A DNA stretch of 64,000 nt from Labia minor (taxonomy: Eukaryota > Arthropoda > Insecta > Dermaptera > Spongiphoridae): assembly GCA_963082975.1 (NCBI GenBank), contig OY720344.1, positions 81,642,053-81,706,052 on the forward strand, read 5' to 3'. How positions within the stretch are numbered: position 1 is the first letter of the stretch; each line of letters opens with the position of its first letter. Made by a program: the position numbers and the translations under genes. Under the pieces are notes generated by a model that saw only the letters and a list, made by a program, of their open reading frames with translations, did not search any database and was not told the origin of the DNA. Shown piece by piece: positions 1 through 64,000 of the stretch.

Positions 1-1574
1 TTGTTTAAAATAGTTTTGTTTTTTGTCTCTATCTCTTTTTCCCTTATTGGTATTCTTGTTTTTTGCACAAATTAATATTTTATTTTAATTTAATAATTAG
101 TAATTAGATCTTCCATAGAGATACAACCAATTAAAAATTATTATAAATTGTATTAAATTATAATTGGTTTTGTAATTTGATAATTTATAATATAATAAAA
201 GACATTGTAAATGTGTTGGAGTAAGGAAAATCATGACTTGTGTCTGTGTTGGGAGTTTGTTTATAGTGTTTGTTAAAGATTCATTCTTACCTAAACCATG
301 AAATAGTGAGGACGTATAATTTTTCCCTCCCCAATTTTTGTAAGCTTTTACGTTCCGGATGCTAATTCACCTTCCAAAGTTCAGTTATCATTCCCTTGTA
401 TATTAGAACGTATCCACAACAAAAATAATTATTAAAAAAATAAATAATTCTCTTAAAAATTGGAAGAAACTCCAGAAAGCCAGGAACCTTGTCCTTAAAG
501 CCCCCAAAGAAGGATGTATTGGTCTTTATAACGAATTGGAACTTAATTGGAACTAAATCTACCCTGAAGAAAGAACGGATACAACACACACGGATAAGAC
601 TATACAAATTTATTTTATTCTTTCCCTTACTTTATGTTATCCAAGTCTTAATTTCCTTAATATTAATGTTGTATAATTTAAATTACTTCCTGTCGATTAT
701 AAAAGATTTAAATCTAGTAAAAAATAAATTCTATTTGTAATTTTTTCTTTTAAATTGGAAACCAATAAATTTAATTTCTATTATTCTCTTTTGTATGTAT
801 TAATTGTGTTATTCTTACAGCTTTCTCTATCTCTCATTCCATGTTGGATCTTAGTTTTCTGATTGCTACCTTACAACATGGACCAAAATCTCTATTTTAA
901 TTGAATCTCCATCCCTCCCTCACTCCCCATTTCGCCTCTTCAATCACACAAACGAGGGTCAGAGCGCACCTAAGTCCGCGCATCGCCATTACACTCGTCC
1001 CCCCTCCACTCCCTACCTACCCTCTCCTATCTACCTTTTGTTTACATCCTGATCAGTTGTTTCCTTTCATCACATGTACAATCCTTTAATTAATAATTAA
1101 CATTTTAAATTCTTTTCAACTCATTAATAGATTGAATTTAAATTCAACCAAACAATTATTTTCTTTAAAAAATTTAATTTCTATATTTTTTCTTATTAAT
1201 TTAATTATTTTCCTTTTTTTATTTAATTATAAACACCCTCCCTCACCCCCACATCATCAATAAAACTATTACATGGATGTCCCAGCCGACATTTTTTTTC
1301 CATAAATTAAATTGCTTCTATTCTTTAAATAATTTATTTTTATAAATTATTTCTTTAACATCCTTTTATAATTAAATTTATTCACACCCCCATTACACCC
1401 CATATTCAATATATATATATAATATAATATAATATAATCATTATATGAAAATGGGACCGTAGAGATTACATAACAAAGAATTGAAATGGTCTCTATGTAT
1501 CTTAAACATTAATTAGAATCATAAAAGAGGTTAGTACTTTGTGATGTATGGTGTATGCTATATGTGGAACAATT
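1..1574. other. AT-rich region, no gene seen
   Basis: No convincing exon or RNA gene was found. The stretch is AT-rich, with a pyrimidine-rich tract at about 905-1090. The short open frames here have no recognisable motif. Confidence 0.6.
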
Positions 1575-1795
1575 GGTTCTAATAAGATGAGAAAAGATTG
1601 GCGAGAGGTTTATTTATCGTGAAATTAATTGGAAACTGACAGGGGATAGACCAGAAGAGGTGAACTGTCAATATAAGAATGAATGTGAGAGATTGGGGAA
1701 AGATAGCTAAGATATATATATGCAGGGGGAATGTGGTTGATGCGTTAAAGTGCTTTTCAGTTCAATAGTGCCACACATAACATGTTAGGTTTATA
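1575..1795 (+). mobile_element. Degenerate LINE 3' end (relic)
   Basis: This is a decayed copy of the non-LTR retrotransposon 3' end that is clearer at 17,555-17,985 and 36,420-36,850. It keeps the MRKDWRE-like stretch in the place of MGKERLAK, and then the ATGTGGTTG...GCCAC block close to the element's end. No open frame remains. The assignment rests on similarity to the other copies in this window only. Confidence 0.38.
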
Positions 1796-2060
1796 AACAT
1801 ATATTCTAGTATTTTCCTATAATGTACTTGGTTCAAGTATAACTTACTGATTAATTGATGACACTATGGAGAAATGAAAGATATATATAATTTATAATTT
1901 AAAGACCTAGAATTTTTATAAATAGCTGACAATATAAAGGAAAGATGATGTAAAGGAACTGGGAGAGAATATGACTTAGATGGTAGCTCAGGATAGAGAC
2001 GGTGGTAATTGGTTCAGACAAAATATTTCGAAATCATACTTCACTCTTCGGTTTTTTCGA

Positions 2061-2396
2061 TTCTAGAGATAACAAGTTTAGACTTGTCCTTGAAGACTTA
2101 TCACTTATCACACACAATTATTGCTTAGAATAAAGTTCGGGGCTTCTTGTGGTCTGTCCTAAAGTCGACGCAGGAAACAAATGGTTTAATTTTAATTAAT
2201 TAAAAGTCCTTATAGCGAACGCGGCGGGGAGATGTTCTAGAACCCCGCTAGATTGTGACGTGACGTCATACAACGTGCTTTCTGCATCAGCTCTATGACG
2301 GACCTCAAGCGGTCCCGAACTTTAATCTAAGCAGTAGTTGTAGGTGATAAGCTGATAAGTCGTTTAAGGACAAGTCTGAACTTGTTATCTCTAGAA
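2061..2396. mobile_element. MITE with long (about 85 bp) terminal inverted repeats
   Basis: The left arm starts TTCTAGAGATAACAAGTTTA and the right arm ends with its near-perfect complement. The arms match over roughly 85 bp each, up to the CCCGAACTTT / AAAGTTCGGG block. The roughly 165-bp centre contains GACGTGACGTCA and CCCGCTAGATTG. No coding capacity is seen. I could not identify a target-site duplication, so the superfamily is open. Confidence 0.75.
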
Positions 2397-3734
2397 AAAT
2401 TAAAAGTGAAATTTATTTTCTCATTTAAAAAAAAATAAAGTAATTTAAATTGTCCACTAATGTGGGTTTTTAACTTTTCACAGTTAGTGACTTTAACAGA
2501 CCTTAACAGATGGAGCATTTCTATGCAAATTTCCTAAATTAAATTTTTAATCTATTAATTTTTTTAATAATGAATGAATTTTTCTTTCCAAAGGCACTAG
2601 TAAACCTAATTAAAAAAGTAAATTGGAAAAATGTATTTTTTTAATCTGTAATTAATTTATAATAATAATACTATATACTAATTTATTTTATAACTTACAA
2701 GATTTATTATAAAATAAGAAAGAGAGTAAACTTATTTTTTTGAACATGAAAAAAGTTAATAAAAGAACATTCTTTTTTGTTTTTGATTAGAAAAAACTTG
2801 TTTAATAAGTTGCGGTAATATTTGTATCCGCTCCGTGAGTCATAACAATGGCTAATATCAGCTGAGGTGTTTGTCCCTAGGTCTTAAAAATAATTTAACA
2901 ACAAAACAACAATAATAACTTCCTTCCATCTGTTAAATATGATATGAAGTCACTCTTATCCGTCTCCCTGAAAGTTTTTTTCTAATGATTTCATTGAAAT
3001 TCTATACTCTACAAGTTTTTTATTTTAATAGGTTAAATTAAATTTATTTTATTAAACCAAACTTGATTTTCAAAGATGATTCTATATAATTCTTTTCAAA
3101 TTCAAAGGTGTTTAAAGATTTTTACTTAATTTTCTACACTATATTAAGAATCTTTAATTGTTTTATCTTTAAGTAGGGTATATATATATTTATATCTCGA
3201 AACAACCTTAACGTATATGAAAAAAACTATATATATAAATCCCTTTCTCGAACAATTAAATATATCATTTTTAAATCTTAAAAGCTTTAAAATTAACAAG
3301 TTTTCTAAATGCACAGAAACTTTGAATGTGAAATCAATTATGAATAAACAATTATGTTCAAAATTACTTTGGTTTAATTAAATAAATTGAATGTTAGGTG
3401 AATTAGATAGATATATATATATATATCATTATATCATTCAACTAATTTTGCACCAAATATGCTAGGATTTATTATCAAATTTATATAAAAAATAAAAAAA
3501 TTAAATTAACGTCTCTTGTTTGATAAAGGCACAAATGCATGTATTATTATATGAGCCACTTCTATATTAAGTTATTAAGTCAGGTTTCATCGAATTTAAG
3601 TTTAATTTATTTATAAATAAATAATATATTCATATTTTAAACTTGAAATATATCAATTAGGCAAATATATTATAATTAATAAATATATTATCAAATATAT
3701 TAATTATTTATATCCGTTTTCAGCACGGAAACAT
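2397..3734. other. AT-rich region, no gene seen
   Basis: Only AT-rich sequence and AT microsatellites (for example near 3410-3430) are visible. No exon, RNA gene or element end was recognised. Confidence 0.55.
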
Positions 3735-4165
3735 GTATTATAGTTTACATATCTGCAAGAATCATGCATTTTGTTAACAGAAAACGTAATTTTAGCATGA
3801 TGTCTGTCTGTCCATTGTGTGTCGGTATAGACATGTACAGCTGAACTGCTCAACGGATTTTGATAAAATTTGATATATTTACTTAAAGCATCAGTAGCAT
3901 GAATTCATCAACTTTTGGTGTATATTTGAAACCGGAAGTGGTAATTTCCAAAGTATTGTTGGATATTTTAACTTAAAATATAGTAGTAATTAATAATTGA
4001 GTAATTTAACTAAAAATAAAAACTAAGATAATATAATTTAGTTATTTTAATTCAAGTTTTAAAAATATTTTTTCTTGATACTCTATATAAGTATATATAT
4101 AATGTCGTTTGGAAATTAATTTATTTCAAATCATAGGTCGGTTCTATGCCTGGCCATTTTGTTTA
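3735..4165. repeat. Dispersed repeat, family also at 34.44 and 44.77 kb
   Basis: This stretch shares ordered blocks with 34,440-35,045 and its duplicate. They are the ACATATCT...GAATCATGCATTTT block, GCATGATGTCTGTCYGTCC, the ACGGATTTTGATAAAATTTG block with CCGGAAGTGG after it, and the TTTATTTCAAA..GTCGGTTC..CCTGGCCA block. The sentence-like order suggests a non-autonomous element, perhaps Helitron-related. Its ends could not be fixed. Confidence 0.55.
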
Positions 4166-5067
4166 AAACACATTAATTTAATATCAATATTAATTAATCA
4201 ATGTATTATTATTTTATCGAGATATATTTGTACGATATGTAAAGATTTTATAATAATATAAAATAGGATTAAGATATATATTACTCAAAATTCCATTCTC
4301 TAAAATTTTTAACAATAAAAAATAACTGTAAACTGTATAAAAATTGAATAGTAAACATTTAAGCAAAATTTAATACATTTCTTAAAATGTCTGAATGAAA
4401 AAAAACATGAGTAGGTGTGAAAAAACCGATTTGATTTAATAACTTGAGCTCCTTGGATAAGATTAAGTTTATGAAAACGATCGAAAAATTGAAGACAGAG
4501 TTGAAAAATCAAACAAATGACAAAGCCTTCTTCCACTCAAAAAGTCACAGTCTGATTGACCTACCCTCCTTTGTATCTTTCTTTTTATTACATTTAGTCA
4601 TAGAGAAGGGTCACGTCATGAACACAACACTAAATTCATCCTAGCAACATGGAAATTGAACCAGAAGAAAGGAAGTGTCAAAAGATGAAAAAAGAGAGGC
4701 AACTTTTCTAAACAACAAATTGTCATGATTCATTTTATAAAACATAAATGACGCGATTTTGATCTTTTATTACATGGATTTTAAAAACAACAGCTGCTTC
4801 ATCATTAAACGCGGAATCAAATAAATGAGGGGAGGAGGTGATTGCGTGTCTGAAAGAGTGAAACAGGAGGGGGAAAGAGGGAGGGAAGTGTCGGGAATAA
4901 TGAAAGGAAATTAAGAGAATAGAATTAAAAGAGAAATAGAAGAATGAATGTTATGGGGTAAATTGAACCTTATGACATATTTGAATTTTTTTAAAAATAT
5001 CATTATACAATAATAAAATATAATACAATATACTACATTATATATAATTATATATGATAATATAATT
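4166..5067. other. AT-rich region, no gene seen
   Basis: No gene was recognised. A purine-rich tract lies at about 4825-4935. Confidence 0.55.
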
Positions 5068-5765
5068 CAGGGGTGAGTAACCTTTTTTTTACAAAGAATT
5101 CAACATTTCTTGGGGATTAAACAGACAAAAAACCCTTAATAAATTATTTAAACTTAAATATTTAATGAATCATAGAAATCATGTTTCAAGGTCCAAAAAA
5201 ATAGTTTCATTGTTAAAGCGATTATTACAATAAACTAATCGAGTGGAGTGAAATTTTAGTTAAAATAGGATTCCTTTGGAGAGTTTGAGACTTATCGCTT
5301 CACTTCTATAAGAAAGCATATTAAACAAGAATGAACTGAAATGTTGAATCGTGACACATTTCATTTCAATTTTTATTATAATTTTCACTAACTATCCTAT
5401 TAAACAAAGTCTTCTATATTATTTCTATTTCATTGATAAGATAAATGAAAATTTTAAAAAAATCAATGAATATCATATTATTTCTATAAAATAAATCTAG
5501 GCAAAATATAAATAATAATTGACTTTTATAATGTATAAAAGTTTTAGTAATGTTCTAAAATTATAATTAAATACAAGAAATTAAAATGATTTTAAAATAA
5601 GAGTGAGCAACCTTTTTTATCAAAGGACTAAATCCTAGTTTGGCAATTCTTGCCTGGCAGACAAAAAAAAACAACTTAATAAATTATATAAATCCTTAAA
5701 TATTTAATGAACAATTCACACCAACATTTAAAAAATTGTATCATTGTTACAACAAGCGATTAGGG
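5068..5765. repeat. Direct repeat of a hAT-type terminus
   Basis: About 165 bp beginning CAGGGGTGAGTAACCTTTTT at 5068 recurs in direct orientation from about 5600 as GAGTGAGCAACCTTTTTT, followed by shared AGACAAAAAA, CTTAATAAATTAT and AAGCGATTA blocks. CAGGGGTGAGCAACC resembles hAT terminal repeats. No matching opposite end was found, so these look like two one-ended remnants. Confidence 0.5.
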
Positions 5766-6350
5766 GAAAAATTTGGGAAACTTTTTCTTTTGAATAATGG
5801 TATTCAATTTTTATTTTTTACTATTTGTGTTGATAAATACTCTCTGCACATATCTCTAATTAATATATATAATATAAATAAATAAATATAAATAACCAAT
5901 ATTAACATATTAATTTTATTCAAATGTTTGAAAAAATTTACAGAAAATGTTGTGTTTTTCTGTTCGAATATGATAACTAATTTAAGTTTTCCCAAAATTC
6001 AAAAGGTCTTCTGAAAAACATGTATTAGGAATATATATATATATTCCAAACAAAATTGTTTTAATGACAATTATTAACTTAAAATCTAATATTTAAAACG
6101 ATGCAGATTTTTCTGTTTAAAAAATCTACTAAAAAAGACATGAAAACATGAAAATTGCATAGAAATATAGAATCTTTATTTTCCCAGTCTTTGTGAGATT
6201 ATCGAAAGCATTAAGATATCTTGTATTAGGCATGTTGTACTCTATACCATATACTTTTTATTGTAAAATAAAATTATCACAGGAAGTGGGGACCATTTTA
6301 TGCTTTCACATTGATGCTACCACTAAGAAAAGGGCTAAACTCTTGACTAG
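5766..6350. other. AT-rich region, no gene seen
   Basis: No coding or element signal was recognised between the hAT-like remnants and the MITE at 6351. Confidence 0.5.
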
Positions 6351-6624
6351 CAGTCGGGGAACTTTTTTTATCATTACCCCAAAATATTTTTGTGTAAGTT
6401 GATATTACCCCATGGTGAAGAGAAAAAACGAAATCGCCTCTTTTAAGCATCTTTCCTATTATAGCCCCCATGATCATTTTGAAAAGAAAACAATAACTAA
6501 AAATTTAATTTGTAAAAATACTAATAGGCTTATAAAAAAGCAAATTCAAATAATATACTTTTTACTCACAAAAGTTTCATTTTTGTCCCATTTGGAGTAA
6601 TTTACCCCGGTTCCCCGACCGCTG
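6351..6624 (-). mobile_element. hAT-type MITE, family CAGCGGTCGGGGAAC (copy A)
   Basis: The ends are CAGTCGGGGAAC on the left and the complement of CAGCGGTCGGGGAACC on the right. The interior aligns end to end, in opposite orientation, with 61,070-61,377 in a cadherin intron. The flanking 8-mers TTGACTAG and CTCTAGAC do not match, so this copy has a decayed or rearranged target site. Confidence 0.72.
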
Positions 6625-7070
6625 CTCTAGACATATACAAATAAGTATTTTCATTTTTTCATTCTTAGGTTTGTATATTATATATAATAAATGTCTGGTA
6701 TGTTGTTCAAAGAGGATTTATTATGGAAACAATACAACTTACAAAGCACTAAAGAAATTCAACTTAAAAGCAATTTATTTTTGTAAAAGTGTGAATGGTT
6801 AAATATCAAATGCCAAGGGATTGGAAGAAGAAAAAAAGAAAAAGTACTATTATAAATATCAATTGAAATAAGGGATTTCATGTTATTTTAAATTTTAAAT
6901 TTTTTGTATTTACTTATATGTATAATATAATAATACAAAAAAAATGTATATTAGAATTTACATGATATTTATGCACTTATAAACTGTATAATTATAATAT
7001 CAAGTAATTTTTATTACAGAGATAACATAAACTTTTAATTTAGATGAATTCATAATAGGAAATGCTTAAG
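6625..7070. other. AT-rich region, no gene seen
   Basis: Nothing recognisable lies between the MITE and the target-site duplication of the hAT element. Confidence 0.5.
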
Positions 7071-8424
7071 ATCTAGAACATAGGTTCTTAAACTTATGTA
7101 CTCCATGGACCCCCACTTGAAAAAATTTTTTTTGACGGACCCCCATCACAACTTTAGGTACTTTTCGTCATTTTATTAATTAATTTCTGGCTTACGATCT
7201 CATAAGGACAAGGATATATGATGAATATTTCTAACAGTGATTGGTGAATAACGATTTTTTTGCATATTGTAGAACACATTTTATTAGAAATTATAATATT
7301 GAAGAAAGAAAATACAAACATTGTCATAGCAACAAATCTCACAAATTATAATGGGTACTTACATTAAATTCATATAAATATTTTATAATTTTTTTCAGAA
7401 AATATTAAATAAGAAATATTTTAAAAAATAACTGCATCTATCTCATTAAATATAACTTACATATTTAATGAGATGTATGCAGTTGTTTTCTTGAAACAAG
7501 AATCTCAATATCTGGCTTAATATTGGAAACTTTTAATCTAAGATCCGGCTCTACATTTAATTTGTTTCTATATTTAGACTTAATATAAAATAGTACCGAA
7601 AAAGCTTGTTCGCATAAATATGTTGTGCAGAATGGAATCAAGTGTTGAAGTGCTTTATTTGCAAGCGCAGGATAATCTGACCTGAGAAGTAACCAAAAGT
7701 TGCTCAATTCAGTTTTGTTAAATTTTAGTTTATAAGTTGTATCACATGATAATTCCACGAGAATATCTTGTTCAGGTGCAGATAAATGTTTAGCATTTGT
7801 AATTTCCATATTAAATGGATCTCTGATCCAGTTATTGCAAGGATCAGGAGTAGAAAAATACTTCCTGAAGTTGCTTTTCAAAGTAATTAAATGTTCAACA
7901 AATAATTGACGCGTTTGATTAAGCAATTTTTCACTGGAGCTTTCTATGAAATCATTGAGAGTTGGAAAAGACTCATATACACCGTTCTGGATGCGTTTCG
8001 ACCACAAGTCGATTTTTTTAATCATTGCTTCTATTTTATCTTCAACTTTAAATATATTTACAACAGTACCTTGCAGGCTCAAATTAAGTTCGTTCAATTT
8101 TGTAAAAATATCAGTCAAGTAAGCCACCTTAGCTAACCAGATAAAATCATTGAAACATTCGGTCAGTTCAAAATGCGCATCTATTAAAAACAATCGTATT
8201 TCATCTCGAAGCTCAAAAAGGCGAATGAGTACTTTCCCGCGGGACAACCAACGTACATCTGTATGTAATAATAAATGTGTATGTTGACTACCCATTTCCT
8301 CACACAAAATTTTAAAAACTCTGGAATTAAGTGGACGAGCCTTAATGAAATTGACAATTTTAACTACTTCGTCTAATGTTCTTTTCAAATCTGGTGACAT
8401 ATTTTTGGCTGCTAATGATTCTCT

Positions 8425-9261
8425 TAGGCGGCAGCATGGCTCAGTGGGTAGAGTACGAGATTTCTACACAGGAAGCCTGAGTTCGAATCCCAGCATAGAA
8501 CTCAAGATTATTTATTTAATAAAAATAAAAATCTAATTCAATTTAACATCAGCTGCTGCGGGTAGCGGGTAGATACCTTCTCACGATCCCGGTGAGAGAC
8601 AGATCTACCTCAGTGAGTGGCGCCCACTGCCCTACGCGAGCACATGCATTTTCTCTCATTCCTCGACCAAGGGAGTGCATGCCCTACCCAAATCATCCAT
8701 CCAGACCCAATCCCCTTTATTTCCTCTTCCTTCTTTCCAATCCACGCGTCAGGCTGTAGCGACAGGCCGGCTGGATCATCTTCGTGTCGCATCAACAATT
8801 AATGGAGAAATGTTATACGGTTAACGGCTAGGGCGTCCCCTGCAAGCGACGCGCATTGTCAGCACCCGGGCGATGCGAGAAATGGGTTAGGGTTACCCAC
8901 CTATGGACGAGGTGGGCTAAAGAAGATAGTCCAACATACACATCCACATCTACATCCACATCGACATCATCACCGACACAAACATCGTCACATCGGTCAG
9001 CATCAGCATCATTGCCATCAACCTCACTCAAATCGTCCACAGCTACATCAAAATCGTCAACACCATCATCATCGTCATCGAAGGTTGAGTACCAAAAGAC
9101 CGCGTGGGAGGCCTAAAAAACCAGCTGGTCCTGCCGTATAACGAGAGATCTAATGGCACCTGGTCTCTCTACAGACGACGCCAACAACAGATTTAGTTGG
9201 CGCCTATTAACGAGAAAAGCCGACCCCACACCCCGTGGGAAATAAGGCTAAGAAGAAGAAG
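8425..9261 (+). mobile_element. Long SINE-like composite retroelement with tRNA head and (AAG)n tail
   Basis: An 837-bp insertion is bounded by the 11-bp target-site duplication AATGATTCTCT (8414-8424 and 9262-9272). It starts with a tRNA-like head and ends in GGCTAAGAAGAAGAAGAA, a short-repeat tail as made by LINE machinery. The middle holds a CATC/CACAT-rich minisatellite (about 8935-9080). One frame stays open through it and ends at 9139-9141 after an AT-hook-like KRPRGRPKK (9094-9120). It is much longer than a usual SINE, so it may be a tRNA head fused to part of a LINE. It lies opposite in strand to the transposase it interrupts. Confidence 0.85.
8427..8500 (+). promoter_or_regulatory. 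tRNA-derived pol III promoter (A and B boxes) of the SINE-like insertion
   Basis: TGGCTCAGTGGG matches the A box and GTTCGAATCCC the B box of tRNA genes, at tRNA-like spacing. The acceptor stem does not pair well, so this is a tRNA-derived head and not a working tRNA gene. Confidence 0.75.
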
Positions 9262-10199
9262 AATGATTCTCTGTGAATACAGCAATGATTCCAAACAACC
9301 TGAGGCGCAACATTTTTAATAAGAGCAATCAATCCAGTTCTTGTACCTGACATTGCACGAGCACCATCAGTGCAAATTCCAACACATTTTGGCCACTCTA
9401 TTTCATTTTCGGTTATAAAATTATTCAAACTGTTAAATATGTCATTAGCTGTCGTTCGTGAAGGAAGTGAATCACAAAACAATACATCTTCTTGTATTTG
9501 ATTTTCAAACTCATATCTAATGAAAGCTAACAAATTGGCATTATTAGTGACATCAGTACTTTCATCCAATTGTAATGAGTAATAGTGACTTTTGCGCACT
9601 CTCGATATTAATTCTTCTTTTATATTACATGACATGTCTTCAATCCTATTCTTAACCGTATCATTTGATAATGAAATCAAATTTATATCGTTTGCTGCTT
9701 TAGTTCCTAACATTATATTTGTAATTACTTTTGTAGCAGGAAGAATTAATTGCTCTGCTATATTATGCGGCTTTCCTGCTTTAGCAATAAGTAGAGCTAC
9801 TTCATATGATGCCATTACTGCTTTCTTACTCATACCACCAGATCCCGTCTTTACCATCAATTTCTGACTTGAATTAAGTTCTTCTTTTTTCATTTTAAAA
9901 AATTCGATAGACTTACTAACATGCTCGCTGTGCTTTGTTTGTAAATGACGTCTGAGATTAGCAGGTTTCATACTTTCATTGGATAAACTTTCCTGACATA
10001 GAACGCAGACTGGTCTTTCCACATCATTGTTGCAAATATAAGTAAATCCAAATGATAAATAATCATCCGAATATTTTCTAGTTTTGCGTTTCTTGGTAGA
10101 GTTTGCTGTTGATGCCTCATCATCTGATTCTTTCCGTTTCTGTGTTGAACCAGTTTGTAGCCAACGATCCATTTTATGGAGTAATTTATTAACATTGAA

Positions 10200-10800
10200 C
10201 TACAATAATATAAATATAATATAAATATAATATAAATATAACGAATTATTATTTACTAGCTATGTTTTAATATGATTTTAAATGAATGTTTTAATATCAT
10301 TTTAAATGAATGTTTTAAATCATTTTAATAAATGTTTTAAATAATTTTAAATAAATGATTTAATATCATTTTAAATGAATATTAATTTATATAATAAATA
10401 TATTTCGTAATTTGATTCTAAAATATTATTAATTTCGTAATTTGATTCTAAAATATTATTAATTTCGTAATTTGATTCTAAAATATTATAAAAATAAATA
10501 TTTTTTATTCATAAAACTAACTTATACTTACTCTCAAAAACAGCCTTTCTGGGAAATTGCAAAATGTGTTTAGTGTTTTTATAAAATAATGATCATGCAA
10601 ATTACACTAAAAATTAAAAAAAATTATTAGCTATAATAAACTATTATTAGGTATAATTTAATTATAATTAATTAAATTAATAAAAATAATTTAAAGATAC
10701 AACTCGTTGAGAAATGAACTTATAATTAACATTAATAAAAATAATTTAAAGATACAACTCGTTGAGAAATGAACTTATAATTAACATTTGCTTTAAAACT
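10200..10800. repeat. AT-rich tandem repeats upstream of the hAT transposase
   Basis: There are four short arrays: a TATAAATATAA array at about 10,205-10,240; several copies of a TGTTTTAATATCATTTTAAA-type unit at about 10,262-10,380; three copies of a roughly 31-bp TTTCGTAATTTGATTCTAAA unit at about 10,402-10,490; and two copies of a roughly 57-bp unit containing GATACAACTCGTTGAGAAAT at about 10,680-10,790. They lie between the transposase start and the 5' end of the element. Confidence 0.8.
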
Positions 10801-11261
10801 GTTTAAAATCCCAGAGTGGACGCTGACAATTTGGGTTTTTCCGGGTAAGACTGTCCCCTCCCCTGGTTTTCCCCAATAACAAAGTGAAAGAAAATTCCCT
10901 TATATGCCTCCCCTTCCGAGCCCCTAAGAGGGGTTATTTTAAAGGAACAATCGAAAAATGATTTTAAATGAATGAATGGATGAAAATTCAAATTTTATAT
11001 ATAGTTTTTTATATATGTTTATTTATTCACAAAAAATTAATTGACATAATTATCAATTTAATAAAATAAAATAGTATTATTAATAGTATTAAATTATAGC
11101 CGTAATTCTCTAGGAGGATATAGTTAAACAATGAACTTTAAATATTTATATATGTATATATTTTTACGATGATTTTTTTCCGAGGACCGCGGACCCCCAG
11201 TAAAGGCTTCGCGGACCCCCAGGGGTCCGCGGACCACAGTTTAAGAACCACTGATCTAGAA

Positions 11262-11799
11262 GTTTCGTATTTACTGATCCATAAAATTATATTATTAAAC
11301 AGTAGTAGTTGTTCAAGCATATGCATTTCGGAACCATAAAACGTAAAGAACATCAAAATTTTAATTTATTTGCACTGGTTCAAAAGAAAAAAAATATATA
11401 CTTATTTTCTTTGGTCAATGGATGATTGTTCACAAAACAATACAATTCAGATTATATTTCAAATTATTTTTTAATGAATATAGAAGAATATTGAAATATA
11501 TTAATATTAATGATAAACAAACCTAGTTTCAAATCCTTAGCTGGTATCTAATTTATTTAATTATTTTTAGAGTGTAATTTATTTATTCATCCCCTCTTTT
11601 TCATATCAGATTGAATTTCCAGCGATTACGCTCCTCTAAAAATAATTGCATTTCTAATGAGGATAAGTTATTTTTAATATGAGTGAATGGAATTTTTAAA
11701 TAAGTTTCTTAAAATTTCACCATTATATCCACTTTTTCATTCTTTACTATTACTGGTTATATAATAATAATATTAATTATTATTATTATATATATTATT

Positions 11800-11830
<31 letters not shown>

Positions 11831-12435
11831 AATATAAGACATTAAAAAACACCACCAAAAGCTAAAAGAAGCTTGTGACTAAAAATATAACTGTCATTTT
11901 TAATTTGTTGATTCAATTGAATTGTATATATCTATCTATATATTTGACAAATTACTAACTATAGTACAATTGTACAAATTGACTTGATCAACATTTGACA
12001 CAGATTTTGGTTCATTCAGTGTTAATCGAAAAACCTATAAACCTATTTGAATGTTTAAATTAAATAGTTACTATACTATAAAATACAAACAATTAAACAT
12101 TTGAATAAATAGAATATAAATTACATGTAGTATAAAATTAAAAATGAAATAAAATACAAAAATCAAATGAAATTAATAAAATAAGACATTTTATCCAGTA
12201 AATCAAGTGATGGACCTCGTTTATTCATGTCTAAAATATATTTTTTATTTAATTTTTTCATGCTATGTATTTACATTTGTATCAAGACATAAATTAATTT
12301 TTCAATTATATAATAGATATCATTTAATTATTGATTTTATCAACGCATATGGAAGAAAATTTTCTGAATTATCCATAAAATAATTAAAAGATAAAAAACA
12401 GCTTGTTTTCATTTCATTTGTTTAAATCCATTAGA
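11262..12435. other. AT-rich region, no gene seen
   Basis: No exon or element end was recognised; a TTA/ATT microsatellite lies at about 11,765-11,830. Confidence 0.5.
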
Positions 12436-12470
12436 CTGACGTTTCGGTCTTGGTTAAGAGTTTCTTCACA
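12436..12470 (-). ncRNA. Possible hammerhead-ribozyme relic of a Penelope-like element
   Basis: On the minus strand the order is GTGAAGA, then a short arm with TTAACCA as loop and AGACC as its 3' side, then GAAACGTCAGTC. This is the order of the hammerhead core (CUGANGA, helix II, GAAA, helix III) and resembles hammerheads carried by Penelope-like elements. The first core base is G where C is needed and helix II pairs poorly on its 5' side, so it is probably inactive. No reverse transcriptase was found beside it. Confidence 0.35.
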
Positions 12471-12862
12471 ACTTTTGAGTTACCAATATCTATATAAATA
12501 TAACATATTTTACATATCTTCACGTTTAATGACTTGGAGAATTCAAATTTGATAGTAGAATTTTCTATGTCTGTCTGTCTATGTGTCTCTATTTTGTTGG
12601 GGAAATTTCAAATTACAATTGTGAATCTAAAGACTTTACTATAAAACTATATCACAAGATTCGTATATACCCCTATTTGGAAATAGGCTATATATTTTAT
12701 TAATATCTAATAACAACCTTTAAATTAATTAATTTTTAAGAAAATTTATGAAGCTCCAATCATTTCAAGCTGGCGTCGGCTCCCTGTCCAAGCATGTTCG
12801 ACAATGAATATGAAAATAATTCTAGCAATTCCCACCAACAATTATGAACAAATATAAATTTA
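12471..12862. other. AT-rich region, no gene seen
   Basis: No gene recognised. The only GC-richer piece is GCTGGCGTCGGCTCCCTGTC near 12,769. Confidence 0.5.
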
Positions 12863-13986
12863 TTTTTGAAGTGAAAACTTCTTTAGCGGCGTTGAGCACT
12901 TTTGCGGATGGGGAAAAAATATAGATTTCGCGTGAGATTCCAAAACGACACCGACCCGACTGAACACCGACCCGACTGACCGACCGATATACGCATGCGC
13001 AATACGCCAGAATGTTAGACACTAAACTTCTGATACATTCTTTACGAAATTTTACATATTTGCCATATTAAATATTATTATTTATATTTACATTAATAAT
13101 CAGTATTACTAAATTATGTATATATAAAATAAAATATTTTAATATATTATTATGTGTTAAATTATATTAAATTAATTTCTAATATATTTATATAATTTAA
13201 AATTAATTTCAGAATATATATATATATATATATATTAAATTATATACTATATATAATATATTATATAATATATATTTTAATAAATTAATTTTTAAATATG
13301 TGTGTGTGTGTGTGTGTGACCGTAAAAATAAAGATATATGTTTGATAATTTTTCACATGATTAATAATTGTATAAAACTGCTATATATAGAATTTCAGCC
13401 TGATAGAATCGCTGAAAGTACCAGAATTAATTTTTTGAAGTGAAAACTTCTTTAGCGGCGTTGAGCACTTTTGCGGATGGGGAAAAAATATAGATTTCGC
13501 GTGAGATTCCAAAACGACACCGACTCGACCGACCGACCGATATACGCATGCGCAATACGCCAGAATGTTAGACACTAAACTTCTGATACATTCTTTACGA
13601 AATTTTACATATTTGCCATATTAAATATTATTATTTATATTTACATTAATAATCAGTATTACTAAATTATGTATATATAAAATAAAATATTTTAATATAT
13701 TATTATGTGTTAAATTATATTAAATTAATTTCTAATATATTTATATAATTTAAAATTAATTTCAGAATATATATATATATATATTAAATTATATACTATA
13801 TATAATATATTATATAATATATATTTTAATAAATTAATTTTTAAATATGTGTGTGTGTGTGTGTGTGTGACCGTAAAAATAAAGATATATGTTTGATAAT
13901 TTTTCACATGATTAATAATTGTATAAAACTGCTATATATAGAATTTCAGCCTGATAGAATCGCTGAAAGTACCAGAATTAATTTTT
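12863..13986. repeat. Tandem direct duplication, unit about 560 bp
   Basis: Unit 1 is 12,863-13,431 and unit 2 is 13,432 to about 13,986. Each starts TTTTTGAAGTGAAAACTTCT and ends CTGAAAGTACCAGAATTAAT. They differ by a 16-bp step in the CGACACCGACYCGA region (one internal GAACACCGACCCGACT less in unit 2) and in AT and GT microsatellite lengths. No protein-coding signal was seen. Confidence 0.85.
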
Positions 13987-14392
13987 TACACTGGAAATCT
14001 CACGCGCCAACACGTGACGTGGTGCCATCAACAAAGAGCCAAACACTCCACTATCCACTCGACTATCTTGCAAATTTGAATTTGATTAAATAATATTTAT
14101 TAATTTAAATTAAATTAAATTAATTAAATTATAATTTAATAAATATTATTTATAACATCAAAAACATCAAAATCTCAACATCGAAAATTGAATTGCTGAA
14201 AGTACCAGAATTAATTTTTTAACACTGGAAATCTCACGCGCCAACACGTGACGTGGTGCCATCAAAAGAGAGCCAAACTTTCGCTGGTTTAATAAATATT
14301 ATTTATTAATTTTAATTTATAATTGAATTAATTTAATTTAATTTAAATTAATATATGTTATTTAATCCAATTCAAATTTGCGAGATATGCTG
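13950..14392. repeat. Nested direct and inverted repeats
   Basis: A block of about 85 bp (CTGAAAGTACCAGAATTAAT through CACGTGACGTGGTGCCATCA) occurs at about 13,957-14,043 and again at 14,190-14,277. Between and beyond them, a segment starting near CCACTCGACTATCTTGCAAA (14,053) is matched in inverted orientation by 14,287-14,392, which ends AATTCAAATTTGCGAGATAT. The same end sequence recurs near 19,665 and near 55,300, so it marks a dispersed element. Confidence 0.65.
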
Positions 14393-14719
14393 AATATGCT
14401 TTTAAATAAAAAAAATTTTCAAGAAAGTAATTGGAATTATTAATATTAAGAATCAATAAATAAATTTATTAAATATACATTTAAACATGTAAATTAATCT
14501 ATATATAAATTTAATAAATATTCAAACAATAATTGAAACAATATAAATAAAACGATTCAATATTTTACTTACATTGTGATTTATATTTTTATTTTTATTA
14601 CAACTATTATTATGGGTATGTTATTTTTGGCAGTTTAAAAAAAATTAAAAATATTAATAAAATTTATCAAAATAATAATTTGAAAAGATTTCCAATTATT
14701 TTTATTTATTTATTGTAAA
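14393..14719. other. AT-rich region, no gene seen
   Basis: Nothing recognised. Confidence 0.5.
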
Positions 14720-14935
14720 TTTTTCAATGTAACCATGGTAACCATAAATAGACTTTTACCAAAATATTACTATTTAAATTAATTTTGGATAAATTAATTT
14801 TGGATTTAACTACACTAAAACCTTCCCTGGGACGCCCACAACAATCCCTGAAAGTTTCATCGCAATCGGACGGGTAGTTTTTGAGTATTTGACAGACACA
14901 CACACAGACAGACAGACAGACAGACATATATATAT
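14720..14935 (-). repeat. Repeat fragment with CTGT/GTCT microsatellite
   Basis: Read on the minus strand, a GTCTGTCTGTCTGTGTGT tract is followed by AAATACTCAAAAACTACCCG, CGATGAAACTTTCAGGGATT and GGGCGTCCCAGGGAAGG. Such blocks are common beside Helitron-type 5' ends in arthropods, but neither end is defined here. Confidence 0.4.
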
Positions 14936-15246
14936 ATATTCATACACATCGTATTTTTAATATTTTTGTAATAATAATCAGTTTGCTGAAAAAAATAATT
15001 ATGAATTTTATATATATATATATACGTATATAAATTTCATTTTTCTCGTGAAGCTGGTGCGCATTCCGTCTGCTTTCAAATTTCTTACGCACAAGTTTTC
15101 ACTTCTGTCGGCCAGTCCCACGACTGCCAATTCGACTTTTTTTAACTTCTAATATTCATTTATTATTTTAATTATTTAATTTATTCTCATTGTAAACAAT
15201 TAATTTAATAAAATTATTAGATTATTATATTAAATAATCAATTTTT

Positions 15247-15824
15247 ACTTTCCCGCATATTTCGTATAAGGGAAGTATTGGAATCGTCAAAAATTTCGAC
15301 TTCGAGAATTCGATAGATCTTGACGTTTTAGACCTTCCTGAGTCGGAAAATACCATTTTTAGAATTATGTCTGTGTGTGTTTATGTATGGATGTATGTAA
15401 TGTTTGTCTGTGAGCAAATTTACTCAGAAACTAATCGAACTTCGAAATTTAGTACACCGATATTATTCACAGTTTGTAGATTTCTATCAAAATTTCGTCA
15501 AAATCGGTTAACCGGAAGTGGTACTTTACCTACACTGGTTGCGTTTACCTTTCAAGTAAAGTACCAGTTTGCTTCGAGATATTTGCTTCATATTTTGTAT
15601 ATAGATTTAAAAATATGAAAAAAATTCAGATACTAAATTTCATCATGATCTGACTACCGGAAGTGACATTTTACCTATACAAGTAGCGTTAGGTGTAAAT
15701 TATAAATATATATAATAGTGTTAAACTATTTTACTTTATAAATTAAATTAATTAGTTTGTTTATTTTTATTGTTGTTAAAACATAATAATAATAACCTAA
15801 TTACCTATTTATATGCGGGAAAGT
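15247..15824. mobile_element. Non-autonomous DNA element with perfect 14-bp TIRs
   Basis: The ends ACTTTCCCGCATAT (15,247-15,260) and ATATGCGGGAAAGT (15,811-15,824) are perfect inverted repeats. The interior has two related modules, each with ACCGGAAGTG and TTTACCTA followed by GCGTTA-like sequence (near 15,515 and 15,655). A frame of 83 codons covers part of it but has no known domain. No target-site duplication is visible, so the superfamily is unassigned. Confidence 0.7.
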
Positions 15825-16315
15825 CTAGGGGAGGACACTCCAGATTTTTTGTATTGTTTTATTAAGTTAACAATATTTATAAAATTCAATTAAAATAACT
15901 AAATTCTATTATTTTTTTATATTAATTAAATCATTCACATAAATTAATTTGTTAATTTTAATAACATTAAAAGGAAAAAATAATAGTTTTAATTTTAATA
16001 AAATCAAAAGATTTTATCGATTGAAATTTAATTTATTCATTCGTCTCTTTTCTGCTTGACTTTTTTATTCAATCTTTTGAACCTCCCCTATTACTTTAGG
16101 TCTTATTCAAAGTGATTTTAATCCTAATAAATAATTAATAAAAACTTATAAATATTAATGATAATAGATACCTATTAATAAAAAATAGTTGCAAACATTT
16201 ATTTTTATATTATATAGATGCATATATATTATATAGTTATCTAATATAGTTAAGTATATAAAATTCAAATGTTTATATTAACATAATTATAAATTTTATA
16301 ATTTCTTCTTTTTAG
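15825..16315. other. AT-rich stretch before the first egr exon seen
   Basis: Probably intronic. An exon for the membrane segment and coiled coil would be expected upstream, but I could not recognise one here. Confidence 0.45.
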
Positions 16316-19300
16316 TTATATCAACAAGATCAGAAGAATGATGATTATTATGATGATTCAGGCGATTTGAAAGAGAATGATGATGAAGAAGACGATGGGG
16401 AATACGATGAAGAGGATGTCCATGATATCATGAAAGATTATACAAATGAAATGGACAACAACGAGGTATACATATTAATTTCAATTTAATTGAATGGAGC
16501 GAATTAATATACAAATATGAATATTATTACCATGAAAATAATAAGGATCATCTATAGCTCAATATAATATTGATGGAATGAAAATAAATGAGTTTGCATA
16601 ATGAGAAATTATACGCTATTTATACATTCTAAAGCATAATTAGAATGATTAAATCGGTAAAGTTATGATGTACGCGATGAAGAGGAGATGGGGGATGGGG
16701 GGAGGGGTGAATTTTAAACAAAAAGATTATTGTATATTTATAGGTAGGTAGAGAATAGAGAACAAATACAATGAACATCAAACTATAATTAAAGAAGATT
16801 GAAAGATTAAAGTGGAGATGATGAAGATGTATTTGAAGAGATGTGTTTGCAATGGGCATGAGTTTGCTAGTTCTTGGAGGTCACCGAGTTCCATCGATCA
16901 AGAAATATTATAATGAGTGTTTAATTTTAAGTTTTAGAAATTAGTTTACATGAACCAAAAATAATCTGTTTTCTTACACTTGATAAATGAATCCTCACTC
17001 AACTTTAGATCTATTCACTAATTATATTGAATATCATTTATCATATTGCAGTCATAAACAGATTTATAATGAAAATTATAAAATTTTAAATAAATTTAAA
17101 ATAATTTTCTTATTATTAACTAAAAGATTTATTATTTGTTTAAAGTTAAGGGAAAATTCATGGTTCGTCTCTTCTCAAAATGATTTATTTTAGTTAATTT
17201 TTTGAAAAAGATAAGGTTCGAATTATCGTTTTGAAATTCACTAAGACAACAAATGTTCATGATTCGGAAATAAAAAAAATTATAAAACATTAAAAAATAA
17301 AATAAAATACTTTTCATATATTCAACTACTAAACTCTAAACAATCTTAAATAAATAATTTAATTTATAAATATCATCTATAAGAGTTCAAAATTTAAAGT
17401 CTACATACATATAAAAATATAAATATTGTAATTATTTTAATATTATTAAACTAATATACGTGTATTACCTACTTAAATGATTTCAAGTAATATTAATGGT
17501 ATTTTAATTAATATAAATATAGTATTAAATATTAAATCACAATTTTATTTGTATTATATTGTTGTATTATATGGGTGTGAGGCATGGTCTATGACTTTAG
17601 GAGACGAGAGTAGATTTAGAGTATTTGAGAATAGGATTCTTCGCAGCATTTATCGGTCAAAGAAAGATGAGGTCACCGGGGAATGGCGGAGACTGCATAA
17701 CTAGGATTTGCATGATCTCTATGCATCTCCAGATATAGTTGGAATTATAAAATCGAAAAGACACGTGGCTAGAATGGGGAAAGAAAGATTGGCGAAAAAT
17801 ATATTGGTGGGGAGATCGAGTAGGAAACGTCCACTTGGAAGACCAAAGACGCGGTGGGTGGATAATGTAGGAAGGGACTTGAGAGAGATGAAAGAGGGTA
17901 GGGATTGGAGGGTTGTGACTCAGAATAGGATACTTGTGTGGTTGCTGCGGTGAAGAACTTTTCGTAGAATCACAGAGATTTAAAAAATATATATCATTTA
18001 ATTTAACAAATAATAATCTTAATTTAATATTCATATTAAAATATAATACTAATCAAGAGCGTAGCTCAGTGAATAAATGCTTAACATGAGGATCATGACA
18101 TAAAAATCACCAAGTTCATAATAATTTAAAATATAATATTTAATGTGATAGAATTGAAATGAATAAATGTGTGAACTGTATCATATGGGTTTAAATCCCC
18201 AGAGCCAATAAAAAACAGAAAATATTAAAATAATATAAAATTGACTTAAATATTTATTAAAATTTAAATTATTAATGATTTTAATATATTTGATATTCCA
18301 AAATAAAAAACTTTTAAAAATTGAATTGCACTTATGAAAATTGCTGATGTTTACATGGAAATTCCATTGTGTAATTTTATAACAATTTTTATGAAAATTT
18401 ATAATATTAATTAATTAAATATTTGTAAAACTCTCAACAACTCAGCAGCGAAAAGTTTATTGTCATTTATCTTTCTCTCTCTCCATATAAATATATATAT
18501 ATATAAATCTAGGTATTTTAATGAATTATATATTTGTTCATGGGTCGTTATAATATGTCATCTTCTTAATTCAATTAATATTTTAAATAAATCTTTTCTC
18601 ATATATTTCAATCATATTATCTAATTAAAATTTGTATTTTTAGAAAAAAATTACAGATTTTGAAAGAATGGAGGAGAATCAAAACGTTCGAAATCGACGA
18701 CCGAAACGTAACGTGGATGATATTCCCGTGAATGAAGATCGGGACAGTATTGGTCTTCGATTATATGACAATTTTGTTACAAACAACAGCAGAGAGGCAG
18801 CAGCAATATCAAGCACCGAGAATCCCATCAAATCTTATCACAGGTAATTTACCTGCATTATCTTTCTGGTTAACACACCATTTTAAAATAAAAACATGTC
18901 TGTTTTTCTTTGTTTAAAAATATAATAAATTATACTATTCTGACATTTATAACAACATATAAGATTCTTCGTTCAATTTAACATTGCTTATGAGGAGTGA
19001 TTAGAAAATTTAAACATAAAATTTTAAATTTAAAAAAAAAAAAACAAACAAACGGAGATAAACAAATATTATTTTAGAATGTCATTAAAATACACTCTAT
19101 GAATTAGGAATAAAATATTTTGATTAATTTTCCGAGTACAAAACAGGGACTCACTAATTATTTATAAAAATGTACATATTATATATTTATATATACTCTC
19201 ATCTTCTTATTTAAAAATTATTGAAGTTAAGTTGTATATTTTTAAGTTACATTACTCATTACTTATTAAAGTTACGGTTAAATCTATTAATTTAATTGGT

Positions 19301-22300
19301 AATATCTTCCAAATTTTATTATTAGAACTATTTTCTTTTATTAAGATAATAATGTTTAAATTAAATTATACATCTTCATTTGCAACAGTGATTCCCAAAG
19401 TGGGCGCTGGAGCGATCCAGGGCGGCGGTGATGGCCACATTTAGGGAAAATTACTTGCATATTACTTTTCTATTCTGAGATCAATAAATAGATACACAAA
19501 TTAAATGTGTTAAGGTACATTTTTCTTTCTGTTTAATTGTTATTAAAATTAAAAACTTTTTCCAAGGGGCGATGAGTAAATTTTTTTCTGGAAAGGGGGC
19601 GCTTGGCCAAATAAGTTTGGGAACCACTGATTTACAATATAATAATAATTAGAAAAACCTGGAGTGAATTGGATTAAATAACATATATTATATTTAAATT
19701 AAATTTAATTAATTAAATTAGAAATTAAAATTAATAAATAATATCTATTAAACCAACACGTGTTTGACTGTTAGGTGATAACATAATATATTATATTTAC
19801 TATCTGACGAGATAGTAAAAAACTATAAAATCTTAGAAATTTTTAAGGAATTTTTTAAAACAATTTTCATAATGCTTGGGAAAGAGAGAAGAGTAAGTGT
19901 TACTCTTACTGTACATTTTAGATAAAAATTATTAGGATGAAATAAAAGTATTAGATAAATAATTTCGTAGATGAAAGTTAAAATTATATCCAATCAACAT
20001 TGATTAAAATAAATAAATAAAATTTTATCATAAAGGGAAGAGGTAATTAGTAAATTTAGGTGTAATATTTCATTCACAGTTGGTATTATTATTATATGAA
20101 AGTTGTCATCCATTAAGCTAACACAAATAAATATATTATATTATATATAATTGACTTATGAATAGAATAGAAATTTAAATATTTAAATAAAAATCAAATA
20201 ATTTAATATTTAATTAAATGTTTTATTTTAATAATTATAGTCATATATTATTTATTTTATAACAAATAAAACTTATATAATATAATAATATAATAGTTTA
20301 TATTAATACATAATATTGAAAAATAAAAATTATCGATAAATATATTAATAACAACTAATTTATCAACAAATTCAAACACCAGGAAGAAATTGGATTAAAA
20401 GAATGAAATATAGGCATATATATAGTATTCAATTAACATTTTTTTAAATCACATAAAAATCAAATTACCATTTATAGAATAATTTTGTCTTTTTTGAAAG
20501 ACCCATGCCGAAAGATGCCATCTAGTGTCATGTGGCCGAATTATGGGGTTAGGTGAAAATGAGTGAGTGATTATGACTTTTATATATATAATTATATATT
20601 GGTTCTATCTTAATATCACTGAAATATAAAATTTATTATCCAGAATAATTTCAAATTATTATTTTTATACAGAATTTAATTAAAATATATATACTTTAAT
20701 TATTATTTATAATTTAATTTGTTTTTATTATTAATTTTGTTTCCGTTCCTTTCAACTAGATTATAACAATGAATAATTTAAACACAACCCTAAAAGAGTT
20801 CAAAGGGTAATAGGAGTGAGTGACCTTAGGATAAATTATTTCTTTCATCATATGGACCCTATGACCTTGTAAACTTGTAAAGCTTCACATTCATATATAT
20901 ATATACTATTATATATATTATACTAATTTTAACTGTGATGTTATTTAAAGTTTTCAGCAAATAGGACCAATGACCCCACTTTTCTCTTAATTGATTGTCA
21001 AAATGAGAACGATTTTTGTTCATTCTATTTTCCCTTGATTGACATCCACTCTTGTTTTATAATTTTACTTTCAATTACTAATCAATAACAATTTGATTTC
21101 TATTAGATCTATTTTTTATCTTGATTTACTAAAATGAATATGAATCCATGCGTGTATTTTTAACTGATGATCAGTTTATTTCTTCTTTTTTTTATTTATT
21201 TCATTTTGATATTTTGAACCATCTAAAATGACTCATTGAAGAGATATTCTCATTCATCTTACGTTTATTTAAAAAAAAAAGATTAACAGTCGTTTTTTAT
21301 ATATTAAATGATGTCAACCGGATAATAATATTCGTTGATTTTTTAACTAAAAAATTTCCAAGTACTAATATTAAAAAATTATGTAGTTTTTTATATAAAT
21401 TTAAATTATTTTAACACAAATTAATGTATATTTTACAGATATACTAATGTATATTTCATTTTTAATTTTAAAAATTATAACTCAAATATAAGTTAATTAT
21501 TAAATTTTTCTAGTATTTTCTTTTATATGATGTAGAGTTAAAAATTATCGGATTTAATCTAAATCCATTTTATATATATATATAGTTACAAAAACAAATA
21601 ATTTTATATCAAGAGTAAATATATTTTTATTTAATTATTCGTTTACTTGATAATAATTGGAGATAAAAATAAAGAAAATATTATTTATAGTATTTGAGGG
21701 TAGCTCAATGGTATAATGTAATATAGTTATAGTTAGTTAACTTAAGGATGTCGGTTCAAACTACCCCAAGATCAAAAATAGTAAAATATATTTAATTAAA
21801 AAATTACAAAATAATACAATGAAATTAAAAATAAAATTACTGGAATGAAATTAAATCTTAATTAAAAAAAATATTTTTAATTAATTGATTTCAATTTTAT
21901 CGAAGAAAATTATAAAAATTAGTTAATTAATAAATTTATGTGCTAATTCTGAAACTTTTGAAATAAAAATATGCCTATTTTTTACTAATATAATAGACTA
22001 GCATAGTATAAATTATACTGTATAATAATACTAATATACCATATAATTCTCTTCTTTCTATACTTCCATTTTCCTAAATAAAACCATCACGTTTGGAAAT
22101 TTTAAATATAAATAAATATATATAGTTATATAATAAAATATTTTATTATTGCTCTATTATTGTATATATAATTTTTTTTTTGGTGAAAAGATTATACTAA
22201 TGTGACAAATTTTATTCGACTCATTTCTCACTATACCAAAACATATAATTTAAAATATTTTCTAAAATGCTTGAATATTTTCATTTATATTCAGATCACA

Positions 22301-24581
22301 TTCTTGATTAAATTTTATTTAAAAGACAATAGAAAATATAAAAAAATTAACATCAAAAACATATATAAGAAACAACGTTCTTTCTTTTCCGCCTGTTCAT
22401 AGGCAACCATATTGATTTCACATAATATTTACATTTTATTGAATTTTTATTTGTTTTAATAATTACTCTTTACTATTTATATGTAAATTGGTACTAATTT
22501 ATCTTCTTTTACCTAGGATTTTAATTCGAATTAATTTTCGAATAATAAAAAAAATAGTTTCAATAATCAAATTTGGAAGTTAAAAATGAAATTAATACAA
22601 TTATCTGTAGGTATTTGAAACACATTAGTTTTTTAAACTAAAATTAAACTTAATAATAATAATTTATAATTAAACTAGTCGATGGCATGGCAATTGAAAT
22701 GCGTATAAAGCAAATATCTCAATAAACTTGAAATTTTCCTGAATGACTTAATATAAAAAAAATATATTCTTAAAATTTTTATTTTATGATATTAGTAATT
22801 AATAATCGATAGATTGTTATTCATTTTTTTGCTTAAATATAAAATAATAATTTTATTTATACTCAGGGGCATGCCTGACCAGCGTTCATTGCGTGCACCG
22901 CACGCAGGCGGACGAATTAAAAGGCGGCCGAACGTCACATATTTAGAGACGCCAATTTTTTTTTCATCCCAGTCACTTTGGTTTTATTTTTGTATTACCA
23001 ATTTATTTTATATTACGAACTTGCTGAAAATCTATTCGATTAAATATATTTTATATATATAATATGAGAGACTACAATGTTATACGTACTCGTATATCGA
23101 TACTATGAGAATAATATCTACAACTCATATAAAAACGGTTTTATATATCGGTCGAGGTCAATATAGTTTATATTATAATATAATAACTTGTTTAATACCC
23201 TAGACCAGGGATGTCCAACTCGCTGCCCGCGGGCCGCATTGCGGCCCACTATCGACTCATTTTGGAGTTAAATTTTAAAGAATTCACAGTCCGGCAAGCG
23301 ACCTATAACTTCGAGGCTATAAAAAAAGGCTGTGTGCAACATTCAAAAACAAAAAACCACCTCTATCCCCAAAAATCTCCATAAGTTTTGAGACATTCAC
23401 TAGCTAGGCTTAACATATTCTGGTAATTTTGCGGCCCAGTTAAATATTTAAGTTTGCGATTTGGCCCATTAAATTAAAAGGTTGGACATCCCTGCCCTAG
23501 ACACACGTTGGAGATTAATGATCATTAACAATTAATTATTAATTAACAAACGAAGAGGAAAAAGCAAAACAAAGTAAGTATGCTGTTATAAAACATAAAT
23601 TCTCTTTTATAGAAAATTAAAAAACTCTACGTTAATTTTGAAAACATTTTCAGTCCAATTTAAACATAATACTCGTGTTTCAATGCACAATGTAACATTA
23701 GTTTTTCGGTTTTCATTAGTTTTTCAAAATTTAAAATAATTAAAAATTACTTGAGAACTTCAATGGCTCAAAAACGTCTCAGTAATTTATCAATTATTGC
23801 GATTGAAAATGAAATTGTTGATAATTTGAGTATTCAAAAAGCAATTGAAGACTTTGCTTCCAAAAAATCGCGTAGAGTTAATTTTTGATAGTAATATCTC
23901 ATTCTTAGAACTGTAATAATAAATAATAAAACAAATATTAAAAGTTAAATTTTGATTTTTTTCTTTGATGTTATCTTGAAGGGAGGCCATATATACTAGC
24001 ACGCAGGCGGTCATATATCCAGGCACGTCCCTGTTTATACTACAAAAGATTTTATTTATATTTGGTATAAATTTTCAAAAGGTATATTTGAACTAAAATT
24101 TTAAATTTTAAAAAAGTGTTTATGTTTATGTTTATTCAAAGAAGAATTACATATTCTGGATTAAATTTTCCCAAGTAATTTGTTTGTTTGTTTTTTTGAA
24201 GAAATTATTAATAGTTAATATTTGAAAACATATAACTAAAATTTAAATTGATTAATCCAGAGATTCCCAAACTTTTTCGGTATACATAATATAATACATC
24301 GGATTTTTTCTGCGGCTCCCTTAATTATGGTGTCCATATTTCGAAAACACCAAACCGGACAACCGGTTTACCTTTTTTTATAAGCAAACTGAAAAAATTT
24401 TGATAAAAAGTACGAAATGTTCAAAAGCTTGGTCCAAAAATCGGTTGAGCTTCTTTTTTTTGAACCAAAAAATTGCAAGTATTAGGAAATTTTTTCGCGC
24501 TTTGGGAATCACTGGATTAATCAATGAAATCGTTTATAAGTTTAAGAAAACCATAATCGGTATTTTAGGGCAGAGTGAAAA

Positions 24582-24612
<31 letters not shown>

Positions 24613-27600
24613 TACATTGGTAAATAATTAATTTTAAATGTTTTAGAATCAGTCCAGTTTGGCCATCGAAAACACATCACCCTGTTAAAATGCACCATCA
24701 TCGCCCACATACACAACCGCCAATGGCTCGGGCATATCGTGTCATGCAAACACATTCAGCACCACCCCCACCCCCACCACCTCCACCTCCACCTCCTCCT
24801 CCTCCTCCACCACCGCCACCGCCGCCACCATCTGTAGTTCATGTTGATGCCGCTTATCCCCATCAACCGGGAAATATTCTTCGTGCAGACGGTTATCGCG
24901 GTTTTGGCAGGAAATCACCTTATGAAGAAAATGAACATATTAAAGAGAGCCGATCAGGACCTGAGGAAATTGTTTATCCTCCGAAACCATTCAGAAAAAC
25001 TGTAAGTTTTATTATAATTCATGTAAAATAAATTTTATTTAAATATATAATAAAAATCAAAAATAATTTTATATTTGTTATTGGTGATTTCAGGGTAAAC
25101 GACGACGAGGTTTGAATCGTTCTGTTGAAATGCTTGAGCCTGCTGCATCAGGACCTGCCCGACATGCCCGGCAACACGTGAGCGCCCATTTGAAGGGTAC
25201 CACAGCTCATTACCATATTGGCCAACATACGCATTACCATGGTATTTGGTTGGGTATTCTAACAACTTAACAACATTAACAAAGAATAATTTTTTTTTCA
25301 AAACTCTTCAAACTAAACACATTTTTCTTTTATTTTTTAAAAAAAAAAGAAAAAGCTTTGCCAATTTTATTAATATTATTCATAGTTAGTCATGTAAATA
25401 ATATTTATAAAAAAAATAAAAAAATAGAAAATATAAGAAATAAGATTAAATTGTTTATATTTAATTAATTTATTCTCTTCTTTTTGATATACATTATTGA
25501 ATTTTTTTTTATAATTATAAAATATAAGGACGAATTCATCAAAAGGTAATTTTCAGAAAAACACTTTTGAAAATTTTCTCATTCGCGCAATCTTAACAAA
25601 TTTGGTTTCAATTTATGTGTATTTTCAATAGAAAATTAAGGTAATTTTAACATGAAAGATTTTCAAATAAATTTTTCAGTCACTATCATTGCTCGTCTTA
25701 TCTTCAACTTATTATTATTATAATATTATCTAAATAAAAAAATCTTATATCATCATTTTTTATTTTAATTTAAGCAATAGTATGTTAGGCGCAATCAATG
25801 AAATTAGAGGAAGAGAATAGGTCCTTTGATTTTTAGAATCACTGGAATAAATCAAATAGATCATTAAGATTTGAGATATATTAATTAAGTATCATAATTG
25901 GTTTTTGCATGAATTCCTCATCTCTCTCTCTCTCTCTCTAATTTTATAAATATTAAAAAAATGAAAAATCAAATTTTATTTTATGCTAGTTTCTAATAAA
26001 ATGTATCATTCACCGATCTGCTTGAGATTTATTTATAATTCATGTAATGGACACTAAATAAAATTATCATATTAATTAAAAAAAAGATTTGAAAAAATGT
26101 CTATTAAATTAAAAAAATAGAACAATGATTCAACTTCTTTATATAATGATTAGTCTTTAATAATTGAAATCCAATAATTCTAATACAGAAATATAAATAT
26201 AACTATATTTATTTTACCTACCCTAAATCTAGTTATATTATTATAAAGAAAAAACATTCCAATATAAATAAAGCCTTTGTTAATTTTTCTCGCTTATACA
26301 ATAATAATTATAATAATGATCTTTCATGCTACTAAGAATATGGATGAGCATTCTCCTAGCAACAAACATTCTTTCTATCTATCTCTATAGGCCTAGGGAT
26401 CTCTAGGCAACCATACTCCTTTAAACGTTCCCCATCCAACACCCTCTTTCTCCCAACTCCCTCACGTGGCTCCCTACATTGTCTGCCCACCGCGTTCATG
26501 GTTTACCAACCGGTCGATTCCCAACCAAATTCTTTGACTGTCCTTTCTCCTCCATTCTATCCATTCTTTGCATTACTAATTTAATATAATCAATATGAAT
26601 TTATAAAAATTGGAAAACAATCAAATAATAAATTTGATTGCTAATAAATCTTAAATTAAAATTTCTATAAAAATACAAGTATATATTTCTAACAAAAAAA
26701 AAAATTATAAATATATAGATTTAACTGATTAGTAATAAATTTGTAAATAATTTAGCGATAATAAATGTTTTATTTTTAATTAATTTCTTAAATTTTCCAA
26801 TTTATACTTTGTATGTTTAGGGAATAACCGTTTGAACAACCGTGGTATTCAGATTTATCAAGATTGGGAACCTAGTGTTTGGATGAACAACAAACATTTT
26901 AATTTAACAAATGGTTATTTACAAGTCAACGACCCCGGAATTTATTATATATATGCACAAGTAAGTCATAACTAAAAATTTCCATTTTTGTTTTTTCCAA
27001 TTACAATACAATACTCATTATGATAGTATAGAAATGTATGTTTTCAACACGAAAATTTAAATTTTAAGATTTAACAGAATTTTATTTTTTGAAACACTGA
27101 CTCATTAGAAAACATTTTCAGGGATTGTTTTCTACTCCTGTCTTGATAAAATAATTGTTTAATGCAGGGGTCGGCCACCTTTTTGAATAGTTAGGCACTT
27201 TTTTGAAATAATATAACAGGGGTGGGCACACTTGGTGATACTTAGAGCCATATTGAAAAATCGTGATCACAAGAACATTTTACTTTTTTTTTTTAGAACC
27301 ATATTGAAAAAATTTTAAAACAGGCGTTTTTTAGTAATAATTTAGTTCTTAGTAATTTTGAATGCCGGCACTTGAAAATAGCTTCTTGGGCACCTGGTTG
27401 CCGACTAATGCGATACGCTCACACAAATTTACTTCTGATAAAGTTAGTTACCGCTTTTATAAGAGCCTTTTCGTATAGTTAAATGAATATTGATCTTCAT
27501 GTAGTTAATGAAAATCAAAAATTATGTAATATTTTTCCTTTTTTGTGTAATTTTTAAATTTTAAAATATCTATATTAGTCTCATTTTGATTTTCTACTAT

Positions 27601-28026
27601 ATTAGAAAATCTACTAAAATTTTCAAATTATCAAATAAAATATCCTACTTCATTATCTATGCAAATTTGTGCTATGTTTGTTTCATGCTTAATACAATTA
27701 CATTACATTTTTTATTTTTTTTTTATTTTTTTTTTTTTATTTATTTAAAATTCTTTTTTTAGATATATTATTCCGACGTTCATGACATGAATGGTTTTGC
27801 TATCTACGTTGATCAAAAACCCATAATGGAGTGTATGGTAGAATCCCGACATATGCCTGGTGAAGCAAGTCATTTGCATAAAGTCAACACATGTCATACT
27901 GGCGGATTGCATCAATTGCAGGCTAATCAAAAGATCTCCATTCATGATCATCATACCGACAGAGTAGCGCGGTTATTTGGCGAAGGCAGCTATTTTGGTC
28001 TCTTTAAAATTCAACAAAGTCGTTAA
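16316..28026 (+). CDS. Eiger-type TNF ligand, six 3' exons (5' end missing)
   Basis: The exons are 16,316-16,465; 18,644-18,843; 24,647-25,001; 25,094-25,241; 26,821-26,960; and 27,763-28,026 (stop), all with AG/GT borders and consistent phases, giving 418 residues. Eiger is the arthropod TNF, a type II membrane protein whose released trimer signals through Wengen/Grindelwald-like receptors to JNK. The order is: a very acidic stalk (1-50); a basic furin-type site RNRRPKR (66-72); a His-rich stretch; about 23 prolines in a row; a second basic site KRRR (237-240); and a TNF homology domain (262-418). The cytosolic and membrane exons must lie upstream; I did not find them in the first 16 kb. AATAAA at 28,246 could end the transcript. 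The introns hold many transposon pieces. Confidence 0.93.
17555..17985 (+). mobile_element. LINE 3' end, C-terminus of the reverse transcriptase
   Basis: One frame reads LYGCEAWSMTLGDESRFRVF, then ILRSIYRSKKDEVTGEW, one in-frame stop at 17,702-17,704, and on through ARMGKERLAKNILVGRS, RPLGRPKTRW and RDWRVVTQNR to a stop after LVWLLR. These are the C-terminal motifs of insect endonuclease-reverse transcriptase LINEs. The 5' part is absent, as in a typical truncated insertion. It lies in the first egr intron seen, in the same orientation. Related ends occur at 1.6, 26.4 and 36.4 kb. Confidence 0.85.
18057..18215 (+). repeat. tRNA-like remnant (possible SINE head)
   Basis: GAGCGTAGCTCAGTG resembles a tRNA 5' end and A box; AAGTTCATAAT near 18,112 and GGGTTTAAATCCCC near 18,189 are poor B-box candidates. 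The cloverleaf does not close, so this is at most a decayed tRNA-derived head in an egr intron. Confidence 0.3.
19386..19629. mobile_element. hAT-type MITE, 244 bp
   Basis: Ends are CAGTGATTCCCAAAGTGGGC and the complement of CAGTGGTTCCCAAACTTATT. The flanking 8-mers ATTTGCAA (19,378-19,385) and ATTTACAA (19,630-19,637) differ at one base, as expected for an ageing hAT target-site duplication. It carries no coding sequence and lies in an egr intron. Confidence 0.88.
20490..20580. repeat. Short dispersed repeat shared with 42.35 kb
   Basis: The block TCTAGTGTCATGTGGCCGAA...ATTATGGGGTTA, followed by GTGAGTG...TATGACTTTTATAT, is closely matched at about 42,345-42,420. The type is unknown. Confidence 0.45.
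21694..21770 (+). repeat. tRNA-like sequence, probably a SINE head or tRNA pseudogene
   Basis: GGGTAGCTCAATGGTATAAT fits an A box, and TCGGTTCAAACTACCCC gives a B box and an acceptor-like 3' end at tRNA spacing. D-arm and T-arm pairing is poor, so a working tRNA is unlikely. Confidence 0.4.
22864..24033 (+). mobile_element. Deleted hAT element keeping a ZMYM1-like transposase C-terminus
   Basis: The exact 8-bp target-site duplication TTTATACT flanks it (22,856-22,863 and 24,034-24,041). Ends are CAGGGGCATGCCTG and the complement of CAGGGACGTGCCTG. A 41-codon frame at 23,763-23,888 reads MAQKRLSNLSIIAIENEI and ends FASKKSRRVNF; this is the last part of the hAT dimerisation region of ZMYM1-like transposases. 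The rest of the gene is gone. A second MITE is nested at 23,206-23,494. It lies in the large egr intron. Confidence 0.88.
23206..23494. mobile_element. hAT-type MITE nested in the deleted hAT element
   Basis: Ends are CAGGGATGTCCAACTCGCTG and the complement of CAGGGATGTCCAACCTTTTA, flanked by the exact 8-bp duplication CCCTAGAC (23,198-23,205 and 23,495-23,502). The interior has GCCCGCGGGCCGCATTGCGG and repeated GCGGCCCA motifs. It is younger than its host element. Confidence 0.92.
24258..24514. mobile_element. hAT-type MITE, 257 bp
   Basis: Ends are CAGAGATTCCCAAACTTTTT and the complement of CAGTGATTCCCAAAGCGCGA, flanked by the exact duplication GATTAATC (24,250-24,257 and 24,515-24,522). 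It ends 132 bp before the proline-rich egr exon. Confidence 0.9.
25094..28026 (+). CDS. TNF homology domain of Eiger (last three exons)
   Basis: These exons encode residues 236-418. The domain starts near QHVSAHLKG (262-270), with a His-rich A strand region (AHYHIGQHTHYHG). It goes on through IYQDWEPSVW, GYLQVNDPGIYYIYAQ and IYYSDVHDMNGF, and ends in GSYFGLFKIQ just before the stop, as TNF domains do. C355 (PIMEC) and C375 (NTCHTGG) sit where many TNF family members have their single disulphide. Length (about 157 residues) is normal. The phrases NTCHTGG and SYFGLFK match the Eiger subfamily more closely than vertebrate TNFs. Confidence 0.93.
26370..26580 (-). mobile_element. LINE 3' end relic
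   Basis: On the minus strand, fragments RMDRMEEKGQSKNLVGN, RPVGKP and TRWADNVGSHVREL align with the C-terminus of the LINE at 17,555-17,985. They are followed by the GTATGGTTGCC block and a GATAGATAG tail. It is interrupted by stops. It lies in an egr intron, opposite in strand to the gene. Confidence 0.65.
27165..27410. mobile_element. Degenerate hAT-like MITE
   Basis: CAGGGGTCGGCCACCTTTTT on the left and, read from the right, CATTAGTCGGCAACCAGGTG are plausible decayed hAT ends. A second end-like sequence, CAGGGGTGGGCACACTTGG, lies inside at about 27,218. No convincing 8-bp duplication was found. It sits in the last egr intron. Confidence 0.45.
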
Positions 28027-28245
28027 CAACAATTACAAAATTTCATTCTCTTTCTGAAATTAATTGGAACCAAGTTATGCATAATAGAATATTTAAAGTG
28101 ATAAAATCAAATTGAGATACTCATTCATTAGACAAGTTCAAACCGATTCATATAATTAGTTGAAACCTGCTTATAATTTTAATTTACAAAAACTCATTAT
28201 TATTATATTTTATACATATTGAGGTTCATTTTCAGATATATATTA

Positions 28246-28251
28246 AATAAA
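28246..28251 (+). promoter_or_regulatory. Candidate egr polyadenylation signal
   Basis: AATAAA lies 220 bp after the egr stop and just before the mariner insertion. In such AT-rich sequence the motif alone is weak evidence. Confidence 0.4.
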
Positions 28252-28288
28252 TAATTATTATTGATTTTAGTATTGAAATTTTTATATA

Positions 28289-29002
28289 TTAGGTTGGCAA
28301 CTAAGTCATTGCCGTTTTTGTCGATAGATTAAAATGATCCATTTCTGAAGGACCTAGTTACTGGCAACGAAAAGTGGATAGTCTATAACAATGTTACTCG
28401 CAAGAGATCGTGGGTGAAGCAAGATTAACCAGCCCAAACAGCATCAAAAGCAGAGATTCACCAAAAAAAGATTATGCTGTCAGTCTGGTGGGAATTTTGT
28501 ATTTTGAACTCATGCTACAGAACCAAACGATAAATTCAAATGTGTATGTTGAACAACTCGACAAACTGAAGGATGCTATTGAAGAAAAGCGGCCGGTATT
28601 ATCAAATCCGGAAGGTGTTGTTTTCCATCATGATAACGCAAGGCCCCACACATCTTTGGTTACTCGGCAAAAATTATTGGAACTGGGTTGGGATGTTTTG
28701 TCACACCCACCATATAGCCCTGACCTTGCACCTTCGGATTACCATTTGTTTCGTTCCATGCACAACTCTTTAAATGGTAAAATTTTTAACAACGCGGATG
28801 ATGTCAGATTACACCTAATTCAGTTTTTTAATAGCAAAGACCAGACATTTTACGAACGGGGAATTTTTAAGCTGCCAGAACGATGGAAAAAGGTCATCGA
28901 CAAGAACGGACAATATCTAATTGAATAAAGTTATAATTTTAAACAAAAATTCTGAATTTGCTTTCTTATTTGAAATCGGCAATGACTTAGTTGCCAACCC
29001 AA
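28289..29002 (+). mobile_element. Internally deleted mariner
   Basis: Ends are TTAGGTTGGCAACTAAGTCA and the complement of TTGGGTTGGCAACTAAGTCA, flanked by TA on both sides (28,287-28,288 and 29,003-29,004). At 714 bp it is about half of a full mariner; the 5' half of the gene, with the DNA-binding region, is missing. It lies 260 bp beyond the egr stop codon. Confidence 0.95.
28340..28928 (+). pseudogene. Mariner transposase remnant (D34D)
   Basis: The remnant starts in the catalytic core. The usual TGDEKWI is TGNEKWI here, so the first catalytic aspartate is lost. A stop follows WVKQD, and the frame changes before GILYFELM. From 28,410 the longest open stretch (172 codons) holds HHDNARPH and SPDLAPSDYHLF, whose aspartates are 34 residues apart, and it ends at a natural stop (LIE). 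It cannot encode a working transposase. Confidence 0.93.
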
Positions 29003-29004
29003 TA

Positions 29005-31166
29005 ATTAAAATTATTTTAAACATATTCGAGTTAATATATATATATATATATATATTGTTTTTTTTAATTTTAATTTATTATTATCACTAAAATGGTACA
29101 TTTTAGGGCGATTAATTTAAAATGATACTAAAAAAGTTGTTCAGAGAATGAAATTTTATTGTGATCCAAATGTATATATAAAAACAAAAATATAAAATCT
29201 CATCTAAAAATGTATAGAATAATTAAATGATTTTATAACTGAAGTCATTTCACATAAAATAAATTAGAGATTTCAAATATTTATGATGAAACAATAATAG
29301 TACTTGGAGAATTTCATGATTTTATTAATAATTATCTCTTTAATAAATTATATTAGATATTTATAATTTTAAAACGCTTATCATCTTTGTCGAAGACATT
29401 GTCAAAAAATTACCTTATTTTAAGTTATTTTATTATAATTACAATTTGGTTTCCTGAGTTTCTTTTGTAGAGGTTAGATTGAAAATAAGGATGCACCTCA
29501 AATACTTGTCATAAATAATCTAAAAAATTACTCAGGTCAATTCTTCTTATGAATGAATGAATTAATTAATTAAATATTTATTTAGATAATTAATTACAAA
29601 ATTTATTTACTTTATTAAACAAAATGCATATGACCAAATCTCATTAAAAATCATACATTAAATGTAATATATTATAATATTTAGAAATATAATATACTGG
29701 TATATGATAATTTGTAAAAGTTATTTATTTGATTTCTATTTTTTCAATTTCAATAACAATTTTAATTGTTTAACTAGATTAAAAATAATAAATAAGACTT
29801 TATTCAAATTAAGAATCTTAAATTAGTTAAGTGGTTATATATTATATACAAATAAAATTTAACTAAATAAAAGATAAAACATTTGATTATATGTTCTTTA
29901 TTTTGTCCTATTAACTTTATTGATTACAATGAATTATTTTATAAGTTATTACAATATTTATTTAAATATATTGATTTACTTTTAATATTAAGAATAAATA
30001 TATTCTGAAGATTAAAATTTACAATAATCATATATCTTTGTATAATATTTTTATAATTTATTTTAAAAATATATATGTGATTGCTAAATTTATTATTTAT
30101 TAAGGATATTTAACCTGTTAAGTGGTTATGACGCATATAAATTAATAAACAAATTAAATATACGGTATATACTTATGTTATTAATATTTTTTTTAATTAT
30201 ACTTATAGTTATATATATATATGTATAATTAATCAACTTAATTACTGAATATATTGTGAAATAAAGTAATATCATAGTTAAAAAATAATCAGATAATAAA
30301 TTCAGCTAGAAAAGTAGCAGTATATATAGGTATATAGTATATATTCGTTTAATTTAACTTTGTAGAAAAATATTATTTATTGTTTCGCCATTTTTATTTT
30401 TTAATTTATCATCTAATCTTATAATTTAAATAATAATAATATTAAAATAAGTTAGAAATATAATTTAAAATTAATCCAAGACTGTTTTATTATTTAAATA
30501 AAAAATGTAAAATAATATAGAAATTCTCTATACTACTTTTACATATAATAATTGCATTTGACCACAAATCTGTTTCTCCAAGTGCCTTAATGTATAATGC
30601 TTTAAAATTTATATAAGAGGAATTTTGTAAATATTACATAATTACATAATATAACAATAGATTGGCGTATTTGTAATAATATGTTTGCTTTTTATTAAAA
30701 TGTATATAGAGAAATCATTTTATTTATGTAAATTTAATTTTTAAATAAAGATCTTTTAGTAATATTTGTTTGATAATTCTATTTTAAAATATCATGTATA
30801 ACATATAAGTACCTGGAACAGCGAGCTATCGCTCGACCCAATTCTTAAATTACTTACAATTATTACAATTATTAAATGTTACATGTTGCATCAATATAAT
30901 AAAAATGAATGGAACGTAGGGTACTCAATAATAATAAATAATATTAATAAATATTAAATAATATTTTAGTGAAAAAATATTAAAAATTATAATTTAATTA
31001 ATAAGAGAACAATGAATAAAGAAATATAAAATAGTAATTTAATAAAAAATAACCACAAAAATAGATGAAAAAAATAATATAAAATTAAATAATAAAAATT
31101 TATGAGAATTAAAAAAAAAATTAAGGACAAAACATATTAAAAAATTTCCTTTTTTTGCAATATATC
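29005..31166. other. AT-rich region, no gene seen
   Basis: About 2.2 kb of AT-rich sequence without recognisable exons, element ends or RNA genes. It separates the egr/mariner region from the MULE cluster. Confidence 0.5.
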
Positions 31167-32480
31167 TCTATTTTCAGTGGCGCAGCCAGGGGGGGTTTTT
31201 GGGGGTTAACCCCTCCCGCCCCCAGGAGAGAAAAGAATATAAATTGCTGTATATTATGTACTATATTACAAATAGAAAAGAAAAAAAAAATTCTAAAAGT
31301 ATAACTTAGTGTATAATAAGTAAGTTTATTTGAATTTAAAAAAATTTTAACAAAAAAAAAAAAAATTGCTTATTTTTTCGTAAAGAATTAAATATAAGAA
31401 ATAAAAAATTATTTTATTATTTCTCCTAAATCATAAAAATCAAAAGACTTAATATAAGATTACTAGATGATTGTGAAATTTTCCAATTTGTCTATTATTT
31501 AAATATAAAATAAATAAAAATATTACTTAAATTCTAAATATTTTTTATTAATAATACATTAATTGCTAATTTCATAAAAATTATGAAGCGAAGACTAATT
31601 TTTTCAAAATGGAAACGGTTAAAAATCCATAAAAGTCAAAAATCTCTAAAACCGAAAATCCCCAAAAGCGAAAATCCCTAAATAAAAATATCGCTGACTG
31701 AAAAAATCCCTAAAAGAAAAAATCACTAGAAACAAATTTTTTCATTTTTGTATTAATTTTAATTGTGACTCAGAAAATTAAATCACAAGGTGAGCATGAC
31801 ACCCAGTTGCCTGAGACACGACCTCCCAAGGAGGTAATCGGGCCTTGACCGAAAGTAGGGAAAAATAGGTCAAAAAATACATACATAGGGCCCACACACG
31901 TGATTTTTCCAAAAAAAATAGGGGTGTCAAATTCGTATGTAAAATAAAGGGAATTTACTCAAATTCCATTTATTAGCATAGATTTTAATAGCTTAATGAT
32001 TCCAAATACAAAATACTCCATTGCACCGTATATTTCCCCAGGGAATATACAACGCAATTTGTGAAATTTACTATCATCAGAGATTGTCTTTTTCATTTTG
32101 CTCAATGCATTTATAGAAACATCAAATCAATGCAAGAAGTTTTGAAGCTCTATAATGATATACGTAGATAATCCTGACAACTCCACTCATTTACGAATTC
32201 TTGCAGCTTTAGTTTTTGTACCACCATATAAAAAAAGAGAAAATAAAAAAAAAAGATATATGTTAGTATAATAAGGAAAGGTGAATAACAATGTTAGGAT
32301 TAGTTTAACAACAAAAATATTAGAATAGTTAAAATTTAAATTATTTTATTTGTTTAATTAATACACATAAATATAAAAGAATAACTTATTTATAAATATT
32401 TTACACTTAAAATTTACAATAATTAATAAAAATATGTATATATTAATAAGTATATTTTATTAAATTATTAACAATAAAAT

Positions 32481-33328
32481 TCATGTAATTTTGGAGGTAT
32501 TTTCCATAATATGAGACTCCACTTTGTCATTGAAACAAATATTTTCGAAATCTATTAAGGGATGATTCTCTCTTAATTCTTTAATTTCTTTATTAATTTC
32601 TTCTTCCCTTTCAATTATTGAATTTAATCGATCTTCTTCAGAACTAAACTGTAAAAAAATTTATAAGCATATATATTAATTACCGATATTTTCTTAATAA
32701 AAATCATGTATTATTTTCTTTTCATATAAGAATAAAAATAAATAAAATATTGTTATAATAAAAAGTACTTACTTGTTCATATATTTTTAATATATAAGAT
32801 TTGGCTCCTGGAATATATTTTTTGTTATGCATATATTTAATAATCATTTCCTTTACTAAATAATTTTTTCTTTTACTTAATACCTAAAAAAAATGATAAA
32901 TAATAATTAACAAATGAATATTATAATATTTAGACAGATATATTTATATTCAAATGTAACCAATTGAATTTAATATATTATGTTTTTTTTCAATAAAAAT
33001 TAATTATAAATTAAATCTACTTACCCAGTCAATATTGGTGAGCAACATTTCCTTCATAAGGTCAAGTTTGATCAATTCATTTTTCAAATTAATCATCTGA
33101 AACAAAATAAAATATACTACTATATAATTTAAATAAATAATTATTATATTAATTTTTTAAAAAAAAATTACAATGAATTAAATTAATTGAATTTTGAAAC
33201 TTTAAAATATATAAAAAAAATCAATATAAAAATGAATAATTAAAAAAAAAAATATATATATATATATAAATATATTTTACCTTATCAATATAACTTGAAG
33301 TTAGATTTTCTATATTTTTCAATTCCAT
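32481..33328 (-). CDS. Unrecognised four-exon gene, copy 1 (132 aa)
   Basis: Exons are 33,281-33,328, 33,025-33,096, 32,773-32,883 and 32,481-32,648, with three GT-AG introns, all in phase 0. The donors of exons 2 and 3 are a strong GTAAGT. The protein starts MELKNIENLTSSYIDK and ends IMENTSKIT; it is small, Lys/Glu-rich and likely helical, with a charged stretch IIEREEEINKEIKEL (about residues 87-101) that could form a coiled coil. It has no signal peptide or membrane segment. I do not recognise the family. AATAAA on the minus strand at 32,456-32,461 follows the stop by 20 bases. The intact frame and clean splice sites argue for a real gene. It lies between the ends of the composite MULE. 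Confidence 0.72.
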
Positions 33329-34439
33329 ATTTAATAATTTTTATAAAATTTTAAATATGGTATATATCTCAGATATTTATAATGTCAAATGATAACTTCT
33401 AAACACCCACAGAGCACAGAGCACAGAGAGTGATCTATTCGTCAACGAAAAGATGTTTCTCTCGAAGAACTTGATCAACGAATGAATCTTAATTGTTGAA
33501 ACTTCCTTGAATACACAATTTGTTTTTAACAACAACATATGATTTGTTAAAAATTGTACTTTACCCTTGCCAAATGGGCGGGGGTCCTTTTGTCTATTTT
33601 TTTCTATTTTTGTCTATTTTCAGGTAGATGGATAGTTGTTTGGGACAAAAACCAAAAAATTCAATTGTACTAATCTATATTATAATTGTTTGTAATTTTC
33701 ATATTCTATTTATATATTTTTATTTAATCTATACAACTTTTAAAATGTAAATATTTAATTATATTTATTATTAATAGAAAATAAATTTACTTTGTTTTAT
33801 TAATATTCTGACCAAAATTGAAATTTAATTTTTTAGTCATCATAATATCATCATTTTAGACAAACATTAAATTTTCCTTGTAAAAATGTCACATCACTAC
33901 TAATAAAATAGTATTATGGAAAGTTGTTCTGTTTAAGTATATTTAAAATGGTAAAAAATACTTTCTTTTTTATTAATATTTAATAGAAATATAGGTTTAT
34001 TGACAAATTTTTGTTACTGCTTATACAAACGTAAATAAATTGAAATTGTATAAAATATTTCAAAAAAACATTAATAACAAATTGAATCATTTATTTACCT
34101 CCTTAAAGAGTTATTTATTAAATATTTTAATGTGTAAATATAATCGATATATAGCTAATATTAATATTAAATATAATAATTCTATAGACTGCATAAAAAA
34201 TGTAAAGATGAAAAGGCATCTTTGAAAATTATATTAGCGATCCATCGAAACGATTATAACTCTTGACACAATTTTTTTTTTTTCTCAATTATTTTTATAC
34301 TATAATTCAATTCTTTTTGTTAATCCTTCTTCAAAGCCTTCTTTAATAGATAATACATATATTTTATTTAAAAATTTAGTCAATTTTAAAAATATTGTTT
34401 TTGAATTTTTTAAAACTTAAATAATAGAAGTATTAATTT

Positions 34440-35045
34440 TTACCGACCGACAATAGTATTGTTTTCACACCAAATTTCACATGTGGAGATTTTTACATAT
34501 CTCCACGAATCATGCATTTTCTTAACAGAAAAAAGTATTTTTAGCATGATGTCTGTCCGTCCATCCGTATAGATGTGTACAGCCTGAACGGCTCAATGGA
34601 TTTTGATGAAATTTGGTATATTTACTTAATGCATCAGTGGGATGAATTGATCAACTTTTGGTGCAAATCCGGAAACCGGAAGTGGTAGTATAAGCGATCG
34701 ACGATAGGAAGGGAAGGGTTATTTTCACACCAAATTTCACATGAGGAGACTTTTTACATATGATCACGAATCAATCAATTTGCATTGGTTTTATAATCAT
34801 CTTTATTAGTTTTTTCTTAATTAAAATTATATGACGTCATCCAGCCATTCATGACGTCACAGCCTGGTCTTGCATATATATTATAAATAAAATAAAATTA
34901 AAAATGTTTATATTTATTATTTATGTATCCATATCTGTTTTTTATTACATTAATAGATATATTAAAATTATTTGAAATTGTTTCTGTAGCTGGAAATTTA
35001 TTTATTTCAAACCGTCGGTCGGTTCGGACCTGGCCACAGGTCAAC
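34440..35045. repeat. Dispersed repeat (family of 3,735-4,165)
   Basis: It carries the same ordered blocks as the 3.7-kb copy, including GCATGATGTCTGTCCGTCC, GATTTTGATGAAATTTGG, CCGGAAGTGG and GTCGGTCGGTTCGGACCTGG. Inside, CACACCAAATTTCACATG occurs twice (34,475 and 34,725), as does a palindromic ATGACGTCA pair near 34,830-34,860. Confidence 0.55.
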
Positions 35046-36414
35046 TTATTTTAAAAATATATTTAATAATAATAGGTTAGCCAATGATAATTAATATATT
35101 TAAACTATTGTATATATATCGATTGAAAAGTCATATGGGAACTACCACATATTCTTAATAATAATCGACCGGTATAATTTCATTATCGTTTCATATTTAT
35201 AAAAAAAAATTACATATATTTAGTATATACTTTATAATTACATGTATTTAACCTTTTTTTCATATTTCTATTAACTTTGATATTATTTTCCATTAATAAA
35301 CCAATACAAGACAGTTTACTTTTATTTCAAGTATTTTTATTCTTTTAAGATTCTAATATATTTTATATCTACATATTTATATGATTAACATAATTTAATT
35401 TCTTCTTTATAATTTGCATAAATTTGTTATTTCTGTTGTTATTTATTTAAAAATATCTTTAATGAAACATGTAACAGGCATTCATAATTCATTAATTTTT
35501 TTATTTGCATATTTATTGATTAGCCAATAACTAACCAAGTTTCTTGTTTGTCTTTCGCACGTGATCTACATATATATATTTAATTTTTTTTATTTGCATA
35601 TGATTGGTGCATGTGGTAAAATTTAAAAAAATACAAATATGCTAATTTTTAAATTGATATACAATTTAAAATTATTTTTTATTACTTATTTCTTCACAGG
35701 GCTAGTTAGTTACTTCTATTAGCACGCGATTGTACCCGTGAATTTTGCTATAAATAAAGCGTGGCCTAAACAAGCATTACACTTTGTCTCCGGACTTCAT
35801 AGCAGATACACACATCACATTATCAATATCTTTTTAATACAAAATTTCCATTTACACATTAAATAAGGTTTCTTTGTAACTTTATTCTTTATCGACTCTG
35901 TGGAATTGAAATTTGCTTCACTTCGTTTCCGGACTTCAAGGAGATATACACATTATCAATATCTTTTTAATACAATTTCCATTTACTCATTAAATATTAA
36001 ATTCAGAAATATAACAAGATAAATGTGGAGTTTATAAATACCTTATAATTATTTCATTTCATTTCATTGTATTTATTATATATATTATGTTTTCAGAAAA
36101 ATACTATTTTTCTTTTAAAATAAGTTACAAATTATTCTTTAAACATAATTCTCTTTTTCTTTATTAAAATTAACAATTTTATTTAATACTAGCTGCTCAG
36201 AGCGCCTTCGGCGCTCTTCACACCTAGACGGGGGCTCCGCCCCCTGTACCCCCGAGTGGTACATAGTATTTGGTTGAAAGTAGTAAAAGGTTTTCATCCA
36301 TTTTGTTTCAATCCGTATATTACATAAAACATTCATTTCTTTTTGTGTTCTTATTAAAAATCTATTTTAATTTAATCAGTAAATTAATTATATATATTAT
36401 TATTATTGTATATG

Positions 36415-36960
36415 TTATATCTATCTATCTATGTGGCTCAAAGATACTCGAAAGTTCTTGGCCGCAACAACCACATTTCTCCAATTGTCCCTATCCTAAG
36501 CCCTTGTCCCATCTCTCTTACGTCCCTTCCTACGCGTCATTGGTTTTCCAAGCGGACGTTTTCCAATCGGTCTCCCCACCAATATCTTTTTCCTCTCCCA
36601 TTCTAGCCACGTGCCCTGCCTATCGCAGCTTTTTCCCTTTTATAACCCTAACTATTTCTGAAGATGCAGAGAGACCATGCAATTTCTTGTTATGCTGTCT
36701 CCCCCATTCCCCGGTGACCTCATCTTTCTTTGGCCAATAAATGCAGGGAAGAATCCTATTCTCAAATACTCTGAATCTACTCTCATCTCCCAGGGTCATA
36801 GACCATGCCTCCCACCCATATAATGCAACAGGCAAAATAATTTTTTTATATATTCCCTTTGATAATAATTTTGAAGAGATAAGCCTCTTTATTGCAAGAT
36901 AACAAGTCGTTTCCCGATTGCAACCCCGATTTAAATTCTTCTCAAATATTATTATCCTTC
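36415..36960 (-). mobile_element. LINE 3' end nested in the Helitron
   Basis: Minus-strand frame ALYGWEAWSMTLGDESRFRV, then PKKDEVTGEWGRQHNKKL and HGLSASSEIVRVIKGK, matches the LINE at 17,555. The 3' end is ATGTGGTTGTTGCGGCC...GAGCCACATAGATAGATAGA, a short-repeat tail. Upstream the alignment fades (LLSKGIYKKI-like at about 36,850). The reading frame is broken. Confidence 0.8.
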
Positions 36961-38486
36961 GTGATTACATTCAATTTTTCTACATATTCAAATTCTACAT
37001 TTTGTATCTTAAGATTTTGTATGTTAATACTCTTCCTCTTTGTTACTAAATATTTTTTCTTATCACTATTAATTTCAAACCTCCATTAATTTTTCCTCGC
37101 TATCTGCAATTGCAATTTCCTAATCTCCTATTATATTTAAGTCGTCTGGGTAACCTAACATTTTACAATTGATTTCCGCATCTTATTCTTTCTTTACTAC
37201 CTTCAAGACAAATTTGAAGATCAAAATTTGAAGAAGTTTATGCTGATCTATATTGAGTCATGTGTATGTTTTACTAAAGTCTACAAATAATTAGTGAACA
37301 GAAATATTGAATTCGCAGTTTTTTTCCTAATATCTGTCATAATGAAAATATCTTAATTAATGTTGATCGATTTGGCCTGAACCCGCAATGATATCTCCTA
37401 ATATTTCCTCCGCTTATGGTTCTTAAGTATTTTCTATGTTATAATAGTGAAATAGAGTAATATTTCTTGATCATTACATTTTGATATTTTATTTTCATTG
37501 CTAGATTATTATTGAATATTTTTAATTATAATAAAACTTGAGAAAATGCAAAAATAGAGACTTGAGACAATTTATAAAAATTAACGGTATAAAACTATAG
37601 ATAAATTACCAATATATACATTCATTAATAGTATTAATTTAAATTAATTGATTTATTTGTTTTTTTATTATTAAGTTCATTTATTAATTTTTTTAGATCA
37701 TAGTTATTTTCCTCCCTTAAAAGAAACTTATCTAATTCTGTGGTGCCAGGGGATTTGAAAATTATTAGTCGCAATATGAAGATTTCGCTTACAGTTTCTG
37801 TCATGTCCGACCTCCGTCCAACAGTTATTTCCCTCAAGTTTCTTGATTCTCTTAATCATGTGATCTATATATTTAATTTTTTTTGATTCATTGTAATAAA
37901 ATTTAAACAAATAAAAATTTTCACTTTGTTAATTTATATAAATTTCAATTTACACTGATTGTGATTGATACGCTTTGCCAATACTCTGAATAATTTGTGT
38001 ATAGAAATATTGAATGTTCTTAGCGAGAGAGAGATTTTTTAACCTTTCACTTTCATATAGAAAAGAAGAAATATTCAAATATATAGAAAGAATAAATAAA
38101 AATTAAGTTAATATAAATATGATCTAAATATTTTATTAAATTAATGAAAATGGGAACTTTTAGAATAAATGATTTAATTGAATTGATATTTAAATATTAG
38201 AATTTAAAATAAAAAGGGAAATATTATAATAATTCTTTTATTGGGAATCGCTATGATAATTCATTGTTTGAAATAATTCCGCTAGGCCGACAGTGAGCCG
38301 CGAGCTGCTCTTGAATGAACAACACGGAGAATTATCTAAACTTTAAAAAATTAATTTCTGCGGTTATTGATAATATATTAATAAAATTTATAGCCTATGT
38401 TACTCTAGAGGTATATAAGAATATTGTGATGTAATTTCAAAGAAATCGGTTCAGCCAATTCTGAGTCTATAAAATAGTAATTTTCC

Positions 38487-38499
38487 GGACAGACAGACC

Positions 38500-38550
<51 letters not shown>
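38487..38550. repeat. (GACA)n microsatellite
   Basis: An almost perfect GACA array inside the 5' part of the Helitron. Confidence 0.95.
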
Positions 38551-38551
<1 letters not shown>

Positions 38552-38884
38552 TGAAAAATTCTAAAGTCACTTTTGGATTCTAGAGGTCATGAAACGCGAA
38601 GATATGCAAAAATTTTTAAATTCTGAGCAATGTGCAGACAAAAACCTTTTTTTATATATATAGATTATCTATTGTACGTATATAAAAGTTACTCTATTCA
38701 CTAGCATAATGAATGTCAATTACGATTTATTTGCCTACAATTTCACTTTCTTTTAAGAATCCATTGTCCTTAATGAAAATTTTATAAATAATTTACCAAT
38801 CGAAATTATTGAAATTATATTTAACAAATTAGATATTTAACAAAAAATATTTATTTAATTGTTTTTCTTTAGTTTGATATTAAC

Positions 38885-39579
38885 CAGTGGCGTGCCTAAG
38901 GGGGGGAGGGGGTGTGGTCCGCACCGGGCGGCACATATCTTTGGGCGGCATTTTTTATATTTAGTTATAGTTGTAAAAAACAACTTATTCATTTCATATT
39001 TATTTTTCTTTCTTTCTTGAATAATAAATGATTATTATGATTATTATAAGTTTACTATTTGATTTATATAAATTATGATCAACTATATGATTTCGAATAT
39101 TATTCCTCGGTGTAGATAAATGCATTTTAGTGTAAATTTTGAATTCTAATTCCAAGAAAAGGATAATAATTTTATTTTATTGTATTCATTAAAATTCGTT
39201 GAATTCGTAAACACATCTTTAAGATTTTGTTCGGCAAAATTATCTTCGTTCTACAATGAGTCAATTAAGAGTACAAAATCTTGCAATATTGTCAATAGAA
39301 CAAGAAATTACAAATAATATAAATTTTGAGAGCATTATACACGATTTTTCTAGTATGAAAGCTAGAAGAGTAAATAAATATTATATAAATATGTTTACGA
39401 GTGCATACAAATATATGTAAAAAAATTTACTCTCTGTTTATTAATTAATATTGATTAAATAACTTAATAATTTATTTATGTGTATTAATTTATAAAAACC
39501 ACTATTTGATTGACTTATAATAAAAAGGGCGGCAAACTGTAGATCGCCCCGGGCGGCAAAAGTTCTAGGTACGCCACTG
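38885..39579 (+). mobile_element. Deleted hAT element with ZMYM1-like C-terminus, copy 1
   Basis: The exact 8-bp duplication ATATTAAC flanks it (38,877-38,884 and 39,580-39,587). Ends are CAGTGGCGTGCCTAAGGGGG and the complement of CAGTGGCGTACCTAGAACTT. A short frame from 39,256 reads MSQLRVQNLAILSIEQEI and goes on to HDFSSMKARRVNKYY, the end of a hAT dimerisation region. Nothing else of the transposase remains. Confidence 0.92.
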
Positions 39580-39732
39580 ATATTAACATTCTTTAAAATG
39601 TACTATTTTCAATTAATATGTAAATATATCTCTAAATTTATATCGGAAAATCACAAAATTATTATTAATTATTATAGCTATGGAATTGAGTTAGATTCAT
39701 TGATTCATACCTATGAACTTTAGTGTGTCATC

Positions 39733-40690
39733 CAGTGGAGCAACCAAGGGGGGGGGGGTTTGGGGGTTAAACCCCCCCCCCCCCAGGAGAGAAAAAAATA
39801 TAAATTGCTGTATATTATGTACTATATTACAAATAGAAAAAGAAAAAAAAATTCTTAAAGTATAACTTAGTGTATAAAAAGTAAGTTTATTTGATTTTAA
39901 AAAAATTTTAACAAAAATAAAAATTGCTTATTTTTTCGTACAGAATTAAATATAAGAAATAAAAAATTATTTTATTTTATTTCTCCTAAATCATAAAAAA
40001 CAACATTTGCACCGTATATTTCACCAGGGAATATATAACGCAATTTGTGAAAATTACTATCATCAGAGGTTGTCTTTTTCATTTTGCTCAATGCATTTAT
40101 AGAGACATCAAATCAATGCCAGAAGTTTTGAAGCTCTATATTGATATAGATAATTCTGACCACTCCACTCATTTACGAACTCTTGCAGCTTTGGTTTTGG
40201 TACCACCATCAAAAGTCAGTGCAGTCTACCAAGCATTACAGGGTAAAATTTCGTGATCTTTTTTCTTACTTCGAGCGCACTTGGCTAGGTGAACAATTTT
40301 TGGCTGGCTTTTATGACCCCGAATTCGACATTGGAACATTGGAACATCTACGATGCCACTTTGATGGGTTTGCCTCGAACAAACAATGCATTGGAAGGTT
40401 ACAACAATGCTCTTCGTTCACGCTTAGGAGGTTACAAGACATCAGTATGGAACCTGATTAAGCAAATCCATATTGAGCATAACCTTATCTCTTTGGAAAT
40501 CTGTCGTAAGGTTCGTGGTAAGAAGCCCCTGATCCACCAAGGAAACGATTCAGCGACTCGCATGATGAGCTTCTGACCATAATGAAGGCAAACCATGAAA
40601 AATGGGACGCTAAAAAAACAGAAGGAACAGATGTGATGACACCAAGCATGATGTATAACTACCTCATTCAAGTCTCTTCGACTAATCATT
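39733..40690 (+). pseudogene. MULE transposase remnant at the MULE-B/MULE-A junction
   Basis: The left end CAGTGGAGCAACCAAGG is followed by G and C runs. Coding pieces lie in three frames: GCLFHFAQCIYRDIKSM and LRTLAALVLVPPSKVSAVY (40,070-40,245), FSYFERTWLGEQFLAGFYDP, and WNIYDATLMGLPRTNNALEG through SRLGGYKTSVW, ending LIQVSSTNHY before a stop at 40,693. GCLFHFAQCIYR and GLPRTNNALEGY are Mutator-like transposase signatures. The N-terminal half and the first acidic residue are missing, and the frame is shifted at least twice. Confidence 0.85.
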
Positions 40691-41549
40691 ATTAAATAAG
40701 TAAAAAAAAATTAGGGAAAATTTTTATTTTGGGATTTATTCTTTTAGGGATATTTGCATTTAGGGATTTTTTCTTCGGGATTTTTACATGATTTCTTTCA
40801 AAATAACCTGCCACTATGGGCGGAGGAAAAGCTTTCGAAATCTTAAAGTAGTTTTTTATAAATAACTCCTTTATTATTAAGTTTAGGTAAAAATGAATAT
40901 AATGACTTTTAGTAAATTCGATTCAGTATAAATTTAATACGATAGTATGATAATTCCATAAAAATCGGTATTTATTAAGAAAATCAATAAAATGTGCTTT
41001 GACACCTCTTTAAACTACCCTTACTTATGGTTCGATCTTGTCCAAAAACAATCCAATCCCCGCCCATCATTCCCAAAAAAATCATCTAAATATCAAATTT
41101 CAAGACAATATCTCATTTTGTTTAGACGTAATCTCGGTAACGAGCCGGTTCAAAATTTTTTTTTGACGTTTTGGATTCAGAACCGTCTGAAAAGTGGAAA
41201 TCTCGAAGAATCTCGGAGCAAAAATTGTCAAAATTTTCCGATCCTCGTATAAGCTATCCTTATTTCATGACGAAAGCTAAAATGATTTACTTATAGCTGG
41301 AAAAAAAATTTTTCTTTCTAAAACTGTGAATACGAGTAAATAAAATACAAAATTAAATTTTTTTGCCAGATTTTGTAAAATCCGTGTTTCATTTACAAAA
41401 CTTTTTTAAATATTTAATATAAAAAAAAATCTTAATGAAAATTTGTCTTTGAGAGAGCCCGGGGGGGGGGGGGGCGCCTAGGTGGAGCGGCTAGTCAAAC
41501 CCCCCCCCCCCCCCCAGGATCAAATCCTGGTTGCGCCACTGTCTATTTT

Positions 41550-42525
41550 ATTATTATTATTATTATTTTTATTTTTAAATATCGATGCACTCCCTCGAAC
41601 TCTAGTCGCCTTTCCTTTGTTTTTTATCCAAAATTTTTACATAGTTGATTTATCAGAACATACAAAAGATGAAAGTTACAATATTTACAAAATTAAATTG
41701 TCTCATTTATTGACACGCTATTTCAAATTTTACTTAATTATATTTAATTTTATTTACATTTTTTTTCTTTTTTTTACTTAAGCATATTTTAAGTTTAATA
41801 TACATATAATCAGGGTTGTGAATGTCAACTCACCAGGAAAGGCTAGCAAAACCTGAAGATTGCAAGTGAAGGGAGGGGGAGGCATAGAGGGTAGGGTGAT
41901 AATATTATTTATTTACGGTTTTTCTTATAAGTTACCTTGTACAATACATTATATAATTATAATGATACAAATATTTACATTGTTTTTAAAGATATATATA
42001 TATTTACAAAAGATTGTTTGAACCATCATTTTATTTTATTTTATGTACCTTTTTCCATTCTAACTTTTCTTTATTGGATATTTGCATATTATATCTCCAT
42101 ATTCTGTATGGATCTCTTCCATCTAGGAATGTATCATGAGTTATAGATTTATATATCACCTAAATACATGATAGATAATTGGAATTCCATTATCATTTTG
42201 TATATATCCATGTGTATCGAAGAATATGAACGCCTCTGGTGAGATGAAACCGCTTTTTAATGTATTTTTGAAATATGGCTCGTTTTGGAGGATTGATCAG
42301 CTAATGAGAATATTTGGAACCTGTGCAACTTGGAAATAAAGGTTCTAGTGTTATGTGACCGAATTATGGTGTTACGGTCACAGTGTGTGAGTCAATATGG
42401 CTTTTATATCTACATAACAAAAAAAAATGTTAAATATTTATTTTATAATTGAATTGTCATATAATAAGAATGATTTGTTATTAAGATATTGAATTTTAGG
42501 AAAATACAATGTATATTATATTTAT
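41550..42525. other. Single-copy spacer between the composite MULE and the donor segment
   Basis: No gene was recognised. A short repeat shared with 20,490-20,580 lies at 42,345-42,420. Confidence 0.55.
42345..42420. repeat. Short dispersed repeat shared with 20.5 kb
   Basis: TCTAGTGTTATGTGACCGAA...ATTATGGTGTTA and GTGTGTGAGTC...TATGGCTTTTATAT match the copy in the egr intron. Confidence 0.45.
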
Positions 42526-42780
42526 ATATAAAAAAAGAGAAAATAAAAAAAAAAGATATATGTTAGTATAATAAGGAAAGGTGAATAACAATGTTAGGAT
42601 TAGTTTAACAACAAAAATATTAGAATAGTTAAAATTTAAATTATTTTATTTGTTTAATTAATACACATAAATATAAAAGAATAACTTATTTATAAATATT
42701 TTACACTTAAAATTTACAATAATTAATAAAAATATGTATATATTAATAAGTATATTTTATTAAATTATTAACAATAAAAT

Positions 42781-43628
42781 TCATGTAATTTTGGAGGTAT
42801 TTTCCATAATATGAGACTCCACTTTGTCATTGAAACAAATATTTTCGAAATCTATTAAGGGATGATTCTCTCTTAATTCTTTAATTTCTTTATTAATTTC
42901 TTCTTCCCTTTCAATTATTGAATTTAATCGATCTTCTTCAGAACTAAACTGTAAAAAAATTTATAAGCATATATATTAATTACCGATATTTTCTTAATAA
43001 AAATCATGTATTATTTTCTTTTCATATAAGAATAAAAATAAATAAAATATTGTTATAATAAAAAGTACTTACTTGTTCATATATTTTTAATATATAAGAT
43101 TTGGCTCCTGGAATATATTTTTTGTTATGCATATATTTAATAATCATTTCCTTTACTAAATAATTTTTTCTTTTACTTAATACCTAAAAAAAATGATAAA
43201 TAATAATTAACAAATGAATATTATAATATTTAGACAGATATATTTATATTCAAATGTAACCAATTGAATTTAATATATTATGTTTTTTTTCAATAAAAAT
43301 TAATTATAAATTAAATCTACTTACCCAGTCAATATTGGTGAGCAACATTTCCTTCATAAGGTCAAGTTTGATCAATTCATTTTTCAAATTAATCATCTGA
43401 AACAAAATAAAATATACTACTATATAATTTAAATAAATAATTATTATATTAATTTTTTAAAAAAAAATTACAATGAATTAAATTAATTGAATTTTGAAAC
43501 TTTAAAATATATAAAAAAAATCAATATAAAAATGAATAATTAAAAAAAAAAAAATATATATATATATAAATATATTTTACCTTATCAATATAACTTGAAG
43601 TTAGATTTTCTATATTTTTCAATTCCAT
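42781..43628 (-). CDS. Unrecognised four-exon gene, copy 2 (132 aa)
   Basis: Exons are 43,581-43,628, 43,325-43,396, 43,073-43,183 and 42,781-42,948; coding sequence and splice sites appear identical to copy 1, so the predicted proteins are the same. Upstream sequence is also identical up to the 30-bp difference at about 44,536. That difference lies roughly 0.9 kb before the start codon, so any promoter close to the gene is present in both copies. The family is unknown to me; the charged C-terminal half (EREEEINKEIKELREN) suggests a helical, perhaps coiled-coil, protein. Confidence 0.72.
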
Positions 43629-44769
43629 ATTTAATAATTTTTATAAAATTTTAAATATGGTATATATCTCAGATATTTATAATGTCAAATGATAACTTCT
43701 AAACACCCACAGAGCACAGAGCACAGAGAGTGATCTATTCGTCAACGAAAAGATGTTTCTCTCGAAGAACTTGATCAACGAATGAATCTTAATTGTTGAA
43801 ACTTCCTTGAATACACAATTTGTTTTTAACAACAACATATGATTTGTTAAAAATTGTACTTTACCCTTGCCAAATGGGCGGGGGTCCTTTTGTCTATTTT
43901 TTTCTATTTTTGTCTATTTTCAGGTAGATGGATAGTTGTTTGGGACAAAAACCAAAAAATTCAATTGTACTAATCTATATTATAATTGTTTGTAATTTTC
44001 ATATTCTATTTATATATTTTTATTTAATCTATACAACTTTTAAAATGTAAATATTTAATTATATTTATTATTAATAGAAAATAAATTTACTTTGTTTTAT
44101 TAATATTCTGACCAAAATTGAAATTTAATTTTTTAGTCATCATAATATCATCATTTTAGACAAACATTAAATTTTCCTTGTAAAAATGTCACATCACTAC
44201 TAATAAAATAGTATTATGGAAAGTTGTTCTGTTTAAGTATATTTAAAATGGTAAAAAATACTTTCTTTTTTATTAATATTTAATAGAAATATAGGTTTAT
44301 TGACAAATTTTTGTTACTGCTTATACAAACGTAAATAAATTGAAATTGTATAAAATATTTCAAAAAAACATTAATAACAAATTGAATCATTTATTTACCT
44401 CCTTAAAGAGTTATTTATTAAATATTTTAATGTGTAAATATAATCGATATATAGCTAATATTAATATTAAATATAATAATTCTATAGACTGCATAAAAAA
44501 TGTAAAGATGAAAAGGCATCTTTGAAAATTATATTAAACAATAATAAATGCTTTTATAAAATCTTAGCGATCCATCGAAACGATTATAACTCTTGACACA
44601 ATTTTTTTTTTTTCTCAATTATTTTTATACTATAATTCAATTCTTTTTGTTAATCCTTCTTCAAAGCCTTCTTTAATAGATAATACATATATTTTATTTA
44701 AAAATTTAGTCAATTTTAAAAATATTGTTTTTGAATTTTTTAAAACTTAAATAATAGAAGTATTAATTT

Positions 44770-45375
44770 TTACCGACCGACAATAGTATTGTTTTCACAC
44801 CAAATTTCACATGTGGAGATTTTTACATATCTCCACGAATCATGCATTTTCTTAACAGAAAAAAGTATTTTTAGCATGATGTCTGTCCGTCCATCCGTAT
44901 AGATGTGTACAGCCTGAACGGCTCAATGGATTTTGATGAAATTTGGTATATTTACTTAATGCATCAGTGGGATGAATTGATCAACTTTTGGTGCAAATCC
45001 GGAAACCGGAAGTGGTAGTATAAGCGATCGACGATAGGAAGGGAAGGGTTATTTTCACACCAAATTTCACATGAGGAGACTTTTTACATATGATCACGAA
45101 TCAATCAATTTGCATTGGTTTTATAATCATCTTTATTAGTTTTTTCTTAATTAAAATTATATGACGTCATCCAGCCATTCATGACGTCACAGCCTGGTCT
45201 TGCATATATATTATAAATAAAATAAAATTAAAAATGTTTATATTTATTATTTATGTATCCATATCTGTTTTTTATTACATTAATAGATATATTAAAATTA
45301 TTTGAAATTGTTTCTGTAGCTGGAAATTTATTTATTTCAAACCGTCGGTCGGTTCGGACCTGGCCACAGGTCAAC
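44770..45375. repeat. Dispersed repeat, duplicate of 34,440-35,045
   Basis: Same sequence as copy 1 at offset 10,330. Confidence 0.6.
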
Positions 45376-46738
45376 TTATTTTAAAAATATATTTAATAAT
45401 AATAGGTTAGCCAATGATAATTAATATATTTAAACTATTGTATATATATCGATTGAAAAGTCATATGGGAACTACCACATATTCTTAATAATAATCGACC
45501 GGTATAATTTCATTATCGTTTCATATTTATAAAAAAAAATTACATATATTTAGTATATACTTTATAATTACATGTATTTAACCTTTTTTTCATATTTCTA
45601 TTAACTTTGATATTATTTTCCATTAATAAACCAATACAAGACAGTTTACTTTTATTTCAAGTATTTTTATTCTTTTAAGATTCTAATATATTTTATATCT
45701 ACATATTTATATGATTAACATAATTTAATTTCTTCTTTATAATTTGCATAAATTTGTTATTTCTGTTGTTATTTATTTAAAAATATCTTTAATGAAACAT
45801 GTAACAGGCATTCATAATTCATTAATTTTTTTATTTGCATATTTATTGATTAGCCAATAACTAACCAAGTTTCTTGTTTGTCTTTCGCACGTGATCTACA
45901 TATATATATTTAATTTTTTTTATTTGCATATGATTGGTGCATGTGGTAAAATTTAAAAAAATACAAATATGCTAATTTTTAAATTGATATACAATTTAAA
46001 ATTATTTTTTATTACTTATTTCTTCACAGGGCTAGTTAGTTACTTCTATTAGCACGCGATTGTACCCGTGAATTTTGCTATAAATAAAGCGTGGCCTAAA
46101 CAAGCATTACACTTTGTCTCCGGACTTCATAGCAGATACACACATCACATTATCAATATCTTTTTAATACAAAATTTCCATTTACACATTAAATAAGGTT
46201 TCTTTGTAACTTTATTCTTTATCGACTCTGTGGAATTGAAATTTGCTTCACTTCGTTTCCGGACTTCAAGGAGATATACACATTATCAATATCTTTTTAA
46301 TACAATTTCCATTTACTCATTAAATATTAAATTCAGAAATATAACAAGATAAATGTGGAGTTTATAAATACCTTATAATTATTTCATTTCATTTCATTGT
46401 ATTTATTATATATATTATGTTTTCAGAAAAATACTATTTTTCTTTTAAAATAAGTTACAAATTATTCTTTAAACATAATTCTCTTTTTCTTTATTAAAAT
46501 TAACAATTTTATTTAATATTATCTATTGTACGTATATAAAAGTTACTCTATTCACTAGCATAATGAATGTCAATTACGATTTATTTGCCTACAATTTCAC
46601 TTTCTTTTAAGAATCCATTGTCCTTAATGAAAATTTTATAAATAATTTACCAATCGAAATTATTGAAATTATATTTAACAAATTAGATATTTAACAAAAA
46701 ATATTTATTTAATTGTTTTTCTTTAGTTTGATATTAAC

Positions 46739-47433
46739 CAGTGGCGTGCCTAAGGGGGGGAGGGGGTGTGGTCCGCACCGGGCGGCACATATCTTTGGGC
46801 GGCATTTTTTATATTTAGTTATAGTTGTAAAAAACAACTTATTCATTTCATATTTATTTTTCTTTCTTTCTTGAATAATAAATGATTATTATGATTATTA
46901 TAAGTTTACTATTTGATTTATATAAATTATGATCAACTATATGATTTCGAATATTATTCCTCGGTGTAGATAAATGCATTTTAGTGTAAATTTTGAATTC
47001 TAATTCCAAGAAAAGGATAATAATTTTATTTTATTGTATTCATTAAAATTCGTTGAATTCGTAAACACTTCTTTAAGATTTTGTTCGGCAAAATTATCTT
47101 CGTTCTACAATGAGTCAATTAAGAGTACAAAATCTTGCAATATTGTCAATAGAACAAGAAATTACAAATAATATAAATTTTGAGAGCATTATACACGATT
47201 TTTCTAGTATGAAAGCTAGAAGAGTAAATAAATATTATATAAATATGTTTACGAGTGCATACAAATATATGTAAAAAAATTTACTCTCTGTTTATTAATT
47301 AATATTGATTAAATAACTTAATAATTTATTTATGTGTATTAATTTATAAAAACCACTATTTGATTGACTTATAATAAAAAGGGCGGCAAACTGTAGATCG
47401 CCCCGGGCGGCAAAAGTTCTAGGTACGCCACTG
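46739..47433 (+). mobile_element. Deleted hAT element with ZMYM1-like C-terminus, copy 2
   Basis: This is the duplicate of 38,885-39,579, with the same ATATTAAC flanks. It was already present when the segment was duplicated. Confidence 0.92.
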
Positions 47434-47586
47434 ATATTAACATTCTTTAAAATGTACTATTTTCAATTAATATGTAAATATATCTCTAAATTTATATCGG
47501 AAAATCACAAAATTATTATTAATTATTATAGCTATGGAATTGAGTTAGATTCATTGATTCATACCTATGAACTTTAGTGTGTCATC

Positions 47587-49033
47587 CAGTGGAGCAACCA
47601 AGGGGGGGGGGTTTGGGGGTTAAACCCCCCCCCCCCCCAGGAGAGAAAAAAATATAAATTGCTGTATATTATGTACTATATTACAAATAGAAAAAGAAAA
47701 AAAAATTCTTAAAGTATAACTTAGTGTATAAAAAGTAAGTTTATTTGATTTTAAAAAAATTTTAACAAAAATAAAAATTGCTTATTTTTTCGTACAGAAT
47801 TAAATATAAGAAATAAAAAATTATTTTATTTTATTTCTCCTAAATCATAAAAAACAACATTTGCACCGTATATTTCACCAGGGAATATATAACGCAATTT
47901 GTGAAAATTACTATCATCAGAGGTTGTCTTTTTCATTTTGCTCAATGCATTTATAGAGACATCAAATCAATGCCAGAAGTTTTGAAGCTCTATATTGATA
48001 TAGATAATTCTGACCACTCCACTCATTTACGAACTCTTGCAGCTTTGGTTTTGGTACCACCATCAAAAGTCAGTGCAGTCTACCAAGCATTACAGGGTAA
48101 AACTTGGTGATCTTTTTTCTTACTTCGAGCGCACTTGGCTAGGTGAACAATTTTTGGCTGGCTTTTATGACCCCGAATTCGACATTGGAACATTGGAACA
48201 TCTACGATGCCACTTTGATGGGTTTGCCTCGAACAAACAATGCATTGGAAGGTTACAACAATGCTCTTCGTTCACGCTTAGGAGGTTACAAGACATCAGT
48301 ATGGAACCTGATTAAGCAAATCCATATTGAGCATAACCTTATCTCTTTGGAAATCTGTCGTAAGGTTCGTGGTAAGAAGCTCCTGATCCACCAAGGAAAC
48401 GATTCAGCGACTCGCATGATGAGCTTCTGACCATAATGAAAATTTAAATCTAATACGATAGTATAATTCTCATAAAAATCGGTATTTATTAAGAAAATCA
48501 ATAAAATGTGCTTTGACACCTCTTTAAACTCTTTAAATTACCCTTACTTATGGTCTGATCTTGTCCAAAAACAATCCAATCCCCGCCCATCATTCCCAAA
48601 AAAATCATCTAAATATCAAATTTCAAGACAATCTCATTTTGTTTAGACGTAATCTCGGTAACGAACCGGTTCAATATTTTTTTTTTGAAGTTTTGGATTC
48701 AGAACCGTCTTGAAAAGTGGAAATCTCGAAGGATCTCGGACCAAAAATTGTCAAAATTTTCCGATCATCTTATAAGCTATCCTTATTTCACGAGGAAAGC
48801 TAAAATGATTTACTTATAGCTGGAAAAAATATTTTCTTTCTAAAACTGTGAATACCAGTAAATAAAATACAAAATTAAATTTTTTTGCCAGATTTTGTAA
48901 AATCTGTGTTTCATTTATTTAATATAAAAAAAAATCTTAATGAAAATTTTTTTGAGCCCGGGGGGGGCGCCATATATAGGTGGAGCTGCTAGTCAAAACC
49001 CCCCCCCAGGATCAAATCCTGGTTGCGCCACTG
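47587..49033 (+). mobile_element. MULE-B, both ends present
   Basis: Ends are CAGTGGAGCAACCAAGG and the complement of CAGTGGCGCAACCAGG, flanked by the exact 8-bp duplication GTGTCATC (47,579-47,586 and 49,034-49,041). At 1,447 bp it is deleted: compared with 39,733-41,541 it lacks about 345 bp after 48,437. G/C runs adjoin both ends. The TIR-proximal CCAGGATTTGATCCTGG is itself a palindrome. Confidence 0.92.
47901..48430 (+). pseudogene. MULE-B transposase remnant
   Basis: It has the same Mutator-like pieces as at 40,047-40,576 (GCLFHFAQCIYR, FSYFERTWLGEQ, GLPRTNNALEGY), split over three frames, ending at the deletion after GNDSATR. It is non-functional. Confidence 0.85.
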
Positions 49034-49041
49034 GTGTCATC

Positions 49042-49226
49042 AATGACTCATCATTTTGCAGATTAAATAACTTCTAGCTGAAGTTCTGACAGAGGTTCGT
49101 CAATCGTACACTGAAATGGATTTTGAAATATGAAAATTTCATTTTGCATTTGCATAAAAAAATGCCAATATTTATCCGCGGGCCGGATAAAAATAGATTC
49201 CGTGGGCTGTAGTTTGCCGACCTCTG
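49042..49226 (-). mobile_element. hAT fragment: terminus plus transposase C-terminus
   Basis: On the minus strand it begins with a hAT-type end, CAGAGGTCGGCAAACTACAG. Then comes FQNPFQCTIDEPLSELQLEV, like the NPF-S...ELQ-ELI segment near the C-terminus of GTF2IRD2/SCAND3-type hAT proteins. The end and the C-terminal coding lie only about 110 bp apart, so most of the element is deleted. No target-site duplication was found. Confidence 0.6.
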
Positions 49227-52200
49227 CTCTAGAGCGGGCGCTGACCTATGTAAATTTAAAATAGATATAAATAACTTTTCAAATAAATTTTTACTCCAAA
49301 ATGTTTTTTCTTTTTTTAATAAAAAAAAATTGAAATTAAAAACAATATTTTTTCATAATATATATTAATAGTTGGTTTTTATTAAATATTAATTTATAAA
49401 ATGAAAAAAAACAAGAATTTTAATAAATTTTATATTTATAAATTATAAAATTTTCAGTTTCTTCCGTTAATACAATGACTTTTCTGAAAGGGAATACAAT
49501 TTTTTTGATTATTTTAGATGATTTAAAATAAATAATTATACTTTATAATATTTTGTATTAATTGTGTATATAATATGACTTTTGAAAATATGAAAAAACA
49601 TTTAAAGAAATCATTTTATTTCAAATTTTATATTTTAAAAAACTAATGTTTAACTACAACACATACATAATTCACAATGCACATATACCGAGGAATGTAA
49701 TAATATAGTTACAAAAATTTGTTTTATAGCAATTTTACATATTCACTCACTTAACATACAACAAAAAAATGTGATTTTAATACATTATATATGAATTATA
49801 TTTATAATTACGATAAGTGATCAACGATGAACGCATTTCATATTTATATATAATTATATATAAATATATAAATAAATATATATAATTATATAGAAATGTA
49901 TTGAAATAAATTTTTCGGCATATTCAAAAGAAAATAATTTGTCTTGAAAATGTCGAAAATTTTATATATATACAAATATATAGAATATTTATTACAAAAC
50001 CCTTTTCATATCACTCTTTGTGCGCATAAAGCACACAATATGTAATTTTTGTTTGCTTAATGGTGCAGGTTCCACAACCCTTTTTCGTCCAGCTTTATCT
50101 CCCTTGAGATCTTGACATATCTTTAATTAGTTTTTTTATTTATTTTTTTGGCCCCGAAATTGAAATCACAAGGATTTCTTCAAAAGGATATTTATTTATT
50201 CAATATTTATTTAAGAGTTAGGTAAAACCAAAAAAAAAAAATATATGAAACAAAATTGAATATATAACAATATTATTCAATATGTAATAATATTACTTTT
50301 TTCAAATTTATTTACATATATTTTTTTTTAATTTATAAATGAAATCGTGTTTAGAATTGGCAGTGTTTGAAGATATGTTCGCCATTTTTTAAGAATAATT
50401 TTTTTAATACAATGATAATAATAATAATAATCATAATAAAATAAGAACTACTAATTAATATAATAATAAGCTTAACAGTAAAATATATTAATTATTCGTA
50501 ATAATATAAAACTTTATACATATGTATATAAAGATTTATAATCCTAAATATATACTCTCAACTTATTTTATTTATTTAATAATTACATAAATATTATTAT
50601 AGGTATGAAAGTACATATATTTCTTATAATGTCACAGCACCATCTTTCTCAAAAATTAACTTTCTGGATGTTGTGAGATGCTCAGAGGCTGAATTCTCTT
50701 AAATTAATGTATTTAACACATTTTTCCTGAAAGACTTAAATATAATTCGAATTTATAATTAATATCTTTTAATATTATCAGTAATATTATAATCAAAAGA
50801 TTATTTTATAAAAAAATCTAATATCATTGAAATATTTAAAAATTTCATTTATTTTATTAATATTCAATTTCATACTTTACATTTTTGTTTTATAAATATA
50901 AAACTTCGATAAAAATTATAATAACATTAAAATAATTGACTCAATATAGAAAATATGGGAAAAAATTTCTATTAATAAATTCAAATGTGTTTAAAATTAA
51001 ATAAATTATTAATAATTGATAATAATGATTAATTTTATATACAATTATTGTTTGTTTTATTATTTAATATTTTAATATATAGATAAAATTAATATACTTC
51101 GGAATGATTTGAATATAAATAAAATAAAAAAATATAAATAGTCTTGGTGTTAGAAATTTTTAACAAATCTATTCAACAAAAGAGAAAATCAAAATCGATT
51201 TTCTTAGAATAGATTTATTTCAATCTTTTAAATTATTATTTGTAATATAAAGTGAAATTTTTGAATTAAAATTAATATATGTATAATAATAATAATAATA
51301 CAAAATTATTATAATAATGTAATTATAAAAAAATTTCGATTTTCCTAATAATATCTCAAAAACATTAATAAAAAATCGCTTTTAATCTATCCAAATGAAG
51401 TTTAATTCGTAAAACAAAAGGGGTTTATTATAAGAGAGCGAGTTAATAATAATAATAATTAATAAATAATGATACATACTATTTGATTGTAGCTGCTCAA
51501 TGATTTTACCAACCTCTGAGCATCTATTCGGTTTCTGAACCAAATCGGTATTATAAATTAAAAAATAAGCAAAATATACATAATAAAGATAATAATTACT
51601 TCTTTTACGAATTAACATAAATCATATATTTCTTTCTTTTTTTTAGAAAATTTATAAATTTTATTAATATTTAGAATCATAAAAAGATATATTTAAATAC
51701 ATTTTCAAAAAAAAAATCATTTACACACAATTCTCCATATACACACACATTCACACATAGATACAGGCACGACAGTCAATGAAAAAACTTTATATTGAAA
51801 TGATAATATGTATATAATAGTGGAATTAAAGAAAATGTGCTCATGTGGAATGTGTGGTTGATCTGTTTAATGGTTATTGAAATATTAAATTTGAAATGAA
51901 ATGTTTGTGCTGTACATTTAAATGCCCTTCACATCAATAGCTCCAAAACAAAACTTTGCAGTAATTTGTCAAAAAAAAAAATATAACGAAAAAATAGAAG
52001 AATGGAATGCCTTAAATATTTATACGATATTTACACAGGTATTATAATAAATATTATAATGCCTGGCTATCATAATTCTTATAAAACTAGCCATTTTGGC
52101 CTCAGTGCTCCGTAAGAAAATATTCAGTCGATCCATTATTTTTATTTTAATTATAGAAACTCCGATTCAGTCAAATGTCATCTCTTCTTTATTTTCTACC

Positions 52201-52605
52201 GATTCGCATTCTCACTACAAAAAAAATTTTTTTTTTTTTTTTCAAAATTAGAAACAATTTTATGTCTCTCTTTGGTATGTAATTTTTTTTTTACGTAGGG
52301 CGGATGGATATTTTTAATATTCAATGACTTCGTCACAGAAACGAAAAATTAAACATTAAGTACAATAATACAAATCAGTCAAATTCTGTCTTTGATTATT
52401 TAGTTCAATTGTTCACACAATGTTTTTTTGTTTTTTTTGTTTCATTTTATGTTTTTCCATGTGCAGGCGAGAATGTTTTTTATGATTTTGTTTTGTTTTT
52501 TTTTGTGGCGAATCACTTGGCTTTTTTGGCACATGATTGGCTTGTAATTAGGCGGGAATAAAAAAAAAGCAAATTATTCTTTAACCAAGCACACGGGAAC
52601 ACTTT
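49227..52605. other. AT-rich intergenic region and probable cadherin 3' UTR
   Basis: No coding sequence or element end was recognised. The part nearest the cadherin stop (about 51.7-52.6 kb) is less AT-extreme and may be 3' untranslated sequence. Several TTTATT words could serve as minus-strand polyadenylation signals, so the end is not fixed. Confidence 0.5.
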
Positions 52606-54480
52606 TTAGCACCAAGATTCTGAAGCAGGATCGCTATAAGCGTGACCGCCTCCAATAGCAGCTCCTGGACCATGATGCGCACTGCCGCCGCCACCGCCGC
52701 CTCCTTCGTCATCGTCATCATCATCATCACTGGGATCAAACATATCTTGTAATTTACGGAATCGTGGACCGAAATTTGATAAAGGTCCAAAGTCAAGATC
52801 CCCTTCATCAGTTCCTGTAAAAACAATAACAATTAGAAATTGGATCATTTGAAATATATGTTTATATTTAATTATTTAATAGAGTTTATGTAATTATATC
52901 ATTTAGCAGTCTGAGAAATCACACTCCTTTTTTACACACATTTTTAATTAATTACCCTCAAAATATACAAAATTCAAAATAATTGATATAATTTATTATA
53001 ATATTTTAAATACCACATTTTAATAAAACATAAAATATGAAAATAGAAATGTCTTACCAGATGCGAGAGAGGAGAGGGATCCTGTTGTATTCCCATCACC
53101 TTCATAAGCATAATGTCGAAGGTCGTCGTAGGGATTCGTTTCCGCATCATTGTCACAGAGATCTTTTTTATTTGTTAAGAAACCTCGAATATCTGGCACC
53201 TCCGCCGGATCTGGGGCTGAAAAAAAAGTTTTATTATCATAATTCAATTATTATAGTCATATTTTTTAATGATTTCATTATTTATCAATTATTTTTAAAA
53301 AAACTATAATAATTATAGAACGAGATAAACATGAAACGTACCTCCTTGCCATTGAAGTTGATCTTTGGCAATTCCTTTTTCAGTTTGGGGTTCACCTTCA
53401 CCAGGATACAAAAGTCTTAAAACGTTAAGATCATAACCTGTCATATCACCCTCACCGCCACCTTCATCTTCGTAATTTATAATATTTTCTCGAATATCAT
53501 CTGTATCTTTGTACATATCATCAGTCTTTCGTCGATGAACAACAACAGCCAACAGAAGAACTGGAATAAAAAGTTATTGATTAAAATAATAATAAATAAT
53601 AAAATATTTGTAATTTATGTGTTCTAATCAGAAGCCGAAGCGATTAACTCTACATTTAAAGAAACTGAGAAAATGAAGCCCAAAGTTCACAGCTTGTAGA
53701 AAATTCAGGTTTATTGATTACAGAAAAATGTATATTGGATTGAAATATTAAGATTATCAATTTCACTTTATATGTTGCAGATTACATTACATTACATTAC
53801 TAGAAAAATTTTAAAAATTGGAATTAATCGGTTTGGGGCTTCTGAGTGGCATATTGATTGTCAATAATAGCAATAAAAGGGAGAAATGAAATATTTCTTT
53901 ACCCAAAAATGAAAATAGAATAAGCAATTAGAAAATGATTTAATACACATTCCTTTTCTTTTTTTAAAATATATTCCGAGCAACGTTTCTTTCATTAAAG
54001 GTAAAAAAATGAGAAAATTTGAATCATTATCAAGAAAAATATCATATAATAAAAACAATAGTATCATTTAGTTAAAATTATAATATTATTATAAATTTTA
54101 TCATCAAAAATGTGATCTCCCGATTTTCAGTTAAAAGGATGACTGAAAAAATTAATTAAAAAAAGAAAAGGAATATGTATTAATTCATTTTCAAATTTCC
54201 TATTTCAGTTCCATTTTTAGTACAATAAATATCATTTTATTTTTGATAATAAACAATAATATTAATTATCTAAATATGTATACAAAATAAAAATGGTATC
54301 AAATAGAATATAATTAAGTTGAAATTGAAATTTTTTATACATACTTAATAGGATTGCTACACAGACTAGAATTGCAACAAGGAAGTTGGTGTCAATGCCA
54401 AAAGAAACTGCTTTGGCCATTCCACGGGAACAACCAGAATCGACGTTCTTTGAATCCGATGGCATGCCCAGATTATACAA
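52606..54480 (-). CDS. Cadherin transmembrane segment and catenin-binding tail
   Basis: The membrane span is NFLVAILVCVAILLILLLAV, followed by VVHRRK. The juxtamembrane DIRENIINYEDEGGGEGD is the p120-catenin site. GSLSSLAS, GDLDFGPLSNFG and PRFRKLQDMF form the beta-catenin (Armadillo) site, split by the last intron. After it comes an unusual low-complexity end: seven aspartates, a glutamate, seven glycines, then a Gly/His-rich stretch to ESWC and the stop at 52,606-52,608. Confidence 0.95.
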
Positions 54481-57400
54481 CTAAAGTGAAAATGTTCTTC
54501 TATTAGTAAATGAGATCATTAAAAAAGTTAATTAAAATGTAAAGTAATTATTTACCATGTCATTAAATGTTAAATTTCTCACACAACCGGCAAATCCTTT
54601 TTGGGTTGGAATATGATCCCAATGAAGATGATGACCAAGTTTATTGAGATTGACAGAGGGTGACACACCACCAAGTTGGAGTGGGCCATTTACGTTGAGG
54701 AATTGATTTGGTTTTACTGGCGCTTTTAATGTGAGACATAAGCTTGTTTTACAACTGTCGACTTTAATTTCAATGCTCTATAAAAATACATTAAAAAAAA
54801 TAATTAGTATTAAATTTATATGTTCAATCTAAAATGAAATTTTTTACTGACTGTTGGATTCCAATAGATATCAATCTGATGAAAATTATTGTCTGTGAGT
54901 TTAATTTCTTTTTGATCTGCAAGTACAGTGCCAGAGCCATAGTCCATATATAAATAGGGGTAGCCATCACGAAGTTCCAAGGCCATGAAATCTAATCATG
55001 AAAAGTAATCAGAAATTAAAATATTATTATTACAATAACCATTAAAAAGAAGCAACGATAAAATTTTATTTTATTATTAAACATAATAATATATTTTTAT
55101 TTTGAAATTTATTAGGCAAAATATACTTTTAGTATAATTTGTATTTAATACTAAAAGAATGAGATTCAATTAACAATTATAATTATAATTAAATATTAAA
55201 AAAAGAAAATTATGGTTAAAATGTATTTTTTTATTAAATTTTCAAAAATATTAATTTGAAGAAAAAACAACGGTCTTTTTTACTATCTCGCCTGTGTTAA
55301 TTAATCCAATTTAAATTTGCGAAATAGTCGAGTGGAAACAATCCAGATTTTTTATTTTGTTTAAAAATTATCTTTAAATTAATAAATTTCATTGATTATT
55401 TACCTTGAACAGGAAGATGTGGATTATATTCTAAAGGTCCATGGTATAAGATAAGACCATTTTCTGTATGAGGTTTAATTTCAAGAGAGAGATGAGAATT
55501 CTCACAGGCTTGAAGAGGTGGATAAAGAGCCCAACCATCACCCCAAAATCCAATAGAAAGAATTTCGCAGTGAGGACCTTCATAACCCTCAGGGCATTCG
55601 CATCTAAAAACAATTAAAAATAATATTTAAAAAAAAAAAATTTCTAAAATTGATATTCTTTTAAAAGATTAATTGATTAATTAAACTGACTTATCATCAA
55701 TAGGTGTTCCTCCATTATGACAAAAATCTGGTGGAGTAGATATGCAATTGCACCAAGGATCCACAACGGCTCGAACGCCAATAAAAGATGAAGTATTGGT
55801 GAAAACAGCATAAGGCATATTGCTCTTGTTTAAAAAGTTAGAACAAGCCTTATCCGATTCACAAAAATTATTCTCCAAAATACATTCATTGATATTGACC
55901 ATTAAAACTGTAAATCCAAATTCACGTTCAAGTTCACGTCGATGTTCACTTGTCAAGCGGTTAATCAATTCAGGATGATAGTAGGGGGATCCATGGGCAG
56001 AAAATCGTACATCCACTACGGAACGATTGGTACTATGTGGGGAATTTAATACTGTAAAAAGATCCACATTTTCTACAGATGCATTGAGAATTGTTGCTAA
56101 ACGGATTCGGAGAAGTTCTCGTTTACTCAGCTAAAAAATTAAATATAAATTATATTAAAATAAAAAAAAAATTAAAGAAAAAAATCTTTTTAAAGAATTG
56201 ATTAGATGATAATTTTTAAAATTATCATTTAAATTATATTTGTAATTCTCACCCCTTTGGGACCAGGAGCAACAAATTCTTCTGGAGTAATTCCTCCAAT
56301 TCGGATGGAACCACTTTTATCAACGGCTTCTTCAGGAATTTCTTTTACTGTAACATTAACTGTCGCATTTACTGTATGTTTGTGAATCAGTTCACTTTCT
56401 TCTGTGACAGTGAATTCAAGGATAAAAGTAGCATTTGTTGTTCCTCGTAACATGAAAATCATTCCAGTTTGCGGATCTAAATTAAAATTACTATGTGGTC
56501 CATAGGTGAAGGCAAAATGTTTATCATTTAAATCCCAATCATCAGGATCTTCTACATATACTCTTCCAATTTGAGTATCAGGATTTTGTCCCTGAAAATT
56601 GAAGAAAAAAAAGATTTAAATTTATAATTCATTATTGAAATAATATATGTATATATAAATGAAAGTGTATAAAACATACCTTATAATTATAAACAAAAAT
56701 ACTACTTCTGCCAGGTCGCATTTCGTTATCGTTTCTATCTCCAATAACGACGTGGAGGGTTGATGTGCCGGTCATTGTAGGCTTCCCATTGTCACTAATC
56801 TCGATTGGTATAAAATACTCTTTTATTTCTTCACGATCAAAAACAACTTTTGACACTAAATTCGATTCTGAAAATTAAAAAAATATAATTATTTAAAGTT
56901 ATATATATATATACAATTTATTGAAAAAATATTTTTTTTTATTTTAAATTAGGAAAAGTCATGAGAAATGTTTTATTTTTATTTCAAGAAAAAAAATTGA
57001 AGGATGCAAAAAGAAAAAAAATGAAAAAAGTGAGAATTTTTCCAATTCAAATTCTAGATGTGCATAAAATAAATTCTTCTATTAGCTTACGCTTACGTCT
57101 GCTATATCCTGAAGCAGCTTGCGCAAATACGCTTAAAATGAAAAAGCCATATTGGTTGGAAGATATTCTAATTAAAATTAATTTAAAAAATGTTTTTTCT
57201 AATATATTTTTTTTTCAAAAATTTAAATTATTAATATATAATTAAAAATATATTTAATAAATGTGAAATTTTGATTTTAATTAAACTTCAAGAAGTTTTA
57301 TATTTAAGCAAGGTATTTATTTTTCGAGCAAAATTATTTTATTGATTTTTATTTATTTATTATTCTTCTATCTATTATTTAAATAAATTATAAATTTCAA

Positions 57401-60400
57401 GCATATAATTGTTTTTTTTTAATAATATTAATAATAAATAGCTTCTATAATCCCAATTAATTAAATATATAAAACAATTATATACTTAAATTCAATTTTA
57501 ATTAAATAAGAAAATTCATGGATGATGATATTTTTTCATACATTATTACTCCTTTATAGATAAATCTAAGCTTTTCTAAATTGAAAATATACAAGCAAGA
57601 CTAAATAGCTTCAATCATTTTAGTAAGAGGCATAAAAAAATAATTGATTTTTTTAAACAATTTCTAAATATTCAATAGAGATAAAATTTAAAATTATTGA
57701 AATTTTTGTTTTTTCCTTAATCTAATAAAAAAATGTATGATTGTAGAATTTATGAAAACAAACCATTTATGGCAAACTTGTTTGTAATATCAACAGTAGC
57801 TGTTGAGGCAATTTTAAATTTAAATGGAGGCCCATTTTGGTCGCTATCGTAATCGGTGGCATTCAAACGTGCAATTATTCCTGGCGGATCTCCTTCATTC
57901 CAAATGACAGGTTGTCGCATCGCTAATCGAGGTGCATTATCATTGATATCAATGAGGCTGATGAAAATTTCTGTGGTGGTTTGTAGGCCAGTTACAGAAC
58001 CATTATCATCTTTTGCCATAATAATCACCTGCCAGGTTTCGAAACCATTAGGTGGATCTCTGTCCAAAGGCTGGAAAGAAAAACATAATTATTAAATGAG
58101 TTTAAATCAATCTTTTATTTATTTATTTATTTTATATTTATATTTTTTATTTATATATTTTATATATTATTTATTATTTTTTATATTTATTTTATATAGA
58201 AATTTAATGAACATAAGAGTATATTTTGAAATTATTTACCTTGATAAGTAAAAGGCATCCATTATTATCAATATTTAACAATTTTCGTTGATCATCTTTT
58301 ACTACATAATAGACAATTTCTTGATATTCTTCTGGTTTTTTGTCGGGATCAATTGCTCTAAACTGGAAAGAAAAATATATATATATATATACGTTAAAGA
58401 AAAAAAAAATTAATATTTAAATTTAAATTAAAAGGAAATTTTACTTTAGCGATGCAGCCTTCTACATGTTGTTCTTCATAAATAGTAATTGTTTTATTAA
58501 ATTCCACAAAAACTGGCGGATTATCGTTAACATTGGTAATTTTAATGATTACTGTACAATAATCTTCATATACGCCATCAAATGCACGTACTTTTAAGGT
58601 ATACTAAAAGGGAAAAAATAAATGATTTTAAATATTAATATTTTGACTGAGAAAAGAGAGAAGGAAAAGAATGATATAATTTTTAGTTATTTATTATTTA
58701 CATTTGTTATTGTTTCATAGTCGAGGGAATTATTAACTTTAATTTTTCCAGTAGCAGCTTCGATATAAAATGCTTGACCAATATTTCCATCTACGATGCT
58801 GTAAGTGACAGGCGATGCAGTGTCGTTGTCTTGGGCCATTACTTCGATTACGTGAGAATTTTTATTAATATCTTCACGAATAGCATCCGAAACATACACT
58901 CGTTGAGCAAATTTAGGAGCGTTATCATTTTTGTCAGCGATTTCAATTCGAAATACTTGTTCAACTAGAAAAATAAAATGAAAAAATGAAAATGTCTATT
59001 ATCATAAAATTCAAGTTTCAAGAAATAATATTTTATATTTTAAGATATATAAAAAAAATATAAAAAATTGTAATAATAGAAAAATATTTGGAATCATAAA
59101 TATATAAATAAATCACAACATTAATTCTTAGACACAGACTAATATTTATAATCCCAAAAATTCTCTTGAAAATAGCTCCAAAATATGCGCCGAAACCTCG
59201 AGAATCAATCCTCGAAAAAACGTGAAAATAACCAGAAAATAATTTTCATATGTGTAATAAAAACTTTCATATATGTTTAAACGAACATATATATGTAGCA
59301 TGTATATATATATATATATAATGATATTATTATTATACAATAAATAACTTTAAGATTTTTTCTTTCTTTAAAAAATATGATTTACAAAAAATTAAAATAA
59401 TATATATATATATATAATGAAAAATGCATTATTGATAGGTGGGGGTAAAATGCAAACGTACTGATTCAAAAAAGATTATAGTTATAAATCTCAAGTTTTC
59501 TGAATCGCTTCATTCTTTTCTATATAAATCATAAAGTCATTTAAAGTTAAATTGTTATATCGATTCGGATTAATGGGGTTCATTATTCAGTCCAGAAGCA
59601 AAAAAAGCATTTTTTTTTATAAAGTTATATTATTAATTTAATAAAAAGGAAAAAATCTTTGTAAGAGAGTTATATATAACAACAACATAATAATAATAAT
59701 AATAATAATAAAAGCAATATTTACCAATATTAGGTTCCCCGTTGTTATAAATGGCTGATGGAGAATTGTCATAGGCATTAATTTTCACATTATAATAATC
59801 TTTTTCTTCCCGATCAAATTTCTTTAATGTTGTTACATTTCCAGTAATTTCATCAATATTAAAGAGATCTTCAAAATCCCCAAGTTTGTATCGAACCTAT
59901 AAAAGTAAGCCAATGGATCAGATTCGAATCTTTATAAGGAGGATTTATAATAATTAAAAAAGTCATTAACAAAATTTACCTGATTGTTTTCTGAAGTGCC
60001 ATCAATGTCGATGGCCCGCACTTGCATGACAAAAGTACCAGGCGGTTCGTTTTCAAGAACACTTCCTGTAATTACTTCAGCGAATGCTGGTACATTATCG
60101 TTAACGTCTGTCACATTGACGCTGATTGTTCTTGTGGCTGCTAATGAAAAAGTGTTTGACACCCGAATTGTTAATGTGAATTCCGAATTGGACTCATAAT
60201 CGAGGGGTTTCACTAAATAAAGATTAGCTTCGTTGCCATCCGATCGGATTGTAAATGTATGTAGTTTATTCGTTTGTTCAGTTCGGCCAGCGAGGAGTTC
60301 AAAACGCACTTTGGGATCGTCCATTACATTTGAGCTAGAAATGAAACACAAAATTATTAAATTTTTAAATATTTTCAATTTCAATAAACAGACCATGAAA

Positions 60401-61666
60401 AAAATTTAAAAATTAAATGAAATTAATTTAATAGAAAAAATTTTTAGTTATGAATCTATTTCTTGAAAATTGCCGACATGTTTAAAAAATTCACATTTTA
60501 GAGTTTTTTTTTAAGACGAAGGGTCCTTCCTTTATAGGCCGCATTTATAGGGAAAATAATTTTAATTTGTTTTTTTCTTAATTAAAGTATTTAGAGTAAC
60601 AGTGTTCAATACACCACTGTTCATATATAGATATTCTAACTTTTGAAAAACAATTAATTTCTAATTAAATTGTGAGAACTATTAGAATAAATAAATAAAT
60701 TAAAATATTTGATTATTTTAGAAATTAATATAAAAATTTATATTATATTATAATAATTAATTGAGGGAATTGCTAGAATTAATATTTTAGTAATGATTGC
60801 CGAATATGTATGGACAGGTTTTTTGAAGAGGGTTTTTTATATTTATACATTTTTAAGGATTTTAAAAATAAAAAAAAATTAATTTTTGACTTCTTGTATA
60901 TATAAATATATTGGTGACTAATAGACTATGTATAAATATGAATTAATTACAAAATAAGAATAATAGAATGGAATATTAATAATAATTGGCCCAACCAATT
61001 TATTATTATTTCCAGATCGACCCGAAATATTCGTTAATATAATATACCAATTCATAAATTATTTTAGAGCAGCGTTCGGGGAACCGGGGTAAATTACCCC
61101 AAATGGGATAGAATGATATTTTTGGGGGTAAAAATGAAACTTTTGTGAATAAAATGTCTATGTATATTATTAATTTGCTATTTTATAAACCTGTTAGTAT
61201 TTTTACAAATTAAATTTTTAGTTATTGTTTTCTTTTCAAAATTATCATGGGGGGCTATAATAGGTAAGTTGCTAAAAAGAGGCGATTTCGATTTTTTTTT
61301 GCTCTTCACCAAGGGCTAATATCAACTTACACAAAAAATATTTTGGGGTAATGATTAAAAAAGTTCCCCGACCGCTGTTTTAGAGTATCGAATCTCAAAC
61401 TACTTACTTTGCTCTTAATGTAGCAATGGGATCCTTATAATTCGTGAAATTTTCTGGTAATACTATAACATGATCCTCAGGATAAATATAAGTAAATGAG
61501 GGTGCTTTTCGATTCGATTCAATAACATTAATGGAAACCTCCATGGTATGAAAAAGAGGAATATCTCCTTGATCCGTGGCTGTTACATTCATCGAGAAAG
61601 GTTCCGCTGGTTTAACCTAAAAAATTTTCATAATCATATTTAAATGAATGAAACTTATTACTTATT

Positions 61667-61698
<32 letters not shown>

Positions 61699-64000
61699 TA
61701 TTTCAATATTATTTTAAAAAATCATACATTTTTATTAGAGAATTTTGAATTATTATTTTGAATAGATGTATAGAAAATTATTAGAGTTATAAAAATTACC
61801 TCAAGTTTTTGATTTAAGAAGATGACACCGGAATTAGGATCAATTCGGAAATATTTATTGACTTCCCTATTTGCTGATCGTAATGTGTAACGCAATTGAC
61901 TGTTTTTGCCATCGTCAATGTCGGTAGCAGAGACTCGCATTACTTCATTATTCGCTGGTAAATCTTCAGGCATGGATTCCGAATACGACTGAAAAATGAA
62001 AACCAATTTTAGTTTGGATTCTAGATATGAAGAAATTAAAACAAATGTATATATATATAATAAAAAAAAAGTGGATAATTTCAAAGTTTAGAAAAAATAT
62101 ATCCTATTAACCAATTCTACCCAAAGTAATAGTTTCACCATTAAATGATTCTATTTTTTATTTTATTTATAAATATGTTGATATATATAATTAAGTAGGA
62201 AAGAAAGAGTTCATTTTTTATTTAATTGATTATTTTTGGAATATTTAACTGAATTAACTAATACAAGTAAAATTCCCATAGTTCTAGTTTATTGCACAAG
62301 AAAAATTTAAATATTATACATAAAAAAATATACATTTTTCAACGAGATTTATATTTCATTCCTGGATTTGGGAATTTGAGGATAAATCAGCATCCATTTC
62401 CCTAACATAGACAAATTTGATTAGTCATTATAGATTTATTCGAATTTCTCAAATGGAGACTATAAATTTATGAACATAATAATCTAAAATATGCCAATTA
62501 GGAATTTTTTGTTTCTTTATTTCTACTAAAATAACAATATATAATCACATTATCCATATATATATATATATATATATATAACTATTTAATAAAGCCACTC
62601 ATTTAATATAATCACGTAAATTAAATAAAAATTCGTAAAAAAAAATTCAGTAGGGAAAAATTAATAATTTAATTATAATCTAAGCCTTATATTTTGTTTT
62701 ATAGATTATTATATGTATTGCCTGATTTTTTTCCCTCCTTAATTACATATGATATTGCATATCTCTATTTGACAAGAGGATTTTGTTGAAATTGTAAACA
62801 CGTTCTGCAAATCTGTTTGGTTGATCAAATGAATCGATAATCTGCATTATTGGTAAACCCAGCTGTGTGTAATCTACTATTTTCTAAATAGGTACTGACA
62901 TATTAACAAATATTTTTCCATATCACCTTATTAAAAGTTGAATTCAAAAGAATTTAATATAAATAATTGCATATTTTAATTGTTTAATTTCAACTAAAAA
63001 GTATATAGAACAATAAATCTTCTTTTGATAAGATAAATGCTGTATTTTTATATTTAAAAAAAGTTTCAAAAACAAGATATTGAAAATATTCATTAAAAAT
63101 GCATAAAATAGTTAAAACAGAAAAATAAAAACTAATTAATAAAAAACAATCATACTAGATTTTATTATAGCGAATAATAATTAAAACAAGTATTCGTTTA
63201 ACATTTGTATTTAATGTGCTTTATTTTTAATAAAAAATACGAAGAAAACATCCTCTCTAATAAATAATGAAAATGAAAAACATGACTATTGAATTAAAAT
63301 CAAAATAGAAACTGAAGCTAAACATTAAAAATATCCTGTTAATTCTTTAGTGAAGTCTATCTAAATGGTGCAAATTAAGGTGACACGTCAAAAATAATCA
63401 ACTAGCTAACATGCTTTTTTTAAGTTAATTAACGAACCTTCCATGAATTTCCTCGTAAGACCTAAAATCCGATATTTATAAAAAAAATATATATATATAT
63501 TTATTAGTAAAATATTAAAACATAAACATATTTTTCTATTCTTTTGTTTTTTTATAATTTAATAAAATATGGGTAAACTTACCACTTTGTCGAAAATAGG
63601 GGTATTGTCATTGACATCCTCAATAGTGACTTTAATCGTACAGGTGTCATCCAATTGGGGCTTTCCGTTATCGGTAGCTCGCACTGTAATGTAAACTTCC
63701 TTTTCACGAGACGGTTCATCCCGATCAAAGGTCTAGAAATTAACAAATAAAGATTAGTATATTATTTCTTAATCAAGGGAATATAATGAATCAAAGAAGT
63801 AGGATTTACATAAATGGTGGTGATATTTCCGGTTTCTGGATCGATTCTGAATTTGGATCTGTCTTTTTGGTCTGTAACAAACGAGTAAGTGACCTTCCCT
63901 CCAGCTTCAGGAGGGTCCTTGTCTGTTGCATTGACCACGAATACGAATGTACCCTGAGGCATTTCCTCTTTCACTGTAGGGCGATATTCTCGGCATCTTG
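52606..64000 (-). CDS. Classical cadherin, Shotgun/DE- or N-cadherin family, 3' 20 exons
   Basis: Exons, 5' to 3': 63,810-64,000 (cut by the window), 63,583-63,732, 61,800-61,988, 61,408-61,616, 59,980-60,334, 59,725-59,896, 58,702-58,964, 58,445-58,603, 58,240-58,362, 57,764-58,070, 56,680-56,867, 56,253-56,591, 55,691-56,130, 55,404-55,603, 54,852-54,991, 54,556-54,777, 54,345-54,480, 53,342-53,560, 53,058-53,216 and 52,606-52,814. All have GT-AG borders and matching phases, giving 1,455 residues with no internal stop. The product is a calcium-dependent adhesion receptor of adherens junctions. Domain order: cadherin repeats, arthropod-type membrane-proximal region, EGF, LamG, membrane segment, catenin-binding tail. 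Only one EGF-LamG module favours Shotgun/DE-cadherin over long CadN, but more than seven cadherin repeats is more than Drosophila Shotgun has, so I leave the symbol open. The N-terminal repeats lie beyond the window. Confidence 0.95.
54556..56867 (-). CDS. Cadherin membrane-proximal region: last repeat, Fcc-type region, EGF, LamG
   Basis: The exons carry the degenerate final repeat (GDRNDNEMRPGRSSIFVYNY), then VYVEDPDDWDLNDKHF and SAHGSPYYHPEL, which are hallmark phrases of arthropod classical cadherins. Next comes a Cys-rich EGF (DPWCNC to GPHCEI, with CHNGG and CECPEGYEG) and one laminin-G domain (FWGDGWALYPPL to GCVRNLTFNDM). Drosophila N-cadherin has a second EGF-LamG pair here; this protein passes straight to the membrane segment after LYNLGMPSDSKN. 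Confidence 0.92.
55270..55340. repeat. Dispersed-repeat fragment in a cadherin intron
   Basis: TTTTTACTATCTCGC and TTAATTAATCCAATTTAAAT...TTGCGAAATAGTCGAGTGG match sequence at 14,053-14,392 and 19,660-19,820. The full element is not defined. Confidence 0.4.
57764..64000 (-). CDS. Cadherin ectodomain repeats
   Basis: The ten 5'-most exons encode extracellular cadherin repeats. Calcium-binding linkers are visible as EDVNDNTPIF, TDVNDNVPAF, ADKNDNAPKF, TNVNDNPPVF and IDINDNAPRL, with matching DRE/LDYE-type motifs (FDRDEPS, LDYESNS, FDREEKD, LDYETI) and A-D motifs (NATDKD, SATDID, NATDYD). One linker (ESNRKAPSF near 61.5 kb) lacks the usual NDN and probably binds calcium poorly. Exon borders do not follow repeat borders. 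The intron at 61,617-61,799 splits a repeat just before VKPAEPFSMNV. Confidence 0.95.
61070..61377. mobile_element. hAT-type MITE, family CAGCGGTCGGGGAAC (copy B), in a cadherin intron
   Basis: Ends are CAGCGTTCGGGGAACCGGGG and the complement of CAGCGGTCGGGGAACTTTTT, flanked by the exact duplication TTTTAGAG (61,062-61,069 and 61,378-61,385). It lies only 22 bp from the 3' border of the exon ending at 61,408, just inside the donor region of the intron. It is about 80-90% like copy A by eye. Confidence 0.92.
61989..63582. other. Cadherin intron, no element recognised
   Basis: About 1.6 kb of AT-rich intron with AT microsatellites. The coding phase joins exactly across it (FDKV to SYSESMPE), so no exon seems to be missing. 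Confidence 0.6.

Follow-up and report, generated by a model that had tools for sequence, protein, structure and literature searches.

Organization of the locus

The stretch of DNA analysed here (the window) comprises 64,000 nt of Labia minor contig OY720344.1, and all coordinates are positions in it. It contains a transposable element, MULE-A, that is split by a direct-orientation, 99%-identical copy of 42,526-48,440. The segment so copied includes a four-exon gene in its entirety and extends into the left part of MULE-B, another element belonging to this family. The features are listed below, copy 1 being the captured DNA within MULE-A and copy 2 its donor.

31167..31174, + strand: left target-site duplication of MULE-A, TCTATTTT
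31175..32227, + strand: left piece of MULE-A, ending in GTACCACCAT, of which the final AT is common to the donor side of the join
32226..39732, + strand: copy 1 of the captured DNA, to the left MULE-B duplication inclusive; about 5.03 kb without the Helitron-like insertion, 99.2-99.4% identical to 42526-47586
32481..33328, - strand: copy-1 gene; exons 33281-33328, 33025-33096, 32773-32883 and 32481-32648
36189..38664, - strand: Helitron-like insertion of 2,476 bp, in copy 1 only and absent in copy 2
39725..39732, + strand: left MULE-B duplication GTGTCATC in copy 1, right partner absent
39733..40527, + strand: MULE-B-derived left part in copy 1, with MULE-B-private variants
40528..40586, + strand: 59-bp stretch identical between the copies, the likeliest passage from MULE-B to MULE-A
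40587..41541, + strand: right piece of MULE-A with the right terminal repeat; 338 bp of it are absent from MULE-B
41542..41549, + strand: right target-site duplication of MULE-A, TCTATTTT
41550..42525, + strand: spacer of 976 bp from MULE-A to the donor, missing from copy 1
42526..47586, + strand: donor segment (copy 2), to the left MULE-B duplication inclusive
42781..43628, - strand: donor gene; exons 43581-43628, 43325-43396, 43073-43183 and 42781-42948
47587..49033, + strand: MULE-B with its two ends, shortened by internal deletions when compared with longer copies of the family

The MULE-A termini are CAGTGGCGCAGCC at 31,175 and TGCGCCACTG at 41,541, and with TCTATTTT intact at both flanks they bear out the claim of an earlier sequence-only reading that MULE-A is a single insertion. 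Within the window TCTATTTT occurs 17 times, and random 8-mers of the window match at a rate of 2.1e-4. The left piece does stop at 32,227, as that reading had noted, and most family members carry on beyond this point. The distance of 10.4 kb between the MULE-A ends was also given correctly, but the earlier reader had missed the 2,476-bp insertion to which this length is partly due. Helitrons have a 5' TC and a 3' hairpin plus CTAG, and insert at A^T without duplication. The insertion has a 5' TC and a 3' hairpin (GAGCGCC-GAA-GGCGCTC) followed by CTAG, and lies at an A^T site with no duplication, structural hallmarks on which we call it Helitron-like; it postdates the duplication of the captured DNA.

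The element family

Copies of the family end in CAGTGGCGCAACCAGG, which forms terminal inverted repeats, and exact 8-bp duplications flank nine of 14 copies in a first set (L010 and L015 in low-complexity sequence) and six of the 14 second-set copies with a right end. Transposase remnants of the family contain GC-FHF and PRTNNALEGYNN motifs, which may be those of a MULE-like transposase; the MULE fragment gave no Pfam MULE match, no PDB match and no relative in viral_contigs. Elements of the hAT type also have 8-bp duplications and CAG ends, so that these features of the family are compatible with hAT too, and no hAT domain was found in the family remnants. The MULE label of the earlier reading agrees with the 8-bp duplications, given that MULE target-site duplications measure 8-11 bp (PMC6446971), and together with the terminal inverted repeats they place the family, on structural grounds, probably among the MULEs.

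A family search in which 40 of 1,893 candidates were scored yielded, after removal of the two that are the window's own, 38 places outside it. A census for fillers covered 37 of these (38 stretches, L009-L046, with L026 and L028 from the same place and C1:30330552 left out), and since 37 places were examined it represents a small part of the family. Fillers of at least 100 bp between family blocks, scored by eye, were found at 15 of the 37 places and number 20. The family sequence overlaps at the edges of 13 of the 20 by 2-56 bp and lacks 1 bp in one; nested insertion would suit most of these 14, among which the 139-bp filler of L045 is an inverted piece of the family. Six fillers (L027, L028, L030, L037, L040 and L046) replace 10-1055 bp of family sequence.

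The captured gene and its two copies

The copy-1 gene has an open spliced frame of 399 nt with three introns, all GT-AG, and encodes a 132-aa coiled-coil-like protein whose coding sequence is the same in copy 2. The product has no Pfam match at E<=0.1, and comparison with the PDB gave nothing better than E 0.27. A gene-segment search of the 604-Mb assembly, with 40 of 55 candidates scored, found two near-full copies, both in the window, and neither a moved composite nor a second locus. The composite lies where MULE-A itself inserted, as a single copy, and its transposition is rejected, no second locus having appeared among the 40 of 55 candidates scored.

Copy 1 (32,226-40,586) aligns with copy 2 (42,526-48,440) in two blocks of 99.2% and 99.4% identity, in keeping with the near-identity reported earlier, and the duplication is recent. 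The non-MULE part, about 5.03 kb, differs by two substitutions and one 30-bp indel. There are five real substitutions in total. The MULE part, 854 bp long, has three of these (one-sided p = 0.024); the mismatch listed at 38,663, where the insertion has its edge, is an artefact of alignment. Two of the three, at 40,249 and 40,252, lie 4 bp apart; copy 1 matches one other family copy there, L011, and the pair may be a short patch of MULE-A origin, for which a single switch, taken simply, does not account.

The MULE-B duplications are GTGTCATC at 47579-47586 and 49034-49041. Since GTGTCATC occurs in the window at 39,725, 47,579 and 49,034, and otherwise at an unrelated site at 63,644, the duplication is two-sided in the donor and left-only in the copy, as had been claimed. 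This asymmetry supports copying out of the downstream copy 2, the donor, and into copy 1, and the reverse order of age is rejected because only copy 2 has the duplication paired.

It is very improbable that the arrangement is an assembly artefact, in the form of a false duplication or a chimera of two haplotypes joined in transposon sequence. The MULE-B/MULE-A junction does sit in repeated DNA, as such an error would have it, but the copies differ by the 2.5-kb Helitron-like insertion, the 30-bp indel and the five substitutions, and the junction at 32,226 links unrelated sequences, a kind of join not easily produced by overlap errors. Moreover, the contig is 126 Mb long, and the 40 of 55 candidates scored in the gene-segment search included no further near-full copy.

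The switch from MULE-B to MULE-A

The insert and the right piece of MULE-A together form a mosaic, which we compared with up to 28 other family copies, counting a substitution as private to MULE-B when it set MULE-B apart from at least 80% of the 15 family copies aligned. Copy 1 carries 16 such substitutions up to 40,527, two in the terminal repeat, nine in the left half and five in the middle, and MULE-B-private bases are present in it at 40,219, 40,222, 40,225 and 40,510. MULE-B and copy 1 also have in common a 13-bp deletion at 40,237, seen in none of the 28 other copies covering the site, and a 2-bp insertion at 40,526-40,527, seen in none of 27. Family copy L032 has a different, 15-bp deletion at the 40,237 site. 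At 16 sites beyond 40,586 where MULE-B has a private base, copy 1 agrees with the family instead, and from 40,587 it carries 338 bp that are absent in MULE-B. Because the MULE-B-private variants reach 40,527 and the 338 bp start at 40,587, the switch most likely lies within 40,528-40,586. The sequence-only reading had put it at 40,209-40,250, which on the likeliest interpretation is wrong, and had given a copied tract of 5.6 kb, which the relocation changes to about 5.86-5.91 kb. Over 40,210-40,586 the two copies differ by three substitutions; for 15 aligned family members in the same interval the mean difference is 4.8% (91 pairs, minimum 2.0%).

Over 411 sites of the left half, 21 distinguish MULE-A from MULE-B. 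Of the 11 MULE-B-private bases there, MULE-A has one, at 39,893, and it has four more after 40,586 (40,977, 41,166, 41,227 and 41,479), and thus the two elements share some subfamily ancestry. Position 40,508, one of the five private bases in the middle, has the same base in four of 27 other copies, and MULE-A itself might have carried some of these five; its alleles between 32,227 and the switch are invisible because MULE-A sequence there has been lost. With the switch at about 40,528-40,586, MULE-A appears to have lost about 0.32-0.39 kb between its two pieces, or roughly 14-16% of an undivided element of roughly 2.4 kb.

Origin of the composite

We favour, at a probability of about 0.6, homology-anchored gap filling of a broken MULE-A from the neighbouring MULE-B, completed by a 2-bp microhomology join at 32,226/42,526. 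A break or stalled fork inside MULE-A would have been repaired from the nearby copy. The right broken end would have lost up to about 0.39 kb and paired with the homologous MULE-B stretch some 6 kb downstream, over at least 59 bp of perfect identity (equivalent to 40,528-40,586). Copying would then have run leftward, taking in first the MULE-B left part and the duplication bordering it, then about 5.03 kb of flank with the whole gene, and the new end would have been joined at AT to the left broken end of MULE-A; the 2.5-kb Helitron-like element would have entered copy 1 later. We infer the break, the invasion, a single event and polymerase-driven copying of the SDSA/BIR or template-switch type.

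The structure fits one-sided repair, as first proposed, because one junction is homologous and the other has 2 bp of microhomology, 0.32-0.39 kb are missing from MULE-A, as with a resected break, and the donor adjoins the product. The pairing of the MULE-A duplications across the insert, and of those of MULE-B in the donor with a single one in the copy, points the same way. The AT at the join is as described earlier, but it is statistically unremarkable, microhomology of at least 2 bp having been observed at 24% of random joins. In comparable animal cases the donor lies within 15 kb in 160 of 281, the median microhomology is 2 bp and breakpoints are skewed to the element interior (PMC8277862). 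Their median element gap is 4.6% (PMC8277862), which the MULE-A gap of 14-16% exceeds, and this counts against gap filling, as do the loss of MULE-A's own alleles, the presence of some MULE-B-private bases in MULE-A and the location of three of the five substitutions in the MULE part.

The same product, with an identical final sequence, would arise if MULE-A and MULE-B (or homologues) underwent unequal crossing over, giving a tandem duplication of the MULE-A right half, spacer, gene segment and MULE-B left part, followed by a microhomology deletion of about 2.3 kb that takes the MULE-A right half and spacer from the left copy; in a reversed order, a deletion haplotype may have recombined with a normal one. 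A MULE-B/MULE-A junction at a homologous position is the expected mark of unequal crossing over. We nevertheless regard this route as unlikely, though as a serious competitor. Two separate events are required, and only by coincidence would the deletion start inside MULE-A, 0.32-0.39 kb to the left of the crossover position, and so create the gapped appearance. The repeats are about 5% diverged, and the authors of a yeast study hold that such divergence between LTRs suppresses unequal crossing over (PMC2518615), while in Drosophila 51 of 2211 duplications were at homologous stretches (at least 200 bp, 95% identity) (PMC4056370). No third copy or intermediate was found in the 604-Mb assembly with 40 of 55 candidates scored. 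The yeast authors attribute LTR-anchored segmental duplications to Pol32-dependent copying, but divergence lowers duplication overall too, which counts against the gap-filling reading (PMC2518615).

Template switching of the FoSTeS/MMBIR type, in which replication along MULE-A moves to 42,526 at AT, takes in the gene and the MULE-B left part, and goes back to MULE-A by homology, would likewise give this product in a single event with one microhomology and one homology junction, and the FoSTeST model includes such a step (PMC8277862). It differs from gap filling in direction and lesion only, with no separating sequence mark, and we consider it improbable, more so than crossing over with deletion. 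Of the original observation as a whole, then, the structure is retained, and the switch position and tract size are revised.

The route of gene capture by DNA transposons is under debate, since it is rare to find the donor, the broken element and the product together. Here 18 kb contains all three, almost identical in sequence, and the junctions show that one end used sibling homology. If this route is common, homology between transposable elements beside genes should predict captured genes, and surveys that discard donors flanked by such elements will have missed the class. Copy 1 also supplies a duplicate gene that is young and intact and whose mechanism of birth can be inferred.

Relationship to known systems

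Among published kinds, the MULE-A composite comes closest to the animal Pack-TIRs, in which recently copied non-TE DNA from nearby lies between the two ends of one TIR element (PMC8277862); it is one insertion with matching TCTATTTT duplications (31167 and 41542), and its internal non-TE DNA is copied from a parental locus (42526-47586, 99%), as in Pack-MULEs also. With single-copy animal Pack-TIRs, which are made by transposition-independent gap filling, it has in common a cis donor, interior breakpoints, 2-bp microhomology and a single copy (PMC8277862). Unlike them, it has one join that is homologous through a second element copy beside the donor, has taken a complete intron-bearing gene and shows a gap of 14-16% against a median of 4.6% (PMC8277862). 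The 2021 Pack-TIR survey left out any donor that had TEs in its 100-bp flanks and allowed inserts of 100-5000 bp (PMC8277862). Here MULE-B abuts the donor and is partly included, and about 5.9 kb were copied (about 8.4 kb with the Helitron-like insertion), so that a TE-flanked donor and an insert above 5 kb would have led to the exclusion of this composite.

In Drosophila P-element gap repair an element break is similarly filled from nearby, although that case involves artificial transposase activation and another superfamily (PMC8277862). In yeast LTR-anchored duplications, too, a broken end near a repeat invades a sibling and copies its neighbour, but the product is an intrachromosomal duplication of the 115-kb class, whereas copying into MULE-A ended after about 5.9 kb and was rejoined (PMC2518615).

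The likeness to plant Pack-MULEs proposed in the sequence-only reading holds for anatomy only, host gene sequence lying between MULE ends as in rice; the composite is a lone cis copy where MULE-A inserted, and the 40 of 55 candidates scored gave no indication that it has transposed as a unit. Transposition as a unit is not strictly required, about one-third of plant Pack-MULEs being multicopy (PMC8277862). Plant Pack-MULEs are also small (about 300 bp) and often interchromosomal (PMC8277862). The 2021 survey reports Pack-MULEs to be absent from animal reference genomes, and none from an animal is described in its excerpts (PMC8277862) or in the titles and abstract openings of mostly open literature. 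We suggest, tentatively and with slightly less than even confidence, that this is the first described animal Pack-MULE, of a class filtered out by the survey, in which the donor is found by homology to a sibling copy beside the gene; on the same reading a whole intron-bearing gene and its upstream DNA have come to lie between intact ends, where they could in principle be moved by transposase.

Structure of the composite element

The window (C1:81,642,053-81,706,052, in an assembly of 604 Mb and 71 contigs) contains a transposon insertion, MULE-A, that is split by a duplicated segment, copy 1 (32,226-40,586). The donor, copy 2 (42,526-48,440), lies downstream, starts 976 bp past the right duplication of MULE-A, and ends in a second element of the same family, MULE-B.

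31,175-32,227: MULE-A left piece, left of copy 1
40,587-41,541: MULE-A right piece, right of copy 1
47,587-49,033: MULE-B, forming the end of the donor
36,189-38,664, minus strand: Helitron-like insertion of 2,476 bp, with an A^T site, a TC start, and a hairpin and CTAG end

The sequence-only reading had treated the MULE-A ends as one insertion, the inner part as a near-identical copy of the downstream segment, and the MULE-B duplication as paired in the donor and left-sided in the copy, and all of this holds. TCTATTTT flanks both outer sides of the two MULE-A pieces; GTGTCATC stands on both sides of MULE-B in the donor, copy 1 having the left one only (two random 8-mers from the window match with a probability of 2.1e-4). 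Self-comparison of the window aligns 32,226-36,194 with 42,526-46,524 at 99.2% identity and 38,650-40,586 with 46,507-48,440 at 99.4%, both in direct orientation.

About 5.03 kb of adjoining DNA was captured together with about 0.8 kb of MULE-B. In the captured DNA lies a minus-strand gene of four exons and three GT-AG introns, whose 399-nt coding sequence is identical between the copies and whose product has no recognised match in Pfam or PDB. A search of the assembly, in which 40 of 55 candidates were scored, found near-full copies of the gene segment at two places, both of them in the window; the 40 further matches do not exceed 249 bp and have 69-90% identity. Repeats nested in the segment were copied along, among them a 0.7-kb element at 46,737-47,434. 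This small element (38,885-39,580 in copy 1) has CAGTGGCGTGCC ends, similar to those of the MULE family, and an 8-bp duplication, ATATTAAC; it was inserted before the duplication of the segment. A 0.6-0.65-kb repeat at 34,439-35,053 and 44,769-45,383, starting ACCGACCGACGATAG and ending GGTCAACTT, is nested both in the captured segment and in several family copies (in fetched stretches L024, L032, L037, L042 and others).

The Helitron-like insertion, for which copy 2 has a precise empty site, is present in copy 1 only; it is younger than the duplication and serves as a dated landmark. The rest of the non-MULE part differs between copies by two substitutions and one 30-bp indel, and the event is therefore young. 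The MULE part holds three of the five real substitutions between copies (p = 0.024).

The transposon family

Searching with the left part of MULE-B, and scoring the best 40 of 1,893 candidates (two being the window's own), gave at least 38 family places outside the window, for 37 of which stretches were fetched. Among the copies fetched, most start with CAGTGGCGCAACCAGG and the longer ones reach about 2.4 kb; exact 8-bp duplications flank 9 of 14 copies in a first set, where two of the nine lie in low-complexity sequence, as well as 6 of 14 in a second. Membership of the MULE superfamily is likely, not proven, since the motifs in the coding remnants look MULE-like, but a Pfam search of those remnants found no MULE match. 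hAT elements also have 8-bp duplications and CAG ends. MULE duplications are given as 8-11 bp (PMC6446971), and those made by an active mosquito MULE as 8 or 9 bp (PMC5225508).

Switch point and origin of the composite

The position at which copy 1 passes from MULE-B to MULE-A sequence was mapped in an alignment of the composite, MULE-B and 15 family copies, using sites with at least 80% family agreement. Up to 40,527, copy 1 has MULE-B-private bases in the terminal repeat (2), left half (9) and middle stretch (5), one of the last, at 40,508, not being strictly private (4 of 27 in a wider set of copies). Both copies also have a 13-bp deletion at 40,237, seen in 0 of 28 other copies covering the site, and a 2-bp insertion at 40,526-40,527, seen in 0 of 27. 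Beyond 40,586, copy 1 has 338 bp missing from MULE-B and agrees with the family at 16 sites where MULE-B has a private base; 10 of its own bases there are private, four are common to copy 1 and MULE-B against the family, and at three sites both differ. This pattern places the switch within 40,528-40,586, and not at 40,209-40,250 as first proposed, unless the six strictly MULE-B-private changes in the middle stretch, namely the deletion, the insertion and four bases, were all present in MULE-A as well. The caveat is that MULE-A and MULE-B have some common subfamily ancestry, because the MULE-A pieces carry some MULE-B-private bases: the four beyond 40,586, and 1 of 11 in the left half. Within the middle stretch, the base at 40,249 is private to copy 1 in this alignment, and at 40,252 copy 1 has the family base against MULE-B. 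These differences lie 4 bp apart, and copy 1 there matches one other family member (L011); they could be a small MULE-A-derived patch inside the MULE-B tract, or two later mutations.

The composite most likely arose by break repair: a break in MULE-A would have been repaired by invasion of MULE-B, with leftward copying and then end joining. This is favoured because one homologous and one microhomology junction, the loss of 0.32-0.39 kb between the two halves of MULE-A, and a nearby donor all fit. The sequence-only reading had proposed this route. The 2-bp microhomology would be equalled or exceeded in 24% of joins by chance, and alone means little. Alternatively, unequal crossing over and a later deletion could have made the composite, a route that we consider rather unlikely. 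In a yeast study, divergence of dispersed repeats reduced duplication as a whole, and in its authors' view such divergence suppresses unequal crossing over, LTR-anchored duplications relying on Pol32-dependent copying (PMC2518615).

Other features of the window

A DE-cadherin (shotgun)-like gene, with exons at 55,681-62,087 on the minus strand (Ig_Shg, PF24811, E 4.7e-30), suggests that the host is an arthropod. An interrupted hAT-like transposase (7,465-10,199, minus strand) has two open pieces, with a BED-type zinc finger and a hAT dimerisation region that score below Pfam cut-offs; a Mariner-type transposase fragment is found at 28,389-28,928 on the plus strand (Transposase_1, E 1.4e-9), and a tandem duplication of about 0.56 kb, at 96% identity, at 12,863-13,987.

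Comparison with known systems

Our literature searches found no animal Pack-MULE, that is, a MULE carrying host gene sequence between its ends. A survey of MULEs in arthropods, published in 2026, describes the capture of genes as a general effect and suggests that size expansion in some MULEs may be tied to capture from the host, with no individual case in its gene-capture passages (PMC13359780). We have no evidence that the composite has transposed. Animal Pack-TIRs, terminal-inverted-repeat elements carrying non-TE sequence, are described as having cis donors, breakpoints inside the element and a median microhomology of 2 bp, and the composite resembles them in all three; their gap has a median of 4.6% of the element, against 14-16% in MULE-A (PMC8277862). 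The 2021 survey of Pack-TIRs describes no Pack-MULE from animal reference genomes; in fly populations it found one Pack-TIR family, Ssk-FB4. Its pipeline admitted an insert only at 100-5000 bp, and a donor only if the flanking 100 bp held no TEs, and would thus discard a capture like this one (PMC8277862). The composite fails those operational filters, but works like a gap-filled Pack-TIR.
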